DNA of 63,576 nucleotides from Selenomonadales bacterium (lineage in GTDB: Bacteria > Bacillota > UBA994): the NCBI GenBank assembly GCA_018335585.1, contig JAGXRZ010000042.1, positions 1 through 63,576 of the forward strand, written 5' to 3'. Positions 1-63,576 of the stretch are shown in pieces. Both the position numbers and the translations under genes were made by a program. Under the pieces are notes generated by a model. That model worked only from the letters and a program-made list of their open reading frames with translations, made no database searches and was not told where the DNA came from. Position 1 is the stretch's first letter; the number at the start of each line of letters is the position of its first letter.

Positions 1-257
1 GTTGTGGTGCCGCGTGGGCCGGTAGCGGTCCGCGTGGCGTCGTTCCACGACACGGTCGCCCCTAGTGCCTCAAAGATGGCGCGGAAGGGCACTAGTGTGC
101 GGCCGCCCTGGATAACAGGCGGCACATCGAGGTTCATGTACTGGCCGTTGAACATGACGCGGATGGCCGGTTGCTGCGCGGCGGTCAGCGTGATGCCGCC
201 TAGGCCGCTCAAGAGCAGCAAGGCGATGGTAGAGACGATGGCAACTCTCTTGATCAA
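1..257 (-). CDS. Copper amine oxidase N-terminal-like domain protein (partial)
   Basis: The gene is cut by the left edge of the window. Reading the minus strand from a TTG at 257, the product starts MIKRVAIVSTIALLLLSGLG, a signal peptide, and continues with a segment containing VPPVIQGGRTLVPFRAIFEA and LGATVSWND. This is the pattern of the copper amine oxidase N-terminal-like fold, a surface-domain repeat common in secreted clostridial proteins that is not itself an oxidase. A GGAGGAG ribosome site lies 7 bases before the TTG (264-270). The protein is probably exported. Its C-terminal function lies outside the window. The start codon is inferred from the ribosome site and the signal peptide. 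Confidence 0.75.
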   Translation of the reverse strand, partial: MIKRVAIVSTIALLLLSGLGGITLTAAQQPAIRVMFNGQYMNLDVPPVIQGGRTLVPFRAIFEALGATVSWNDATRTATGPRGTT

Positions 258-365
258 CGCGATCTCCTCCTATATTTGGCACACTCTTTGGCGGTGCCTA
301 AAGAGTTGTTCTATTTCTATTCGCCAAATCCTTCTGACATATCGCCGTAGCGCGACTTAATTTTA

Positions 366-941
366 TTAGGCTTTGCGGCTGCCCGGCTTAACTACGGGAA
401 GGCCTTGCGCACAAAGTGGGCATTCTTCCGGCGTATACGTCGTGACTTTCATCGTTAGGAGAGCTTCGGTGCGGTAGTTGAGGTCAACCTGCCCGCCGCT
501 CCTGTCAACCAATAAGCCGACACCCACGATTGTAGCGCCCGCCCCTTCGACTGCCGTCAGTACTTCTTTGACGGAACCGCCTGTGGTCACGATATCCTCT
601 ACAACCAGTACCCTATCTGTCGGCTCAATCACAAACCCACGCCTAAGCTGTAAGCGCCCGTCTTCGCGCTCTAGGAAAATCGCGCGTACTCCCAGCGCGC
701 GCGCTACCTCGTAGGCAATAATGATGCCGCCGATAGCCGGGCCGACCACCAGTGAGATGCCGTCGTCACGAAAACGCCGCGCAATTTCTTGGCAGAGCAC
801 AGCCGTGTGTTTGGGATGTTCGAGGAGGCGAAACTTCTCTACATACAGCCCACTGTGCAAGCCCGAGGTCAGGCGAAAGTGCCCCTCCATAAATGTGCCG
901 GTAGTCTTAAACAACGCGGTGATCTGGTCTTGGTTAATCAT
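366..941 (-). CDS. pyrE: Orotate phosphoribosyltransferase, copy A
   Basis: PyrE converts orotate and PRPP to orotidine 5'-phosphate. The 191-residue product carries the PRPP-binding loop VVEDIVTTGGSV (about residues 112-123) and a C-terminal CPLC pair typical of this PyrE subgroup. It differs from the copy at 4409-4984 at only about 10 residues. A GTG lies immediately before the ATG, but AAAGGGG is well spaced for the ATG and the other copy lacks the GTG, so I chose 941. This copy is detached from the pyr operon by two opposite-strand genes, and I see no clear promoter of its own. It may be a redundant or diverging paralogue. Confidence 0.9.
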   Translation of the reverse strand: MINQDQITALFKTTGTFMEGHFRLTSGLHSGLYVEKFRLLEHPKHTAVLCQEIARRFRDDGISLVVGPAIGGIIIAYEVARALGVRAIFLEREDGRLQLRRGFVIEPTDRVLVVEDIVTTGGSVKEVLTAVEGAGATIVGVGLLVDRSGGQVDLNYRTEALLTMKVTTYTPEECPLCAQGLPVVKPGSRKA

Positions 942-963
942 CACAGTATGCCCCTTTCTCTTG

Positions 964-990
964 AAGCAAAAGGCTCCGTCCCTTTTGCTT
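964..990. repeat. 27-bp hairpin repeat R1, copy upstream of pyrE A
   Basis: A perfect 10-bp inverted repeat, AAGCAAAAGG / CCTTTTGCTT, encloses a 7-base loop CTCCGTC. Identical copies occur at 5007-5033 and 27791-27817. Here it sits just upstream of the start of pyrE A, in the same place relative to the gene as at pyrE B, so it belongs to the duplicated segment. It could act as a terminator or an RNA stabiliser in either direction. Confidence 0.8.
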
Positions 991-1019
991 TTCTTAAAGG
1001 GCTTGTTCCGTCAATTCAC

Positions 1020-1047
1020 TTGACAGGCAGGGGGGGGGTGATATGTT
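1020..1047 (+). promoter_or_regulatory. Putative promoter with a 9-G tract in the spacer
   Basis: TTGACA (1020-1025) is followed 16 bases later by TATGTT (1042-1047), about 95 bp before the start of the PHP-domain gene. The spacer contains an uninterrupted run of nine G (1030-1038). The -35 is a perfect match but the -10 is only 4 of 6, so this is a prediction. Slippage in the G run would change the -35/-10 spacing. Confidence 0.4.
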
Positions 1048-1141
1048 AGATATGGTGACTATTGCTAAATAAAGGCAGAATGGGGGTAATGCGTAACGCC
1101 TGCTTAGTTGCCGGAATAAGTTTTTAGGAGGATGTGTTCCT

Positions 1142-3052
1142 ATGTTGGCAGGGAAAGGTTTGCGGCTCGCGAATAGTGCTGCAAGACGCGTTGTGTTCGT
1201 AGCGCTCTGTTGTTTGCTGCTTGTGTTTTCACTAACTGGGTTTACTCTTTCCGCTCCGGTTGACCTTGAGCCGGAGCTAGCGATTCTAGCGCCGGTGGTG
1301 CAGACATACGATCTTGATGCTTATCGGTGGGATTTCCCTTTTGCTCTCGTCGGGTTTGGCCCCGGCGCACGTACAGCCCGCTTGACAGAGTTGAGGATTG
1401 ACGGACACGACTTGCTCGGGACCATCCCCATGGCGCAAAGAACCATGCCGGTCCATCGTCTGGATGAGGAGATTGCCCCTGCGGCATTTAGGAGTTGGAA
1501 CAACTATCGGCAGCGGGCGTCAGTCCTGCGCGTACGCAATGACGAGCGCCAGGCCCTATCCACCGCCGAAGAGCGTGAGTTTAGGGAAGGCAACGCGCGT
1601 ATGCGCGAGGTAATGCGTCGGCGCGGCGAGATTGCTCCGCTTAACATCGCACTTAATGTGTCCGAACTGCCTTTTCGCGTTGCCGCTGACGGCCATTACC
1701 GAGTGCGGGCCGTAGTGGAAAGGGGAGGGCGAAGTGCTGTTTGGGAAGGTGAAGTGCTGATTGTCGACATCGAGCCGGTAACTACCAATTCCACCTGGAC
1801 CCCGGCAGACCTGCATCTGCACAGTACTTTTGCTTTAGATGGCATATTCACGCCTGGGGAGCTAGCATCAAGGCTGGCAAACAGGGGTTATTCAATCGGC
1901 TATATTACCGACGAGCCAGCAGGGCGGTATATAACCACTCAACCCATATTGCCAAGAATGAGCGGAACAGGGCGTCGGGGGACAGCAATAGAGTCAGGAA
2001 CAAACGCCTGGCTGACAGCAACTTTTGGGAACGACCGTGTGCGTTATCTACCATATCTAGCAACATGGGAAGACTATCACGCTAGAGTCCGAGCAGCCTC
2101 GTCTGCGCAGATAGCAATGTTTCCCGGGGTTGAAATCGCTGCTTCTACAGCAAACCATACTCACACCGATCACAATGGACATGCCCTGGCCTATGGTATC
2201 CAAAACCTGGTTGGCATTGGCGGCGCATCAGGCTTTGAAATTTCAGGGCTAAGATACAGCTGGTTTGCACCCAACACTTTGCTCGAGAACATTAACAACA
2301 ACAGGCTTGGGTGGTCCTCCGGAGGTATTGCGCATCCGGGCGCACAGCCGCCTTTAGGTTACCCGTGGAACATTTGGTCTCCCACGCTTTTTGCCCGTTA
2401 CGACGGCTTTGAGTTAATGAGCGGGGCGCTGCAGACCAATTTTTCTCCAGGCTTTGGTCCTATGCAGAAATGGAGGGAAGAGATTGTTGCGCGTCTTAAC
2501 GCAACCTTTGCGGGTAATGGCTTCCCCTCCGCTAGGACAGGCAGCGATTGGGCAGATGTTCTAAGCCAATTCACTAGCATCCCTTTCGTCACCCATATCG
2601 GGTTATCCCAGTGGTGGGGTGACATGACACAACTTGGGCAAGAGAACGTCGATGCGGCTTTGCGCGCGGGGCGAACAGTGGCCAGCCGTTTCGGCGGCCT
2701 AGCAATTCTAAGGCTCAGAGACGCGCAGGGTGTCCCACAGGAAATAGGCTCGCGGTTTACTATGCCGGTTCATGCCACGGTGAGCGGCGAGATTACACTG
2801 CGCGCGGCACGCACCGGGTTTTACCGGGTGAGAGTTATCGAAAACAGGAGTACGCGTACTGGGTTAGAGGACACAAGGCACGACTCTTGGCACACCGTCT
2901 CTTCTGGTCACTCCATAGTAGTACCTGTCAGCTTTAGCTTTAGCGGAGGACAACGTGCTTATCACGTGGTCGTAGAAGGCCAGGATCTAGAAGGACAAGG
3001 AGTAGCAATTGACACAATTTACACCAGCCCTATCTTTATCCGGCAGCCGTAA
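1142..3052 (+). CDS. Secreted PHP-domain (metallophosphoesterase-like) protein
   Basis: The 636-residue product has an N-terminal signal peptide (hydrophobic about 18-38). An unassigned region of about 180 residues follows, and then a PHP-type metal centre: DLHLHST at 223-229, ITDEP at 255-259 (the family usually has TDH), GVEIA at 329-333 followed by several histidines, and AHPG at 397-400. PHP domains hydrolyse phosphoesters with bound metals; an exported version with extra N- and C-terminal domains suggests an extracellular phosphatase, nuclease or glycan-related role, which is inference. AGGAGG at 1126-1131 supports the ATG at 1142. It and the next gene are wedged between the two pyrE copies and look AT-richer than the neighbours, consistent with insertion. 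Confidence 0.72.
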   Translation: MLAGKGLRLANSAARRVVFVALCCLLLVFSLTGFTLSAPVDLEPELAILAPVVQTYDLDAYRWDFPFALVGFGPGARTARLTELRIDGHDLLGTIPMAQRTMPVHRLDEEIAPAAFRSWNNYRQRASVLRVRNDERQALSTAEEREFREGNARMREVMRRRGEIAPLNIALNVSELPFRVAADGHYRVRAVVERGGRSAVWEGEVLIVDIEPVTTNSTWTPADLHLHSTFALDGIFTPGELASRLANRGYSIGYITDEPAGRYITTQPILPRMSGTGRRGTAIESGTNAWLTATFGNDRVRYLPYLATWEDYHARVRAASSAQIAMFPGVEIAASTANHTHTDHNGHALAYGIQNLVGIGGASGFEISGLRYSWFAPNTLLENINNNRLGWSSGGIAHPGAQPPLGYPWNIWSPTLFARYDGFELMSGALQTNFSPGFGPMQKWREEIVARLNATFAGNGFPSARTGSDWADVLSQFTSIPFVTHIGLSQWWGDMTQLGQENVDAALRAGRTVASRFGGLAILRLRDAQGVPQEIGSRFTMPVHATVSGEITLRAARTGFYRVRVIENRSTRTGLEDTRHDSWHTVSSGHSIVVPVSFSFSGGQRAYHVVVEGQDLEGQGVAIDTIYTSPIFIRQP

Positions 3053-3095
3053 CTTCTCTGCGGTATAGTAGCGCAATTGACTCACTCCTCTGGTG

Positions 3096-3128
3096 CCCGG
3101 GCCGATGGGCATAATCCATCGGCCCGGG
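3096..3128 (+). terminator. Strong 13-bp hairpin after the PHP-domain gene
   Basis: CCCGGGCCGATGG (3096-3108) pairs perfectly with its reverse complement at 3116-3128 around a 7-base loop. There is no T run, so it is either a weak or factor-assisted terminator or a 3'-end stabiliser for the upstream message. Confidence 0.55.
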
Positions 3129-3208
3129 ATGCCTACTTGGCGAGGCGATGGGCACACTTATAGCTTGGTTCTTCTACCATGTACGCAAAAAGGAGGGGCA
3201 CAGAGGAA

Positions 3209-4375
3209 ATGACCCTCGAAAAGGTAAAGGCGTGGCTGAACTTGCGGGCGAGCTCTGTCAAGCGCATTGCGCACACTGAGCACAACATCGCCACGTGTAC
3301 TATGGCAGCTACCTTGCTTGCGGGCATATGGATATTTGTGGCTGTTGGTGTCGGCATAGGTAGCATTTATGTCTACTGGGCTAGTGCTGTCGTTTTGCTT
3401 GTGCCGATAGTCTTGGCCATAGCAATAGGTACTTCTGATGGATATGCCTTGGCGTTCCTGCCCTACTTAGTGATAGTCGTACTGGATCTCTATATGAGAA
3501 TACACATGTACATAGCAGGTCCGGGTAGGCCGGAGTACGTGTACCGAGTTGTGCTTGTCTTGTTCATTGTAATCTATATCGCACCATGGGTACTTATCGC
3601 TTGGTTACGCGGTCTCAAGGCGGAAACAAGACTCCAGGTTTACCGTTTCGTTTGCGCGCTGCAAATGCTGCTGCTGCTGGGTGCCGTCTACTACTTCACC
3701 TTTCAATACGAGGTGCGGCATTTGGCCGATCCGGTGGTCAGGGTGCGGAGCGTTAGGATTTGGGCTATGCCGCTTAGTGAGCCTCTAATAGAGGAAGATG
3801 CTGCCTATGTTGTCGACCGGAACAGGCGCCTTTACCGCGTTGACTTGGCTACGGCGCGGAAGCGGTTGGTGGTGCAACTTCCAAGGCTAACCCGCGCGGA
3901 GTTGGGGGTGCTTGCGGACGCAGATATCTACCCCTGGATGGACCCCTACGGCTCCCCTTGGGCAGGAAGACTGACCAGAACGGACGCCGGCGCGCTGCTG
4001 CTGCGCTACATGCACGACCGCAGCGTGAGGTTTGTGGAGGTTACGGTTAACGAAGAAACCGGAGAAGTCAAGTGGCAAGCGCACCGACTTGAAGAAGGTG
4101 TGCCCTTTGATGGCTGGCCACCGCCTCCCCTCCCTACTCCCGCCATACGTCGGCATGGACAAATATTGGCTACAGTAGGAGTAGTCGGTGCCAGGCCACG
4201 CGACGGACACAACATTTCTATTACAGGGGAAACTGTCCATACCACCCTTGCTTCCCTCGGAAGGTTTGAGTCTGCAGGGATTCATGCCAACTACGGCTGG
4301 GCTTTGGTTAGGGCACACCACAGGTGGTTCGAGCAGATAGGCAGGCTGTTGATTATATCGATTGAAGAGCGTTAG
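3209..4375 (+). CDS. Membrane protein of unknown function
   Basis: I do not recognise this family. The 388-residue product begins with a basic segment and then four to five hydrophobic helices in roughly residues 30-200. A soluble C-terminal half of about 200 residues follows; it contains RNRRLYRVDLAT, which resembles a beta-propeller or quinoprotein-like strand. An ATG at 3179 is possible, but AGGAGG at 3191-3196 lies downstream of it and serves the ATG at 3209. The gene lies between the PHP-domain gene and pyrE B and faces the latter end to end (33-bp gap). Together with the PHP gene it forms the block that separates the pyrE copies. Confidence 0.6.
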   Translation: MTLEKVKAWLNLRASSVKRIAHTEHNIATCTMAATLLAGIWIFVAVGVGIGSIYVYWASAVVLLVPIVLAIAIGTSDGYALAFLPYLVIVVLDLYMRIHMYIAGPGRPEYVYRVVLVLFIVIYIAPWVLIAWLRGLKAETRLQVYRFVCALQMLLLLGAVYYFTFQYEVRHLADPVVRVRSVRIWAMPLSEPLIEEDAAYVVDRNRRLYRVDLATARKRLVVQLPRLTRAELGVLADADIYPWMDPYGSPWAGRLTRTDAGALLLRYMHDRSVRFVEVTVNEETGEVKWQAHRLEEGVPFDGWPPPPLPTPAIRRHGQILATVGVVGARPRDGHNISITGETVHTTLASLGRFESAGIHANYGWALVRAHHRWFEQIGRLLIISIEER

Positions 4376-4408
4376 GGCGTTTTATGTTCCGCTTGCTTCA
4401 TTTTTGTT

Positions 4409-4984
4409 TCAGGCTTTGCGACTTCCCGGCTTTATGATTGGAATGCCTTGCGCACAAAGTGGGCATTGTTCCGGCGTATACGTAGTGACCTTCATCGTTA
4501 GGAGAGCTTCAGTGCGGTAGTGGAGGTTAACCTGCCCTCCGCTCCTGTCAACCAATAAGCCCACACCCACGATGGTAGCGCCAGCCCCTTCGACTGCCGC
4601 CAATACTTCTTTGACAGAGCCGCCAGTCGTCACAATATCCTCGACCACCAGCACCCTATCAGTCGGCTCAATCACAAACCCACGCCTAAGCTGCAGGCGA
4701 CCATCTTCGCGCTCGAGGAAAATCGAGCGTACTTTTAGTGCGCGCGCTACCTCGTAGGCAATGATGATGCCTCCGATAGCCGGGCCGACTACCAGTGAGA
4801 TGCCGTCATCGCGAAAACGCCGCGCAATTTCTTGGCAGAGCACAGCCGTGTGTTCGGGATGTTCGAGCAGGCGAAACTTCTCTACATACAGCCCACTGTG
4901 CAAGCCCGAGGTCAGGCGAAAATGCCCCTCCATAAATGTGCCAGTAGTCTTAAACAACGCGGTGATTTGGTCTTGGTTAATCAT
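4409..4984 (-). CDS. pyrE: Orotate phosphoribosyltransferase, copy B (operonic)
   Basis: This is the operon-linked PyrE, the last gene of pyrC-pyrF-pyrK-pyrD-pyrE. The 191-residue protein has the PRPP loop VVEDIVTTGGSV and the C-terminal CPLC pair. It transfers ribose-5-phosphate from PRPP to orotate. It starts at ATG 4984 behind AAAGGGG and lies 60 bp downstream of pyrD, with an R1 hairpin in the gap. Compared with copy A it has E for K, K for G, S for A, A for T, N for D, H for N, Q for E and three conservative changes near the C terminus. None falls in the catalytic loop, so both copies should be active. Confidence 0.93.
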   Translation of the reverse strand: MINQDQITALFKTTGTFMEGHFRLTSGLHSGLYVEKFRLLEHPEHTAVLCQEIARRFRDDGISLVVGPAIGGIIIAYEVARALKVRSIFLEREDGRLQLRRGFVIEPTDRVLVVEDIVTTGGSVKEVLAAVEGAGATIVGVGLLVDRSGGQVNLHYRTEALLTMKVTTYTPEQCPLCAQGIPIIKPGSRKA

Positions 4985-5006
4985 CGCAGTATGCCCCTTT
5001 CTTTTG

Positions 5007-5033
5007 AAGCAAAAGGCTCCGTCCCTTTTGCTT
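5007..5033. repeat. 27-bp hairpin repeat R1, copy between pyrD and pyrE B
   Basis: Same sequence as 964-990: AAGCAAAAGG, loop CTCCGTC, CCTTTTGCTT. It lies inside the pyr operon between pyrD and pyrE B and could attenuate or process the message at that point. A shorter CTTTTGCTT echo follows to about 5045. Confidence 0.8.
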
Positions 5034-5044
5034 TACCTTTTGCT

Positions 5045-5962
5045 TCACTTGTTTCGTGCGGCGCCTACGAGGTCCTGTATGTTGGCGACGCCTTGTTTGG
5101 ACGCGTACTCCGCGAGACCTGTGGTGATCTCCGGGATGACCGCTGGGTTAAAGAAATTGGCAGTGCCCACGGCGACACACGTAGCTCCGGCCAAGATAAA
5201 CTCTGCGGCATCCTGCCAGGTGCTAATGCCTCCCATGCCAATGATTGGGACCTTGACGGCTCCGGCCACCTGCCAGACCATGCGCAAGGCAATTGGCTTT
5301 ATCGCCGGGCCGGAAAGCCCGCCAAAGATATTGTTCAGCACAGGGCGTCTAGCCTCGACGTCGATGGCCATAGAGAGCAGCGTATTGATGAGCGAAATGC
5401 AGTCAGCACCCTCTGCCTCGACACTTTGCGCTATCGAGGCAATATCTGTGACATTGGGCGATAGTTTTACCGTCAGCGGCAAGGAAGTTTGGCGACGTAC
5501 GAGGCGTGTCACTCCGGCTGCCGTTTCGCAAGTTGCGCCAAAAGCCATGCCGCCTTGCTTGACATTAGGGCACGAGATATTGACTTCAAGCATGCTCACA
5601 CCCGGCACCCCGTTAAGACGTGCGGCGAGCTCGGCGTATTCTTCGGCGGTATTGCCGGAGATGTTGACGATTACTGGCACACCCATGTCGCGCAAAAAAG
5701 GCAGTTCCTCCGCTATAAACCCTTCCACGCCAGGGTTTTCTAGGCCGATGGAGTTTATAAGTCCTGCTGGCGTTTCGCTTAGTCTGCGGCCGCTGTTGCC
5801 GTAGCGCGGCTTAAGCGTTATCCCCTTAACGACCACCGCGCCTAGCAGCCGCAAGTCGTAAAATGAGTCAAACTCGCGGCCGTAGCCGTAACAGCCAGAC
5901 GCCGACAGTACTGGGCTACTCAGGGCTAAGCCGCAAAGCGCAACCTTAAGTCTCTCGCTCAT
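5045..5962 (-). CDS. pyrD: Dihydroorotate dehydrogenase, catalytic subunit (class 1B)
   Basis: PyrD oxidises dihydroorotate to orotate with FMN; the class 1B enzyme passes electrons to the PyrK subunit and so to NAD+. The 305-residue product has the active-site cysteine in NISCPN (about residue 130), the FMN/phosphate motifs GMGGIST and VAVGTANF, and the early VVKGITLKPR motif. The start at ATG 5962 overlaps the pyrK stop in an ATGA arrangement, with GGAGG just upstream; a longer start at 5983 would lie inside pyrK. Overlap with pyrK implies translational coupling of the two subunits. The cysteine at the base position and the adjacent pyrK both point to class 1B. Confidence 0.95.
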   Translation of the reverse strand: MSERLKVALCGLALSSPVLSASGCYGYGREFDSFYDLRLLGAVVVKGITLKPRYGNSGRRLSETPAGLINSIGLENPGVEGFIAEELPFLRDMGVPVIVNISGNTAEEYAELAARLNGVPGVSMLEVNISCPNVKQGGMAFGATCETAAGVTRLVRRQTSLPLTVKLSPNVTDIASIAQSVEAEGADCISLINTLLSMAIDVEARRPVLNNIFGGLSGPAIKPIALRMVWQVAGAVKVPIIGMGGISTWQDAAEFILAGATCVAVGTANFFNPAVIPEITTGLAEYASKQGVANIQDLVGAARNK

Positions 5963-6801
5963 AATTTGACCTCCTCCGCCCACATCACCGGGCCATCGGT
6001 GCAGACATGCCAGTAGCCGTCGCTGCCTGCACGCTCACACGTGCAACCTAGACACACCCCTAGGCCGCAGGCCATATGTTCTTCGAGGCTTAGTTGGAGA
6101 GGCAGCTTGGCTTCTTGGCAAATTTGCTTTACGGCACTTAGCATGCCGCGCGGGCCGCAAGCGTAAGCTAGGGCAAAACGTGCGCCTGTGTCGACGGTTG
6201 CTTGCAGCTGCTCGGTCACTAAGCCCCCGTGTTCGTAGCCTCTGTCTTCACTGCAACAGAGAACGTCCGCCCCAAGGGCCGCTAGTTCCGCTTGGTCAGC
6301 CAAATCGACAGCTAAGCGCGTGCCGTAGAGGATACTGACTGCAATTTCTCGGGCCAAAAGCCCAGCTGCCAAAGGATGAAACGGCGCGATGCCCATTCCC
6401 CCGGCGACAAGTAGCACGCGCTTCAAACTGGTTGGCCCCAGCGGACTGTCTTTTCCCGGTAGAACAAATCCTTTCCCCAGCGGCCCGAGCGCCGTGAGCT
6501 TGTCGCCAACCTTGACGCGGCGCAAAAGCTCCGTCCCTCTCCCCACCACGCGGTACAACACCGCAAATGTGCCGGCCTCTCTGTCGATGCGGTTAAAGCT
6601 AAAGGGGCGCGGCAGAAGGGGGTCGAAGCTGCCGGGTGCGCCGCACTTAACATTAACGAACTGCCCGGGAGCTGCTCCTAGAGCTATTTCCGGCGCAAAA
6701 AGCGTCGTACGAAAGATATTAGGCGATATCTCCTCCTGACGTATGACTGTGCATTGCGCAAACTTAGCGGCATCTCTACTTACTACGTTCTTACTCACCA
6801 C
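5959..6801 (-). CDS. pyrK: Dihydroorotate dehydrogenase electron-transfer subunit
   Basis: PyrK carries FAD and a [2Fe-2S] cluster and links PyrD to NAD+. The 280-residue product has the flavin-binding motif RPFSFNRID (about residues 65-73), a nucleotide-binding stretch VLLVAGGMGIAPFHPLA (about 127-143) and the cysteine set CGLGVCLGCTCE with a further Cys before the C terminus. Tandem GTG codons at 6801 and 6798 are both possible; GGAGGTG upstream favours the first. The gene overlaps both pyrF (start side) and pyrD (4 bp), so the block is tightly co-translated. Confidence 0.93.
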   Translation of the reverse strand: MVSKNVVSRDAAKFAQCTVIRQEEISPNIFRTTLFAPEIALGAAPGQFVNVKCGAPGSFDPLLPRPFSFNRIDREAGTFAVLYRVVGRGTELLRRVKVGDKLTALGPLGKGFVLPGKDSPLGPTSLKRVLLVAGGMGIAPFHPLAAGLLAREIAVSILYGTRLAVDLADQAELAALGADVLCCSEDRGYEHGGLVTEQLQATVDTGARFALAYACGPRGMLSAVKQICQEAKLPLQLSLEEHMACGLGVCLGCTCERAGSDGYWHVCTDGPVMWAEEVKL

Positions 6802-7733
6802 GCGAGCTTGTTCACCTCCGCTAGTGCCTTGTTAATGGCTTCCCGTGAGGCAAGCGCGGCGGCGCGTGCGGCGTCACGGTAATCGCCGCCTTGCTTGTGA
6901 TAGGCAAAAATAATTTCGCGCGCCGAATTTACCACGGCTCCCAAACCATCGGGGTTAAAGCAGGGCAAGACATCCCGCGCAGTCCCGCCTTGCGCACCGA
7001 ACCCCGGCACCAAAAAGTAGTTGTGCGGCATGATGCGCCTGAGCCGTTCGGCTTCGGCGGGGAAGGTTGCGCCGACTACGGCGCCTACGGGCGAGTAGCC
7101 CCGCTCGTCAAGTTCTGTGCGGCCGAGTGCGTGGCACATTTCCCCTACTATTTCGTATACCTTTCGCCCGCCGCACTCTAGGTCTTGCAGCAGTGAGCCC
7201 CCGGGGTTAGACGTTTTCACCAGCACAAAGATTCCCCGCCCGAAAGTCTGGCAGCGCGTAAGCAGCGGCTCTAAGCTGTCTGGTCCGAGGTAGGGGTTTA
7301 CCGTCAGGGCATCGGCGACAAAGGCACGCGCCTTCAGGTCGCTGATTGTCGTCTCGCCTAAATAGGCGTCGGCGTAGCTTTCGGCAGTGGAGCCGATGTC
7401 GGCGCGTTTGCCGTCAGCAATTACGAGGAGTCCTCGCTCACTTGCATACCTAGCGGTCGCCGCGAAGGCTTCCATGCCCGGCACGCCTAGTTGCTCGTAA
7501 CAGGCGAGTTGCGGCTTTACGGCGGGGACAATCTCCGCGAGCGCGTCAATCAGGCCTTTGTTAAACTCGAGCGTAGCTTTAGCGGTCGCTTCCATTGTGT
7601 TTCCGAGCTCGGCGCGCCACTTGGCTGTAATTTCCCGTGGCAGAAGTGCGGGTCGAGGGTCTAATCCCACTATCAGGTGACACCTCTTAGCCAGAACAGC
7701 CTCCGCTAGGCGGAGAGAAAACGCTTTAGTCAT
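6795..7733 (-). CDS. pyrF: Orotidine 5'-phosphate decarboxylase (type 2)
   Basis: PyrF decarboxylates OMP to UMP. The roughly 312-residue product belongs to the longer type-2 subfamily: it has the catalytic motif DGKRADIGSTAE (about residues 108-119), VGLDPRP near the N terminus and the phosphate-binding VPGFGAQGG. I chose ATG 7733, close to the end of pyrC, over an upstream ATG inside pyrC, because the family starts near this methionine. The first codons overlap the pyrC stop. Confidence 0.92.
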   Translation of the reverse strand: MTKAFSLRLAEAVLAKRCHLIVGLDPRPALLPREITAKWRAELGNTMEATAKATLEFNKGLIDALAEIVPAVKPQLACYEQLGVPGMEAFAATARYASERGLLVIADGKRADIGSTAESYADAYLGETTISDLKARAFVADALTVNPYLGPDSLEPLLTRCQTFGRGIFVLVKTSNPGGSLLQDLECGGRKVYEIVGEMCHALGRTELDERGYSPVGAVVGATFPAEAERLRRIMPHNYFLVPGFGAQGGTARDVLPCFNPDGLGAVVNSAREIIFAYHKQGGDYRDAARAAALASREAINKALAEVNKLAW

Positions 7734-9012
7734 GCACCACACCATCTTTCATCACAACTTGGCCTGCGACCATGGTCATTACCGGCCACCCCGTGAGACA
7801 TCGGCCGCCAAAAGGAGTGTTTCTTCCGAGAGAGTAAAACGTGTCAGGCTCTACGGTGCGTGTGAGTTTAGGGTCAATCAGCGTAAAGTCGGCCGTGCCG
7901 CCCACCACCAGAGCTCCGACCGGCAGCCCAAAAATCCTGGCCGGGCGCGTGGAAAGCAGAGCCACTAATTCGGACAGTCCTAACACTCCCTTATCCACAA
8001 GTTCCGTCAGCAAGAGGGGCAGGGCAGTCTCAAGCCCGGCAATGCCAAAGGGAGCTTCCGCGTAGGGCAGGGCTTTTTCGTCTTTGTGGTGCGGAGCGTG
8101 GTCGGTGGCGATGCAGTCGATATAGCCTTCGCTAACAGCAGCCCGAAGCGCCAGAACGTCTTCCCATGCGCGCAGGGGAGGGTTCATTTTGGTGTTGGCG
8201 TCTGCCGCATCGACGTCACGGTCCGTCAACACAAGGTGGTGCGGCGTCACTTCGCAGGTTATGTCTAGCCCGCTGTCTTTAGCTTGCTGGATAAGGAGCA
8301 TAGCGCCCTTGGTGCTGACGTGGGCGATATGGAGCTTGCCGCCTGTCGCGCGGGCGAGGGCAATGTCGCGCGCCACCATTGCTTCTTCGGCGGCCGCGGG
8401 GATACCGGGCAAGCCTAAAGCCTCGGCCCGCTTACCGGCATGCATCGCACCTCCTGCGGAGAGCGCTTTGTCCTCGCAGTGAGCAACTATGGCCAGGCCG
8501 TGGTCGCGCGTGTTATGCAAGGCTTCGTAAAAAAGGCGCGTGTTCGTCACCGGTTCTCCGTCATCGGAAAGCGCGACTGCGCCGGCTTCGCGCAGTTCCC
8601 GGTGCGGTGAGAGTGTTGCTCCTTTCTGTGCAAGCGTCACGGCAGCAAGCGGATAGCAGCGTACGGCAGCTTTTTTGGCTAATTCGCGCGCTTGTTGCAC
8701 TAAGGCCACGCTGTCAACGGGCGGAAAGGTGTTAGGCATGGCGCAAACAGCGGTAAACCCACCTGCGGCTGCGGCTCGGCACCCGGTCTGTATAGTCTCT
8801 TTATGTGTTCTGCCCGGTTCCCTCAAATGCACGTGTAAGTCGACAAAACCGGGCACCAGCACTTTGCCGTCGCCTTGAATGACTTCGACCCCGTTAAAGT
8901 TAAGATTTGTCCCTACCGCGGCGACTCGCCCGTCTACCACAAGCACATCGGCTACCTTGTCTATGTCGTGTGCCGGGTCAAGCAAGCGGGCGCCGGTAAT
9001 GACAGTTGGCAT
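7726..9012 (-). CDS. pyrC: Dihydroorotase (class I)
   Basis: PyrC closes carbamoyl-aspartate to dihydroorotate. The 428-residue product has the zinc motif DLHVHLREPG (about residues 58-67), a later GHIAHVST-like segment with its histidine, and the catalytic-Asp motif IATDHAPH (about 303-310). The start at ATG 9012 is set by GGGGGTG at about 6 bases; an upstream in-frame ATG at 9072 would run back through the attenuator hairpin. It is the first gene of the minus-strand pyr operon and is controlled by the leader at 9027-9107. Confidence 0.94.
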   Translation of the reverse strand: MPTVITGARLLDPAHDIDKVADVLVVDGRVAAVGTNLNFNGVEVIQGDGKVLVPGFVDLHVHLREPGRTHKETIQTGCRAAAAGGFTAVCAMPNTFPPVDSVALVQQARELAKKAAVRCYPLAAVTLAQKGATLSPHRELREAGAVALSDDGEPVTNTRLFYEALHNTRDHGLAIVAHCEDKALSAGGAMHAGKRAEALGLPGIPAAAEEAMVARDIALARATGGKLHIAHVSTKGAMLLIQQAKDSGLDITCEVTPHHLVLTDRDVDAADANTKMNPPLRAWEDVLALRAAVSEGYIDCIATDHAPHHKDEKALPYAEAPFGIAGLETALPLLLTELVDKGVLGLSELVALLSTRPARIFGLPVGALVVGGTADFTLIDPKLTRTVEPDTFYSLGRNTPFGGRCLTGWPVMTMVAGQVVMKDGVVHD

Positions 9013-9026
9013 GGCTTCACCCCCAT

Positions 9027-9107
9027 GAAAATAGGCTTCCCTGCCGGAGCGCAGGAAAGCCGTGTAGCCCAAACGTATTGCGGGCGACTTCCTTCCTAGC
9101 CTCTCCG
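9027..9107 (-). promoter_or_regulatory. PyrR-type attenuator of the pyrC operon
   Basis: Read on the minus strand, the leader contains GCCCGGAGAGGCT (within 9095-9109 region), which fits the known PyrR RNA-binding consensus UCCNGNGAGGYU at nearly every fixed position, followed by AGGAAGG as in Bacillus leaders. About 30 bases downstream lies a terminator: an 11-bp stem formed by 9051-9061 and 9034-9044, then TATTTTC. PyrR bound with UMP stabilises the upstream hairpin and favours termination. I could not fold the alternative antiterminator with certainty. Confidence 0.75.
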
Positions 9108-9139
9108 GGCGCGGTTAAAGGAGTTCGTGTACCGAGTAA

Positions 9140-9168
9140 ACACTACCGCAGCCGCAAGCGGATGTCAA
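9140..9168 (-). promoter_or_regulatory. Promoter of the pyrC operon
   Basis: On the minus strand TTGACA (9168-9163) is followed after 17 bases by TAGTGT (9145-9140). Transcription would start near 9133 and read through the attenuator. Its -35 lies only 8 bp from the -35 of the divergent pyrB promoter. Confidence 0.65.
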
Positions 9169-9176
9169 GCGACCCC

Positions 9177-9203
9177 TTGACACCTCGCCGCAAAAGGTAT
9201 AGT
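9177..9203 (+). promoter_or_regulatory. Promoter of pyrBI
   Basis: TTGACA (9177-9182) precedes TATAGT (9198-9203) with a short 15-base spacer; TAGTTT at 9200-9205 gives the standard 17. The transcript would begin near 9210 and carry a leader of about 170 bases with the PyrR site. Confidence 0.6.
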
Positions 9204-9243
9204 TTATCTACAGAAGCGCCTTTAATTCCGCCGCACGCGTTGC

Positions 9244-9316
9244 GGCATAGCCCTGTGAGGCTGGGAAGGCAAGCGGTGTTAGCTATGCCCTCCCATGTTC
9301 CGGGGAGGGCCTTTTG
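9244..9316 (+). promoter_or_regulatory. PyrR-type attenuator of pyrBI
   Basis: The leader contains AGCCCTGTGAGGCT (9249-9262), matching the PyrR consensus ARUCCNGNGAGGYU at 13 of 14 positions, followed by GGGAAGG. It sits in a hairpin closed by GGCATAGC (9244-9251) and GCTATGCC (9282-9289). The 3' arm overlaps the start of an intrinsic terminator: GCCCTCCC (9287-9294) pairs with GGGAGGGC (9303-9310), then CTTTTGCT. This is the layout of a PyrR-controlled attenuator. Confidence 0.85.
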
Positions 9317-9379
9317 CTGTGCCAAAGAGTGTTTGGGACTCTGCCACAGGAGAAGCTACGGTAAGGAAGGGGAATTTTC

Positions 9380-10309
9380 ATGCAGCTTACGGGTAGACAC
9401 TTGATTAGCCCTAACGACCTGACGCTAGACGAAATTAACGCTATACTTGTTCTGGCCCACGACATGCGGCAGAATCGCCGCGCTTATGCTGAGGCCTGCC
9501 GCGGCAGTATCTTAGGCACACTCTTTTACGAGCCTAGCACGCGCACTAAGCTTAGCTTTGAATCAGCCATGCTTAGGCTCGGTGGACAAGTCTTAGGCTT
9601 TGCCGACGCCAACACTTCCGCGGTAGCTAAGGGCGAATCGATTGCTGACACCGTGCGCGTGCTTGACGCCTATGCCGATGTCCTAGTCATGCGCCATCCC
9701 AAGGAAGGTGCGCCCAAGCTTGCTTCGCTCTACTCGCGCGTGCCGGTCATTAATGGCGGCGACGGCGGCCACCAACACCCGACGCAAACATTGACCGACC
9801 TCCTGACAATTGACACCTACAAGGGGCGCATTACTGGACTGCGCGTAGCTTTTTGCGGCGACCTAAAGTTTGGCCGCACGGTTCATTCCCTCATCGAGAC
9901 ACTGGCACGCTATCCCGGATGTGAGTTTTACCTCGTCAGCCCAGAGGAACTAGTTCTGCCTGAGCGCCTAAAACAGCACCTTGAGCGCACTTTTAACTGC
10001 TCACTAACCGAGTGCCGCCGCCTAGAAGAAGCCTTGCCGCACGTAGATGTCCTGTATATGACGCGGATTCAGCGCGAACGCTTCTTCAACGAAGCGGATT
10101 ACCAGCGCCTAAAGAACAGCTACATCCTCGATGCCGAGAAGATGCGCCTTGCCAAGCCGGATATGATCGTGATGCATCCCTTGCCGCGCGTCAATGAAAT
10201 TGCCTATGAAGTAGACCAAGACGAAAGAGCCGTTTACTTCCCGCAGGCCGAGCTAGGCGTGTATGTGCGGATGTCGTTAATCTCACACTTATTGGGGGTG
10301 AACAACTAA
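9380..10309 (+). CDS. pyrB: Aspartate carbamoyltransferase, catalytic subunit
   Basis: PyrB joins carbamoyl phosphate and aspartate. The 309-residue product has the carbamoyl-phosphate motif STRTKLSFE (about residues 52-60), HPTQTLTDL (about 134-142) and the aspartate-loop region TRIQRERF. AAGGAAGGGG precedes the ATG. The stop codon overlaps the pyrI ATG by one base (TAATG), so the catalytic and regulatory chains are coupled. Expression is expected to respond to pyrimidines through the upstream attenuator. Confidence 0.95.
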   Translation: MQLTGRHLISPNDLTLDEINAILVLAHDMRQNRRAYAEACRGSILGTLFYEPSTRTKLSFESAMLRLGGQVLGFADANTSAVAKGESIADTVRVLDAYADVLVMRHPKEGAPKLASLYSRVPVINGGDGGHQHPTQTLTDLLTIDTYKGRITGLRVAFCGDLKFGRTVHSLIETLARYPGCEFYLVSPEELVLPERLKQHLERTFNCSLTECRRLEEALPHVDVLYMTRIQRERFFNEADYQRLKNSYILDAEKMRLAKPDMIVMHPLPRVNEIAYEVDQDERAVYFPQAELGVYVRMSLISHLLGVNN

Positions 10310-10728
10310 TGGAGGTAACAGCAATTAAGGCGGGCATCGTCATTGACCATATCGCCGCGGGGAAAGGGCTGCATATCTTTAATAAGCTCAACTTAGCTGC
10401 CTTAGGTTTTCCCGTCGTCCTCCTAATGAACGTTTCAAGCAAGCGCATGGGCAAGAAGGACATTATTAAAATCGAGAACTTCACCGCAGTCGACACCGCC
10501 ATGCTCGGCCTCATAGACCCGACGCTTACGGTGAATGTAATTGAGAACTGCGGCGTCGCAAGAAAAGTACGCGTGAGCACCCCGGCCGTAGTCAAAGGGC
10601 TGTTTGCGTGCAACAACCCCCGCTGCGTCGCTAACGCCGACCCAAACGTCATCCCCACTTTCCACCTGCACGACGAGAAAGCGCGCAGTTATGTCTGTGA
10701 ATACTGCGAAGAACTGACGCGCGTGTAG
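10309..10728 (+). CDS. pyrI: Aspartate carbamoyltransferase, regulatory subunit
   Basis: PyrI binds nucleotides and gives allosteric control to PyrB. The 139-residue product has the nucleotide-binding domain first (GIVIDHIAAGKGLHIF) and a C-terminal zinc domain with CNNPRC and CEYC, the four zinc cysteines. Many Firmicutes lack PyrI, so this organism should have a regulated dodecameric enzyme in addition to transcriptional attenuation. Confidence 0.95.
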   Translation: MEVTAIKAGIVIDHIAAGKGLHIFNKLNLAALGFPVVLLMNVSSKRMGKKDIIKIENFTAVDTAMLGLIDPTLTVNVIENCGVARKVRVSTPAVVKGLFACNNPRCVANADPNVIPTFHLHDEKARSYVCEYCEELTRV

Positions 10729-10745
10729 AGAAGGAGTGCAAGTAA

Positions 10746-11537
10746 GTGCTCATCGATACAGCACAACTGGTGCAAGCTATGCCACGGCGTCATTCCACTC
10801 GCCGCTTCGCGGGGCAGGTCATCGAGGCTAGTCTACTTAATGCCTTGCTGCAGCCTGCAAACCTGCGTACGCTCGGCCTAGTCGATTGCCGCTCCGTGTT
10901 GCTGTGCGACTCGGCTGGTTTTGACGCTGTTTTTACCGGCATTGTGGGCAGTTACGGCAAGATTTGCCGCGCAACGGCAGTCTTGGCGTTGCTCGTACCG
11001 GCTGATAGCGACAACCGCGGGCAATTAGAGGCGGGATACCTTGGCGAGCAGTATGTGCTTCGCGCAACTCACCTCGGATTAGCATCGTGCTGGGTGGGAG
11101 GGACTTTTAACTTCAAGTCTCTGATTAAGCGCTTCGCCCTCAGCCCGGACGAAGCTGTCGTCAGCGTCATTGCGCTTGGGTTTGCCGGGGCAAGCCATGA
11201 CTCCGTCGGTAGGCTGCTTCACGCTGTCGTCCGGCGCAAGAAACTTGCACAAATCGCAACACCGGCCCTACTACAAGGACCGCCTTGGCTGCGCGCGTCG
11301 CTAGAGGCTGTGCGCATCGCTCCCTCGGCCGTTAACCTGCAGCCCTGGCACTTTTCCGGCACAAAGGAGCAGGTCGTGCTTAAACCGACTCGCAAAACTG
11401 CTTTTGCTTACATTGACCTTGGCATTGCTATGCTGCACTTTGCTCTCGCCGCCGAGCACGCGGGGCAAACTGGCACATGGGCAATAGAACCAGATGGCTT
11501 TGTGTTTGTCGCGACAGAAAATACCCTGTCAGTGTGA
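10746..11537 (+). CDS. Nitroreductase-family protein (TM1586-like)
   Basis: The 263-residue product starts with RRHSTRRF, the FMN-phosphate-binding motif of nitroreductases. It resembles the internally duplicated TM1586-type branch: a second motif APSAVNLQPWHF appears at about residues 195-206. The substrate is unknown. It starts at GTG 10746 behind AAGGAG and lies 17 bp after pyrI, so it is probably in the same transcript, yet no pyrimidine role is evident. The last codons overlap a CRP/FNR-type site for the next gene. Confidence 0.75.
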   Translation: MLIDTAQLVQAMPRRHSTRRFAGQVIEASLLNALLQPANLRTLGLVDCRSVLLCDSAGFDAVFTGIVGSYGKICRATAVLALLVPADSDNRGQLEAGYLGEQYVLRATHLGLASCWVGGTFNFKSLIKRFALSPDEAVVSVIALGFAGASHDSVGRLLHAVVRRKKLAQIATPALLQGPPWLRASLEAVRIAPSAVNLQPWHFSGTKEQVVLKPTRKTAFAYIDLGIAMLHFALAAEHAGQTGTWAIEPDGFVFVATENTLSV

Positions 11538-11548
11538 TTTCGGTCACA
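11533..11548 (+). promoter_or_regulatory. CRP/FNR-superfamily operator
   Basis: TGTGA-N6-TCACA is a perfect inverted repeat of the CRP/FNR superfamily. A -10 hexamer TAAAAT lies at 11570-11575, so the expected start is near 11582 and the operator centre falls at about -41.5, the class II activation position. HcpR- or CooA-like anaerobic regulators use sites of this kind; the actual regulator is not in the window. Confidence 0.7.
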
Positions 11549-11607
11549 TTTTTCTGCGTACAGCCGCGATAAAATTAGCGCAGAAACCTTGAAAGGGGAT
11601 TTTAGAG

Positions 11608-12375
11608 ATGCCAGTACGCAAAATCATCAAGATAGACGAAGAGCTTTGTAACGGTTGTGGTCAGTGTGTGCCCGGTTGTGCTGAAGGTGCGCTACAGATT
11701 GTTGACGGCAAAGCAAAGTTAGTTAAAGAACAATACTGTGACGGCCTGGGCGCGTGTCTAGGCGAATGCCCAACCGGAGCGCTCACAATCGAGGAGCGCG
11801 AGTCAGACGCTTACGACGAAGCTGCTACCAACGAATGGCTAAAGAGCATCGGGCGCCCGACCGTCGGCGGAGCACATCACGCTGCGGAGGCCAAGCAGCA
11901 CGCGCCGGCGCATCAACCCGATTTGCCGTGTGGCTGCCCCGGCACAGCCATGAAGTCCTTTGGGAAGCGCCAAGCAGAACAGCCAGTTAACGCGCCTGCG
12001 AGTGCCGGTCGTTCTGAACTTACCCAGTGGCCCATACAGCTTATGCTGGTGCCGCCGAGTGCTCCGTTTCTGCGCGAGGCTGACCTTCTACTCGCTGCCG
12101 ACTGCGTGCCATTTGCTTATCCCGATTTTCACAGAAAGATGCTTAAGGGACGCGCGTTGCTTATTGCTTGCCCGAAGCTCGACAACGCCGAGCTCTATGT
12201 AGAGAAGCTTGCCGCAATGATTCGGCAGAATGACTTCCGCAGTATTACCATTGCCCATATGGAAGTGCCTTGCTGCTTTGGGCTTGGCCGCATCGTAAAC
12301 GAAGCCATCAAGCGTGCCGGTGTAAAAGTGCCCGTGATGAGCATTAACGTCGGCGTGGAAGGCGAGCTAAAGTAG
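11608..12375 (+). CDS. 4Fe-4S ferredoxin-domain protein
   Basis: The 255-residue product begins with two ferredoxin motifs: CNGCGQCVPGC (about residues 14-24) and a second set CDGLGACLGECP (about 44-55). A linker of about 75 residues with a CGCPGT cysteine cluster follows, then a conserved C-terminal domain with IACPKLDN and EVPCCFG. This architecture is common in anaerobes as an uncharacterised iron-sulfur protein. GAAAGGGGA precedes the ATG. The CRP/FNR-type site upstream suggests control by redox, CO or nitrosative signals. A hairpin terminator follows. Confidence 0.8.
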   Translation: MPVRKIIKIDEELCNGCGQCVPGCAEGALQIVDGKAKLVKEQYCDGLGACLGECPTGALTIEERESDAYDEAATNEWLKSIGRPTVGGAHHAAEAKQHAPAHQPDLPCGCPGTAMKSFGKRQAEQPVNAPASAGRSELTQWPIQLMLVPPSAPFLREADLLLAADCVPFAYPDFHRKMLKGRALLIACPKLDNAELYVEKLAAMIRQNDFRSITIAHMEVPCCFGLGRIVNEAIKRAGVKVPVMSINVGVEGELK

Positions 12376-12392
12376 TATTGCGTGTAAAACAA

Positions 12393-12431
12393 ACTCACGG
12401 CTTAAGCCTTGCGGCGAGCCGCGAGTTTTTC
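12393..12431 (+). terminator. Intrinsic terminator of the ferredoxin gene
   Basis: ACTCACGGCT (12393-12402) pairs with AGCCGCGAGT (12417-12426) with one mismatch, and is followed by TTTTTC. Confidence 0.8.
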
Positions 12432-12536
12432 TTTTGCGAGCAGGGAAACGGCCGAGTTTGTCGAATAGGTTATGAGTAGGGCAATAGAGCTGCCTTTGGT
12501 TCGATTCCCTGCTATTATGTGTGAGGAGCTGTATGT

Positions 12537-13175
12537 ATGGGCAGACAAGAGCGCAGGCGTCGCCTGCGGAAAGAGAAACCTTCATTACCGTGGGATTTGA
12601 TTATTGCAGCGGTTGTGCTGGTGGTGTTCATCGGCATCGCGGTATGGTCATACTTCTTCCCATTAATTACCGCGCAGTCCTACGCTGAAGGTAGCCCCCG
12701 CGTGCATCGACACATGATTAGTCGCGCCGTGCGTTGGCTTGAAGCAAAACCGGTACTTGAGGTCGTGTATAGCTACACTGATGAAAAGAATCAGGTCACG
12801 CAGTTCCACGTTAGGGAAGAAGGCTCCAAGATTACGCTTACCGACCCGCGCACGAAAGAAGCTAAGGAGCATGCCCCGGATACAGTGCCTGACACTTACG
12901 TTACTATTGCCGCGAAGCTTGCGCAGCTCAGGCAGGCCTTGCGCGACCCCGACTTTGTTCCCTCGCACCAAGAGCCAGAGCCCGGTGGGCACCAGATTCT
13001 GCGGCTCACTAAGCAGGTTGGTCAAGACGTAACGGAAGGTTTCCTGCTGCATTTTATGCCTGACCACAATATCGACGCGATACATTACTTCCGGCGTGTA
13101 GCCGACAACGTCTACATCCAGCGTTTCTACAGCGGGTTTATCACCGGTATTCCTGCGGCCGGAACCCAACCATAA
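12537..13175 (+). CDS. Single-pass membrane protein of unknown function
   Basis: I do not recognise this family. The 212-residue product has a very basic N terminus (GRQERRRRLRKEK), one transmembrane helix at about residues 20-44, and an extracytoplasmic domain of about 165 residues. The topology suggests an anchored domain facing outward. It starts at ATG 12537 after GTGAGGAG and has its own terminator, so it is monocistronic. Confidence 0.7.
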   Translation: MGRQERRRRLRKEKPSLPWDLIIAAVVLVVFIGIAVWSYFFPLITAQSYAEGSPRVHRHMISRAVRWLEAKPVLEVVYSYTDEKNQVTQFHVREEGSKITLTDPRTKEAKEHAPDTVPDTYVTIAAKLAQLRQALRDPDFVPSHQEPEPGGHQILRLTKQVGQDVTEGFLLHFMPDHNIDAIHYFRRVADNVYIQRFYSGFITGIPAAGTQP

Positions 13176-13184
13176 GAAGTGAGG

Positions 13185-13211
13185 CTGTCCCGTGCAAACG
13201 GGGCAGTTTTT
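13185..13211 (+). terminator. Intrinsic terminator
   Basis: CTGTCCCGT (13185-13193) pairs with ACGGGGCAG (13198-13206) around a 4-base loop and is followed by TTTTTG. Confidence 0.85.
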
Positions 13212-13237
13212 GCATTTCCGGCGCACAGTGGGACGAG

Positions 13238-13500
13238 GGGTTGCTGGCTCCTAGCTCTTGGCTCCTTGTAGAGGGAAGTGCCCAGTGCCCAGTGCCCAGT
13301 GCCCAGTGGAGTGGTGTCGCAGCGTTGCCGGTTCCTCTTTAACCTATCCACTTTTCACCTTTACACCCGCCAAGCTGAGTGCTGAGTGCTGAGTGCCCAA
13401 AATTCTACTAGGAGCCGAGAGCCGACAGCCGACAGCCCCCTCATCGCTCACAGCCCGTTCCCCTAGCGGCCAGCGGCTCCCACAAGCGGCACTACTCATG
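13238..13500. repeat. Heptamer-repeat island 1
   Basis: This gene-free stretch contains tandem 7-bp runs: GTGCCCA x4 (from about 13275), GTGCTGA x3 (about 13377-13397) and GCCGACA (about 13415-13435), plus degenerate GCTCCT/GGCT units. The linker GTAGAGGGAAG precedes the GTGCCCA run, as in other islands. No protein-coding potential is evident. It lies between a terminator and the marR promoter region. Confidence 0.75.
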
Positions 13501-13582
13501 ATAAAAAAAGGACAAGCGACATTTGTCATGATATAATATAATTACTGATAATGGCTGCTCGTTCCAACAAGGCTTAAGGCGG

Positions 13583-14104
13583 GTGGGTAATGTGAAGCAA
13601 ACCGATATCCTAAAGCACCTTACGGACCTCTTTATGCAGATTGGCGCTAGGGCTGTGGCCGAGCCTCTCGCGCGATCTTCGGCTGACCTGACAAACAGCC
13701 AGTTACTAGCATTGCGCTACATTCTCTTGCACCCTGATTGCTCATTGACTGCGCTTGCTAAAGGTTTGGCTATCTCTAATCCTGCGACCACGAAAGTTAT
13801 GGACAGACTTGAACGCAAGGGTTTGGTAGTGCGTGCCCAAGGCGCGGACCGACGGCAGACGATAGCATTGCTCACGCCTGCCGGGCGAGTCGAGGTGCAG
13901 AGGTACCTCAAACTCCAGATGGACGCTTTTGCCGAGCTTTTTGTCGCTATGACGCCTTCCGAGCGCGACTCGCTGCAAAAAGGGTTAGAGGCGCTCTCTG
14001 CTGCGGCCGTGCGGCAGTGGCCGGGGTGGCAGCAGCTGTGTTTACGTTGCGGTACAGGCTGTGCAGAAGCGGACTGCCCCCTTTTTCGTTACCGCGGGGC
14101 GTGA
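13583..14104 (+). CDS. MarR-family transcriptional regulator
   Basis: The 173-residue product has the winged-helix core of MarR: LTNSQLLALRYI (about residues 36-47), SLTALAKGLAISNPATTKVMDRL as helix-turn-helix (about 54-76; shown in part) and the wing with DRRQTIALLT. The C terminus carries a cysteine cluster CLRCGTGCAEADC that could bind metal or sense redox state. GTG at 13583 or at 13592 can start the gene; the ribosome site is weak. The AT-rich TATAAT-containing stretch just upstream (13530-13550) is a likely promoter and self-operator. Its last 16 bp overlap the convergent niaX gene. Confidence 0.85.
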   Translation: MGNVKQTDILKHLTDLFMQIGARAVAEPLARSSADLTNSQLLALRYILLHPDCSLTALAKGLAISNPATTKVMDRLERKGLVVRAQGADRRQTIALLTPAGRVEVQRYLKLQMDAFAELFVAMTPSERDSLQKGLEALSAAAVRQWPGWQQLCLRCGTGCAEADCPLFRYRGA

Positions 14105-14601
14105 CGCGCGCTAAGCGAGACCCCTGCCCGGCGTAAGCTATGGTAGAGCGACAGCGCAATTACCGCATCGACTACATGATGTAATAAAGTTCCTACCCCA
14201 ACCAGCACCAATGCTGCCTGTAGCGTATACCCAAAGGGTATAACCACCAGCGCTTCGCCCAGCGCATGGACAGGAGCGGTAACTGCGAAAACTTGCCAAG
14301 GCTTAGCGCCGCGCTGATACAGGAGTGCGCCAAGGACGCCAAAAACTATGTGAATGGATGCCCGCGCCGCAATTACCGGGGTTAATGTAATCAGGAACCC
14401 CAAGGTTGACCCAATGCCTACCGCGGCGGCTACGCTGGGGCTCACGAACATGGCCAGCATTACGGCTACGTGGCTACCCAGTGTTGCGCTAAAGGGTGGA
14501 ATGACAATCTGCAGGAAGCCCCGAAAAGCTAGCGGTATCAGGAGAGAGATTGCCGTCAGCAGTGCACCATAGAGGAGTTCTCGCGTCGTGGGTCTTATCA
14601 A
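14089..14601 (-). CDS. niaX: Niacin ECF transporter S component
   Basis: The 170-residue product is a small integral membrane protein with five to six hydrophobic helices and motifs such as VIPPFSATLGSHV and VHALGEALVV, as in ECF substrate-binding subunits. The divergent neighbour is a NiaR-type niacin repressor and a perfect palindrome lies between them, so niacin is the likely substrate. Uptake would need the shared ECF module encoded elsewhere. The start is a TTG at 14601 behind AAAGGGGGC. The niacin assignment is from context. Confidence 0.75.
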   Translation of the reverse strand: MIRPTTRELLYGALLTAISLLIPLAFRGFLQIVIPPFSATLGSHVAVMLAMFVSPSVAAAVGIGSTLGFLITLTPVIAARASIHIVFGVLGALLYQRGAKPWQVFAVTAPVHALGEALVVIPFGYTLQAALVLVGVGTLLHHVVDAVIALSLYHSLRRAGVSLSARHAPR

Positions 14602-14617
14602 CTAGACAGCCCCCTTT

Positions 14618-14637
14618 ACAAGTGTATATACACTTGT
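14618..14637. promoter_or_regulatory. Putative NiaR operator
   Basis: ACAAGTGTAT is followed directly by its reverse complement ATACACTTGT, a perfect 20-bp palindrome in the niaX/niaR divergent gap. It lies between the niaX ribosome site and tandem TATACT hexamers (14648-14658) on the niaR side. A repressor here would control both genes. Confidence 0.75.
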
Positions 14638-14696
14638 TTTTTTGTAGTATACTATACTCTAGGGGTACCCGCAACCATATCGAGGAGAGGTGCCGC

Positions 14697-15257
14697 ATGA
14701 CCAATGAAGAGAGACGTGCCGCTATATTACGGGCGCTGTTCGAATGTAGACGCCCCATTACGGGAGGGCAATTAAGCGATACATTTGGTGTGACGCGACA
14801 GGTGATTGTGTCTGACATAGCGATTCTACGCGCTCGCAATGTCCCGATTGTCGCCACGACACAAGGGTATGTAATTTTGCCGGTGTCACCCACAGCAGTT
14901 GTGCGGCAGACAATTGCCTCGCATCATGGCGCTGACGCCGAAGAGCTAGCGGCGGAGTTGTATACTATTGTAGACAACGGCGGCATGGTGCTTGATGTCA
15001 CCGTTGAGCATCCCGTGTACGGTGAGATAACCGGAACACTGCGGCTCTCCTCGCGCGCGGACGTTGACGGGTTTATCGCGAAACTCAGAGAGGCCCGCGC
15101 CGAGCCTCTGCTGGTACTTACGGGGGGCCTACACCTGCACACTATCGAGGCGAGAGACGAAAAGATTATCGAACGCGTGTTGAACGCACTTGCGGCTAAA
15201 GGCTACCTCGCCGACGAACGACACATGCAGGAAAGCGCGGCGATGAGTCGAAAGTAA
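14697..15257 (+). CDS. niaR: Niacin-responsive repressor NiaR (HTH + 3H domain)
   Basis: The 186-residue product has an N-terminal winged helix (GGQLSDTFGVTRQVIVSDIA, about residues 24-43) and a C-terminal 3H domain, named for conserved histidines; here they appear in VEHPVYGEI and GGLHLHTIEA. NiaR binds niacin and represses NAD-precursor uptake and synthesis genes in Firmicutes. GAGGAGAGG at 14682-14690 sets the ATG at 14697 rather than further upstream. It is divergent from niaX. Confidence 0.88.
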   Translation: MTNEERRAAILRALFECRRPITGGQLSDTFGVTRQVIVSDIAILRARNVPIVATTQGYVILPVSPTAVVRQTIASHHGADAEELAAELYTIVDNGGMVLDVTVEHPVYGEITGTLRLSSRADVDGFIAKLREARAEPLLVLTGGLHLHTIEARDEKIIERVLNALAAKGYLADERHMQESAAMSRK

Positions 15258-15286
15258 TTACTGACACAGCGAGGGAGGGAATAAGC

Positions 15287-17053
15287 ATGTCTAATGAAGA
15301 CAGCGGTTTGACAGGTCAACTGGCGATACAAGACGGCAAACTGGTCGTTTGGCCGCCTGCCGAAGGCGAACCTTTCCCTGTACTCGTTCCTCACGCCGGC
15401 GTAGAGCTTCTTGTCAACGGTCGCCTTTGCACCGCCGCTACGGAAATTAAGCCGCAGGACATAGTCGCGATAACGCCGCTTGAGGAACTAAAAAAAGGGA
15501 GTTGCGTGATAACCGTCAGCGGGGACGGTTTGACGGCTACGGCGCGTATTGTACCGGGTACTAGGACTAAGAGAATTTTACGGGATATACCGCCTGCCGC
15601 GCACTTGGTGTTAGCGGTAGACGAGACTACTACACCCGTGCCTGCCGTCAGCATAGAAGAGCTCCGCACGCGCTTGCGCGCCGAGGGGGTGGTGTTTGGT
15701 ATACAGCTTGGAGTTTTGGTGCGTGCCGCGAATGCGCTCACAGAAAACGACTTTCTGGTAGCGGAAGGAGTGGCCCCGCTGCCGGGGACAGATGCTAAGC
15801 TAGACGTGTTTTTTACCGCCGAGGCGCGTGTAGCTTTGGTGGCAGGCGAGGATGACAAAGTAGATTTTAGAGAGCGCTTCGAGTTTACCGACGTGGTCCC
15901 GGGGCAGGTGTTGGTAAAGAAGACACCTGCGGTTAACGGCACCCCCGGGCGCAGCGTCAGAGGAGAAATCATCGCGGCACCTTTGCCAAAAGAAATTCAG
16001 TTGATGGCCGGCGACGGGGTAGTATGGCAACAGGCCGCCGAGACTCTCGTCGCGGTCAAGTCCGGTCGACCTGTCGCTACGCAAAGTCGCGGCAGCTACA
16101 AGGTGCATATCGTCCCGGATATGGCTGTGCGAGGGAATGTCGACCTAGCGACAGGGAATATCTCATTCCTAGGCGATGTTTCGGTCAGCGGGGATGTGTG
16201 CTCCGGCTTTGCCGTATGGTCGGGCGGGAAAGTCCGCATTGACGGTGTCGTAGACCACGGTTTAGTTCAAGCCCTCAGCTCGGTGTTGGTACGCGAGAAC
16301 ATAATGTCCTCACAGCTGCTCGTGGGCCCGCCGCAATCCTTCGTGCGGCTCGCCACGCAGTTGCTTGAGGAGCTTAGTGCGGATTCCAAGCGCCTTACTA
16401 GCGCGGTTTCGCAGCTTAAGAAGGTCATCCCAGAGAGCAAACGCCTTTATGCGGCCCAGCTCATCAGCGGCCTCTTAGACCAGCGTGACGAGGGCTTTAG
16501 GGCGCGCGTTTCGTTGCTGCAAACAGAGATGGGTAAACTAGATACACGTATTATGCACCTGTTAGGCGAAGAACTCCTGCACACCATCAGCGCTTTTCTC
16601 AAAGACACCGAACACGGCTCACGCACAGAGGCGCACATCGCGGAACTAGCGCGGGTTTTTGCCGCATTGAGCGAGAAGATTATGGTGTTTACACCACCAG
16701 AGAAAGCGTTTATATCAGCACGTAACGTCGTAGGCTCGACTCTCTCTTGCTCGGGAGATATAGTGATCCAAGGCGGATGTTACAACTCGAAAATCCAAGC
16801 GGGAGGACGGGTTGAGGTGCAGGGCGTGTTCCGCGGCGGTGAGCTGCGTGCGGGAGGCGATGTTAAAGTAAAAGAGCTTGGCTCTAAGTCCGGCGTAAGT
16901 ACCAACGTTTACTGCCCGCCGCTGGCCAAGGTTATTGTGGGCACAGTGTGGGAGAACGCAACCGTAACTATTGGTCTACGCAAACACACCTTTACAAAAG
17001 AGCAGCATAAGGTCACGCTGCTTATCGAGGAAGGAAATCTGATGGTTAGGTAA
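15287..17053 (+). CDS. FapA-like DUF342 protein
   Basis: The 588-residue product matches the DUF342/FapA family: an acidic N-terminal portion, a central GNVDLATGNISFLGDVSVSG segment (about residues 282-301), a long helical middle (about 355-480), and a C-terminal right-handed beta-helix signature with GDIVIQGG, GGRVEVQG and RAGGDVKVKEL. Family members are large cytoplasmic polymer-like proteins in sporulating and flagellated bacteria, some implicated in cell-surface or flagellar regulation; the precise role is unclear. GAGGGAGGG precedes the ATG. No flagellar genes are nearby. Confidence 0.85.
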   Translation: MSNEDSGLTGQLAIQDGKLVVWPPAEGEPFPVLVPHAGVELLVNGRLCTAATEIKPQDIVAITPLEELKKGSCVITVSGDGLTATARIVPGTRTKRILRDIPPAAHLVLAVDETTTPVPAVSIEELRTRLRAEGVVFGIQLGVLVRAANALTENDFLVAEGVAPLPGTDAKLDVFFTAEARVALVAGEDDKVDFRERFEFTDVVPGQVLVKKTPAVNGTPGRSVRGEIIAAPLPKEIQLMAGDGVVWQQAAETLVAVKSGRPVATQSRGSYKVHIVPDMAVRGNVDLATGNISFLGDVSVSGDVCSGFAVWSGGKVRIDGVVDHGLVQALSSVLVRENIMSSQLLVGPPQSFVRLATQLLEELSADSKRLTSAVSQLKKVIPESKRLYAAQLISGLLDQRDEGFRARVSLLQTEMGKLDTRIMHLLGEELLHTISAFLKDTEHGSRTEAHIAELARVFAALSEKIMVFTPPEKAFISARNVVGSTLSCSGDIVIQGGCYNSKIQAGGRVEVQGVFRGGELRAGGDVKVKELGSKSGVSTNVYCPPLAKVIVGTVWENATVTIGLRKHTFTKEQHKVTLLIEEGNLMVR

Positions 17054-17055
17054 GC

Positions 17056-17300
17056 AGGCGATGAGCTTTGAGCTGTGAGCTGTGGGAAATCATGAATCGC
17101 GAATCATGAATCAGCGAACAGGGGGGTGGCCTTCGGCTGTGAGCCGTGAGCCGTAAGTTGCCCGCCACGACACCACTCTACTGGGCACTGAGCACTGCGC
17201 ACTAGGCACTTCGCTCTACCAGGAGCCAGGACTCCGCTCAGCGCTCACCCCCCTCTCCCTCAAGCGACAAGGGACAAGCGACATACGACAATCTCCTGGC
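17056..17300. repeat. Heptamer-repeat island 2
   Basis: The gap contains GAGCTTT/GAGCTGT units, ATGAATC/GCGAATC units, GTGAGCC x2, a run of ACTGAGC/ACTGCGC/ACTAGGC (the reverse strand of the GTGCCCA class) and AAGCGAC-type units near 17264. The linkers CTCTACTGGGCAC and CTCTACCAG match islands 8 and 12. No gene is visible. Confidence 0.75.
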
Positions 17301-17301
17301 C

Positions 17302-17356
17302 TTGCGCAGTACGCGTGCGTCTGCTAGAATAACGATTAAGCAATTGCTTAATCGTT
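17302..17356 (+). promoter_or_regulatory. arsR-cadA promoter and 26-bp palindromic operator
   Basis: TTGCGC (17302-17307) and TAGAAT (17325-17330) are separated by 17 bases. Directly after the -10, AACGATTAAGCAA is followed by its exact reverse complement (17331-17356), a perfect 26-bp palindrome over the expected start site. This is where an ArsR/SmtB repressor would block transcription. Confidence 0.8.
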
Positions 17357-17384
17357 TGTTTTTTTTTGTGGGGAGGTAGCAGTC

Positions 17385-17741
17385 ATGGACGACAACGCAC
17401 GCACAGATTGGTGCAACAGCGGTCACGCGGAGGCAGATGTTTTGGGGCTACGCGCAAAAATAGTTGAGGTGGCGGGGCTATCTGAGTTGTTTAAGGTGCT
17501 TGGCGACGAGACGCGCACGCGCATCTTGTATCTCTTAGCTCACGGCGAGCTCTGCACCTGTGACTTGGCGGGGATTCTTGAAATGAGCCTGCCGGCAGTG
17601 TCGCACCACTTGCGTTTGCTGCGCATGGCGCGGCTTGTTAGATACCGCCGCGAGGGGAAGAATGTCCACTATGCCTTAGACGATGACCATGTGTTGCACA
17701 TTATCCGCGAAGCGCAAGCCCACTTTAGAGAGGAGCGGTAG
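17385..17741 (+). CDS. ArsR/SmtB-family metal-responsive repressor
   Basis: The 118-residue product has the ArsR winged helix: LFKVLGDETRTRILYLL (about residues 35-51), the alpha-3 metal site ELCTCDLA with a CxC pair (about 56-63), and the recognition helix SLPAVSHHLRLLRMARLV. An N-terminal Cys (DWCNSGH) could join the metal site, as in CadC-like sensors for cadmium, lead and zinc. GGGGAGG precedes the ATG. It is cotranscribed with the P-type ATPase that starts 3 bp later. Confidence 0.92.
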   Translation: MDDNARTDWCNSGHAEADVLGLRAKIVEVAGLSELFKVLGDETRTRILYLLAHGELCTCDLAGILEMSLPAVSHHLRLLRMARLVRYRREGKNVHYALDDDHVLHIIREAQAHFREER

Positions 17742-17743
17742 GC

Positions 17744-19642
17744 ATGGTGGAGAGAAAGACGTGCGACCAGAATTGTGGCGGTTCGGCTAGGTCGCTATCT
17801 ACGGTAATAGGAGCAGTGGCACTGCTCTTAATCGGAGCGGCGTGGCAATGGCAGACGGCCGAGTCTGCCGTGCTGCCGCACGCACTGCTACTTGTGGCGT
17901 ATGTTCTCGTGGGCTGGCCGGTGCTTAAGATAGCAGCTCGCAACGTGCTGAAAGGACAAGTCTTTGATGAGAACTTCCTAATGGGGATAGCCTCACTAGG
18001 GGCTATTGCCATCGGTGAGACGGCTGAGGCCGCCGCGGTAATGGTGTTTTACGCAGTAGGGGAGTACTTTCAAGATAAGGCAGTCGACAATTCGCGCCGC
18101 TCCATTACGGCCTTGCTCAGTATGCGCCCCGAATACGCCAATCTGCTAACGCCAACAGGGCTAGTTCGCACCCCACCGGAGGCTGTTCAAGTCGGCCAAC
18201 ATATTGTCGTCAAACCCGGCGAGCGGGTGCCGCTAGATGGAATGGTCTGCGAAGGGACATCGTCACTTGACACGTCCGCGCTTACAGGCGAATCGTTGCC
18301 GCGCTCAGTCAAAGCAGGAGATGTAGCCCTTGCCGGGATGGTCAACACTGAGGGCGTATTTGCGTTAGAAGTGACCAAAATCTACGCCGACTCGGCCGTT
18401 GCCCGCATTCTAGCGTTAGTTGAGCAAGCGAGCGAGCGCAAGGCCCCGACAGAGCGGTTCGTCACCACGTTTGCGCGCGTCTACACGCCAGCCGTAGTCG
18501 CCGTCGCTGCCTTAGTGGCGGTTGTGCCACCGCTAATCCTGCCTGGCGCTAGTTTCAGCGAGTGGCTGTACCGCGCTTTAGTTATGCTAGTAATCTCCTG
18601 CCCCTGTGCCTTAGTAGTTTCCGTGCCGCTAAGCTACTTTGGCGGCATTGGGGCGGCCTCGCGCCAAGGGGTGTTGTTTAAAGGGGCAAACTACTTAGAC
18701 GCGTTGGCTAAGGCTTCCACGGTCGCCTTCGACAAAACAGGGACGTTAACACATGGGCACTTTTCGGTGCAAAGCGTGTCAGCGCGTAATGGCGTAAGTG
18801 AACAAACGCTCCTAACATACGCTGCAAGCTTAGGTGCACACTCTAATCATCCGGTATCGCGTGCGATTTGTGCGGCACACGGCAAGCCCGAGGCTATTTT
18901 GCGCGTAAGTGACATGCGCGAAGTTGCAGGTCGAGGGATAGAAGCGACGTTAGATGGCGTCAGGGTGTTGCTAGGTAATGCGCAACTTATGGCCGAGCAA
19001 GGCGTTGTCGTCCCGATAGCACAAGGAGAAGAAAACGTCGTCCATTTGGCACTAGGCGGAGAATGGTTGGGTTCCATCGGGGTCGCCGACGTCCTGCGCC
19101 ATGAAACTCCTGGTGTTATCACGAGCCTACGCAGGCTTGGCATCAACAAGCTATGGATGCTTTCCGGCGACAGAAGAGATATCGCCGCAAAGACGGCACG
19201 CGAGTTAACGCTTGACGGCTATGCAGCCGAACTTCTGCCCCAAGACAAAGTGGCCGCCGTGGACACCCTGCGCGAGGCAGAGGCACACAGCGGCGGCAAA
19301 TTAGTTTTTGTCGGGGACGGCATTAACGATGCCCCGGTACTGGCACGGGCTGACATAGGGGTGGCGATGGGGGCACTAGGCAGCGACGCGGCTATCGAAG
19401 CAGCAGACGTCGTAATTATGCCAAACTCCCTCGCTAAGCTCACCGCCGCGGTTAGAATTGCGCGCTTCACCCGTCGCATAGTTCACCAAAACATCGCTTT
19501 GTCCCTTGGCTTTAAAGTCGGGTTTATGGCACTTGGGGCCGCGGGGATAGCTACAATTTGGGGAGCCGTGTTTGCCGATGTCGGCGTCGCACTCTTAGCG
19601 GTGCTCAACGCCACCCGCGCCCTGCGCTACACCGGAGAATAA
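17744..19642 (+). CDS. P1B-type heavy-metal-transporting ATPase
   Basis: The pump exports soft or divalent metals with ATP. The 632-residue product has the membrane CPC motif (residues 286-288), TGES (181-184), phosphorylation motif DKTGT (330-334), the HP pair in SNHPVS and GDGINDAP near residue 526. The usual N-terminal HMA domain is missing; only a CxxxC pair (C7, C11) is there. CPC plus the CxC ArsR partner point to Zn/Cd/Pb export. GAGGAGCGG sets the ATG. Expression should be induced by metal through the 26-bp operator. Confidence 0.92.
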   Translation: MVERKTCDQNCGGSARSLSTVIGAVALLLIGAAWQWQTAESAVLPHALLLVAYVLVGWPVLKIAARNVLKGQVFDENFLMGIASLGAIAIGETAEAAAVMVFYAVGEYFQDKAVDNSRRSITALLSMRPEYANLLTPTGLVRTPPEAVQVGQHIVVKPGERVPLDGMVCEGTSSLDTSALTGESLPRSVKAGDVALAGMVNTEGVFALEVTKIYADSAVARILALVEQASERKAPTERFVTTFARVYTPAVVAVAALVAVVPPLILPGASFSEWLYRALVMLVISCPCALVVSVPLSYFGGIGAASRQGVLFKGANYLDALAKASTVAFDKTGTLTHGHFSVQSVSARNGVSEQTLLTYAASLGAHSNHPVSRAICAAHGKPEAILRVSDMREVAGRGIEATLDGVRVLLGNAQLMAEQGVVVPIAQGEENVVHLALGGEWLGSIGVADVLRHETPGVITSLRRLGINKLWMLSGDRRDIAAKTARELTLDGYAAELLPQDKVAAVDTLREAEAHSGGKLVFVGDGINDAPVLARADIGVAMGALGSDAAIEAADVVIMPNSLAKLTAAVRIARFTRRIVHQNIALSLGFKVGFMALGAAGIATIWGAVFADVGVALLAVLNATRALRYTGE

Positions 19643-19670
19643 AAACAAAAGGGACGGTTCTTCTTGTTTT
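19641..19670. repeat. R1-related hairpin repeat, left of the AAA ATPase gene
   Basis: The stretch contains ACAAAAGGGACGGTTCTTCT and forms an imperfect hairpin, with AAAACAA at one end and TTGTTTT at the other. It abuts the 3' end of the convergent AAA ATPase gene. A reverse-complement relative lies beyond the other end of that gene at 21058-21112. Confidence 0.7.
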
Positions 19671-20963
19671 CTACAGCGCAAACAACCCATACAGTGGGAC
19701 AGACTTAATGCCATTCTCAAACCCAAAATTCCGCATTGATGTGCGTACCGCCATCTGTGGTTTGTATCTCTCCATGTACACGGCGAGGCTTTTGGAGCGG
19801 GTGTTTTCTGCCGCCTTAACTTCCACGGGGACTAGTGTGCCGTCTACAACAATCAGAAAGTCTACTTCGGCAGAGCTCTTGGATTCCCAATAGTGCAAGT
19901 CATGCCCCTTCATGGTCAGCGCTCCCGCCACGTAGTTCTCCGTAAGAGCACCGCGGAACTGATGCAGATGAGAACCTGCCAAAGCCTGAAGAGTAATGCC
20001 TGCCTGAGCTGACAACAGCCCCACATCGCTCATGTAAAGCTTGAAGCTTGAAAGGTCCTGGTAAGCCACAGGCGGCATGTACCCGTGTTCACATTTTGCG
20101 CACTGCAGCACCACTCCGGACGCGATTAGCCAATCGATGGACTCGCCATACAGAGATGCACGACCACCACTGCGAATCAACTTGTACTGAAACTTGGTGT
20201 TTACCTTGGCTAATTGGGCGGGAATGGACTCAAAAGCACTGCGGATCTTCACGCCTTCCGCAGGGGAGGTGTACTTCGACATGTCTGCCACGTATGCGTT
20301 CAGAATCGCCCGCCTTACTTCCAGTTCAGTCATGAAGGGATGTGCTTCTAGCGATGCTTTCACCGCAGCGGGCATGCCCCCGATAATCAGGTATTCTCGA
20401 TAGTAGAGCAGGGCTTCACCGTGCAGTTGTTCATGCAGGGGGACGTTGGCGAGGCAACACCGACGGATTTCAGCCGCCAGTAGCGCTCTCCCTTTGGCCC
20501 AGAGAAACTCTTCGAAGTCCAAAGGATGCAGTGTAGTCATCTGCACCTTCCCAACGGGAAAGGAAAACTTGCTCCGATTAATGACAACACCGAGCAGGCT
20601 CCCCGCCGCAATGACCGAGTACTCAGGTGCGTTTTCCGCGAAGTACTTGAGAGCCGTCAACGCCCTCTCACATGCTTGGATTTCATCGAAGAAAATCAGA
20701 GTCTCATCGGGGTCAACATTTGTCTGATAGTACTGCTCCAGTACGGGAATGATCCGCTTGGGGGAAATGTCACCCTCAAAGTATGGCGTTAGTCTAGCGT
20801 CTTGTTCAAAGTTCACGTACAGCACATTACGGTAATGGGCCTTGCCAAACTCAAGCACAGTATACGTTTTGCCTACCTGGCGGGCGCCGTAGATTAACAA
20901 TGGCAGACGATCCCCTCTTTGCTTTCTCCACTGCAAAAGGCGTTCCGTGAGTTTTCGCTTCAT
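19671..20963 (-). CDS. AAA ATPase with DUF4143 domain
   Basis: The roughly 430-residue product has the Walker A motif YGARQVGKT (about residues 24-32), Walker B LIFFDEIQ (about 88-95), a sensor-like VIAAGSLLG, and a C-terminal DUF4143 nuclease-like domain ending in a KSSAEVDFLI segment. This family is widespread and often mobile; the function is not established. GGAGGTG sets the ATG at 20963. The gene is flanked by inverted R1-type hairpins, and its composition looks less GC-rich than its neighbours, so it may have been acquired as a unit. Confidence 0.85.
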   Translation of the reverse strand: MKRKLTERLLQWRKQRGDRLPLLIYGARQVGKTYTVLEFGKAHYRNVLYVNFEQDARLTPYFEGDISPKRIIPVLEQYYQTNVDPDETLIFFDEIQACERALTALKYFAENAPEYSVIAAGSLLGVVINRSKFSFPVGKVQMTTLHPLDFEEFLWAKGRALLAAEIRRCCLANVPLHEQLHGEALLYYREYLIIGGMPAAVKASLEAHPFMTELEVRRAILNAYVADMSKYTSPAEGVKIRSAFESIPAQLAKVNTKFQYKLIRSGGRASLYGESIDWLIASGVVLQCAKCEHGYMPPVAYQDLSSFKLYMSDVGLLSAQAGITLQALAGSHLHQFRGALTENYVAGALTMKGHDLHYWESKSSAEVDFLIVVDGTLVPVEVKAAENTRSKSLAVYMERYKPQMAVRTSMRNFGFENGIKSVPLYGLFAL

Positions 20964-21057
20964 GCCCTTCACCTCCACTGTGATAAGAATACCATGTTTT
21001 GCACTTTTATATCCACAAAAATGCTATGATATACACTTTCCCCGGGGAAAACAAAGG

Positions 21058-21112
21058 GGAACAAAGGGAACGGGACGATTCCAAAAAGAACCGTCCCTTT
21101 TGTTTCTTTTTA
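21058..21112. repeat. R1-related hairpin repeat, right of the AAA ATPase gene
   Basis: AGAACCGTCCCTTTTGTTTC is the inverse of the repeat at 19641-19670, and the left part GGGAACGGGACGATTCC can pair with it to form a longer imperfect hairpin. It lies at the 3' end of the aldo/keto reductase gene, where it may also act as a terminator. Confidence 0.65.
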
Positions 21113-22273
21113 TTTCTGCAGGGCAGTGTGTGCTTCGCGCAGGGCGCGTACAATCTGCAGCTGCTGCGGGCAGGCGTCCTCGCACTTGCCGCACTCTACA
21201 CACTGCGCGGCGTCACGGCCGCGGGCCACGAGGGCCTTATAGGTCAGGAATGCTCCCTCGGCTGAGCCGAACATGGCGTAATCGTTGTACAAGTCGAGAA
21301 TGTGGGGGATGCTGACGTTCGCGGGACAGGGCATGCAGTACCCACACTGTGTGCAGCCGATGGCCATGCGTTGGCGGTAGATTTGTCTCACCTTATCTAT
21401 AAGGAAACCTTCTTGCAGGTCAAGGCACGGTGGCTTGAGGTTGTCAAAAATCTTGACGTTCTCGCGTACTTGCTCCATGGTCGACATGCCGCTAAGCACG
21501 ACTGTGGTCTCCGGAAAGTCGCATACCCAGCGGAAAGCCCACTCCGCCGGCGTCCTTTTCTTTTTGGACTGCTTCCACACCTGCTTAATTTCCTCGGGCG
21601 GCTCTTGGGCTAGCTTGCCACCCCGTAACGGCTCCATGATTACCACAGGTACACCCTTGTGGCCGGCATACTGCAGCCCCGCAAGTCCCGCCTGATAGTC
21701 CTCGTCCATGTAGTTAAGCTGAATCTGGCACATAGCCCAAGGATGTGCGTCGAGGATTTCCTTAAATACGGGAAACTCGTCGTGTATCGAAAAGGCAGGA
21801 TACATAATGCGGCCGTCGGCTACTGCGCGGTTGAGGAACTCCAATACACCAAGTGCTTTAACCTTGTCCCACGATTCACGGCGGAGTGCGTGGAGCAGAT
21901 AAAAGTCTATATGTGAGACGTTGAGTTTCTTCAGCTGCTCATCGAGCAGGCGGTCGAAATCTGCCGGTTCTTTGACCAGCCAGCAGGGGAGCTTGGTGGC
22001 AAGCTTAACTTTCTCGCGGTAGCCATCAGATAGCGCACGCCCCACCACCCATTCGCTCTGTCCGCCGTGGTAGTTGTAGGCCGTATCCACATAGTTTACA
22101 CCTTGGTCGATGGCGAAACGAAGCATGGCCGTAGCTAAGGCTTCGTCAATGCGGCGCTCTTCGGCGACGTTGCCGTGTGCGTCCGGTGTAGCCTCGAGCA
22201 AGGGCAAGCGCATACAACCAAATCCCAGAGTGGAAACGCTAAAACCTAGCTGTCCAAAGGGTCTATACTGCAA
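21110..22273 (-). CDS. Aldo/keto reductase with C-terminal 4Fe-4S domain
   Basis: The roughly 387-residue product has an aldo/keto reductase barrel (LGFGCMRLP, then VDTAYNYHGGQSE with catalytic Asp and Tyr) and a ferredoxin-like tail with CTQCGYCMPCP and CVECGKCEDACP for two clusters. This branch is common in anaerobes as a presumed oxidoreductase; the substrate is unknown. A GTG at 22315 is in frame, but the family begins at the LQYRPFG motif, and GGGGGGA is well placed for a TTG at 22273, which I chose. Confidence 0.85.
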   Translation of the reverse strand: MQYRPFGQLGFSVSTLGFGCMRLPLLEATPDAHGNVAEERRIDEALATAMLRFAIDQGVNYVDTAYNYHGGQSEWVVGRALSDGYREKVKLATKLPCWLVKEPADFDRLLDEQLKKLNVSHIDFYLLHALRRESWDKVKALGVLEFLNRAVADGRIMYPAFSIHDEFPVFKEILDAHPWAMCQIQLNYMDEDYQAGLAGLQYAGHKGVPVVIMEPLRGGKLAQEPPEEIKQVWKQSKKKRTPAEWAFRWVCDFPETTVVLSGMSTMEQVRENVKIFDNLKPPCLDLQEGFLIDKVRQIYRQRMAIGCTQCGYCMPCPANVSIPHILDLYNDYAMFGSAEGAFLTYKALVARGRDAAQCVECGKCEDACPQQLQIVRALREAHTALQK

Positions 22274-22343
22274 GATGAATCCCCCCACGCGAATGTTCCC
22301 TAAAGGGTATTCCACGCGCGCGGGGGGAAATCCTTTGTTGCCC

Positions 22344-22396
22344 TTGACACCACCCCCGTTGGCCTGCTACTATAGCTGAGAACGATTCTCGTTATC
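22344..22396 (+). promoter_or_regulatory. Promoter with Fur-like box for the iron ABC operon
   Basis: TTGACA (22344-22349) and TACTAT (22368-22373) are 18 bases apart. Just downstream, GAGAACGATTCTCGTTATC (22378-22396) matches the 19-bp Fur consensus at about 13 positions and is itself partly palindromic. Iron-loaded Fur would block initiation. Confidence 0.65.
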
Positions 22397-22441
22397 TGCA
22401 GGAGCGGGCGAGGATTGCATTAGCAAGGGGGAGGTCCTATA

Positions 22442-23476
22442 ATGAACAAGAAATCCATGTACTTAGTCCTAGGGGTCGTGGCCGTGGCTCTGGCCTTTTT
22501 GCTCGGCGGGATGATTGACCTGTTTCCGGCGGAAGAGGCGGCCGCTAAGCCCGAATTCGTCAACGTATATACATCCCGTCATTATGGTGTAGAGCCCGTT
22601 TTCGAGAGATTCACCCGCGAAACCGGCATTCAGGTGCGTTTTACTACCGGTAGCGACGCCGTGTTGCGCGAGCGTTTGCGCGCTGAGGGCAAAAACACTC
22701 CGGCCGACGTGTACATGGCTGTTGATGCCGGCAACCTTTGGTTAGCAGGCGAAGCCGGGCTCTTAGCGCCGCTTGAGAGCCAAGTGTTGCGCGACAACAT
22801 TCCCGCGCACCTGCGCGATGCGGGCAACCGCTGGTTCGGCCTTACGCGCCGCGTGCGGACTATCCTCTATCACCCCGACCGCGTAAATCCGGCAGAGCTG
22901 TCCACTTACGAGGCGCTGACCGATCCTAAGTGGGCAGGTCGTTTGGTAATGCGTCCGGCTACACACTCCTACACGCAATCGCTTGTGTCAAGTCTTATCG
23001 CCGCGCACGGCCCTGCCCGGGCAGAAGAGATCGTAAGAGGTTGGGTGGCCAATAGACCGACTCTAATCGACAGCGATACCCGCATCTTAGAAGCACTGGC
23101 CGCAGGTCAAGGTGATGTGGCAATCACTAATCATTACTACCTCGGTCGACTCCTCCAAGCTAATCCACAGTTCCCGATTCGCGTCTTTTGGGCTAACCAA
23201 AACGACCGCGGCGCGCACCAAAACATCAGCGGCGCCGGTGTAACTACCCATGCACCGAACCGCGCTAACGCCATTAAGCTCTTAGAGTGGCTAGCCACAG
23301 CAGGGCAGGCAGATTTCGCGAGCTCTAACCACGAGTACCCCGCGAATCCTAACGCCACCTCGCATCCAATTATCGTCGGTTTCGGCGAGTTTAAGGCTGA
23401 CCCTCTAAACATCGGGGAGTTCGGTCGCCTGCAAGCTGAGGCTGTGCAAATCCTTGACCGCGCTGGATATAGATAA
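22442..23476 (+). CDS. Iron(III)-type ABC transporter substrate-binding protein
   Basis: The 344-residue product has an N-terminal membrane anchor or signal (about residues 6-27) and a class-II periplasmic binding fold starting VNVYTSRHYGVEPVFERF, as in FbpA/FutA proteins that bind ferric iron. Tyrosine pairs that could hold iron occur around NHYYLG (about 223-228). GGGGGAGG precedes the ATG. It is the first gene of a three-gene operon with a fused permease and an ATPase, behind a Fur-like box, which supports iron as the substrate. Confidence 0.88.
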   Translation: MNKKSMYLVLGVVAVALAFLLGGMIDLFPAEEAAAKPEFVNVYTSRHYGVEPVFERFTRETGIQVRFTTGSDAVLRERLRAEGKNTPADVYMAVDAGNLWLAGEAGLLAPLESQVLRDNIPAHLRDAGNRWFGLTRRVRTILYHPDRVNPAELSTYEALTDPKWAGRLVMRPATHSYTQSLVSSLIAAHGPARAEEIVRGWVANRPTLIDSDTRILEALAAGQGDVAITNHYYLGRLLQANPQFPIRVFWANQNDRGAHQNISGAGVTTHAPNRANAIKLLEWLATAGQADFASSNHEYPANPNATSHPIIVGFGEFKADPLNIGEFGRLQAEAVQILDRAGYR

Positions 23477-23532
23477 GCAGTCTTCTCGCTCGTTCTTGCT
23501 AGCCACGCAGTCAACGAGGAAGGTCGTAGTTA

Positions 23533-25185
23533 ATGACAAACAACACTAGCATCACGCAAGTTGTGCGGGACAAAAGGCCGCTTGGCCTTTTGTCCTTGCT
23601 TCCGTTTATTGTGGTTGCTCTCACGCTCCTGCCCGTATTGGTGGTGGCATCTTCGCTTTTTACGCCAACTTGGCCCGTGTGGCAACACCTTTGGAGCACA
23701 ATTCTGCCTGAGCTACTGCTCAATACGGCGGTGCTGCTGACAGGTGTGGGCATCGGTACGCTGGCTTTAGGTACTTCCCTAGCCTGGCTCGTTACGGCAT
23801 ACGATTTCCCCGGGAAGCGCACGTTTGAGTGGCTCCTGGTTTTGCCCATGGCGATGCCCGCCTACATTATGGGGTTTGTGTATATGGCCATCTTTGACTT
23901 TGCCGGGCCTGTGCAGACCTACCTCCGCGCACAAGGGTTAGATGCGCTAGTCTTCTGGGAGATTCGGTCAGGCTTTGGTGCCATCACAGTAATGACACTT
24001 GTGCTCTACCCCTATGTATATCTCCTCGCTAAGGCAGGGTTCGCCGAGCAGTCAGGTTCGGCGCTTGAGGCGGCGAAAGTCCTCGGCAGCAGCAAGACGC
24101 GCTTGTTCTTGCAGGTGGTCCTGCCTTTGGCGCGTCCCTCAATTGTGGCCGGGGTGTCGCTTGCGCTGATGGAAGCACTAGCCGATTTTGCGACTGTGCG
24201 CTACTTTAACTTCCCAACCGTGGCCGACGGAATCTTGCGCGTCTGGCACGGGCTGATGGACTTAGGCGCGGCCTCGGAGATGGCCGGCCTCTTGGCTATG
24301 CTGGCTTTGCTCCTTTTGCTGTCGGAGCAAAGGCTGCGCAATCGCCGCGCATACCATCAAGTGCGGGGAAAAGGGCAGGGGTTGCCTACCATGTTTTTGG
24401 GTGGGTGGCGCGGTCTGGTCGCGGCAGGCATTTGTAGTTTTGTAGTTTTTGCGGCTTTTGGGCTACCCCTCACGCAGCTTCTCTTGTGGGGCTCGCGCGA
24501 GCTAAGTCAGTTAACCGCGGGGACTTTAGCGGTCTATGTGCGACTTGCGGCCAACAGTCTCTCTCTTGCCGGGATTGCCGCTGCCGTCGCGGTGGCTGTC
24601 GCCCTGCTTGTGGCCAGCCTTACCCGCCTAAAGAGCGGTGCATTGTCGCGTCTCTTAACGCGTGTGGTTACTACGGGCTATGCGCTGCCCGGAGCCGTCA
24701 TTGCCGTAGGCATCCTGCTGCCTTTGTCGGCACTTGACCGCAGTATCAACGCGGTAGCCGTAGCGTGGTGGGGTGTAGCCCCCGGCTTAATCTTTACGGG
24801 GTCTATTGTTGGGCTCATCTACGCATACACCGTGCGCTTTATGGCTGTCGCCTATAACAGCGTGGACTCCAGCCTAGAAAAAATCCCGCCAAACACAGTC
24901 TTAGCTGCGCGTGTTCTTGGTGCGACTCCCCTGCGGCTAATCACGGAGGTGCAACTGCCCTTAATTTTGCCGGGTCTTATGGCGGGGGCAATCTTAGTGT
25001 TTGTCGATGTGATGAAAGAGCTTCCCATCACACTAATGTTGCGCCCGCTTGGCTACGACACGCTGGCCATTTGGGTGTGGCAGATGGCCGCCGAGTCACT
25101 CTGGGCAAGTACCGCGCTGCCCGCGCTCGTCATTGTGTTGGTAGGCCTTATACCGATAAAGCTCCTCTTATCGCAGAGCAAATGA
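23533..25185 (+). CDS. Iron(III)-type ABC transporter permease (fused halves)
   Basis: The 550-residue product is an FbpB-type permease made of two fused permease units with about 12 membrane helices. Each unit has an EAA loop for the ATPase: EAAKVLGSSKTRLFLQVVLP (about residues 181-200), and in the second half a region with AARVLGATPLRLITEVQLP. It lies 56 bp after the binding protein and 13 bp before the ATPase. Confidence 0.9.
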   Translation: MTNNTSITQVVRDKRPLGLLSLLPFIVVALTLLPVLVVASSLFTPTWPVWQHLWSTILPELLLNTAVLLTGVGIGTLALGTSLAWLVTAYDFPGKRTFEWLLVLPMAMPAYIMGFVYMAIFDFAGPVQTYLRAQGLDALVFWEIRSGFGAITVMTLVLYPYVYLLAKAGFAEQSGSALEAAKVLGSSKTRLFLQVVLPLARPSIVAGVSLALMEALADFATVRYFNFPTVADGILRVWHGLMDLGAASEMAGLLAMLALLLLLSEQRLRNRRAYHQVRGKGQGLPTMFLGGWRGLVAAGICSFVVFAAFGLPLTQLLLWGSRELSQLTAGTLAVYVRLAANSLSLAGIAAAVAVAVALLVASLTRLKSGALSRLLTRVVTTGYALPGAVIAVGILLPLSALDRSINAVAVAWWGVAPGLIFTGSIVGLIYAYTVRFMAVAYNSVDSSLEKIPPNTVLAARVLGATPLRLITEVQLPLILPGLMAGAILVFVDVMKELPITLMLRPLGYDTLAIWVWQMAAESLWASTALPALVIVLVGLIPIKLLLSQSK

Positions 25186-25198
25186 AAGGACGTAGTAT

Positions 25199-26275
25199 AT
25201 GACTGAAGAAGTCTGCGTGGCCAGTAGACTAACATCAGAGCCTCATGTCGAATTAAACGGATTATGCAAGCGCTATCCCGATGTGACAGCGCTCTATGAC
25301 CTTAGCCTAAACGTCAATCGCGGCGAGTTTTTCTCCCTGCTAGGCCCGTCCGGATGCGGTAAGACGACAACCTTGCGACTCGTGGCCGGACTTGACTGTC
25401 TAAGCGAAGGTTCTATTGCGATTGACGGCTTGCTTGTGTCAAGCCCCACGTATTTTATGCCGCCGGAAAAGCGCGGTGTGGGCATAGTCTTTCAGGACTA
25501 CGCCTTGTTTCCGCATATGACTGTGTACGAGAATGTGGCATTTGGCCTTTACGGTAGCCCAAAAGCTGCAATTACTAAGCGCGTCGGCGAGCTGCTGGCC
25601 CTAGTTGGGTTAGCTTCGGCGGGGCAAAAATACCCGCACGAAATGTCGGGCGGGCAAAAACAGCGCGTAGCATTAGCCCGCGCTCTCGCGCCCGCGCCTA
25701 AAGTTATGCTGCTTGACGAGCCTTTCTCTAACCTAGACGCAGAACTTAGGGCTGCTCTGCGCAGCGAAACCAAGGAAATCCTGCGCGAGAGCGGCGCAAC
25801 GGTGATTTTGGTTACGCACGACCAAGAGGAAGCCTTTTCGCTCTCCGACCGCGTAGGTCTCTTAAGCGGCGGCAAGCTAGAGCAAGTGGGCACGCCTTAC
25901 GAGATTTATCATCATCCCGCCAGCCGTTTCGTCGCCGATTTTGTCGGTCGCGCCGACTATCTGCCTGCCCGCGTGGAGGGCAGCTTCGTCGTGTCCCGCC
26001 TAGGTCGCTTCGCTTTATCCGTGCCGCACCCGAGCAACCTGTCTCTGGGAGAGCTCCTAATACGGCCTGACGACGTTTCCATCGCGCCCGATACGGCCGG
26101 AGAGGCCACCATAACGGATGTGCGCTTCCTTGGCGCGCACGCACTCTATACCCTGCGCTTAGATGACGGCGCCATCCTGCACTCGCAGGGACTGTCGGCT
26201 AATCTGCTCGCGCCTTGCACTCGCGTCGCCGTCACGGTAAACATGCGGCATACGGTGGTGTTTGGGAAGGCGTGA
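25199..26275 (+). CDS. Iron(III)-type ABC transporter ATP-binding protein
   Basis: The 358-residue product has Walker A GPSGCGKTT (about residues 50-58), signature MSGGQKQR (about 146-153), Walker B VMLLDEPF and a switch histidine in VTHDQEEA. A C-terminal TOBE-like domain follows from about residue 260. It energises the fused permease. AAAGGACG precedes the ATG at 25199. A heptamer island begins at its stop codon. Confidence 0.9.
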   Translation: MTEEVCVASRLTSEPHVELNGLCKRYPDVTALYDLSLNVNRGEFFSLLGPSGCGKTTTLRLVAGLDCLSEGSIAIDGLLVSSPTYFMPPEKRGVGIVFQDYALFPHMTVYENVAFGLYGSPKAAITKRVGELLALVGLASAGQKYPHEMSGGQKQRVALARALAPAPKVMLLDEPFSNLDAELRAALRSETKEILRESGATVILVTHDQEEAFSLSDRVGLLSGGKLEQVGTPYEIYHHPASRFVADFVGRADYLPARVEGSFVVSRLGRFALSVPHPSNLSLGELLIRPDDVSIAPDTAGEATITDVRFLGAHALYTLRLDDGAILHSQGLSANLLAPCTRVAVTVNMRHTVVFGKA

Positions 26276-26345
26276 GGCGTGAGGAGTTGTCCCTTGTCGC
26301 TTGTCCCTTGTCGCTTGGGGAACGGGCGGTGAGCTTTGAGCGTTC
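26270..26345. repeat. Heptamer-repeat island 3
   Basis: A short run after the ABC operon: GAGGCGT x2, then CTTGTCC/CTTGTCG alternating four times at exactly 7-bp spacing. The latter is the reverse strand of the AAGCGAC class. GTGAGCTTTGAGC follows. Confidence 0.75.
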
Positions 26346-26390
26346 ATATATGCTAGAATAGTGCTAGCCTTTACTAGGAGGTAATGTCCA

Positions 26391-27254
26391 TTGAAGATGA
26401 TGCGTGCGGTGATTATTGCGCTTATTCCGGCCACGCTTGCCGCGCTATGGTTCTACAGACTGCCGGCACTGCTCTTAATGATGGTAAGTGTCGGCGTAGC
26501 TGTCGGCAGTGAGGTTCTCTGGCAGTATGCCACGAAGAAGCCCGTAAAGATATATGACTTAAGCGCGGTAGTCACGGGGATGTTATTCGGCCTTGGTCTT
26601 TCGCCGTCTCTGCCTCTTTACATTGCCGCGATAGGCGCGGCGGTCGCCGTGATTGCCGGTAAGCAATTGTTTGGCGGCATGGGCAAGAACCTGTTTAACC
26701 CGGCTTTGTTTGGGCGGCTGTTTATTGTTTTGGCCTTTCCCGGCACAATGAGCCCGTGGCTGACTCCTATCGATATGGTTACTTCGGCGACGCCGCTACA
26801 GCTACACCGGGCAGGGCAGGCCACGCCCGCTATCCTCGACCTTTTCACAGGTCTAGTGCCCGGCACCATCGGCGAAGCCTCGGCGTTAGCGCTGCTCCTC
26901 GGGTTCGCCTATCTCGCTTACCAGAAGTTCGCGAACTGGCGCATCCCGGCGGGGTGCGTGGCTGCCGTAGCAGTATGGGCACTACTCGCCGGAGACAACC
27001 CGCTTTTCCATGTCTTCTCCGGCAGCCTGCTTCTCGGCGCCTTGTTTATGGCCACCGACCCGTTTACCTCGCCACGCGCCGACCTCGGCCGCTGGGTGTT
27101 CGGTGCGGCAATCGGCCTTGGCATCATGGCCATGCGCTTCTTTAGCCCTCTGCCCGAAGGGACATCTTTCGCTATACTCGGCCTAAACGCCGCTGTGCCG
27201 CTCATTAACAAGTACACTGCCAAGAAGAAGAAGCCGCAAACCGCGAAGCGGTGA
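26391..27254 (+). CDS. rnfD: RnfD/NqrB-family membrane protein (stand-alone)
   Basis: The 287-residue product has about eight to nine hydrophobic helices, a conserved TSATPLQ motif (about residues 131-137) where RnfD/NqrB carry covalently bound FMN on threonine, and a C-terminal DPFTSPRADLGRW signature. In Rnf complexes this subunit helps couple ferredoxin oxidation to ion pumping. No other rnf or nqr gene is adjacent, so it is either separated from its complex or works alone. AGGAGG at 26375-26380 favours a TTG start at 26391. Confidence 0.82.
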   Translation: MKMMRAVIIALIPATLAALWFYRLPALLLMMVSVGVAVGSEVLWQYATKKPVKIYDLSAVVTGMLFGLGLSPSLPLYIAAIGAAVAVIAGKQLFGGMGKNLFNPALFGRLFIVLAFPGTMSPWLTPIDMVTSATPLQLHRAGQATPAILDLFTGLVPGTIGEASALALLLGFAYLAYQKFANWRIPAGCVAAVAVWALLAGDNPLFHVFSGSLLLGALFMATDPFTSPRADLGRWVFGAAIGLGIMAMRFFSPLPEGTSFAILGLNAAVPLINKYTAKKKKPQTAKR

Positions 27255-27300
27255 GAGCCGCCTGCCGCCAGCCGCCAGCCGCCAGGGAGCGCACGTGGTG
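27254..27300. repeat. Short heptamer run after rnfD
   Basis: GCCGCCA-type units repeat about four times at 7-bp spacing between rnfD and the nucleotidyltransferase gene. Confidence 0.65.
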
Positions 27301-27363
27301 CCAGGCCATATGGTATGATGAGGGTGCGAATTGCGAAGCAAGACCTGTCTGGAGGTGTCAGTA

Positions 27364-27711
27364 ATGAGGCTCGAGTTTGACGATCTTGTGCTTGCCAAAG
27401 AATACAGGGAGGCCGTGCTAGAGGCTAAGAAGCGACTAACGGAGCAGTATGCTGTGGAGCTACTGGTAGTATTCGGGTCGGTCGCGCGGGGTGAAGCCGA
27501 TGAGGAGTCAGATCTGGATCTGCTGGTGATTACGAAGGAAATGGTGACCCATCGCGACAGGAATGTCATGTCAGATATTATCTTCGACGTAAATTATGCA
27601 TATGGAACCAACTTAAGCCTTGTTGTGGTTGACACATTTGCCTGGAATAAAGGCGTCTACTCTCTGATTCCACTCTATTCAGAAGTTCAGAGGGATGGGG
27701 TTATTGTATGA
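27364..27711 (+). CDS. Nucleotidyltransferase-domain protein (MNT-like)
   Basis: The 115-residue product has the minimal nucleotidyltransferase signature FGSVARGEADEESDLDLLV (about residues 39-57), with the G-S and D-x-D residues that bind ATP and metal. Such proteins usually pair with a HEPN protein in antitoxin-toxin modules, but no HEPN gene is adjacent. GGAGGTG precedes the ATG at 27364. The next gene begins after a repeat region. Confidence 0.8.
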   Translation: MRLEFDDLVLAKEYREAVLEAKKRLTEQYAVELLVVFGSVARGEADEESDLDLLVITKEMVTHRDRNVMSDIIFDVNYAYGTNLSLVVVDTFAWNKGVYSLIPLYSEVQRDGVIV

Positions 27712-27718
27712 CTGAACT

Positions 27719-27790
27719 CAGGGGGCGCTCAGCACTCAGCTGAGGCGTTAGTGCGGGCCACGAAGTGCGAAGTGCAAAGTGCAAAGTGCG
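27719..27790. repeat. Heptamer-repeat island 5
   Basis: GCTCAGC/ACTCAGC units and then AAGTGCG/AAGTGCA x4 at 7-bp spacing (about 27764-27790). It runs straight into an R1 hairpin at 27791. Confidence 0.7.
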
Positions 27791-27817
27791 AAGCAAAAGG
27801 CTCCGTCCCTTTTGCTT
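27791..27817. repeat. 27-bp hairpin repeat R1, upstream of the FAD gene
   Basis: Identical to 964-990 and 5007-5033 (10-bp stem, loop CTCCGTC). It lies just before the ribosome site of the FAD-dependent dehydrogenase gene. Confidence 0.8.
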
Positions 27818-27833
27818 CTAAGGAGTGTAACCT

Positions 27834-29237
27834 GTGCAGGAACGCGTAGATGTAGCCATAATCGGAGGAGGCCCGGCGGGTATTTTTGCCGCGTTTGAGC
27901 TGTTGCAGCGCCGCAAAGGACTGCGGGTAATCATGCTTGAGGCCGGTGCAGACCTCGCCGAGCGCAGCTGCCCGATTGCCGAGCGCGCTGTCAACAAGTG
28001 TGTAGGGTGTGTACCCTGCGACATTATGCGCGGGTTTGGCGGTGCGGGGGCGTTTTCCGACGGCAAATACAACCTCACTACCGAGTTTGGCGGGTGGCTA
28101 CAGGAGTTTCTGCCCGAACAAGACGTGCTCGACCTCATAGAGTACGTCGACGGCATAAACCTGCAGTTTGGAGCTCCGCGCGAGCTGTATACGACCAAAG
28201 ACAGCGCCTTGCGCAAGCAGGCACTTGCTTTTGACCTGCACTTGCTCCAAGCAACCGTGCGGCACCTAGGCACCGAGAACAACCTGCGCATCCTGCACGA
28301 ACTGCATCGCGCGCTTAGTCGCGACCTCGGATTCGCCATGCACTTTAACTCCCCGGTCACCAAACTTGAGCCCAGAGACGGCGGTTTTGTCTTAGCTGTC
28401 TCTTCGCAGCGCAATGAGCCGCGGTCGATTTTCGCAGACTATGTCATTGCCGCACCGGGCCGCGCCGGAGCCGAGTGGTTCGCCGCGCAATGCAAGTCCC
28501 TAGGTTTAAGTCTCTACAACAACCAAGTCGACGTCGGCGTGCGTGTCGAGCTCCCCTACGAGGTCTTCAGCCACATCACCGACGACGTCTATGAAGCGAA
28601 ACTAGTCTACCGTACCAAGCAGTACGGCGATTCCGTGCGCACTTTTTGCATGAACCCACGCGGCTACGTAGTGAGCGAAAACACCGACGGGATTATCACC
28701 GTCAACGGGCATAGTTACCGCGACCCGGCACTGCACAGCCGCAACACCAACTTTGCACTACTCGTAAGCAACCGCTTTACGCACCCCTTTAATGAGCCGC
28801 ACCAATACGGCAAGCGCATCGCATCATTTTCCAACCTGTTGGGCGGGGGGGTTTTGGTGCAGCGCTTTGGTGATTTAGTGCAGGGCAGACGTACGAATGA
28901 TCACCGGTTAGGAAAGAGCTTCACCAAGCCGACGCTTGACGCCACACCGGGCGACTTAAGTCTGGTTCTGCCCAAGCGCCACTTAGACAACATCATGGAG
29001 ATGATTTATGCGCTAGACAAGCTTGCCCCCGGCACGGCTAACGACGATACGTTGCTGTACGGGGTGGAAGTTAAGTTTTACAGCTCCCGCCTGCGCTTGT
29101 CGCCCGAGCTTGAGACGGAAGTCAAAGGGCTATTCGCCGTAGGCGACGGCGCAGGCGTGACACGCGGCTTATCGCAAGCAAGTGCGAGCGGAGTGCATGT
29201 GGCGCGCGTGCTAGCGGCGAGGCTACAGGGCTGCTAG
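27834..29237 (+). CDS. FAD-dependent dehydrogenase (COG2509-like)
   Basis: The 467-residue product opens with a dinucleotide-binding motif IIGGGPAGIFAAFEL (about residues 9-23), has CVGCVPCDIMRGFGGAGAFS (about 56-75), and closes with a second FAD motif GLFAVGDGAGVTRGL. It resembles the uncharacterised FAD-dependent dehydrogenases common in clostridia; the CxxCxxC group may be redox-active. The GTG start at 27834 is supported by AAGGAGTG. Flanked on both sides by repeat elements. Confidence 0.82.
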   Translation: MQERVDVAIIGGGPAGIFAAFELLQRRKGLRVIMLEAGADLAERSCPIAERAVNKCVGCVPCDIMRGFGGAGAFSDGKYNLTTEFGGWLQEFLPEQDVLDLIEYVDGINLQFGAPRELYTTKDSALRKQALAFDLHLLQATVRHLGTENNLRILHELHRALSRDLGFAMHFNSPVTKLEPRDGGFVLAVSSQRNEPRSIFADYVIAAPGRAGAEWFAAQCKSLGLSLYNNQVDVGVRVELPYEVFSHITDDVYEAKLVYRTKQYGDSVRTFCMNPRGYVVSENTDGIITVNGHSYRDPALHSRNTNFALLVSNRFTHPFNEPHQYGKRIASFSNLLGGGVLVQRFGDLVQGRRTNDHRLGKSFTKPTLDATPGDLSLVLPKRHLDNIMEMIYALDKLAPGTANDDTLLYGVEVKFYSSRLRLSPELETEVKGLFAVGDGAGVTRGLSQASASGVHVARVLAARLQGC

Positions 29238-29577
29238 CTTTTGGCTGCTGGAAGAAGAGAGCGTGCGTCGTGCTCCGTGCTCCGTGCTCAGTAGAGCGGT
29301 AACGCGGTGGCTCCCCTTTGACCTTTCCACCTTTGACCTTTCCACCCTCCACACTTATAGCTTACGGCTTACAGCGTACAGCGGAAAGCGGATAGCGGAT
29401 AGCCCTCTCACTGCAGTTCATGATTCACGATTCTTGATTGCTCACCGCTCACCGCTCATAGCTCAAAGCCACTAACACCTAACGCCTAACGCCTAACGCC
29501 TACGCTGAATGCTAAGTGCTGAGTGCCGAGAGCCAACAGCCCCCCCTCACAGCTCACAGCTCACCGCTCATAGCTCA
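29237..29577. repeat. Heptamer-repeat island 6 (long composite)
   Basis: A 340-bp convergent gap filled with modules: GTGCTCC x3, linker GTAGAGCGGTAACGCGGTGG, CTTTCCACCTTTGAC units (period 15), CCCTCCACACTTATAG, CTTACGG-type, GCGGATA-type, ATGATTC/ACGATTC, GCTCACC x3, CCTAACG x4, GTGCTGA-type, and GCTCACA x4. A near-identical order appears inverted at 34300-34620. It has no credible gene. Confidence 0.85.
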
Positions 29578-30426
29578 CTACACAAACTCCCCCTGCACCT
29601 TCGCTACCGCCGCGGGTGCAAACGGACGCAGGGCCAACGGTTCGCCGTCGAGTACCGGGAAGTGCGACTCGAAGGTCGCGCGTGGCGCGTTGTACAAAAT
29701 GCCCAGCGGTATGCGGTCGCCCCACTCCCGCGCGAGCTTAAGCGCAGCGTCCCAATCGCTTGTGTCGTGCCCTTCCACATAGTAGCCGCGCTCTTTGTAC
29801 CAAGCGTAAGTATTGCGCTTATTAAACGTGACGCAGGGCTGCAAAATGTCTACCAAGGCGTAGCCCGGGTAGGCAATGGCTGCGAGCATTAGCTCTTTAA
29901 GCCGCGCCTTGTCGCCTGCAAACCCGCGCGCCACGAACCCTGCTCCCATAACCAGGGCGACTGCCAGCGGTGCAAAGGGCTCTAGGAACACGCCTGCGGG
30001 CTGCGCATTGGTGCGCATGCCGATATCGCTCGTCGGGCTGGCTTGGCCCTTGGTTAAGCCGTAGACTTGGTTGTTGTGCACGAAGTGGGCGATGTTAGGG
30101 TTGCGGCGGATGGTGTGAATAAAGTGGTTGCCGCCCTCGCCATAAGTGTCGCCGTCGCCGGATTCGACGATTACGGTAAGCGTGTGGTTAGCTATTCTCG
30201 CTCCTACCGCCGGGGGTAGGGCGCGCCCGTGCAAACCGTTAAAGCCGTTGACCCGCATGTAGTGGGGCATCTTCGCGGCCTGTCCGATGCCGCTGACCAT
30301 TAACACTTGATGGGGAGCGAGCTTGGCCTCGGCTAGGGCATCGGCTAGCACCTGCCGAATGGGGAAGTTGCCGCAGCCCGGGCACCACGTGGGGTCTTTG
30401 CCGAGGTAGTCTTGTGGTCTATACAT
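29578..30426 (-). CDS. 2-oxoacid:ferredoxin oxidoreductase, beta subunit
   Basis: The 282-residue product has the TPP-binding features of the beta subunit: WCPGCGNF at about residues 14-21, and GDGDTYGEGGNHFIH at about 91-105. With the alpha-gamma protein it would decarboxylate a 2-oxoacid to acyl-CoA and reduce ferredoxin, or the reverse. The exact acid (2-oxoglutarate, pyruvate or other) cannot be told from the sequence. The start overlaps the end of the alpha gene by 8 bp. No delta (ferredoxin) subunit is adjacent. Confidence 0.9.
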   Translation of the reverse strand: MYRPQDYLGKDPTWCPGCGNFPIRQVLADALAEAKLAPHQVLMVSGIGQAAKMPHYMRVNGFNGLHGRALPPAVGARIANHTLTVIVESGDGDTYGEGGNHFIHTIRRNPNIAHFVHNNQVYGLTKGQASPTSDIGMRTNAQPAGVFLEPFAPLAVALVMGAGFVARGFAGDKARLKELMLAAIAYPGYALVDILQPCVTFNKRNTYAWYKERGYYVEGHDTSDWDAALKLAREWGDRIPLGILYNAPRATFESHFPVLDGEPLALRPFAPAAVAKVQGEFV

Positions 30427-32107
30427 AGTTATTCACCTCACCTACAATGTCTGCCGCCGTAAAGGGGCGGCCGTCAAACTTAAGTAAGGAATGCTGCACG
30501 CTAAGCCCGCTCTCGCGCCTAAGCAGTGCCGCGAACTGCCCCGTAGCATTGTTCTCAATGCAGAAGCTCACCTGTGCCTTTGGCAGAAGCGTGCCGACTG
30601 TTTCGAGCCGGAGCGGCCACAAATCTTGAAAGTGGAGCATCGCGGCTCTTATTTCTTGCCCACATAGCATGTCGACTGCCTCGCGGATAGCGCCGTGCGT
30701 TGAACCCCACCCAATTAGCAGGACTTCGGCGTCGGTGTGGCCGTAAAACTCGGGTTCATCCATTTCCTCACGCACAGCTTCCATGCGGCGCATTCGCTTG
30801 TCGGTCATGCCTAGGCGCGTCTCGACGTCCTCGGCAATAAACCCGTGTTCTTCGTGTTCATGGCTGTCTGCCAAAACAACTTCGCCCGCATACTGCCCGG
30901 GCAACGCCCGCGGCGATATCCCATCAGGGGTATAACGATAGCGCTGATATGGCCGTTCGGTTAATTCCGCCGGAGTCAAGTGGCGTTCATACACTAGGCG
31001 CGAGAAATCATAGGGAGGAATCGAACGCGCACTGTCGGCAAAGTACTGGTCGGTAAGGAAAATTACCGGCATTTGGTACTTGTCCGCCAGGTCAAACGCT
31101 TTGTTCAGCCGATAAAAAGCGTCTTCGAGCGAAGTTGCCGCCAGCACCGCGCGCGGGAACTCGCCGTGGCCGCTGAAAATGGCAAAGTTCAAATCGCCTT
31201 GTTCCGTGCGCGTCGGGAGTCCGGTGGCCGGGCCCGGGCGCATGGCCAGCAAAATTACAATCGGTACCTCCATAACGCCGGCAAGCGAGAGCCCCTCGGC
31301 CATCAGCGCAAAACCACCGCCCGAGGTGCAGGTGAGAGAGCGCGCGCCGGCAAACGACGCCCCAAGCACCATGTTGATGGCGGCGATTTCGTCCTCGGCT
31401 TGCTCGACTACCAAGTCGTATGCATCCTGTTTGGCCGCAAGATAGGACACAACCCCGGTAGCCGGCGTCATCGGGTACGCGGAGACAAAGCGACAGCCAC
31501 TAGCGAGGGCCGCCATACCCACAGCCGAGTTCCCGTCAATAAAGAGCCGCTCTGCGGCTAGAGTCTGCTTAGGCAGAGTTTGCTCGCTTCTTTGGTAGGG
31601 TGCCGCAGCAAGGTACCCCGCGCTAAGTGCCGCTATGTTTTGTTCCAGGAGAGGAGTAGTGTATAACTCGCCTAGCAACTTTTGTGCCTCCTCTATCGGT
31701 TCGCCGAGGAGGGATAGCACCGCTCCGGCCGCAACCGTGCTGGCTAGCACGGCTCCGCCGGCTGTGCGGGCCAGCGCGTGGAGCGAGACCGGCACCCCGC
31801 GTGTTTCCGCAGGCGGCAGGGTAGAAGCCGCTGGGTCAAAGATAATCTGGGCGTTCGCTGTAAGGCGGCGGCTGTGCGTTCTGTATGTTTCCTCGTTTAG
31901 CGCCACCAGTAAGTCGACATGGGCCAAAGGTGCCTCAGGCGTAGCACTTTCTACGCGCAGCAAGCTAAAGTTGTGCCCGCCGCGCACGCGGGACATATAG
32001 TCTTTGCAGAGGTGGACACCGGCTCCGGCTCGAGTAAAGTTCCGCCCCAGAAAGTGGGCAAGCGTATCTATCCCTTGCCCGGCCGCTCCACCGATTAGGA
32101 TGTTCAT
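30419..32107 (-). CDS. 2-oxoacid:ferredoxin oxidoreductase, fused gamma-alpha subunit
   Basis: The 562-residue product has an N-terminal gamma domain (about residues 1-185, with GQGIDTLAHFLGRN and HVDLLVALNEET) fused to an alpha domain (about 190-562, with the pyrophosphate-binding TCTSGGGFALMAEGL). This gamma-alpha fusion is typical of KorA-like proteins. AAAGGAGC precedes the ATG. It is the first gene of a two-gene operon; upstream lies a large repeat island, so its promoter must be near 32110-32215. Confidence 0.9.
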   Translation of the reverse strand: MNILIGGAAGQGIDTLAHFLGRNFTRAGAGVHLCKDYMSRVRGGHNFSLLRVESATPEAPLAHVDLLVALNEETYRTHSRRLTANAQIIFDPAASTLPPAETRGVPVSLHALARTAGGAVLASTVAAGAVLSLLGEPIEEAQKLLGELYTTPLLEQNIAALSAGYLAAAPYQRSEQTLPKQTLAAERLFIDGNSAVGMAALASGCRFVSAYPMTPATGVVSYLAAKQDAYDLVVEQAEDEIAAINMVLGASFAGARSLTCTSGGGFALMAEGLSLAGVMEVPIVILLAMRPGPATGLPTRTEQGDLNFAIFSGHGEFPRAVLAATSLEDAFYRLNKAFDLADKYQMPVIFLTDQYFADSARSIPPYDFSRLVYERHLTPAELTERPYQRYRYTPDGISPRALPGQYAGEVVLADSHEHEEHGFIAEDVETRLGMTDKRMRRMEAVREEMDEPEFYGHTDAEVLLIGWGSTHGAIREAVDMLCGQEIRAAMLHFQDLWPLRLETVGTLLPKAQVSFCIENNATGQFAALLRRESGLSVQHSLLKFDGRPFTAADIVGEVNNYV

Positions 32108-32214
32108 GTCTAGAGCTCCTTTCCATAAGAATTACCTTCCTCGTTCGTTGTCGCGATGTAGAATCCTGCCGTGTAGCTTGGCATAAGTTGCTGCCCGGTA
32201 GAACTCGTGCTACA

Positions 32215-32590
32215 ATCCAGACGGGGGCTGCTGGTAGAGGGGAGCGTGCTTCGTGCTTCGTGCTTCGTGCTCCGTAGAACGAGGGGCTGCTGGCTGCTGG
32301 TAGAGGGAAGTGCCCAGTGCTCAGTGCCTAGTGTCCAGTAGACGGGGGGCTGCTGGCTGCTGGTAGAGGGAAGTGCCCAGTGCGCAGTGCCTAGTGCCCA
32401 GTAGAGCGGGGGGCTGCTGGCTCCTGGCTGCTGGTAGAAGTAGAACACGCGCGCTCGCCACGGCGTTGTAGGGACGTGCGTTCGCACGTCCGCGGACGTG
32501 CCATAGGCACGTCCCTACGCTGAAAGCTGAGTGCTGCGGGCTGAAAGCCCCTCCCCAGAGTTCACGATTCACGATTCATGATTCACGATT
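32215..32590. repeat. Heptamer-repeat island 7 (long composite)
   Basis: The divergent gap contains GTGCTTC x3, CTGCTGG x2 blocks (three times), GTGCCCA-class blocks (twice) each followed by GTAGA, a 51-bp palindrome (32468-32518), GCTGAAA/GCTGAGT units and ATTCACG/ATTCATG runs just before glnS. The unit CTGCTGG-GTAGAGGGAAG-GTGCCCA-GTAGA is itself repeated twice in tandem. No gene is evident. Confidence 0.85.
32468..32518. repeat. 51-bp double palindrome, copy 1
   Basis: GTAGGGACGTGC at one end pairs with GCACGTCCCTAC at the other, and an inner GCACGTCCGCGGACGTGC is a second palindrome. An exact copy lies at 43621-43671. Confidence 0.85.
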
Positions 32591-32612
32591 GATTCACAGC
32601 GAGGTGATCCCA

Positions 32613-34295
32613 TTGACTGACACACCTAACAACTTTCTACGGGACATGATAAGCCAAGACATCGCCGCGGGAAAGAACGGCGGCCGGGTACATACTCGCT
32701 TCCCGCCGGAGCCAAACGGCTGGCTGCATATCGGGCATGCCTTTGCCGTAAACCTTAACTACGGGCTGGCGCAAAGCTACAGCGGCAAGTTTAACCTGCG
32801 CTTTGACGATACTAACCCCTTAAAAGAGGAGCAGGAGTTTGTAGACTCAATTATGGCCGACGTCAGGTGGCTGGGCGCAGACTGGGAGGACAGGCTGTTT
32901 TTTGCGTCCGACTACTTTGAGCAGAAGTACGATTTTGCCGTATACCTCATAAAGCAGGGACTGGCCTTTGTCGACGACCTTTCGGCAGAAGAGATGCGCG
33001 CGTACCGCGGGACTCTGACCGAGCCGGGAAAGGAGAGTCCCTACCGCAACAGGTCGGTGGACGAAAACTTAGACCTTTTCGCGCGCATGCGCGCCGGGGA
33101 GTTCGCCGACGGCAGCCGCACTCTGCGCGCCAAGATAGACATGCAGAGTCCGAACCTAAACCTGCGCGACCCGGCGCTCTACCGCATTCGGCATGCGCAC
33201 CATCACCGCACTAAAGACGAGTGGTGCATTTATCCGATGTACGACTACTCGCATCCCATCGGCGATTACCTAGAGGGGATTACGCATTCACTCTGTTCAC
33301 TCGAATACGCCGACCACCGTCCGCTCTACGACTGGGTGGTTAAGCATATGGCAAACGCCTTCCCGACTGAAGGGCATCCGGAGCAGACGGAGTTTGGCCG
33401 CGTAAGCTTATCCTACACCGTTATGAGCAAGCGCAAGCTCAGACGCCTGGTGGAGGAAGGTCACGTAGCCGGGTGGGACGACCCACGCCTGCCGACCATT
33501 GCGGGACTCCGCCGCCGCGGCTACACGCCATCCGCCATCCGCGCGTTTTGCGCTCTGTGCGGTGTGGCGCGCAAGAGTGTGGTTATGGACCTTGCCGTAC
33601 TTGAGCACTGCGTCCGTGAAGAGCTTAACGCTCATGCGCCGCGCGCTATGGCCGTGCTGAGGCCGCTTAAAGTAGTCATAGAAAACTATCCGGCAGAGCA
33701 AGTAGAGTGGCTAGAGCTAGAGAACAACCCCGAGGATCCGCAAGCCGGAACGCGCCTGCTCCCCTTTTCCCGGGAAATTTATATTGAGCGCGAAGATTTC
33801 ATGGAAGTGCCTATCAAGAAGTTTCATCGCTTAACGCTTGGCGGCGAAGTGCGCCTAAAAGGGGCTTACATTATCCGCTGCGAGCGCGTTACCAAGGACC
33901 CCGCCACCGGCGAGATTACCGAACTCCACTGCACCTACGACCCTGCCAGCAAGAGCGGAGGCGCAGAGAGTGGGCGCAAAGTAAAAGGGACTTCCCACTG
34001 GGTGTCCTTGTCGCATGCGGTAGAGGCACAAGTGCGGCTCTACGATACACTTTTCAGTAAAGCCGACCCCGAGGACCTACCCGAAGGCGAAGAATTTACC
34101 TCTTGCCTTAATCCTACCTCGCTCGTGGTCCTCCGCGACTGCAAGCTAGAACCCTCGCTCGCATCTGCAGCCCCGGGCAGCAGACACCAGTTTCTGCGCC
34201 AAGGGTATTTCTACGCCGACCCTGCGTCTAACTCGTCTGGGCAACTCGTCTTTAACCGCATCGTCGGGCTAAAAGACACTTGGGCGAGGGCGTAG
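32613..34295 (+). CDS. glnS: Glutaminyl-tRNA synthetase
   Basis: GlnS charges tRNA-Gln directly. The roughly 560-residue class I enzyme has [14 protein letters not shown] with the HIGH motif (about residues 30-43), RFDDTNP (about 61-67) and the KMSKS equivalent VMSKRKL (about 268-274). GAGGTG at 32601-32606 sets a TTG start at 32613. Most Firmicutes make Gln-tRNA by amidation instead, so a GlnS here is notable and may be a horizontal acquisition; whether gatCAB also exists is not visible. A repeat island sits on each side. Confidence 0.93.
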
Positions 34296-34299
34296 GAGA

Positions 34300-34620
34300 G
34301 TGTCGCATGTCCCTTGTCGCTTGTCGCTTGGGGAGAGGCCTTAGGCATGAGGCTTGAGGCATTGGAAGAGCGGTGAGCAATCGTGAATCATGAATCGTGA
34401 ATCGTGAACTGCGGGGAGAGGGTTATCCGCTATCCGCTATCCGCTTTCCGCTCTCCGCTGTAAGCCGTAAGCCGTAAGCTATAAGTGTGGAGGGTGGAAA
34501 GGGTAAAGGTGGAAAGGTCAAGGGGGAGCCACCGCGTTACCGCTCTACTGGGCACTAGGCACTGTGCACTAGGCACTCCCCTCTACCAGCAGCCAGCAGC
34601 CAGTAGCCAGGAGCCCCGCC
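34300..34620. repeat. Heptamer-repeat island 8 (inverted composite)
   Basis: Read on the minus strand it repeats the module order of island 6: GCTGGCT-type, GTAGAGGGGAG, GTGCCTA-type, GTAGAGCGGTAACGCGGTGG, pyrimidine-rich TTTCCACC units, CACTTATAG, CTTACGG x3, GCGGATA x3, then ATTCACG/ATTCATG and GCTCACC. AAGCGAC-type units close it near 34310. No gene is present. Confidence 0.85.
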
Positions 34621-34638
34621 TCCACAAAGCGAAAGGAA

Positions 34639-35922
34639 GTGATCACCATTCCTATAAGAGCCGTCGTCGGTGCGCAATGGGGTGACGAAGGTAAGGGCAA
34701 AATAGTCGACTTGCTGGCCCAGCAGGCTGACTACGTCATCCGCTATCAAGGCGGAGCTAATGCAGGCCACACCGTGGTTAACGAGTATGGCAAGTTTGCG
34801 TTGCATCTTGTGCCGTGTGGCATTTTTAACAGAGAGACCGTCAACATTATCGGCACGGGCACAGTTATAGACCTTGACGAGTTAGTCAAGGAATTAGACA
34901 TGCTAACAAGCCGCGGGATTAGCACGGAGAGGCTCTACATTTCTAATCGCGCCCACTTATCTGTCCCTTCATATGCGCAACTTGAGCGCATGGCCGAGGA
35001 AAGCCGCGGTGAGCGCAAACAAGGCTCTACGCTTAGGGGTATTTCGCCCGCCTATGCGGCGAAGGCCTTGCGTCTTGGGATTCAGATGGGTGAGCTTAAA
35101 GACTGGGGGCGACTGGAGCCGAAGTTGCGGGAGCTACTTGCCGCCTGTGACGACCTGTTAGTTAAGCTCTATGACGCCAAACCACTTGCGGCAGACAGAG
35201 AGCTAATAGTAGAGCGTTACGCTGCGTACGCCAAGCGACTTGCCCCTTACATTGGAGACACCCTGTCGTTAGTCTCCCTGGCTGTTAAGCAAGACAAAGA
35301 CATCTTGCTCGAGGGGCAGCTGGGCACGATGCGCGACTTAGACTGGGGCATATACCCGTATGTGACTTCATCTAACCCCCTGCCGGGCGGGGCCTGCGCC
35401 GGTGCAGGCATACCCCCGCAGCGCATTACGTCTGTGCTTGGCGTCGTCAAGGCCTTTTCCACCTGTGTGGGCGCAGGGCCTTTCCCCACCGAGCAAGACA
35501 ACGAAACAGGGCGCTACCTGCGGGAAGTCGGGCACGAGTACGGAGCGACAACCGGCCGTCCCCGGCGCATCGGGTGGCTTGACGCGGTTGCTTTGCGCTA
35601 TGCCGCAGCGCTAAACGGCTTTACCGAGCTGGCAGTCACTAAGCTAGACACCCTAGACGGCCTCCCGATGCTTAAGGTATGTGTCGGCTACAAACTAGAC
35701 GGCCACCACATAGACTATATGCCTCTTACGGCAGACCTCTATCGTGTGGAGCCCATCTATGAAGAAATGCCGGGGTGGCAGCAGCCCACATCTTCTGTAC
35801 AAAGCTTCGCGGCACTGCCGCAAGCCGCGCAGGACTACGTGCGGCTGATTGAAGGGTATCTAAACGCGCCGGCGCGGCTTATCTCAGTCGGGCCGGAACG
35901 GGAAGCGACATTTCTCAGGTAA
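34639..35922 (+). CDS. purA: Adenylosuccinate synthetase
   Basis: PurA makes adenylosuccinate from IMP, aspartate and GTP, the first AMP-specific step. The 427-residue product has the GTP loop GAQWGDEGKGK (about residues 11-21), GANAGHT (about 38-44) and the C-terminal PTTRP-equivalent region around EYGATTGRPRR. The GTG at 34639 lies inside an extended ribosome site AAGGAAGTGATC (34633-34644), so true initiation may be at ATT 34648, giving a start MPIRAVVG. I keep the conventional start codon. Repeats precede it and an unusual hairpin follows. Confidence 0.93.
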   Translation: MITIPIRAVVGAQWGDEGKGKIVDLLAQQADYVIRYQGGANAGHTVVNEYGKFALHLVPCGIFNRETVNIIGTGTVIDLDELVKELDMLTSRGISTERLYISNRAHLSVPSYAQLERMAEESRGERKQGSTLRGISPAYAAKALRLGIQMGELKDWGRLEPKLRELLAACDDLLVKLYDAKPLAADRELIVERYAAYAKRLAPYIGDTLSLVSLAVKQDKDILLEGQLGTMRDLDWGIYPYVTSSNPLPGGACAGAGIPPQRITSVLGVVKAFSTCVGAGPFPTEQDNETGRYLREVGHEYGATTGRPRRIGWLDAVALRYAAALNGFTELAVTKLDTLDGLPMLKVCVGYKLDGHHIDYMPLTADLYRVEPIYEEMPGWQQPTSSVQSFAALPQAAQDYVRLIEGYLNAPARLISVGPEREATFLR

Positions 35923-35929
35923 CGTTGTG

Positions 35930-35977
35930 AACACCCCCCACATATACTGCCATGAACATGCAGGAGGGGGTGTTTTT
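35930..35977 (+). terminator. purA terminator overlapping the next gene's ribosome site
   Basis: AACACCCCC (from 35930) pairs with GGGGGTGTT (35966-35974), followed by TTTG. The 3' arm begins within AGGAGGGGG, the best ribosome site for the coiled-coil gene. The structure can therefore end purA transcription and hide the ribosome site in read-through RNA. Confidence 0.6.
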
Positions 35978-37823
35978 GTTGCCCACTAAGCAAAAGCCGA
36001 GCAATCCCGTACCCAAGTCAAAGCTTAGTGTCAAGGATGACCGGCAAGCCTATGCACAGATGGAGGAGAAGTTTCTCAGCCTAAATGAGCAGCTCGCACA
36101 GGTGCAGGGCGAGCTAAAGAAAGCGCCGTCACGTCAGAAGCGCCGTACTCAGCTCGAACTGGAGGAAGCGATAGTACGCCTTGACGAGCAGATTATCGCC
36201 TTTCTCAAAGAGCGCCCCGAGCTAGCTCAGGGAGTCAAGCGCCCCGACCCTTTGCTCCTCGAAGAGCACCAAAGTGAATCTGAGTGGCGCGAGCGCTTGC
36301 GTAGCCAGCAGGCTCTGCTTGAGGAAAGCCTGCTCAGCCGACAACACGCCGTGTTTGAACGCCGCGAGCAAGAGTGGCACAAGGCAGAGCGCCTGCGTTT
36401 AGACGAGCAAGAGAGAAAACTCCTTAACGCACTGGCCGACAGGCAAGCTAAGCTCGAGGACGAATGGCAGATGCGCCGCAAAACCGAAACCGAGGCCCAG
36501 GCGTTAGCGTGGCTACGCTCCCAGCAAAAAGATATAGCGCGGCAGATGCAGGAAGGGATGCTCCGCATTAGGCAGGACCTACAGATGCGGGAAGCGCAGT
36601 GGCAACAGCAAACAAAGCGGGAACTTGCCGAGATAGAAAAAGAATGGCGGAAACAACGTGGCGCGGAGCTAAACGCGCTAGAGGCCGCTTGGCGCGAGCA
36701 GGAGGTTATGCACCGCGAGCGGGCTTACCTTAGGCGCATGGAGGCAGAATGGCGGGTAGAGCAAGCCGGAGTGCTCGCAGAGGCCATCGCGCAGTGGAAA
36801 AAAGAAGGGCAGCAGCAAGTAAGCGAGAACTTGCGCAGTGAGCTGGCCGGCCAACTAGAAGTAATGGGCAGGGCATGGCTTAATGAGCAGATGGCGGCGA
36901 ATCAAACGGCCAAGGTAGAAGTGGAGCAAGTGCTAAAGCAGGCACGGCAGGAACTGCATGTGTTACTGGAAAGAGCGGCGCGGACGGTACAAGGGGAGTA
37001 CGTGCGGCAGCACCAACAAGAAATAGAGCTGCTTGGGCAAGAGCTGCGGGCTGACTTAAAAGCGACGCTCGAGAAAGTAGCCACGAACTTGGCCGCCGAG
37101 CATGAAAATCGCTTAAGTCACCTAGCACACGAGTACAAAGGTACGTTCGCGGGCGCGCTTGAGCGAGCTGAACAAGCGCTGCAGTCGGTGCATGCAGAAG
37201 CGTTAGCGAAGTCGCACGCCGAGTGGCTCGCCGGTAGTCGCAGTGAACTAGAGCGTCTCTGCCGCACCCTGCGTGAGGAGCACCAACGTGCGCTGCAGGT
37301 ACTGGCGCAAGAAATGCGCACAGAGTACCAAGTAACGCTTGCGCAATCGGCCGAGGAGGACAAAGCGGCGCACCGAGAGCGCGACACCGAGTTGGCTAAG
37401 CGGCTGTTCTCCCATGCGGGAGAGTACCTCGCAGAGTGGCAGACAGGTGCCGTAACACGCCTTACCGCGCTGGAGCGCCAGTTGTCAGCAGAATTCCAGA
37501 AGCACTTGCAGGAACATCAAGCTCACGTGCTCTCTCTTCACCAAGAGAACCTTGCGGCGCGGTATGAGCACTGGGTTGCGCTGTGCACAGAGCGCCTAGC
37601 GACCGCTAAGATGGAGCTTGCCGGTGAATTCGCAGGCTTACTCGCCGAGCTCAAAACCGGGATGCTTAGCGAATACACGGCCAGTCTCGCCACTTTTAGG
37701 GAACAAATGTACGGTGAGTATCGCGGGCGCCTCGGTAAACTTGCCGAAGACCTTGCCGCCAAACACGCTAACGCACTGGCCTCCGCAGCAACTCCACCCG
37801 CCGCTACTCGCCAAAGGCGCTAA
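35976..37823 (+). CDS. Long coiled-coil protein of unknown function
   Basis: The roughly 615-residue product is almost entirely charged helix from about residue 25 to 600, rich in Glu, Gln, Arg, Ala and Leu with heptad spacing, and with frequent short W-containing repeats of the type EWRxQ. There is no signal peptide or membrane helix, so a cytoplasmic filament or scaffold is plausible. I recognise no family. AGGAGGGGG at 35962-35970 supports a TTG start at 35976 or 35979; ATG 35952 would lie upstream of that site, within the purA terminator loop. Confidence 0.75.
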   Translation: MLPTKQKPSNPVPKSKLSVKDDRQAYAQMEEKFLSLNEQLAQVQGELKKAPSRQKRRTQLELEEAIVRLDEQIIAFLKERPELAQGVKRPDPLLLEEHQSESEWRERLRSQQALLEESLLSRQHAVFERREQEWHKAERLRLDEQERKLLNALADRQAKLEDEWQMRRKTETEAQALAWLRSQQKDIARQMQEGMLRIRQDLQMREAQWQQQTKRELAEIEKEWRKQRGAELNALEAAWREQEVMHRERAYLRRMEAEWRVEQAGVLAEAIAQWKKEGQQQVSENLRSELAGQLEVMGRAWLNEQMAANQTAKVEVEQVLKQARQELHVLLERAARTVQGEYVRQHQQEIELLGQELRADLKATLEKVATNLAAEHENRLSHLAHEYKGTFAGALERAEQALQSVHAEALAKSHAEWLAGSRSELERLCRTLREEHQRALQVLAQEMRTEYQVTLAQSAEEDKAAHRERDTELAKRLFSHAGEYLAEWQTGAVTRLTALERQLSAEFQKHLQEHQAHVLSLHQENLAARYEHWVALCTERLATAKMELAGEFAGLLAELKTGMLSEYTASLATFREQMYGEYRGRLGKLAEDLAAKHANALASAATPPAATRQRR

Positions 37824-37871
37824 GCGATGATAAAATCTTAATGGTTATTGATGATTTTAACGAGGTGGCGC

Positions 37872-38507
37872 ATGCTGACGGTTCTCCTAGTGCGACATGG
37901 CGAAACAGACCATAACAAGAACAATATTATGCAGGGGCATCTTGATGTACCGCTTAACGAGACAGGGCGGGCACAGGCTAAGCATCTCGCGCGCTACCTC
38001 GCCGCGCGCTACCCTATAGAGCATATCTACAGCAGCCCCTTGATGCGAGCGTATTCCACGGCGGAGATTATTGCCGCCAAACAGCATTGCCCCATTACGG
38101 CGGTAGCCGAACTCAGGGAGCTTGACGTAGGTCTCTGGCAGGGGCTTACGCTCGAACAAGGGCGCGTCACGCACCCGACCATTTGGGAGAACCTACACGC
38201 CGACACGCTCTACACGCGGCGACCTAGCGGCGAATCCTATTGGGACCTCTACCAGCGCACAACTAGTTGGTTAGAGGATAAGGTCGCACAGCTTGAAACG
38301 GGCACCATCTGCCTCGTTACGCACGGCGGCTGCGTGCGCACTCTGCTCGCCTACGCTTTGTCCGCGCCGCCTGAGCTGTTCTCTTTTGCCTCCGCACTTA
38401 CCGTGGACAACACCGGCCTAACGGTGCTGCACTACAAACCCACACCGCGCCGTTGGCAAGTGCGTACGGTTAACGCCTCTTGCCACCTTCAGCTAGGCGA
38501 AACGTAA
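37872..38507 (+). CDS. Histidine phosphatase family protein
   Basis: The 211-residue product has the phosphohistidine motif LVRHGETDHN (about residues 6-15), SPLMRAYSTAE (about 56-66), a catalytic Glu in ELDVGLWQGL and the second His in VTHGGCVR (about 158-165). The branch includes alpha-ribazole phosphatase, phosphoglycerate mutase-like and broad phosphatases, and the substrate cannot be assigned here. GAGGTGG sets the ATG at 37872. Confidence 0.88.
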   Translation: MLTVLLVRHGETDHNKNNIMQGHLDVPLNETGRAQAKHLARYLAARYPIEHIYSSPLMRAYSTAEIIAAKQHCPITAVAELRELDVGLWQGLTLEQGRVTHPTIWENLHADTLYTRRPSGESYWDLYQRTTSWLEDKVAQLETGTICLVTHGGCVRTLLAYALSAPPELFSFASALTVDNTGLTVLHYKPTPRRWQVRTVNASCHLQLGET

Positions 38508-38585
38508 GAATTTTCGTCCTAGCAGCAGGAAAGTGTCGGATTATGTCGAAGTATGGCGAGGTGACTTGGTAAGGTAACAGCGGAG

Positions 38586-41126
38586 TTGAGCGGGGTGGCA
38601 GCAGTGTCGAGAGGCAGAAGATTTTACGTGGCGTTGATTGTCTTGGCAATCGGCTTACCGCTGTTGGCGACAACAGTGATGTACGCCGTTTTTTCTTCCC
38701 GCGTGACGGAAGATGCCTATACAATCGCCCAGAAGCGCGTAAACCGCGTAGCGAGAGAGGTAGGTCAATGGCTAGATGTACAGGCGCGCGGCGTGGAGTT
38801 GGCTGCGGCGCAGATTGCCTTAATGGATGAAGGGACAAGCGAGGCAGAACTGCTTACACTCCTCCGCGGCGTGCTTAGCGCTTCACCGGCACTGCGTTCC
38901 GTATACTACGGCACGGCCGATAATCGCATGCTTAACGCTTCGGGCTGGGTTGCGCCCCCGGGTTGGGACTTGCGCCTGCGCCCTTGGTATATTAAGGCGA
39001 CCGGCACGCGCGGCCTTGTCTTCACGGATCCGTTCCTTAACGCCAGCGGCGACGCCATGATTGTCACCGTCGCTCAGGCCGTGCACTCCGCAGAGGGGAG
39101 TCTCTTAGGGGTAGTCGGAGCCGACATCGAGCTTAGCACAATCGCCAGATTCCTCGTAGATACCCCAATCACCCGCCACAGCGCGTCGCTTCTCTATAAC
39201 GGCGGCAATCTCATTACCAGTGCGCGCGATACTTTGGACGACTCCTTGTTAGCGGTGGTAGAGCGCAACCTGCCCTTTACCGGCAGCGGGCAGGAGTACG
39301 TGGGCACAGGCTGGCTACGAGACAGAATGCTCTATGTCCCCGTGCCCCGGGTAGGGTGGCATCTAGTGGCCTACGTCCCCTGGGAGGACTTCTTTCCGCA
39401 CGCGCGGACCCTCTGGATGTACGTGGCGCTCATTGGCGTATCAGGCGTCGGCCTAATGCTTGGTTTGGCGTCCTTCTATTACGGACAAGTCTCCGCGCCG
39501 CTCCTAGCGCTTGAAAGAACGATTAACTCACTGCACATAAAGGAAGACTGCTTTGACCGCATTCCGCCGGTTAACCGACCGGGGCGATTCGCCGCGCTGG
39601 TCAACAGCATAAACGATTTGCTAGACCGCGCCCAATCGTATTACCTCGAAGTGCACACGGCCAAGGTAGAAATGGAAGCGATGAACGCGCGCCTAGAAGT
39701 AGCCGTAACCGAAGAACGAGAGTCGCGCAACGAACTGGAAATAAGGCAAGGCTACTGGCGGGCACTGTTTGAGAACGCGCAAGATGCCATCGCGTTAGTA
39801 GATTTATCGTGCACCATTATTGCCGCCAATGCGGCTTTTCTGCGTCTATTTGAGTGGAAAGGCGAAGATGTAATAGGTCGGGATATTGATCTGCTTGTTG
39901 CTTCCCATAGGCTAGATGAGGCGCGTTTTCTTTCGTCGCAGACGACGGTAGGCATAGCTAACTTCCTCACTGCACGTCTTACCAGTTCCGGGCAGGAAAT
40001 AGACGTTGAGATTTCTATCGTGCCTATCCGCGCTTTAGGTCACGTAGAGGGTGCCTACGCCATCTACCGCGATGTGCGCTCGCGCCGCGCGGCCGAACGT
40101 GAAATGCAAAAGCTCAGTCAGTACGACCAGCTTACCGGTGTGTATAACCGCGCTTACTTTGACAATAGCTTACGCAACTTAGAACAGAGCGGCGCAGTAC
40201 CTATCAGTCTGCTCCTAGGCGACACTAACGGTTTGAAACTGGTCAACGACGCTTTTGGGCACGCTTTGGGCGACGAGGTGCTGCGGCTGTCGGCGGACGC
40301 TTTACGTGCCTGCGCTCGCCCGGGAGATATCGTGGCGCGCGTCGGCGGGGATGAGTTCGCCATGATTTTGCCTAACACCACGGAAGCAGAAGCCGAGGCG
40401 CTCGCTCTGTGTGTCGAAGCCGAGTGCCGCGAACGGAGCGAAGGGCTCAGGCAGTTAAGTCTTGCCTTCGGTGTCAGCTGCAAAACTGCAGTGACGGATA
40501 ACCTCTTCGGGCTTTTCGTGCAAGCCGAAGACCGCATGTATCGCCGCAAACTGCGCGAGGGCAAGAGCGTGCGCGGCTCGCTTATTACCAGTCTGATGCA
40601 AGCGCTAGAAGAGAAGACGCGCGACACCACCGCTCACAGCGACCGCATGGGAGACCTAGCACGCGACTTGGCTAGGCGCCTAGGCGCATCCGGCAGCGAC
40701 CTCGACGACATTTATATGCTGGCAACACTGCACGATATCGGCAAGATTGGCGTGCCCGACCATATACTAAACAAGCCTAGCCAGTTGTCGCCAGAAGAAT
40801 GGGAGATCATGAAGAAGCACAGCGAGATTGGCTATCGCATTGCCAGCGCTACAGTTGAGCTGGCGCATTTGGCGGAGGGGATCTTGCACCACCACGAGCG
40901 CTGGGACGGCACGGGCTACCCTTACGCCTTAGCCGGCGAAGACATACCCTGGCCCGCACAGATTATCTCGGTAGTAGACGCCTATGACGCCATGACTAAC
41001 CCTCGCGCCTATCGCGGCGCCCTAACGCACACGGACGCCCTTCTGTGCATTCGCGCGGGAAGCGGCAAGCAGTTCGCTCCACATGTTGCCGAAGCCTTTT
41101 TGGCGATGATGGCGGAACTTAACTAA
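38586..41126 (+). CDS. Cache-PAS-GGDEF-HD-GYP cyclic-di-GMP signalling protein
   Basis: The 846-residue membrane sensor has, in order: TM1 (about 12-34), an extracellular dCache domain (about 35-270, with RPWYIKA at 132-138), TM2 (about 276-298), HAMP and coiled coil (300-385), PAS (about 386-505), GGDEF (GGDEF at 587-591, with DTNGLKLVND) and HD-GYP (HD at 716-717, HHHERWDGTGYP at 768-779). Both enzymatic motifs are intact, so it could make and degrade cyclic-di-GMP in response to an external ligand. TTG 38586, GTG 38595 and GTG 38604 are all possible starts; the GGGGTGG site favours 38604. Confidence 0.92.
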   Translation: MSGVAAVSRGRRFYVALIVLAIGLPLLATTVMYAVFSSRVTEDAYTIAQKRVNRVAREVGQWLDVQARGVELAAAQIALMDEGTSEAELLTLLRGVLSASPALRSVYYGTADNRMLNASGWVAPPGWDLRLRPWYIKATGTRGLVFTDPFLNASGDAMIVTVAQAVHSAEGSLLGVVGADIELSTIARFLVDTPITRHSASLLYNGGNLITSARDTLDDSLLAVVERNLPFTGSGQEYVGTGWLRDRMLYVPVPRVGWHLVAYVPWEDFFPHARTLWMYVALIGVSGVGLMLGLASFYYGQVSAPLLALERTINSLHIKEDCFDRIPPVNRPGRFAALVNSINDLLDRAQSYYLEVHTAKVEMEAMNARLEVAVTEERESRNELEIRQGYWRALFENAQDAIALVDLSCTIIAANAAFLRLFEWKGEDVIGRDIDLLVASHRLDEARFLSSQTTVGIANFLTARLTSSGQEIDVEISIVPIRALGHVEGAYAIYRDVRSRRAAEREMQKLSQYDQLTGVYNRAYFDNSLRNLEQSGAVPISLLLGDTNGLKLVNDAFGHALGDEVLRLSADALRACARPGDIVARVGGDEFAMILPNTTEAEAEALALCVEAECRERSEGLRQLSLAFGVSCKTAVTDNLFGLFVQAEDRMYRRKLREGKSVRGSLITSLMQALEEKTRDTTAHSDRMGDLARDLARRLGASGSDLDDIYMLATLHDIGKIGVPDHILNKPSQLSPEEWEIMKKHSEIGYRIASATVELAHLAEGILHHHERWDGTGYPYALAGEDIPWPAQIISVVDAYDAMTNPRAYRGALTHTDALLCIRAGSGKQFAPHVAEAFLAMMAELN

Positions 41127-41190
41127 ACTTACGCACGTGCCGCGCTCGTTCTCCGTATGATGCAACAGGTCATTATAGGGAGGATGAGTT

Positions 41191-42270
41191 ATGCCGGGCT
41201 ACGAGCGCCACTTGTTTGCGGGCGGCAATACTGCTTTCGGGTTCCATTCTTTTTTTGAGCACGTTATCCCAACTAACCCGCACAGAGTGTGGGTAATTAA
41301 GGGCGGTCCGGGCGTTGGGAAGTCTAGGCTGATGCAAAGCATTGGCGAGGTCATACAAAGGCAGCGTCACGTGGAGTATTTTCACTGCTCCTCTGACCCG
41401 CAATCGCTTGACGGCCTCGTGATACCGGAGCTAGGCGTAGCGTTCTTGGACGGCACTTCCCCCCATGTAGTTGACCCCAAGCTTCCGGGTGCGGTCGATG
41501 AGATTGTTAACCTAGGGGAGTACTGGCAGCAAGCAGCACTCCAGGCTAATCGCGCGCAGATTCAGGCTGTGACAACCGAGATTAGCCGCCTGTTTCGCCG
41601 CACTTATGGCTACCTTGCCTGCGCCAAAAAACACCTAGATGAGCACGCCGCCTACTACGTTGACGCAGGGGCCCTCGATTGGGCAGCGCTTAAGACCTTA
41701 GCCCTCCGCTATGAGGAATTGCTGCTGCCGCGTAGCGTGGCCAAAAGTGCTTCCACGGCAAGGCATCTCTTTGCCTCAGCGATTACCCCAAGCGGCTTTG
41801 TCAACTTCGTGGACAGCTTGATGCGGCGGTGCCAACGCGTGCTAGTATTACAGGCAACCAAGGGTGCGGGTGCGGAGTATATACTCGATCATCTGCAGCG
41901 TGCGTTAGCTGCCAGGTCACTGTGGACCGAGGTCTACCACTGCGGACTAGACCCAGAGACGGTCGAACACCTCTATGTGCCGGAGTTATCCCTAGCTGTG
42001 GTAACGAGCCGCACGCCGCATGTGTATACCGCTACCGGTACATGGACAGAAGACCTGAACGCGCTCGTCAGAGAAGAGCGCTTGACGCCTTGGCGTGGGG
42101 AAATGAACGCCGTGCTGGCAGACGGCAAGCGAGCGCTCGAAAAGGCCGTGGGGTTCCTAGCGCGAGCTAAATCCGCGCACGACGAACTGGAAGGTCTCTA
42201 TGTGCCAAATATGGACTTCACGCGCGTAGAGGCGCGGCGAGCGCAGATCCTCGCGCAACTTACGACTTAA
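41191..42270 (+). CDS. P-loop ATPase-like protein (PRK06851-like)
   Basis: The 359-residue product has a Walker A motif GGPGVGKS (about residues 38-45) and two similar halves: the second half begins LVLQATKGAGAEYI at about 217, a degenerate P-loop. Both halves then show a YHC/FHCSSDP-type motif and a VPELSLA/IPELGVA segment. It resembles an uncharacterised ATPase family seen in sporulating Firmicutes. The function is unknown. AGGGAGG precedes the ATG. Confidence 0.78.
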   Translation: MPGYERHLFAGGNTAFGFHSFFEHVIPTNPHRVWVIKGGPGVGKSRLMQSIGEVIQRQRHVEYFHCSSDPQSLDGLVIPELGVAFLDGTSPHVVDPKLPGAVDEIVNLGEYWQQAALQANRAQIQAVTTEISRLFRRTYGYLACAKKHLDEHAAYYVDAGALDWAALKTLALRYEELLLPRSVAKSASTARHLFASAITPSGFVNFVDSLMRRCQRVLVLQATKGAGAEYILDHLQRALAARSLWTEVYHCGLDPETVEHLYVPELSLAVVTSRTPHVYTATGTWTEDLNALVREERLTPWRGEMNAVLADGKRALEKAVGFLARAKSAHDELEGLYVPNMDFTRVEARRAQILAQLTT

Positions 42271-42277
42271 GTTCTAA

Positions 42278-42312
42278 CCCCTTTTCTCCGATGTACTATA
42301 GGAGAAAAGGGG
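42278..42312 (+). promoter_or_regulatory. RBS-sequestering hairpin before the C39-like gene
   Basis: CCCCTTTTCTCC (42278-42289) pairs perfectly over 12 bp with GGAGAAAAGGGG (42301-42312). The 3' arm contains the purine-rich ribosome site and the first base of the GTG start. No T run follows, so translational control or RNA processing is more likely than termination. Confidence 0.6.
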
Positions 42313-43115
42313 TGATTAGCTTTAGGCTTATTGATTTGTCGCTAGCGGTCCTCGCCGTCATATTTGTCGCTCTACTGGCGCTACTTGGCCTGTACTATGT
42401 GGGGAACGCCGCGAGTAGCGAGCCTGATATCCCAGGCGGACTCGTCGCCGAGAGCCAAGAGCAAGAACCAGAGGTGCCGCATAACGAGTCGCCTCCGGCT
42501 ATTAGACCAGCGCTTGTTACTGGTTCGCTTGTATACATAGAGAACGCCCCGCTCTTTTCTCAGCACCCCCGCTGGCCAACCGGGTGTGAAGTAGTGGCGT
42601 TGGCCAAACTCGCGGAGTTCTACGGAGTGCAAAAGAGCGTGGATGAGTGGATAACACAATTGCCGCAAGGGTCTCTTTTCTGGCGGGATGGCCGGTTACA
42701 CGGTCCCGACCCGCGCGAGATGTTTGTGGGAAGCCCATATAACAGAAACAGCTACGGCGTGTATCATCAGCCGTTGCTGCTTATGTTGGAGCCTTATTTT
42801 GGTGACCGCGTCATCAACATGACTGAGCGCCCTTGGGAGGAATACGAAGCCATGGTGCGCGCCGGCAACCCCATCGCGGTGTGGGGCACGATCTCTAACT
42901 TGCCTGTGCTCCGCACAGACGCTTGGATTACCCCGCAGGGAGATATCCATCACTGGAACGGAAACCAGCATGCGATGCTACTCGTTGGGTTTAGCGATAC
43001 CAGTGTGCTGGTAAACGACCCTTGGACGGGAACGCTGCGGCGCTTCGACAAGGCGGTCTTTCAGCAGCGCTGGAAAGCGCTCGGGCGGCAGGGGATAGCG
43101 ATAGCGCCGCGGTAG
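42312..43115 (+). CDS. C39-like papain-fold peptidase, membrane-anchored
   Basis: The roughly 267-residue product has an N-terminal transmembrane helix (about residues 6-33), an acidic linker and a peptidase C39_2-like domain: catalytic Cys in PTGCEVVALA (about 90-99) and His in NQHAMLLVGF (about 220-229). It is probably an extracytoplasmic cysteine peptidase or a relative. GTG 42312 follows AGGAGAAAAGG; an upstream ATG at 42291 lies in the hairpin loop and has no ribosome site. Confidence 0.8.
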   Translation: MISFRLIDLSLAVLAVIFVALLALLGLYYVGNAASSEPDIPGGLVAESQEQEPEVPHNESPPAIRPALVTGSLVYIENAPLFSQHPRWPTGCEVVALAKLAEFYGVQKSVDEWITQLPQGSLFWRDGRLHGPDPREMFVGSPYNRNSYGVYHQPLLLMLEPYFGDRVINMTERPWEEYEAMVRAGNPIAVWGTISNLPVLRTDAWITPQGDIHHWNGNQHAMLLVGFSDTSVLVNDPWTGTLRRFDKAVFQQRWKALGRQGIAIAPR

Positions 43116-43127
43116 GCGGCTCAGAAC

Positions 43128-43538
43128 TCAAAGCGCTTTCCCGAGCAGGCGCGCGGGGTCAAGTAGCACCAGCATGCGCTCTTTCAGCCGCACCACGGCT
43201 TTTGTTATCGAGGTCGAACCCGCGAGTGTAGCCGAAGCCGTGTCTAGGGCATGATTTGGCACATTGAGCACGTCTTCGACTTCGTCGACTTGGAACGCAG
43301 CTGACATGCCGCCTGCGGTAAGCACAACGGCTTGTTCAGACTCGGCCCTCTCTGGGTGTCCGAGCAGATGCCCGAGATTAACCAGCGGGATATTTGCGCC
43401 GCGAAAATCGATGACGCCCACAATGTGTGCCGGAGCCTCGGGAATAGCCAGTGCTGTAGGTTTGCGCAGTATTTCCTGCACGCTTAGCGCCTCTATGGCG
43501 TAGGAATCCGCTCCCACCGAGAAAATAACTATCTGCAT
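43128..43538 (-). CDS. cheW: CheW-like chemotaxis adaptor protein
   Basis: The 136-residue product is a single CheW domain with VIFSVGADSYAI at the N terminus, VGVIDFRGANIPLVNLG in the middle and a final LLDPARLL. CheW couples receptors to CheA. No cheA or receptor gene is near, and it faces the peptidase gene end to end. GGAGGTG precedes the ATG. It could serve a chemotaxis system encoded elsewhere. Confidence 0.9.
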   Translation of the reverse strand: MQIVIFSVGADSYAIEALSVQEILRKPTALAIPEAPAHIVGVIDFRGANIPLVNLGHLLGHPERAESEQAVVLTAGGMSAAFQVDEVEDVLNVPNHALDTASATLAGSTSITKAVVRLKERMLVLLDPARLLGKAL

Positions 43539-43589
43539 GCGACACCTCCGAGAGTGTTTATGTAGCGATATGGCGACTTCGTGCTCGTA

Positions 43590-43790
43590 GCACCGTTCTT
43601 CTAACCCCTAACGCCCGAGAGTAGGGACGTGCGTTCGCACGTCCGCGGACGTGCCATAGGCACGTCCCTACGTCACCGCTCACAGCCGTTCCCCAAGCCC
43701 CGAGCGACAATTTCCTGGCGGCTGGCGCCTGGCGGCCGGCGGCTCCCTCAAGCGACAAGCGACAAGCGACAAGCGACAAGCGACATTATC
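43590..43790. repeat. Heptamer-repeat island 9
   Basis: Contains CCTAACG-type units, a 51-bp palindrome, GCGGCTGGC-type degenerate units and AAGCGAC x5 (about 43750-43785) at exact 7-bp spacing. It fills much of the divergent gap between cheW and the IclR gene. Confidence 0.8.
43621..43671. repeat. 51-bp double palindrome, copy 2
   Basis: Identical base for base to 32468-32518, with outer arms GTAGGGACGTGC / GCACGTCCCTAC. Confidence 0.85.
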
Positions 43791-43812
43791 TACTTTCTCC
43801 TTCCCTAACTAA

Positions 43813-43850
43813 TCTCCTGCTAACGCAATTTACTTGCGCGACGCAGGAGT
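43813..43850 (+). promoter_or_regulatory. Nested hairpin upstream of the IclR gene
   Basis: CTCCTGC and GCAGGAG close an outer stem; GCAA and TTGC form an inner stem. It is followed by TATTTATTT. It could be a terminator for any upstream read-through or a leader structure; the promoter of the IclR operon lies nearby but is not clear. Confidence 0.4.
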
Positions 43851-43913
43851 ATTTATTTCGGCATCGAACTCAATATTTAACACCCTATTTCAAATTGTGA
43901 TGGAGGGACAACT

Positions 43914-44681
43914 ATGGCTATAGCCAACACCTTCGACAAGGGACTTAAGATTTTGGAGCTTTTTACGCTTGAGAAGCCGCGCCTGACACTGCGTGACGTC
44001 GCCGAGCGCTCCGGCCTGACTAAGCCCACGGCTTTACGCATGCTTAACACACTCGAAGCCAACGGGTACCTGATGCGCGACAGGAGCAAGGCCTACTGCC
44101 TAGGATTGCGCTTCCTAGAGCTAGCCAACGCAGTCACCGAACGGTTAGACATTCGCCACGCAGCCTTAGTGCATATGGACGAGCTGTTGCTTAAGGTAGA
44201 CCAAGCCGTCAATCTAGTTATTCGCGACGGTTACGACGGAGTATATATTGAGAAGCGGGAAACCAGCCACCCCGTGCGCATGTACACGCGCATTGGCAGG
44301 CGCGCGCCGCTTTATGCCGGGGCGTGCCCTCGCGCCCTCATTGCTTTCCTGCCGGAGAAGGACCTGCAGGAGCTGCTGCCTAAGCTGTCCATCGTGCCCT
44401 TTACCCCGAGTACTCCCAAAGACGCTGCCGACCTTGCGGAGCGCATCAAGCGCGAGCGCGCCTTAGGGTACTGCTTTAGTCAGGGAGAGCTGTTTGAAGG
44501 CTCGTCGGCCATTGCTATGCCGGTACGCGACCATACGCGCAAAGTCGTGGGCGCTGTAAGCATTGCCGGACCGAGTGCTAGTTTCAACGAAGAAAAGCTC
44601 GACTACATGGTCAAACACCTGTCGCGTTGTGCCGAAGACATTTCGCGGGATATGGGTTATGTCGTGAGAAAGGGGATTTGA
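43914..44681 (+). CDS. IclR-family transcriptional regulator
   Basis: The 255-residue product has an N-terminal winged helix (DVAERSGLTKPTALRMLNTL, about residues 27-46) and a C-terminal IclR effector domain (YIEKRETSHPVRMY, PLYAGACPRALIAFLP). TGGAGGG precedes the ATG. It is the first gene of the pxpABC operon, its stop lying 2 bp before the pxpA start, so it most likely senses 5-oxoproline or a related ligand; that link is contextual. Confidence 0.92.
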   Translation: MAIANTFDKGLKILELFTLEKPRLTLRDVAERSGLTKPTALRMLNTLEANGYLMRDRSKAYCLGLRFLELANAVTERLDIRHAALVHMDELLLKVDQAVNLVIRDGYDGVYIEKRETSHPVRMYTRIGRRAPLYAGACPRALIAFLPEKDLQELLPKLSIVPFTPSTPKDAADLAERIKRERALGYCFSQGELFEGSSAIAMPVRDHTRKVVGAVSIAGPSASFNEEKLDYMVKHLSRCAEDISRDMGYVVRKGI

Positions 44682-44683
44682 GC

Positions 44684-45457
44684 TTGACGCCGAGGATCCA
44701 TGTAGATATAAACTGCGACATGGCCGAAAGCTTTGGCCCCTATTCACTTGGACAGGACGAACTCATTATGCCGCATATCACGAGCGCCAATATTGCCTGT
44801 GGATTTCACGCGGGGGACCCGTCGTTTATGCAGAAGACTGTAGCCCTCGCCAAGACCCACGGCGTGCGCGTGGGTGCGCACCCCGGTTACCCAGACTTGG
44901 CTGGCTTTGGACGGAGATATATGGCCATGACCCCTAACGAGGTCTATGATGCGGTTGTGTATCAAATCGGGGCCTTGCTTGGCGTAGCCCGCACGCAGAG
45001 GACGGAGGTTACGCATGTCAAGGTGCACGGCGCACTCTACAATGCGGCCGCGGTTGATGCGCGGTTAGCCGCCGCGATTGCGCGCGCAGTAAGGGACGTC
45101 GACAGCGCGCTGTGGCTGGTAGGTATGGGCGGTTCGAAACTTATCGACGAGGGCCTCGCGGCCGGACTCGCCGTAGCGCGCGAGGTGTTTGCCGACCGCG
45201 CTTATCAGGCGGACGGCGCGTTGGTGCCGCGCGGCAACCCGGGTGCAGTCTACACGGATGTAAACCTGGTAGTTCGGCAAGCCTTAGATATGGTCACGCG
45301 CGGGTTCGTCACCGCCGTCACCGGCGAGCGGATAGCCGTAACCGCCGACACTATCTGCGTGCACGGGGACAGCCCGCACGCCCTGCAGTTTGTGAGCGCC
45401 ATGCGTAAGGCACTAGGTGAGGCAGGAGTTGCCTTTAGTCCGTTAGGGGGGCGCTGA
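44684..45457 (+). CDS. pxpA: 5-oxoprolinase subunit A (LamB/YcsF family)
   Basis: PxpA works with PxpB and PxpC to hydrolyse 5-oxoproline to glutamate with ATP. The 257-residue product has the family signatures VDINCDMAESFG (about residues 6-17), GFHAGDP (about 44-50) and GAHPGYPD. It starts at a TTG (44684) behind AAAGGGGAT, which overlaps the end of the IclR gene. Confidence 0.93.
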   Translation: MTPRIHVDINCDMAESFGPYSLGQDELIMPHITSANIACGFHAGDPSFMQKTVALAKTHGVRVGAHPGYPDLAGFGRRYMAMTPNEVYDAVVYQIGALLGVARTQRTEVTHVKVHGALYNAAAVDARLAAAIARAVRDVDSALWLVGMGGSKLIDEGLAAGLAVAREVFADRAYQADGALVPRGNPGAVYTDVNLVVRQALDMVTRGFVTAVTGERIAVTADTICVHGDSPHALQFVSAMRKALGEAGVAFSPLGGR

Positions 45458-45461
45458 CGTT

Positions 45462-46187
45462 ATGCCGCGTTTTCTGTCTGCGGGCGAAAGTCACCTCGTA
45501 GTGGAGTTCGGACAAGCGATTGACCCGGCTCTAAACCGAGCAGTGCACTCCCTAGACCAACGGCTAAGGACCGGAAACCTCCTAGGCTTCAAAGAGAGTG
45601 TGCCGGCCTACGCCTCGCTCTTGGTATCCTACGATCCCTTACAGCTCTCCCGCGAAGCGCTAATCGCGCATTGCACAAAACTGCTGCACAACGACGGCAA
45701 CGACGCGTCCCTGTGGCGCGAGACGATAGAGATTCCCGTGCTCTACGGCGGCGAGTGGGGGCCGGATTTAAGCGACGTAGCGCTTAAGGTAGGGCTGACT
45801 TCTCGGGAAGTAATCGAGCTTCACTCACAGGCAGACTACACCGTCTATATGATTGGTTTTATGCCGGGATACCCCTATCTCGGCGGGCTAGACCCGCGCT
45901 TGTCTTTGCCGCGGTTGGCGACGCCGCGCACTAAGGTTCCGGCGGGTTCGGTGGCGATTGCGGAACTGCAGGCGGGCATCTATCCGCTCGAGAGCCCCGG
46001 AGGCTGGCATCTCTTAGGTCGTACACCGCTTAGGCTCTACAGGCCGGACTTCTCGCCGCCGGTGCTGCTTAAAGCCGGGCAGCGCGTGCGTTTTCGACCA
46101 GTCACGCCCGATGAGTACGCCGACATAGAAGCGCAGGTGGCCAGAGACGAATATGTGCCGCGCGTCACGCGTGAGGAGATAGTATGA
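45462..46187 (+). CDS. pxpB: 5-oxoprolinase subunit B
   Basis: The 241-residue product matches PxpB/KipI: ALLVEFGQ-like start (LVVEFGQAIDP, about residues 12-22), central YMIGFMPGYPYLGGLD (about 127-142) and LESPGGWHLLGRTPL. It lies 4 bp after pxpA and 4 bp before pxpC, an arrangement conserved for the three-subunit enzyme. Confidence 0.93.
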   Translation: MPRFLSAGESHLVVEFGQAIDPALNRAVHSLDQRLRTGNLLGFKESVPAYASLLVSYDPLQLSREALIAHCTKLLHNDGNDASLWRETIEIPVLYGGEWGPDLSDVALKVGLTSREVIELHSQADYTVYMIGFMPGYPYLGGLDPRLSLPRLATPRTKVPAGSVAIAELQAGIYPLESPGGWHLLGRTPLRLYRPDFSPPVLLKAGQRVRFRPVTPDEYADIEAQVARDEYVPRVTREEIV

Positions 46188-46191
46188 TAGT

Positions 46192-47211
46192 ATGAAGACA
46201 TTGTCCGTGCTTTCTGGAGGGCTACTCACCACCGTACAAGACTGTGGGCGGCATGGCTTGCAGGCGTTTGGCGTGCCTGTTTCCGGTGCCATGGACACTT
46301 ACTCCTTGCAGTGGGCCAACAAGCTAGTGGGAAACGACTGCTCGCTCGCCGCACTTGAGATAACCATGCAGGGGCCGGTACTTCTCGCTAACGCGCGCCT
46401 CTTGGTAGCGGTAACGGGGGGGAGGTTTGCACTCTCCGTGAATGGGAAGCCCGCGCCGCAGTGGGAGGCCTTTACCTTAGCTCCGGGTGACAGATTAGAT
46501 TGTGGCACGGCCATACGCGGCGCGCGCGCCTACCTTGCTGTGGCAGGTGGCATCGCCGTCCCGCCGGTAATGGGCAGCCGTGCGACGTTTTTGCGTGGGC
46601 AAATAGGAGGGCTCGGCGGCCGCGCGCTGCGAGCGGGAGATACCCTGAGCGTAGGGGAGTGCGAAGACCGCTCCGGGCTTGTCGGCAATTTTGTGCCGCG
46701 GGCGCTGCTGCCGGCTCTGCCGCAGGACCTCACGCGTGTGCGTATCATGCTCGGGCCACAAGACGAGCTTTTTGTGCCGGAGACTCTCCTGCAGCTAGAG
46801 GAGGGCGAGTACGAAGTCGCCGCGGAGTCAGACCGCATGGCCTATCGCTTGCGCGGTCAGCCGCTTGCGCGCCATATCGGCGGCGACACTGTCAGTGACG
46901 GCGTGGCGCCGGGAAGTATTCAGGTGCCGCCAAGCGGTCAACCGATAGTGATGTTGGCCGACAGGCAGACTACGGGCGGGTACCCCAAGATTGCCACTGT
47001 AATCGGGGCAGACTTGCCGCTCTTTGGGCAGCTAAAACCAGGCGACAGGCTACAGTTTAGCGTCGTGTCGTTAGAGCAGGCGTTGTCAATCCTCTGCGAG
47101 CAAGCGAAAAAACTTGCGGCGCCGCCTTGTCGCGCAAAGTCGCGGCGGGAACTTAGTGTCGCCATACTTGGGGAGCAATTTCATGTTTACGCCAGCGAGG
47201 TGGTACCGTGA
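46192..47211 (+). CDS. pxpC: 5-oxoprolinase subunit C
   Basis: The 339-residue product matches PxpC/KipA with the N-terminal LLTTVQDCGRHGLQAFGVP motif (about residues 11-29), GAMD, and the C-terminal DRQTTGGYPKIATVI. It completes the PxpABC complex. Its stop overlaps the GTG of the next gene by 4 bases (GTGA), so the DUF1445 protein is translationally coupled. Confidence 0.93.
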   Translation: MKTLSVLSGGLLTTVQDCGRHGLQAFGVPVSGAMDTYSLQWANKLVGNDCSLAALEITMQGPVLLANARLLVAVTGGRFALSVNGKPAPQWEAFTLAPGDRLDCGTAIRGARAYLAVAGGIAVPPVMGSRATFLRGQIGGLGGRALRAGDTLSVGECEDRSGLVGNFVPRALLPALPQDLTRVRIMLGPQDELFVPETLLQLEEGEYEVAAESDRMAYRLRGQPLARHIGGDTVSDGVAPGSIQVPPSGQPIVMLADRQTTGGYPKIATVIGADLPLFGQLKPGDRLQFSVVSLEQALSILCEQAKKLAAPPCRAKSRRELSVAILGEQFHVYASEVVP

Positions 47212-48008
47212 AAGAGAAGCGCGAGAGTCGTAGTCCCAGTCAATGGCGAGCGCTGATGCGCGGCGGAGAGTACACGCGGCCAACAGCAGGCTTAGCGGTT
47301 GGGTACGCGCAGGCCAATTTGGTTATCCTAAAGTTGGAACTTGCCTTTGACTTCCTGCTCTTCTGCCAGCGTAACGCCATAGCGTGTCCCGTACTTGAGG
47401 TGCTAGAGCCCGGGTGCTTTGAAGCGAAGTTCCTAGCCCCCGGCTCCGACATACGCACGGACCTGCCACGCTACCGGGTGTTTCGCCACGGCGTACTTCA
47501 GGCCGAGCCGCTTACCATTGTCGACTACTGGCAGAGCGACTTCGTAAGCTTCTTGCTCGGCTGTAGCTTTAGCTTTGAAGGAGCTCTACTGGAACAAGGC
47601 CTAGAGGTGCGTCATATCAGCGAAGGACGCAACGCGCCTATGTACGTCACGAATATTCCTTGCCAGAGCGCCGGTGTGTTTAGCGGACCGCTGGTGGTGA
47701 GCATGCGCCCCTTTGCCGCGCGGGATGTAGCCAAAGCGGTACAGATTACCGGCCGCTACAAGGCCGTGCACGGCGCGCCAATTCACATCGGCGACCCGGC
47801 GGCACTTGGCATTAGGGACATCTCGGCGCCCGACATGGGTGACGCGGTGACCATACGCCCGGGTGAGCTGCCGCTCTTTTGGGCGTGCGGCTGCACCCCG
47901 CAAGCCGTGGTCATGCAGTCTAAGCCCGATTTGGTCATTACGCATGCCCCGGGACATATGTTCGTCACCGACCTTAGGGACAGGGATTTAGAAACGATCG
48001 GAGGCTAA
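47208..48008 (+). CDS. DUF1445 protein (D-glutamate cyclase / putative hydro-lyase)
   Basis: The 266-residue product matches the YcsI/DUF1445 family: PTAGLAVGYAQANLVIL (about residues 25-41), RHISEGRNAPMYVTNIPC, HGAPIHIGDP and THAPGHMFVTDL. Mammalian D-glutamate cyclase contains this domain and makes 5-oxo-D-proline from D-glutamate; bacterial members often sit with pxpABC. Linkage here therefore suggests a route D-glutamate, 5-oxoproline, glutamate, though stereochemistry is unresolved. The GTG start is set by the 4-bp overlap. Confidence 0.9.
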   Translation: MKEKRESRSPSQWRALMRGGEYTRPTAGLAVGYAQANLVILKLELAFDFLLFCQRNAIACPVLEVLEPGCFEAKFLAPGSDIRTDLPRYRVFRHGVLQAEPLTIVDYWQSDFVSFLLGCSFSFEGALLEQGLEVRHISEGRNAPMYVTNIPCQSAGVFSGPLVVSMRPFAARDVAKAVQITGRYKAVHGAPIHIGDPAALGIRDISAPDMGDAVTIRPGELPLFWACGCTPQAVVMQSKPDLVITHAPGHMFVTDLRDRDLETIGG

Positions 48009-48010
48009 GC

Positions 48011-49111
48011 ATGAAAGCCGTACGCTTGGTTGCACTGGGGATGATCCTGGCTGTGCTGCTAGTTGGGTGTCAGTGGTTCGAGCGCGAAGCGGGGCCTGAG
48101 ACTTTTACAATTTCCTCATTTGCTTGGCTTCCGGGCAATGAGGGCTTAGTTGTGGCCAAAGACGCCGCCGGCGAACAGCGCCTTTGGCTGGTAGGGGGTA
48201 CCGGCGGACGGCCGCGCAGGCTTACAGAAGGCACACAAACCGAGTTTGACGTGGCTGTGAGTCCAAACGGTCGCTACGTGGCTTTTGTCACTTACGGGGG
48301 GGGAAACGAGCGGTACCCGGCTCTCTATGACCGCACGACGAGAGCTACGCGGCGTCTGGATTTACCGCTAAGCGGCGCTTATCCGGCCTCGCCCATGTTC
48401 TCACCCGACGGCAGGTTTGTCGCGTTTCAGCGCAGCTTTGGCGCCGCCGACGCTCATTCCGATGTCTACCAGGATGTAGTGCTGTACGACTTAGTAGCAG
48501 CGCGCGCGGTCGTCGTTCCTTCCCAAGGCGATACAAACCGCCTGCTCGGTTTTGGTGACGCCTCGGATAAAGTCTACCTGTGGAGTACGTTTGAGGGACA
48601 TAGTCACAGCTGGAATTTTAAGTACGACCTTTGGGAAGTCAACCTAGCGACGCTTGCCGCCAACCGTCTCTCCCAAGGAGGCCCGGTGCACAACGCGTTC
48701 GGCGCGCATAAGCAGCCCACTCTACCTCGCTTTGTGTTTCACACGTGGCAGGCCGAGGACATTAACCTCTCCATAGTGCCCGTACCGCGCGACATCTACG
48801 TAGCCGACATTAACCCTTACCGCCAAGCGCGCTTAGTCACCGGAGGACGCGCTTCCGACCCGCGCTTCTCCCCGGACGGCGAGCACATTGTCTTTCTGCA
48901 GGATTTCCAAGGCAAGGGTTTAGAAGTCTTCACTATAAATAAGGAAGGGCTAAACCCTCGCCGACTTACGGAAAGCCGCTTGCCCAAATCGTCGCCGCAA
49001 TGGTCGCCTGACGGCAAGCGCATTGCCTTTATCCAAGTAGAGGGAGAAGGCCGCCACGCGCTCTATACGGTGCAACCGGACGGAAAGGGGCTGCGACGCA
49101 TTGCGCCGTGA
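48011..49111 (+). CDS. Lipoprotein with TolB-like beta-propeller repeats
   Basis: The 366-residue product has a lipoprotein signal with lipobox LLVGC (Cys at about residue 20). Several PD40/WD40-like repeats follow, including VSPNGRYVAFV, FSPDGRFVAFQ, FSPDGEHIVFL and WSPDGKRIAFI. These form a beta-propeller, probably outside the membrane. It begins 2 bp after the DUF1445 gene and is likely part of the operon, perhaps as a sensor or binding protein; no direct function is shown. Confidence 0.85.
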   Translation: MKAVRLVALGMILAVLLVGCQWFEREAGPETFTISSFAWLPGNEGLVVAKDAAGEQRLWLVGGTGGRPRRLTEGTQTEFDVAVSPNGRYVAFVTYGGGNERYPALYDRTTRATRRLDLPLSGAYPASPMFSPDGRFVAFQRSFGAADAHSDVYQDVVLYDLVAARAVVVPSQGDTNRLLGFGDASDKVYLWSTFEGHSHSWNFKYDLWEVNLATLAANRLSQGGPVHNAFGAHKQPTLPRFVFHTWQAEDINLSIVPVPRDIYVADINPYRQARLVTGGRASDPRFSPDGEHIVFLQDFQGKGLEVFTINKEGLNPRRLTESRLPKSSPQWSPDGKRIAFIQVEGEGRHALYTVQPDGKGLRRIAP

Positions 49112-49116
49112 GGGGA

Positions 49117-49305
49117 TGGGGGAAGTGCCCAGTGCCCAGTGCCTAGTGCCCAGTGCCCAGTGCCCAGTAGAGCGGGTATCGCCGTAGTGTTCGCTTCCCC
49201 TTCGCTCACAGCTCACAGCTCAAAGCCCCTAACGCCTACAGCCTAAGGCCTAAAGCCTCTCCCCAAGCGACAAGCGACAAGCGACAAGCGACAAGCGACA
49301 CTCTA
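49117..49305. repeat. Heptamer-repeat island 10
   Basis: GTGCCCA/GTGCCTA x6 (about 49125-49168), linker GTAGAGCGGG, GCTCACA x3, GCCTAAC/GCCTACA/GCCTAAG/GCCTAAA x4 and AAGCGAC x5 (about 49264-49300). Each run has an exact 7-bp period. Confidence 0.85.
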
Positions 49306-49329
49306 AATCTCAAGACAAGGGAGAAAGTC

Positions 49330-50055
49330 ATGGACACTTTCTACGCTAACCCGGATAAACAAGTAACGATTGTGGTCAACGGCAGGGCCTTCTATCGGCA
49401 CGCCATACAGACGCACTTTATAACCCCCGGCGAAGATTATCTTGAGATAATCCGCTTTTACGTAAGTGCGCTTTATCAGCCGGGCGACATCCTGTCGATA
49501 AGCGAGAAGGTCATCGCTCTTTGCCAGAACAGAATACTGGAAATGAGCGATATTAAGCTAAGCTTTTGGGCAAAGTTCTTAAGCCGCTTCGTCAATATGA
49601 CGCCGGCCGGGGAGTCCGTAGGTAATCCCTACAAGATGCAAATCGCCATAAACCTCGCCGGGTTGCCGCGCATTCTGCTGGCCGCGGCCTGCGCAGCTCT
49701 CACGCGACCTTTTGGCATCAAGGGCGTGTTCTACATGGTGGCGGGGCACGGCATCGCCGGCATCGACGGCTTCTGTGCCGATGCCTTTGACTGGTACCTT
49801 ACTAAAGGGGTGTTGGTGCCGGATAAACCGAGCGAGGTATGCCGCGAGATTGAGACAAAACTTGGCATTGCCTGTATGATCGTCGACGCCAACGACCTCG
49901 GCGTAACCATTCTTGGGCACTCCGACCATTTAGGGTTTAGCGAAGCAGAGCTCATGGGGATGCTCCGCGACAACCCGGCCGGGCAGGGCAGCGAACGCAC
50001 CCCGCTCGTGCTTATACGCCCCGGGCTGGCTGTGGACCAACTTTCGGCTGGGTAG
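49330..50055 (+). CDS. F420-0 ligase (CofE)-like protein
   Basis: The 241-residue product resembles the CofE-like domain that adds glutamate to coenzyme F420 or acts on similar acids: ISEKVIALCQNRI (about residues 57-69), the glycine-rich VAGHGIAGIDGFCAD and LGHSDHLGFSE. No other F420 gene is present, so F420 itself is doubtful. AAGGGAG precedes the ATG. The last 44 bp overlap the convergent ABC ATPase gene. Confidence 0.75.
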   Translation: MDTFYANPDKQVTIVVNGRAFYRHAIQTHFITPGEDYLEIIRFYVSALYQPGDILSISEKVIALCQNRILEMSDIKLSFWAKFLSRFVNMTPAGESVGNPYKMQIAINLAGLPRILLAAACAALTRPFGIKGVFYMVAGHGIAGIDGFCADAFDWYLTKGVLVPDKPSEVCREIETKLGIACMIVDANDLGVTILGHSDHLGFSEAELMGMLRDNPAGQGSERTPLVLIRPGLAVDQLSAG

Positions 50056-50791
50056 GAGTGGGTGTGCGGTACGCCGCGCGTCCCAGGCTGACAAAATCGC
50101 AGAGAAAGGGTCGGGTAGGGGCGGCGAGAATAGCCGACGGCTCCCCGTCCGCCACAATCATGCCCCTGTCCATCACTACCAGTCTGTCGGCAAGCAGCGC
50201 TACTTCGCTGTAATCATGGCTGACCATAACTCCGGTTGTATCCGTGAGGGCAAGCCACTCCCGTAAGTGCCGCAGGAGATAGGCCCGCGCTTCCACGTCT
50301 AAATAGGTAAAGGGCTCATCGAGAAATACGATGCGCGGCTCGGTCACTAGGGCCTGGGCCAGAATTACTCTAGCTGTCTCGCCGCCCGAAAGCGTCTTAG
50401 CTTGACGGGTTGCGAGCGTTTCAGCTTGCGTAACACCCAGCCAATGCAGCGCGCGTTCTCTCGCTAGCCGTGAGCTTACGCCTCTTAGCCGAAGCGGCAG
50501 ACTTACGTTGTCTAGCACACTGCCGGACAGAAGTCGCGGTGCCTGGAAAACGTGCGAGTACAGGCGCGTTATGGCTAAGCGATCCGTAGGCCAACGGTGC
50601 GCCGTGCCTTCTAAGCTATAGCTTTGGTGACTAGCTTCACCAATTGCCCCAAGGGCCCGCAGCAGCGAGGTCTTGCCCGCTCCGTTTGGGCCGATTACAG
50701 CCGTAAACTCCCCTCGGCGCACCGTGAACTCGGGTACGGCGAGGATTCTTCGCTTGTTGATGGTCAGGCACAGCTCTTTAACCGTGAGCAT
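50012..50791 (-). CDS. tupC: Tungstate-type ABC transporter ATP-binding protein
   Basis: The roughly 259-residue product has Walker A GPNGAGKTS (about residues 35-43), signature LSGGETAR (about 135-142), Walker B IVFLDEPF and the switch His in VSHDYSE. It is paired with a TupB-like permease, so tungstate or molybdate uptake is likely. ATG 50791 overlaps the permease end by 14 bp and follows GGGGAGG; a longer start is not needed. Its 3' end overlaps the convergent CofE-like gene by 44 bp. Confidence 0.82.
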   Translation of the reverse strand: MLTVKELCLTINKRRILAVPEFTVRRGEFTAVIGPNGAGKTSLLRALGAIGEASHQSYSLEGTAHRWPTDRLAITRLYSHVFQAPRLLSGSVLDNVSLPLRLRGVSSRLARERALHWLGVTQAETLATRQAKTLSGGETARVILAQALVTEPRIVFLDEPFTYLDVEARAYLLRHLREWLALTDTTGVMVSHDYSEVALLADRLVVMDRGMIVADGEPSAILAAPTRPFLCDFVSLGRAAYRTPTPTQPKVGPQPARGV

Positions 50792-51485
50792 TCCACAGCC
50801 TCCCCTGTTGCATAGCTGTGAGTATGAGCGCGACCCCATAAGACAAGGTCAGCAGGATAAACCCAAGCGCCACAGCGACTGCGAAGTTGCCGCGGTTTAC
50901 CTCAAGTACAATGGCTGTACTCAACACACGTGTATGCCCGCGGATATTGCCGCCCACAGCCATGGCTGCGCCTACCTCGGCCACCGCCGAGCCGAAGCCG
51001 GCCATCACGGCGGCGAGAATACTTAGGCGGGCCTCCCGTATCACAAGCCAGATCGTCTGCCACTTGTTCGCGCCCAGTGCTCTTATATGCAGGGCTAAGC
51101 CACCCTCTACCTGCATAACTCCGGCCATAGTCAGGGCTGTTACGCGTGGCAGGGCGATTAGGCAGCCGGCGATAACAAGTGCATAAGGCGTGTACATAAG
51201 CCTGAGACCACCTAAAGGCCCGCTTCGCCAGAGAAACAGGCTAACCCACAGACCGACCACGACGGGCGGTAGCCCTAAGGTTGAGTTGACCACAGCCCGC
51301 ACCGCTTGTCGTCCCGGAAAGCGCACTAACCCTAGGTAGGCCCCAAGCGGAACCCCAAGTAAAACGCTCAAAAGCGTAGCGCTGCCGCTTACTCGCACCG
51401 TCAGCCAAGCGATTTCGTAGATTTCGCCTTCACCCGTCGCGAGCATGCGAATGGCTGTAGTTATGCCCTCGAGTATCCAGTGCAT
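50778..51485 (-). CDS. tupB: Tungstate-type ABC transporter permease
   Basis: The 235-residue product has about five to six helices with TupB-like features: LGLPPVVVGLWVSLFLWRSG (about residues 90-109), the EAA-loop-like RALGANKWQTIWLVIREARL and GSAVAEVGAAMAVGGNIRG. It precedes the ATPase gene with overlap. The usual substrate-binding gene tupA is missing from this locus. AAAAGGAGGCC precedes the ATG. Confidence 0.85.
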   Translation of the reverse strand: MHWILEGITTAIRMLATGEGEIYEIAWLTVRVSGSATLLSVLLGVPLGAYLGLVRFPGRQAVRAVVNSTLGLPPVVVGLWVSLFLWRSGPLGGLRLMYTPYALVIAGCLIALPRVTALTMAGVMQVEGGLALHIRALGANKWQTIWLVIREARLSILAAVMAGFGSAVAEVGAAMAVGGNIRGHTRVLSTAIVLEVNRGNFAVAVALGFILLTLSYGVALILTAMQQGRLWNAHG

Positions 51486-51504
51486 GGCGGGCCTCCTTTT
51501 CGTG

Positions 51505-51780
51505 CCTAGTGCCCAGTGCTCAGTGCCCAGTAGAGCGAGGGACTACTGGCGCTGGCAGAGGGGAGCGTGCTCCGTGCTTCGTGCTCCGTGCGCCGTAGAA
51601 CGGGGGCCTTGCGGCTTACGGCTTACGGCTTACAGCGGAAAGCCGAAAGCGGAAAGCCACTCCCGTTCCCTTTCGCCTTTACCCTTTCCACCTTTCCACC
51701 CCGTCACTGCTCTGCTGGCGGCTGGTAGCCCTCCTCACAAGCGACAAGTGACAAGCGACAGCACTGTCCCGATTATTATA
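51505..51780. repeat. Heptamer-repeat island 11
   Basis: GTGCCTA/GTGCCCA/GTGCTCA x4, linker GTAGAGCGAGG, GTGCTCC/GTGCTTC x4, CTTACGG x3, GCGGAAA-type units, pyrimidine-rich CTTTCCACC units and AAGCGAC/AAGTGAC x3. Module types are those of islands 6 and 8 but partly in another order. No gene is visible in this divergent gap. Confidence 0.82.
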
Positions 51781-51830
51781 GCAGGAAAAACCAGTCTCGC
51801 CACCGTATATCTCCTGTAGGAGGTGGCGAG

Positions 51831-52625
51831 ATGTCTCTGACTCTAGATGAAATTCGCGGCATGCTGCTGCTCTGTGCTAAGGCCTTTAGCGGCAAACGCG
51901 GGCGGAGTGGAATCATCAAGTTTCTCTTAGGTGAGGCCAGCGCAAGCACCGAGCATTTAGCGCGAGAAAATGGCATTTCCGAGCTCTTTGGTGCCTTGGC
52001 AGGCCTTGACTACAAAGACGTGCAGCAATCCATAAGCCACCTTGAGCGGAACGGCTTCCTAGAGACTGTGAACAAAGAAGCACAAGGCAAGCTTCTCCCG
52101 CTTATGCAGGTGACGCCGCGTGGCTTAGCAGAATTAGAGCGGCTACGCCCGGCGCTAGCGCTAAGCGGGCAAGGTGCAGCTAGCGCCGAGAGGATGCTGC
52201 TTATCTTGATGCGGATGGCACGCCTGTTGGAAGGGCTTAAAGCGGCACAGCTGATAGATTTAGCTGCACAGCTTGGGTGCACCGACGGCCAACTCAGGCA
52301 GTACGTACAGCTCTTGTGCAAGGTGTTGCAGCTTCGCCCCGAGGCGGTGCTTGCCACCACCCACGCGCGCCAGCACTTCGCAGTTGTGCTTGAGCGCGGC
52401 CTGTGCACTGCCGCTTTCGCCGAACTGACCGAAGCCGAAGCGCAGGCGCTCCGGTGTTATGTCGGCATGCAGCTAAAGCACCAGCTCGACCGCGAAAGCC
52501 TGCAGCAGTATTACGACTTGGCCTCGCCCGAAGACAAAGCGCGCCAGGCCGCCGCGCGCCTCGCCGGACGCGAATGGCAGCACAAACACCCGCTTGTGTC
52601 GGTGTTGGGCTTTCTGTCACTCTAG
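51831..52625 (+). CDS. RQC-like winged-helix domain protein
   Basis: The 264-residue product resembles a free-standing RQC (RecQ C-terminal) winged helix at about residues 25-85, with IIKFLLGE, ELFGALAGLDYKDVQQSI and LERNGFLE. A helical C-terminal part of unknown role follows. The helicase core of RecQ is absent. It probably binds DNA; nothing nearby points to a pathway. AGGAGGTGG precedes the ATG at 51831. Confidence 0.7.
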   Translation: MSLTLDEIRGMLLLCAKAFSGKRGRSGIIKFLLGEASASTEHLARENGISELFGALAGLDYKDVQQSISHLERNGFLETVNKEAQGKLLPLMQVTPRGLAELERLRPALALSGQGAASAERMLLILMRMARLLEGLKAAQLIDLAAQLGCTDGQLRQYVQLLCKVLQLRPEAVLATTHARQHFAVVLERGLCTAAFAELTEAEAQALRCYVGMQLKHQLDRESLQQYYDLASPEDKARQAAARLAGREWQHKHPLVSVLGFLSL

Positions 52626-52626
52626 G

Positions 52627-52803
52627 CGCTAGGCTTTAGGCTTTAGGGGCTTTGAGCTTTGAGCTTTGAGCTGTGACCGAAGGGGAACAGGACACAGCCG
52701 CGACGCCGCTCTACTGGGCACTGAGCACTGGGCACTAGGCACTTCCCTCTACCAGCAGCCCCCCCGTCCACTAAGTGCAAAGTGCAAAGTGCAAAGTGCG
52801 CCC
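52627..52803. repeat. Heptamer-repeat island 12
   Basis: TAGGCTT x2, TTTGAGC x3, then CGCTCTACTGGGCAC with an ACTGAGC/ACTGGGC/ACTAGGC run and CCTCTACCAGCAGCC (same order as islands 2 and 8), and AAGTGCA x4 near 52775-52800. It lies between the convergent RQC and gerAC genes. Confidence 0.82.
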
Positions 52804-52807
52804 GTCA

Positions 52808-54085
52808 TCACTTATCCACCGGCTCAAGCCTTAGCAGCTCCAGACCAATATTGCGTATTTGCGCCTCTGCTTTAACCGTAAACTGCGCCGTTTGGATTTT
52901 GTTGCGCCATTCCTTGCTGTTCCAAAGCTCTGGGTACTGCCTGCGCATAAGTTGCCCGAGGCGCAGTGGGTCGCCGCCTGTAGCCGCCACCTTCTGTACC
53001 GCCTGCAGCGTGTTTTGCCGCAGTACGTCGCCAATCATCTTCTCCAGCAGCGCGCTGTTATCTTTTTTGCTTAAGTCAACATCACCCGCATAGTTGTGCA
53101 GGCTAAGTCGTACCTGAAGCCGCAAAGTGTAATGCGGCACTTCTTGCACCATTTCAAGACTCCAGTTAGCTGTTACGGACTCCATGCTTAGAACCATGGC
53201 ACTTTGCTTAGGGAACAGCCTCTCGTCCGGCGGAAACATGACGTTTACCATCAGGCGATTCGCCTTACCCATGGCTAGGTACACAAACTGGGCTTCGGGC
53301 AAAGTAAGTGTCTCGACTACCTTGTCGCCCTGCCAGATAGCGGCGCCTACCACCTGCACGTCTTCCTGCGGAGGGCGCGGCGCGGTTTCTCCGCCGTTTC
53401 CGCCACCGCCGGCACCGGCACCACCACCTCCTCCTCCGCCCGCCTGCTGACCGTTTGGCGCGGCTGCCTCCGCCTCTTTTTCGGCCTGCCTACGGTCTAG
53501 CGTGCCGATGGGGCTGACCAGTGCGGTCATGGCGTCCATCCCCGGCATCATCATATGCGTAATAAACGCCGAAACTGTGGTGCGCGGGGCGTCCCGCCTG
53601 AAGATGGCCCGGTCTAACAGGCTTCTTAAGTGTACGGAAATAAGCTGGTGCGCGGGAGGTTGCACAGACAGGAGCGCTTGCGCCGTACCCCGCGTGACAA
53701 TTACATGTGCCCCGAGCCTAAAATCAGGATGTGCGCAGAGGTCGTTTAGTACCGGCGACAGCGGCTGTTTAGCCGCCGCTTCTCCGATCACAAGCACTCC
53801 CAACACGGCTAGGGAGAGATGCTGGCCGTTGGTATGGTTCCAAAGCGTTAAGGCTTCGCTCACGCTGTGGGCGCGAATGGTCAATACGCGGTTTTCCCGC
53901 ATACGCCTCTCCTCCATCAGCGGGTGGACAATCGTTACATTTAGGTGCGGGGCCTCCGGCAGCCAATCTACGCCTAAGCTAGTTACAAACGCTCTTCTCT
54001 CTACGGGAAGAGCATCCCAGCAGCCGCTAAGCAGGGTAGAGATGACGATAAGTCCTAGCACCAAAAGGCACTTGGCTTTCTTCAT
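52808..54085 (-). CDS. gerAC: Spore germination protein GerAC (lipoprotein)
   Basis: GerAC is the lipoprotein subunit of the germinant receptor. The roughly 425-residue product has a lipobox LLSGC (Cys at residue 22), the family motif CWDALPVERRAFVTSLGVDW, and the C-terminal GerAC domain. A glycine-rich insert (about residues 212-232, with a run of seven Gly) separates the domains; this is unusual. ATG 54085 overlaps the gerAB stop (ATGA). It is the last gene of gerAA-AB-AC. Confidence 0.92.
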   Translation of the reverse strand: MKKAKCLLVLGLIVISTLLSGCWDALPVERRAFVTSLGVDWLPEAPHLNVTIVHPLMEERRMRENRVLTIRAHSVSEALTLWNHTNGQHLSLAVLGVLVIGEAAAKQPLSPVLNDLCAHPDFRLGAHVIVTRGTAQALLSVQPPAHQLISVHLRSLLDRAIFRRDAPRTTVSAFITHMMMPGMDAMTALVSPIGTLDRRQAEKEAEAAAPNGQQAGGGGGGGAGAGGGGNGGETAPRPPQEDVQVVGAAIWQGDKVVETLTLPEAQFVYLAMGKANRLMVNVMFPPDERLFPKQSAMVLSMESVTANWSLEMVQEVPHYTLRLQVRLSLHNYAGDVDLSKKDNSALLEKMIGDVLRQNTLQAVQKVAATGGDPLRLGQLMRRQYPELWNSKEWRNKIQTAQFTVKAEAQIRNIGLELLRLEPVDK

Positions 54086-55170
54086 TGCTTTTGCCGCTTC
54101 CTTAGGGCGAAGTAGCCAAGCGGCAGCAGAATTACGGCGCTCAGCGTAAAAAAGGAGAGGTCGAAAGTGCCAAGGAGGTCGGCTAAGGTAATCAGCTCGC
54201 GCAGCGGTGTCTCGCCCCACGAGGCGATTAGCAGGAATGAACCGAGAAAAACCGCCGTCTTACGGAAGCATGCTTTCGGTACCAACCCTTGGATAAGGCG
54301 CGTGCCCATATAGAGCTGCGTGCCGGAAGTCATCACGACCATGCCTATCCACATAAACAGGGCCAAGCTGTCGAAGCGCTCGATTACACTGGTCTCGGCG
54401 ATGCTCAGCATAACGAGTGTAGGGACTAACAAACGCGTCAGGTGTTCAAGGCCAAAAAAGGCGATGGCCGCCACTGTGGTCAGAGTATACACGGCTGTCA
54501 CTAAACCTATCGACCACAGCACGGCACGAACAGACTCTTCTGGTTTTCGCAGATGCGGGTAGCTAAAGAGGAGAATATCAAAGCCCGCATAGCTATAGGC
54601 CGCGGCTATCGCCCCGGCTAGGAAACTGCCGACATCGGCGTCGCCAAAGACGGGCCGCAGGTGGACCATATGCCCGGCCACTAAGGGTACGACTAGGAGC
54701 GTCATCAGCGGGAACCAGAGCATGACGCTAAGCTCCGCCAAGCGGGCTAAGCTGTTAATGCCGGCCGATACCGCCAGCACCGAGAGTACTAAGATAATGG
54801 TAGCAAAGACGGTGCTTGGGGTGTGCGTCAACATGCGGTTGGTAATAATGGCCGAAAATATACGCATCGTCAGGATGACAAAAAAACACGCCTTAACGAG
54901 GTACAAGAGGAGCCAGATGCGCCCAAGGAGCGGTCCCATAAGCTTGGTGCTCCACTGTGCGGGATCTTCGCCGGGGAAAAGACCGGCCAAACGATTGGAG
55001 AGAAGGGCCACAAGAAGCACCGCCAAGCCCGCAACCGCCACCGCTACCCACGCCGAGCGTCCGGCTTCCTCGGCCGTTACGCGCGGCAGCGAGAAAATGC
55101 CGTTGGCAATCAGTGCGCTTATAATCAACATGCCGTGTTGAAAGCCGGTGACAGACGGTTTTGGGTTCAC
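54082..55170 (-). CDS. gerAB: Spore germination protein GerAB (permease-like)
   Basis: The 362-residue product has about ten hydrophobic helices of the APC-type fold that binds the germinant. Motifs include IANGIFSLPRV near the N terminus and YAGFDILLFSYPHL in the middle. It starts at a GTG whose last bases overlap the gerAA stop (GTGA) and ends overlapping gerAC, giving a coupled operon. Expression is expected in the forespore. Confidence 0.93.
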   Translation of the reverse strand: MNPKPSVTGFQHGMLIISALIANGIFSLPRVTAEEAGRSAWVAVAVAGLAVLLVALLSNRLAGLFPGEDPAQWSTKLMGPLLGRIWLLLYLVKACFFVILTMRIFSAIITNRMLTHTPSTVFATIILVLSVLAVSAGINSLARLAELSVMLWFPLMTLLVVPLVAGHMVHLRPVFGDADVGSFLAGAIAAAYSYAGFDILLFSYPHLRKPEESVRAVLWSIGLVTAVYTLTTVAAIAFFGLEHLTRLLVPTLVMLSIAETSVIERFDSLALFMWIGMVVMTSGTQLYMGTRLIQGLVPKACFRKTAVFLGSFLLIASWGETPLRELITLADLLGTFDLSFFTLSAVILLPLGYFALRKRQKQ

Positions 55171-56690
55171 TGGTCACTCCCCTGTATCCGCCTATTTTGT
55201 TCGGAGGTGAATCCTCGGTAGGGCTTATGAAATACAAAGTCCGAAAAGCTAGATAAGCGCAAGGGAGCAAAGGGGCGCAGGTATGGCACCCCTAATATTT
55301 CTAGAGAAGCCATATGAATGAAAATCGCCGTCCAGACCGCCGTAATACCTATGCCCGACAGAACGGCTGCCGCCGCCAACAGCACATACCTGAGTACCCG
55401 CGTCAGACCTACTACGCGGTAGTCGGGTGTAGCGAATGAGCTAACTACGGTGATAGCGACGACGATGACAAGGAGGGGGCTCACCAGGCGGGCGAGAATC
55501 ACCGCTTGCCCCAGCACAAATGCGCCTACGACGCCCACCGTCTGACCGATTTTCGAAGGTATGCGCAGCGTCCCTTCCTGGAGAATATCGACTAGGACTA
55601 ACATCAGTACCGATTCAACCGCCGGCGGAAAGGGTATGCCGGCACGCGCCGCGGCTACGGCAAAGAGCAAGTCGGTTGGTAAGAGCTCGTAGTTGTACGT
55701 TATAATAGCCACATACAGCGCGGGCAGTGTGGTAGCGATAAGAAACGCCAGCAGGCGAAATGCCCGCATTAAGCTCGTTACCGCATAGTGGTCGAAGTAG
55801 TCGGCCGGACTTTGAAAGAGGTCGCTAAACCCCATCGGCAGAATTAAGGCTTCCGGAGAGCCGTCTAAGAAGAGCGCGATGCGGCCTTCCAGCAGATTTC
55901 CGGCCACACGATCCGGCCTTTCGGACTGGATGGCTTGGGGGAAGGGTGACCATGGAGTAACCCCGAGCAGAGAGGTCAGGTAGTTTGTCTGGAGCAAACC
56001 GGCGACATCGACTGACGAGAGCTTTTGGCGCAACTGCCCTACGGTATCCGCTGTGGCCAAGCCGTCTATATAGAGCATTAAGAGGCGTCGTGGATTGCGT
56101 TTGCCAAGCGTAAACGTCTCTATACGGAGCAGAGGCGTGCGTATCAGCTGGCGCACGAGCGCGAGGTTAAGTTCGCAGTCTTCGACAAAGGCGATTTTCG
56201 GGCCAAAGACCGTGGTCTCTATTTCGGGATGAGTGACGCTGCGGCCGCGGTAAGCGCGGGCGTCGACAGCCAAGGCTGACTTAAGCCCATCCGCCAAGAC
56301 AATCGCTTCGCCAAGCAACAAGCGGTTTAGTGCGTCGTCCTGTGTGTCAGTTTCGGTAATCGTCCCACATGTCAAGAGATTGCGGAGGGTGTTTGTGCCG
56401 CTACTCTTTGGAGTTGGGTCGACCAGCGCGGTAAGGCCGGAGAGCGGCAGGATAACTTCCGCCGCGATGCGCGCTTCGTCGGCCAGGCTACGCAGGTATA
56501 GAGCCGCCATTTTCCTCCCGGCGACGCCGAGGCGAAACTCGCGTACCGTAAAGTCGGGCGCCTGCCTGAACAGTTCCTGAAAGTAAGTAAGGTCTTCTGC
56601 GTATCCTTGCAGGGGAACGGCGGCTGTCGCTGTATCTTGGGATGTCCCCTTGGTCAACCACGCGCTAATCTTCTCCCACAGGCTCACCAC
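55167..56690 (-). CDS. gerAA: Spore germination protein GerAA
   Basis: The roughly 507-residue product has a large soluble N-terminal half (PLSGLTALVDPTP, RNPRRLLMLYIDG, EGRIALFLDGSPEALILP) and four to five C-terminal helices with GIPFPPAVESVLMLVLVDIL and RIPSKIGQTVGVVGA. This is GerAA, which forms an ion channel in the receptor. GTG 56690 after AGGAGGTGG gives the usual length; a further 38 codons upstream would run toward the divergent dgt gene. It is the first gene of the operon. Confidence 0.93.
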   Translation of the reverse strand: MVSLWEKISAWLTKGTSQDTATAAVPLQGYAEDLTYFQELFRQAPDFTVREFRLGVAGRKMAALYLRSLADEARIAAEVILPLSGLTALVDPTPKSSGTNTLRNLLTCGTITETDTQDDALNRLLLGEAIVLADGLKSALAVDARAYRGRSVTHPEIETTVFGPKIAFVEDCELNLALVRQLIRTPLLRIETFTLGKRNPRRLLMLYIDGLATADTVGQLRQKLSSVDVAGLLQTNYLTSLLGVTPWSPFPQAIQSERPDRVAGNLLEGRIALFLDGSPEALILPMGFSDLFQSPADYFDHYAVTSLMRAFRLLAFLIATTLPALYVAIITYNYELLPTDLLFAVAAARAGIPFPPAVESVLMLVLVDILQEGTLRIPSKIGQTVGVVGAFVLGQAVILARLVSPLLVIVVAITVVSSFATPDYRVVGLTRVLRYVLLAAAAVLSGIGITAVWTAIFIHMASLEILGVPYLRPFAPLRLSSFSDFVFHKPYRGFTSEQNRRIQGSDQ

Positions 56691-56755
56691 TCTTCCACCT
56701 CCTACGCCTATTCTCTCCATGGATAAACGTTCCATGCACAGAAGGGAGGAAGTCC

Positions 56756-57853
56756 ATGCTAAATCCACTGCCACCTGCTCTACTGCGGGCGCGCGCTTAC
56801 CCACGCGAGGCCGACTTGCGCGGCGACTACTTTCGCGACGTCACGGCCATCATCCACTCCACGCCTTTTCGCCGTCTCAAGCACAAGACGCAAGCTTTTT
56901 ATGCGCCACAAAACGACCACGTCTGCACACGCATTGAGCATGTGCTGCACGTGGCCACGATTGCCGTAACTATTTGTAAGGCGCTTGGGCTCGACGCCGA
57001 CTTGGCGCAGGCGATTGCCTTAGCACACGATTTGGGGCACGCGCCTTTCGGACACGAAGGCGAACGCGTGCTGCACAACAGGACGACGGAGATTGGCGGC
57101 TTTATCCACGAGTTGCACGGTCTGCGCGTGGTAGATGTGTTAGCGCACGACGGGGCAGGGCTTAACCTGACGTATGGAGTGCGCGACGGTGTAATTAGTC
57201 ACTGTGGAGAGCGTTTTGAACAACGCCTTGCCCCGGAGCCTCTCCCAAAGATACTGGCTGAAGTTAAAGACCGCGGGCTCGCTCCCAATACCTACGAGGG
57301 CTGTGTCGTGCGCCTCGCCGACAAAATAGCCTATCTCGGGCGCGACTTAGAAGACGCGATTACCGCTAAGTTTGTCACCCTAGCGGAGGTAGACCCCCTA
57401 GTGAGGCAGGCGCTGGGCAGTTCAAACGGGCAGATTATCGGCACGCTTGTCGCCGATGTAGTGCAGGAGTCGACGGGGAAAGATTACGTCGGCTTTTCCG
57501 ACGAGAAAAACGAATTGGTGCTGCGGCTCTACGCCTTTAACAAAGAGCGCATCTACCGTCACCCCCGCATGGAGCGCTACCGCGTGTTTTGCCAGCGCAT
57601 TATCGAAGGTGTGTTTGACTATTTGTTAGATCTCTTCACGCGGCAAGGATGGGATTTGCCGCCCTATGCGCATGGGGCAATTCGCCTCGACGCGCAGTTT
57701 GGCGAGTTTTTGCGCGGTATGCGGCACATCTATGAGGCCAATGCGGTGCCAGCCGTGCGTATTATCGCCGACTATGTGGCGGGCATGACCGACGACTTCG
57801 CCATAGAAGCCATAAAGCAAATAACTATCCCCGCGCCTATAGATTTTGACTGA
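56756..57853 (+). CDS. dgt: dGTPase-family HD-domain protein
   Basis: The 365-residue product has STPFRRLKHKTQAF (about residues 35-48), RIEHVLHV (about 60-67) and the HD motif LAHDLGHAPFGHEGE (about 88-102), hallmarks of deoxyguanosine triphosphate triphosphohydrolase-like enzymes that break dNTPs to deoxynucleoside and triphosphate. GGGAGG precedes the ATG. It diverges from gerAA with only about 65 bp between. Nucleotide preference is not evident from the sequence. Confidence 0.9.
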   Translation: MLNPLPPALLRARAYPREADLRGDYFRDVTAIIHSTPFRRLKHKTQAFYAPQNDHVCTRIEHVLHVATIAVTICKALGLDADLAQAIALAHDLGHAPFGHEGERVLHNRTTEIGGFIHELHGLRVVDVLAHDGAGLNLTYGVRDGVISHCGERFEQRLAPEPLPKILAEVKDRGLAPNTYEGCVVRLADKIAYLGRDLEDAITAKFVTLAEVDPLVRQALGSSNGQIIGTLVADVVQESTGKDYVGFSDEKNELVLRLYAFNKERIYRHPRMERYRVFCQRIIEGVFDYLLDLFTRQGWDLPPYAHGAIRLDAQFGEFLRGMRHIYEANAVPAVRIIADYVAGMTDDFAIEAIKQITIPAPIDFD

Positions 57854-57867
57854 GAGCAGAGCGTGGA

Positions 57868-57976
57868 TTCACCACAGAGTCACAGAGGACACAGAGGTTT
57901 GAGTGAAGGAGTACGTGCCAGGGTGGGTATTGTGCCTTCTTCTTCCTCTCTGTGCTCTCAGTGCCTCTGTGGTGAA
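57868..57976. repeat. MITE-like inverted-repeat element
   Basis: TTCACCACAGAG (57868-57879) and CTCTGTGGTGAA (57965-57976) are perfect inverted ends. Adjoining CACAGAGGACACAGAGG and CCTCTCTGTGCTCTCAG extend the arms imperfectly. The 109-bp unit has no gene and may be a non-autonomous mobile repeat; the same CACAGAG ends occur in repeats of many other bacteria. Confidence 0.7.
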
Positions 57977-57991
57977 CACTCCCCTGTTACA

Positions 57992-58390
57992 TTATCTCCG
58001 TTTGCGCCGCGTGAACCAAGTTAGGGCAGCGTAGCCGCTAAGTATCAGCCCTAGGGTCAGCGCCAGCAGGATGTTGACGGCATTCGCCGGCGGATAGGTG
58101 AGGCTTACGCCTAGCTCCTTAACTTCCAGCGCGTCGCTCACTTCGTAGCGGTGACTTATCATGCGGCCATCCGCACTGCGGCGGTTAAGGGTTACAGCGT
58201 AGCCGTTAGCTAACCGGCGTGCCTGCAGCTCGCTTCCTTCCCATACGTCACTTGTGACGTGCGTTCTGAGGGCCGCCGTATGTGGCAGAGGAAGCTTCGT
58301 CGCCTGACAAGAAAAGTAGTCAAACAACACTACCGCCAGAAGCGCCAGCAATAGTGCAACAGCCGTGCGCACCAACATGCGTTTCCACAT
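57992..58390 (-). CDS. Small membrane protein of unknown function
   Basis: The roughly 132-residue product has one N-terminal helix (about residues 8-26), an extracytoplasmic segment of about 75 residues and a second helix near the C terminus (about 105-125), ending in basic residues (TRRKRR). I do not recognise it. GAGTGGAGG sets the ATG at 58390. It follows the DNA polymerase gene by 52 bp on the same strand and may be cotranscribed. Confidence 0.65.
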   Translation of the reverse strand: MWKRMLVRTAVALLLALLAVVLFDYFSCQATKLPLPHTAALRTHVTSDVWEGSELQARRLANGYAVTLNRRSADGRMISHRYEVSDALEVKELGVSLTYPPANAVNILLALTLGLILSGYAALTWFTRRKRR

Positions 58391-58442
58391 CGGCCTCCAC
58401 TCCTTCTTAAGTAATACGAGAGATGACGCTCTAGGTTTCGCC

Positions 58443-60710
58443 CTAGAACAACCGCAACTGAAAGTCGCGCTTCTGCACGCGTTCATACTCTCTAAGCACC
58501 TCAGGCGATGGACGGAAACTCCAAAGCTTGATTCTCGCTGCCTCCTCGCGGGAGATACTTAGCTCACTAAACACGCGATGCCAATCTAGCGGCGGCAGGA
58601 GGTAGAGAAACTTCTCTGCCGTTTTTTCAAGCACCTCGAGATAGAGGCGGATATCGTAGTCGCCAGTATAGTCTTCGCTGAGCTTTAGTTGCCCGTGCTG
58701 CGCGTGGTAATAGTAGATGCGGGATTTCAGCGCCCAGCGCGCGCGGTCGGGCCGCTCTGCCACTAGGTCGAAGGCGCGTGTACGGGGGCCTCCCGCGGCT
58801 ATGTGGGCAGCGTAGTCCTCCCAGGTCGTATCAACGCTGACATAGCTTGTGACTTCATCGCGTGTCAGGCCGCCCTGGCGAAGGCGCAGGGCATAACTTC
58901 TGTACGTGTCGCCTAGGCAGGGGACATCTTCTGCTGCTAAACACCGAATGATTGCCTTAATAAACCCTTCCTGTAGGCCATAGAGGCGGCGGGAGCGAAA
59001 CACTACCCCTTTACGGGTGATGCCTTCTTTGCCAAAGAGGACATAGTTCTTGGCGGCATAGGAGTACATATGGTCGAAGTAGCCCTCGTACTCCACCTTG
59101 ATACCTGCCGGAAGCCCTCGGCCAATCAGCGCGGCTATCTCGCTTGGCTGGTGCCCTAGCCCAGGCAGAGTAAAATAGACGCCGTCTGTGTCAAGTTCCA
59201 CCACCGTGCCGCCAGCATGTTCGGCGTTAGCGGCCATACTTAAGAGGATGGCTTGGCCGCGCCGCGTAATCTCGCCGCTTACCTCGGCATCCGCAAAATG
59301 GAGGCCCGCCGCGCCAAGCAGGCCGTAGAAACTGTTGATTAGGACTTTAAGGCTGTTTTGCAGCGCGTCGGCGGCGCGGTATTCGAGAGTGCCTAGGGGT
59401 AAGTTCTTTAGGTTTTCTTTGGCTGCCAGACGCCTGGCGGTAAGTTCCGTCAAAAGTCCAAGGAAAGCGTCTAGGTTGTCCGTGCGGGGCTTACACTTGA
59501 AAGAAAGGCAGATGCTTGGGTAGAGGCTGGCTACATCGGCTTTATGCACGCGGCTATGCCAACCAAGACTGCGCACCTCGGTAAGCCCGCCGCTTGCTTC
59601 TGCGCCAGACGCTTCCTGACGTAAAGGCAGGCTATGGGCGCGCTCTAGGTACGCCCGCACCATGGCTAAGTCTACTTTCGACCCAGTTCCCGTATTGACA
59701 CACTGCTGCAAGGTAAGCGGGAGCAGCTGTGTCTGGTAGAAGAAAGCAGGAATCAAGAAGTTGTAGAGCGCAAGCGAGTCTCGCGCGTCGGCTACCGCGT
59801 AGTCCAAGAGGCGCTGTTCGCCCTTGTCCCACAGGTGAGAAATCTCACCGCGGTCAAAGTCACGGCGGTCAACGCCGAGCCCTAGCGCCTGCACGGCTTC
59901 CTTTAGCTGAAAGTTCGCTAGCGTGCGGTGAGTTGTGTCCCACTGAATGAGGAGTGGTAGCGTATCGACTATATGGCGGCCAAAAACAAAGTAGTCTGCG
60001 CTCGCGGGTAAACCCATCTGCCGCCTTCCCTCACGCGCAAACAAAGGCCCGCCGTCCCGCCCGAGATTTAGGGGGAGTCTGTGCCGTGCGGCGCGCGTGG
60101 TAAGATAGGGGAGGTCGAAACCGGTGATGTTGTGGCCGACCAACACGTCATAGTCTTCGCGGCAAATGAGCTGACACAGGGCTGCTATCAGGCCTTCTTC
60201 CCCGAGCGTGCGAGCGTCAAATAAAAAGGACTGCCCGCGGTTATCGGCGACGGTGGCCAAGATAATCCGGTCGTCGGGGTCGTTCGCGTCGGCAAACAAC
60301 TTAGCCTTGCTGGTATAGACTTCAAGGTCTACGGCGGCTACTTTAAGGTCATGTGGCCGCATCGCCGCAAACAGCGCGGTCTGGCTGCGAATCAGAAAGC
60401 TTAGGGCGGCGTTTCTGTGCCACAGGTGTTTCCCCGCCCGGCGCACGCCCTTAACCTGTTCAAGGTGCTCCCTGTAGTTTTGGCAGCGCACGAGATAGCG
60501 CAGGGGGTGAGGGCCGCTGAGCTCGGTTATATCAAGGTTTTTGCCTGGCAGGGCGGAGATGTCGTCGACGATAAAGTAGTGCCGACTAGCTACGGTGAAG
60601 CTAGTGACATGTCCGTCTGGTTTACGCTCATAGAGGACAAAGCAGTCATTGAGCGTGTCATGTTCTACAGCCACTATGCGCTGATAGCGGCTCTCTACAA
60701 ATGGCCACAT
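58443..60710 (-). CDS. Family-B DNA polymerase with 3'-5' exonuclease
   Basis: The 755-residue product has all key motifs: Exo I DLE (128-130), Exo II in HNITGFDLPYL (193-203), Exo III YAVAD (304-308), motif A DVASLYPSI (392-400), motif B KVLINSFYG (455-463) and motif C DTD (507-509). It should therefore be an active proofreading polymerase, similar in layout to archaeal or phage/PolB enzymes. Most Firmicutes replicate with PolC/DnaE and lack it. AAGGAG precedes ATG 60710. No phage genes are adjacent. Confidence 0.9.
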   Translation of the reverse strand: MWPFVESRYQRIVAVEHDTLNDCFVLYERKPDGHVTSFTVASRHYFIVDDISALPGKNLDITELSGPHPLRYLVRCQNYREHLEQVKGVRRAGKHLWHRNAALSFLIRSQTALFAAMRPHDLKVAAVDLEVYTSKAKLFADANDPDDRIILATVADNRGQSFLFDARTLGEEGLIAALCQLICREDYDVLVGHNITGFDLPYLTTRAARHRLPLNLGRDGGPLFAREGRRQMGLPASADYFVFGRHIVDTLPLLIQWDTTHRTLANFQLKEAVQALGLGVDRRDFDRGEISHLWDKGEQRLLDYAVADARDSLALYNFLIPAFFYQTQLLPLTLQQCVNTGTGSKVDLAMVRAYLERAHSLPLRQEASGAEASGGLTEVRSLGWHSRVHKADVASLYPSICLSFKCKPRTDNLDAFLGLLTELTARRLAAKENLKNLPLGTLEYRAADALQNSLKVLINSFYGLLGAAGLHFADAEVSGEITRRGQAILLSMAANAEHAGGTVVELDTDGVYFTLPGLGHQPSEIAALIGRGLPAGIKVEYEGYFDHMYSYAAKNYVLFGKEGITRKGVVFRSRRLYGLQEGFIKAIIRCLAAEDVPCLGDTYRSYALRLRQGGLTRDEVTSYVSVDTTWEDYAAHIAAGGPRTRAFDLVAERPDRARWALKSRIYYYHAQHGQLKLSEDYTGDYDIRLYLEVLEKTAEKFLYLLPPLDWHRVFSELSISREEAARIKLWSFRPSPEVLREYERVQKRDFQLRLF

Positions 60711-60773
60711 AGACCTTATCTGCTCCTTCTTATAGACTGGTAGTAGTTAAGCAATTTAGAGGAGGAATGCACG

Positions 60774-62315
60774 ATGCTAAATTTGGTAATTAAAAACGCC
60801 CGCCTAGTCGATGGCACCGGGGCGCCGTGGTTTTACGGCAGCATTGGAGTTTTAGGGGAGCGCATCGCCGAGCTTGGTCAGGTAGATACACCCGCGCAAC
60901 GGGTGATTGACGCGGCCGGACGTGTAGTCGCGCCGGGGTTTATCGATGCGCATTCGCATAGCGACGAAGCCTTCTTTAAGAATCCCCAGGCAGAAAGCAA
61001 GGTGCGTCAAGGCGTCACTACGGAAGTCATCGGTCAGTGCGGCAGCTCGGCCGCGCCGCGTGAGGCGAAGAGCGACCACACCGAAGCCTACGCGAGTTTT
61101 GCCGAGTACCTCGAGCTGCTTACAGCGCAGGGGCTTGGGGTGAACGTAGTGCCGCTCGTGGGTCATGGCAATATTCGTGCTGTGGCGATGGGACTTGCCG
61201 ACCGCGAGGCTACGGTAGAAGGGCTAAGGCAAATGTGTGTGCTGACAGAGGCTGCTTTGCAGGCCGGCGCGCACGGCCTCACGACCGGGCTAATCTACCC
61301 GCCGGGTTCCTACGGTACGCACGCAGAAATCGTGGCTTTGGCCAAAGTAGTGGCAAAATACGGCGGCTTGTATGCCTCACATATGCGCGACGAACGGGGC
61401 GGGCTTTTGGCTTCGGTGGCAGAAACAATCGATGTAGGCCGCCAAGCCAAACTGCCTGTACACATTTCGCACCACAAGGTGTGTGGCGAACAAAATTTCG
61501 GCCTGGTTAAAGAGTCACTGGCTTTAGTGGAAGACATGCGGCAGCAAGGCATAGACGTAACGCTAGACCAATATCCCTACACCGCCACCAGCACCGGGCT
61601 AAAGGTAGTAATTCCGCAGTGGGCGCACGCCGGGGGTACTGCCGCGATGCGGGAACGCCTGCTTGACCCATCTACGCGGGGCAAGATTGTGGGGGAGATT
61701 CAGGCGGCAAATGAACGGTGGGACAACCTGCTTATCGCCTCTTGCCGTAAGGAGGAGAACAAGCGCTTTGAAGGGCGCACGCTGCAGGAGATTAGCCATA
61801 TGGTGGGCAAAGAACCGCTAGAGGCGTGCTTAGACCTGTTACTCGCCGAGAACTTCGACGTCGCCATGGTCCGATTTGCTATGTGCGAAGCGGACGTGGA
61901 ATATGTAATGCAGCACCCTTTGGTCATGATTGGCTCTGACGCTACGCTACGCGCGACATACGGCCCGCTTTCTGCCGGTAAACCTCATCCCCGCGCTTAC
62001 GGTACTTTCCCGCGCGTGCTCGGCACCTACGTGCGCGAACGCGGCGTGTTAAGGCTAGAGGAGGCCGTGCGCAAAATGACCAGCTTCGCGGCGCAGCGCT
62101 TTAGGCTGTACGACCGCGGCTTGTTGCGCCCCGGGACTTACGCCGACCTCGTAATGTTTGACCCGGCGACTGTAGCCGAGCTCGCTACCTATAGCGAACC
62201 GCATGCCTACCCGCGCGGCATCGACCTAGTCATGGTAAACGGGACTGTAGTAATCGAGAACGGCGAGCACAGCGGTGCCTTGCCGGGCAAGGTGTTGCGG
62301 CGCGGCGGCAAGTAG
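60774..62315 (+). CDS. N-acyl-D-amino-acid deacylase family amidohydrolase
   Basis: The 513-residue product has the amidohydrolase metal motif GFIDAHSHSD (about residues 55-64), QCGSS, and GHGNIR, then later the motif IGSDATLR. It matches N-acyl-D-amino-acid deacylases (D-aminoacylase), which release D-amino acids from N-acyl forms; related enzymes act on dipeptides or hydantoins, so the substrate is uncertain. AGAGGAGG precedes the ATG. It converges with the glutaminase gene. Confidence 0.88.
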   Translation: MLNLVIKNARLVDGTGAPWFYGSIGVLGERIAELGQVDTPAQRVIDAAGRVVAPGFIDAHSHSDEAFFKNPQAESKVRQGVTTEVIGQCGSSAAPREAKSDHTEAYASFAEYLELLTAQGLGVNVVPLVGHGNIRAVAMGLADREATVEGLRQMCVLTEAALQAGAHGLTTGLIYPPGSYGTHAEIVALAKVVAKYGGLYASHMRDERGGLLASVAETIDVGRQAKLPVHISHHKVCGEQNFGLVKESLALVEDMRQQGIDVTLDQYPYTATSTGLKVVIPQWAHAGGTAAMRERLLDPSTRGKIVGEIQAANERWDNLLIASCRKEENKRFEGRTLQEISHMVGKEPLEACLDLLLAENFDVAMVRFAMCEADVEYVMQHPLVMIGSDATLRATYGPLSAGKPHPRAYGTFPRVLGTYVRERGVLRLEEAVRKMTSFAAQRFRLYDRGLLRPGTYADLVMFDPATVAELATYSEPHAYPRGIDLVMVNGTVVIENGEHSGALPGKVLRRGGK

Positions 62316-62316
62316 G

Positions 62317-63219
62317 CTAGAGCAAATAGAGGTTCGCGCGCTCGCTTAGTTCCGCCAACAGCGCAACGCCGGCCACGCTGTTGCCCTTTGGGTCGAGGGA
62401 GGGTCCGTACACCCCTAGGCCTAGGCTACCCGGGACTATGCCCAGAATAGCGCCGGAGACACCGCTTTTGGCGGGGAACCCAACCTTAACTGCAAACTCG
62501 CCCGACGCGTTATACATGCCGCACGTAAACATAAAAGTGCGGATAATGCGGCAGTATTGCCGCGGAAGCAGTGTCGTATCGCGGCAGCCCGCCAAAGCGT
62601 TAGCTAACGTCGCGAGTGTAAAGCAATCTGCCTCTAGGGAACATTGCCGAAAGTAGAGGTCGAGGGATTCTTCGGCGCTGCCCTCTAGCGCGCCTATGTC
62701 GCGCAGAAAATAGGCGATGGCGCGGTTGCGGTCGCCAGACAAAGACTCAGACCGGTACACGGCCTCGTTAAAGCCTACGTAGCAGTCCGGAGCTAGCGCG
62801 CGGACAAACTCAGTCAAACGACTGAACTTCTCCGCAACCGAATTACCCTTAATCAGCGCCGTAGTGGCGATAGCACCGGCGTTTACTAAGGGGTTAATTG
62901 GTTTTAGAGAGCTAAACGTTTCTAGCCGCATCAGTGAATTAAAGGAGTCGCCGGTAGGTTCCATGCCAATGCGGCTAAACACCGTCTCAGTGCCGTTATC
63001 AAGGAGCGCTAAGGCTAGAGCGAACAGCTTAGACACGCTCTGCAAAGTGAAGCGCACGCGCGTGTCGCCTGCACTGGCCGCAATTCCCGCCGCGCCCGCC
63101 ACAACCACGGCCAAGGCTCCTTTGTCCGCCTTACTAAGCTCCGGGATATAGCTCGCCAGTCGCCCTTCCGACGTGCGAGGTTTGTACTTAACAATCAGCT
63201 CATCTAAGAGCAACTGCAT
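62317..63219 (-). CDS. glsA: Glutaminase
   Basis: Glutaminase converts glutamine to glutamate and ammonia. The roughly 300-residue product has the serine-dependent SxxK motif QSVSKLF (about residues 62-68), NPLVNAGAIA (about 110-119), and the C-terminal GFPAKSGVSGAILGIVPG. ATG 63219 (MQLLLDELI) is the likely start; a GTG at 63228 is also in frame. Convergent with the D-aminoacylase gene at 1 bp. Confidence 0.93.
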   Translation of the reverse strand: MQLLLDELIVKYKPRTSEGRLASYIPELSKADKGALAVVVAGAAGIAASAGDTRVRFTLQSVSKLFALALALLDNGTETVFSRIGMEPTGDSFNSLMRLETFSSLKPINPLVNAGAIATTALIKGNSVAEKFSRLTEFVRALAPDCYVGFNEAVYRSESLSGDRNRAIAYFLRDIGALEGSAEESLDLYFRQCSLEADCFTLATLANALAGCRDTTLLPRQYCRIIRTFMFTCGMYNASGEFAVKVGFPAKSGVSGAILGIVPGSLGLGVYGPSLDPKGNSVAGVALLAELSERANLYLL

Positions 63220-63239
63220 ACCCTTCACCCTTCCACCTT

Positions 63240-63286
63240 AAAAACAAAAGGGACTAAAAACAAAAGGGACGGTTCTTTTTGTTTCA
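63240..63286. repeat. R1-related repeat upstream of glsA
   Basis: AAAAACAAAAGGGACT is repeated in tandem twice (63240-63271), and the second copy continues into CGGTTCTTTTTGTTTC, the same sequence class as 19641-19670. It lies in the glsA leader region, between promoter and gene. Confidence 0.7.
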
Positions 63287-63389
63287 CCTGTGATCCCTCT
63301 ATATTCTCGTAATCTTTCTCTATACTCGGATATAATCCTGCAAGTGCTAAACTGCTTTCCATGTTCTTGACTTTGGGAGATATCGAGTG

Positions 63390-63427
63390 TAAAAATCGCT
63401 GAGACCCTGTAGTAGCAAGGGTTTCAG
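63390..63427 (-). terminator. Intrinsic terminator of the right-edge gene
   Basis: On the minus strand CGCTGAAACCC pairs with GGGTCTCAGCG with one mismatch and is followed by ATTTTT. It lies 19 bp downstream of the stop at 63446. Confidence 0.8.
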
Positions 63428-63445
63428 CGGTTTTCAAATGTCCTG

Positions 63446-63576
63446 TTACCTCAGGTTTACCGAGAGGTCCAGTTTTGTGCTGACGCGAAACTGCGTGAGC
63501 GTCATGTTGGTCTTGAGCGGGGGCAGTTCGAGTACGTCGGCTAGATCGAGATATTCCTGCGGCACCTTGGTCGGGG
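63446..63576 (-). CDS. C-terminal end of an unidentified protein (partial)
   Basis: Only the last 42 residues are inside the window. They include EYLDLADVLELPPLKTNM and end STKLDLSVNLR. I cannot assign a family from this fragment. The reading frame is supported by the lack of stops to the window edge and by the well-formed terminator directly downstream. Confidence 0.55.
   Translation of the reverse strand, partial: PTKVPQEYLDLADVLELPPLKTNMTLTQFRVSTKLDLSVNLR

Follow-up and report, generated by a model that had tools for sequence, protein, structure and literature searches.

The pyr locus and its two pyrE genes

The window analysed here, a stretch of 63,576 nucleotides, is the whole of contig C42 of a draft genome (69 contigs, 2.34 Mb, completeness 96%, contamination 4%) from a Selenomonadales bacterium. 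Its pyr operon runs leftward in the order pyrC, pyrF, a pyrK-like gene, pyrD and pyrE-B, beyond which lie genes X and Y on the plus strand, a second pyrE gene, pyrE-A, on the minus strand, and the start of a DUF3798-type gene (Table 1). The protein of the latter gene is 87% identical to the N-terminus of a protein encoded on contig C48 of the same assembly, which matches PF12683 and PF07833. A scan of positions 1–20,000 against Rfam found no RNA family. An oddity of the assembly is that some contig ends overlap at 100%, over 3.8 kb in C29/C40 (L213 1–3823, L214 14607–18429) and over 4.2 kb in C33/C52 (L215 8084–12285, L216 5776–9977).

Table 1. Features of the pyrE region in the window (C42) and REP/RAYT-like units on other contigs
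Feature	Contig	Position	Strand	Remarks
DUF3798/copper-amine-oxidase-N-type binding protein, 5′ 85 codons	C42	3..257	-	gene truncated at contig end
pyrE-A, orotate phosphoribosyltransferase	C42	366..941	-	191 aa, intact; GTG start at 944 possible
REP-like palindrome 5′ of pyrE-A (R1 of the earlier note)	C42	963..991		1 mismatch to GAAGCAAAAGGCTCCGTCCCTTTTGCTTC; 10-bp stem on folding
Promoter-like site of X, left edge of the X–Y unit	C42	1020..1047	+	TTGACA-16-TATGTT, TG ahead of -10
Gene X, PHP-like metallohydrolase (CehA/McbA-like)	C42	1142..3052	+	636 aa, hydrophobic segment at N terminus
Gene Y, membrane protein	C42	3179..4375	+	398 aa; N-terminal half with five hydrophobic segments
Gap, Y stop to pyrE-B stop	C42	4376..4408		contains TTGCTTCA (minus strand TGAAGCAA), read from the sequence directly
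pyrE-B, orotate phosphoribosyltransferase	C42	4409..4984	-	191 aa; closes pyr operon; 60 bp to pyrD
REP-like palindrome, pyrD/pyrE-B interval	C42	5006..5034		pyrD stop overlapped by a half REP
pyrD, dihydroorotate dehydrogenase	C42	5045..5983	-	NF005574 428.8 bits, above cut-off
pyrK-like electron transfer subunit	C42	5959..6801	-	NF000799 E 1.8e-48, below cut-off
pyrF	C42	6795..7745	-	TIGR02127 272.7 bits, above cut-off
pyrC	C42	7726..9072	-	TIGR00857 431.3 bits, above cut-off
REP/RAYT-like unit	C64 (L218)	1103-2199		copies 1103(-), 2171(+); PF01797 at 1345-1668
REP/RAYT-like unit	C60 (L217)	1931-3138		PF01797 between inverted GAAGCAAAAGGCTCCGTCCCTTTTGCTTC copies
REP/RAYT-like unit	G002:C269 (L219)	2909-3860		PF01797 between inverted GAAGCAAAAGGCTCCGTCCCTTTTGCTTC copies
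REP/RAYT-like unit	G001:C12 (L221)	5027-6039		PF01797 between inverted GAAGCAAAAGGCTCCGTCCCTTTTGCTTC copies

The two pyrE genes, which an earlier note made from the letters of this DNA had described as differing at about 10 of 191 residues, are present as open reading frames and differ at exactly 10, with 50 of 576 nucleotides changed. BLASTN aligns pyrE-A with pyrE-B at 91.8% identity over 624 nt (368–991 versus 4411–5034), which excludes a chance resemblance. The flanking DNA was also said to be common to both copies, including the R1 hairpin. This is correct for the 5′ side (50 nt with two differences) and incorrect for the 3′ flanks, which are not homologous. Alignment of the duplication edges shows that the homology reaches upstream to the hairpin's outer edge and downstream no further than the stop codon; the duplicated unit comprises the complete ORF and 50 bp upstream, the 29-bp palindrome included. 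Both copies pass the equivalog cut-off (150.25) of the NCBIfam model TIGR01367 (pyrE_Therm), with 210.9 bits for pyrE-A and 212.2 bits for pyrE-B, and retain all columns invariant among nine homologues, the PRPP motif VLVVEDIVTTGGS among them. Thus, neither copy looks decayed. Both are predicted to encode intact enzymes under purifying selection (dN/dS about 0.1), and they probably form an isoenzyme pair. No sigma-70-like promoter was found for pyrE-A, the best score lying below the shuffle mean, in line with the suggestion that this copy is cut off from the pyr promoter. A salvage role of pyrE-A with the neighbouring transporter is speculative.

The DNA between the copies had been thought to be AT-richer, which is only weakly true: positions 1142–4375 have 54.7% GC versus 57.0% for the window, and pyrE-B itself has 54.7%. 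The GC3 of X (0.538) is the lowest among 27 genes measured; that of Y (0.599) is ordinary.

REP-like palindromes, the X–Y unit and the ancestral gene order

The palindrome upstream of pyrE is dispersed. GAAGCAAAAGGCTCCGTCCCTTTTGCTTC has 25 strict matches in this genome, versus none for the reversed control, and tens of matches to its family are found in each of four members of the genus. In addition, PF01797 (IS200-like, RAYT-type) transposase genes are accompanied by inverted palindrome copies on both sides at four places, two in this genome and one each in G001 and G002, which belong to the same genus (Table 1). Because the palindrome is dispersed and flanks transposase genes, we regard R1 as a REP-like repeat rather than a control element specific to the pyr genes. 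The palindrome copies lack the GT(A/G)G head tetranucleotide; one of their ends reads GTGAAGC or a similar sequence.

Among the 61 genomes searched, two high-scoring pyrE genes were found in this genome only. G004–G007, from other genera of the family, have one pyrE each, closing the pyr genes, and X–Y does not adjoin it. G001–G003, from the same genus, seem to be devoid of pyrE, but their contigs break at that point: G003:C159 terminates 26 nt into pyrE, G003:C27 opens in the last codons of pyrE, followed by the palindrome and the DUF3798 gene, G002:C38 terminates past pyrD, and G001:C14 opens within the palindrome 5′ of DUF3798. These breaks hinted at a second pyrE in the sister genomes, a candidate that was dropped when pattern searches of G003 gave one 5′ and one 3′ end. 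The single pyrE of G004–G007, together with the single pyrD-side and single transporter-side pyrE end of G003, supports a lineage-specific duplication, as the earlier note had proposed; the same two-copy layout in distant relatives, which it had named as contrary evidence, was not found in the relatives compared. In G003, REPs stand on both sides of pyrE in identical orientation. In this genome, the REP 5′ of pyrE has the opposite orientation to that in G003, and there is none 3′ of pyrE-A. The ancestral order in the genus was likely pyrD, palindrome, pyrE, palindrome and DUF3798, taking the two G003 contigs as adjacent, and the DUF3798-type gene is likely the ancestral neighbour of pyrE. In G005, a member of another genus, pyrE and a DUF3798-ABC transporter are adjacent but convergent (C39, L133 8060–14236), an adjacency hinting that the two are functionally connected with the uptake of pyrimidines or nucleosides.

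The genes between the pyrE copies were described in the earlier note as encoding a secreted PHP-domain protein (X) and a membrane protein (Y). X matches the domain model of the CehA/McbA family of PHP metallohydrolases (NF038032, E 2.9e-10) and contains the motifs DLHLHS and HTHTDHNGH, but scores 40.1 bits versus a curated cut-off of 80; its match to Pfam PHP (E 0.0017) is under the gathering score. A TM-like stretch covers residues 9–43. The X–Y pair is also found in G004:C43 and G006:C27, in other surroundings and with no further neighbouring protein in common. In all three genomes, DNA homology starts at ~1019, the −35 box of X (TTGACA at 1020), suggesting that X–Y travels with its promoter. 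Given this promoter-like site of its own and the different location in two relatives, X–Y is a separate unit. A paralogue of Y is present, unlinked, on contig C40 of this genome. Remnants or broken copies of X occur in G001, G004 and G006, suggesting that X decays frequently in relatives; the gene is split or stop-interrupted in G004:C43 (L137 8477–10523) and G006:C105 (L126 1330–3163). In G001:C34 (L171 3539–4111), a remnant of X (residues 8–44) lies between two inverted REPs, and a REP replaces the 5′ end of X. Phage, plasmid or defence cargo was considered for X–Y and rejected, since searches of viral contigs and plasmids yielded no relative of X, and those of phages no relative of Y; PHROGs and PADLOC gave no match for either protein.

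Origin of the duplication

The duplication had been called recent. Near-identical copies are not seen, and pyrE-A and pyrE-B have diverged with a dN of 0.026 and a dS of 0.27–0.32. Between this genome and the sister species G003 and G002, the dS of pyr genes is 0.73–1.45 where computable. Since the dS of the two copies is lower, they would have split, assuming no gene conversion, after the separation from the sister species, making the duplication younger than that separation, yet not very recent. The residue common to the outgroups G005 and G004 is kept by pyrE-A at positions 44, 84, 181 and 184 and by pyrE-B at position 153. The polarity of the two copies is not firm, because G003 resembles pyrE-B at residues 181 and 183.

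The differences between the copies are patchy and densest at the 3′ end (P about 0.01; third positions alone P 0.095), which makes it possible that gene conversion took place or that the origin is mixed. Conversion of the 5′ half of pyrE, a first impression from the alignment, failed in third-position tests (P 0.095–0.2). A mixed origin would mean that the pyrE and X–Y of a related strain entered through a single crossover in pyrE, leaving two hybrid copies around X–Y. Consistent with such an entry, a dS of about 0.3 is what would separate related strains or close species, the differences are spread unevenly over the gene, and the pyrE end on C48 is nearer to pyrE-A (4 of 118 positions) than pyrE-B is. 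However, the donor would have to be circular or doubly homologous with just pyrE and X–Y, and none was seen; nor do the uneven differences mark a clear single crossover point. We consider this origin possible, if doubtful.

Contig C48 opens in the 3′ end of a third pyrE, of which the first 90 nt are identical to the end of pyrE-A before the sequences diverge. There follow a hairpin missing from A, a DUF3798 gene in full length, and genes for an ABC ATPase and two permeases. The hairpin-like AACAAGAAGAACCGTCCCTTTTGTTCT lies 3′ of pyrE in C48 (L005 112–150) and is cleanly missing 3′ of pyrE-A (350–370). Relative to the window, C48 differs at 4 of 118 positions in pyrE, 4 of 108 in the spacer and 38 of 257 in DUF3798. 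Its pyrE represents the variant of a co-occurring strain or else an additional copy. In the latter case, the pyrE-DUF3798 block itself would have been duplicated, C48 being a true second locus and the pyrE copies three. The presence of a pyrE 3′ end with a DUF3798-ABC operon within the same bin agrees with this, but the full DUF3798 gene is the only one found in the assembly, and its 5′ part differs from the window by 14.8%, against about 3.5% in the adjoining pyrE and spacer, a pattern that another strain's variant could match. Such a second locus is very unlikely.

The same contig bears on the question of whether pyrE-A and pyrE-B belong to two strains that co-occur and were merged into one contig, or whether one copy was mis-assembled. 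The 90 exact nucleotides shared by C48 and pyrE-A ahead of their divergence would fit an artefact, as would the overlaps of 3.8–4.2 kb between contig ends and the breaks of sister genomes at pyrE (in G003) or past pyrD (in G002). Against it, the X–Y junctions on either side are unique sequence, and identical stretches between the copies reach at most 53 nt, so that no long exact repeat joins them. We therefore regard an artefact as unlikely.

The earlier note had also raised the possibility that a mobile element integrated at the end of pyrE and regenerated its target. As in gene-end integrative elements that regenerate their target, pyrE flanks the extra DNA on both sides, and a 7-bp direct repeat, TGTTCCG, is found at 1004 and 4385. 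Unlike in such elements, the full gene and its hairpin are duplicated instead of an att-sized end, no att core or att-like repeat with partial target duplication was found at the locus, and there is no recombinase: X and Y are the only long ORFs between the copies, neither matches a recombinase family, and the note itself had seen no integrase. The repeat is not significant (P 0.07 versus shuffled flanks), and we do not claim a target-site duplication around X–Y. The lack of X relatives in viral contigs and plasmids, and of Y relatives in phages, also speaks against integration. With the whole ORF and its 5′ hairpin doubled and no integrase or transposase ORF in between, gene-end integration is not supported and is extremely unlikely.

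The best explanation, in which we have moderate confidence, is that [REP + pyrE] was duplicated locally at REPs, with X–Y now between the copies; the anatomy can be read from the contig, and the mechanism is our proposal. In the ancestor of the genus, a single pyrE would have closed the pyr operon, with one REP between pyrD and pyrE and another between pyrE and a DUF3798-type transporter gene. In this lineage, [REP + pyrE] would then have been doubled locally, most likely through unequal recombination or slippage between the REPs flanking pyrE, and X–Y, with its promoter-like site, would have settled between the copies in opposite orientation, presumably after the tandem had formed. As a result, pyrE-B would have remained in the biosynthetic operon and pyrE-A would have been left adjoining the DUF3798 gene. 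The REP upstream of pyrE-A stands at the joint between the copies and bounds their homology, which fits a REP-mediated tandem duplication, and TGAAGCAA, just 3′ of the pyrE-B stop, matches a REP arm and is possibly a remnant of the downstream REP. On the other hand, a tandem intermediate was not seen in the genomes compared, the reversed REP 5′ of pyrE and the missing REP 3′ of pyrE-A depart from the arrangement in G003, C48 has a different hairpin 3′ of its pyrE, and REPs being common, the one beside pyrE could be incidental. A local duplication retains from the earlier note the lineage-specific doubling with a separate two-gene unit, without its recent date and its gene-end integration. It is also conceivable that a RAYT copied a housekeeping gene bounded by REPs, [REP + pyrE] travelling between REP ends as a passenger. 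If true, REP/RAYT systems could duplicate ordinary genes, but we consider this exceedingly improbable.

Comparison with known systems

The duplication is genuine and lineage-specific; it belongs to a known kind and does not demonstrate a new mechanism. The locus represents a well-preserved single-gene duplication bounded by a REP, in which both copies were kept and diverged under selection and the operon is apparently split between them. Classic REP-mediated tandem duplications are large, fresh and unstable, whereas here the unit is one gene, the copies differ at about 9% of their DNA and two genes lie between them. What the locus shares with REP-mediated tandem chromosomal duplication is a dispersed palindromic REP at the edge of the duplicated segment; the precedent is the work of Shyamala, Schneider and Ames (1990), as cited in PMC11708052 and PMC7661048.

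The palindromes resemble REP/RAYT systems (PMC2817692, PMC3733652) in combining a multi-copy short palindrome with IS200-like transposase genes between inverted copies, the arrangement by which REP/RAYT units are defined (PMC2817692). They differ in the missing GT(A/G)G head and in the host, which is Bacillota-like, whereas RAYTs meeting the criteria of a 2010 survey were confined to gammaproteobacteria (PMC2817692). The locus thus suggests that a Bacillota-like genus has a REP/RAYT-like system, beyond the gammaproteobacteria of that survey.
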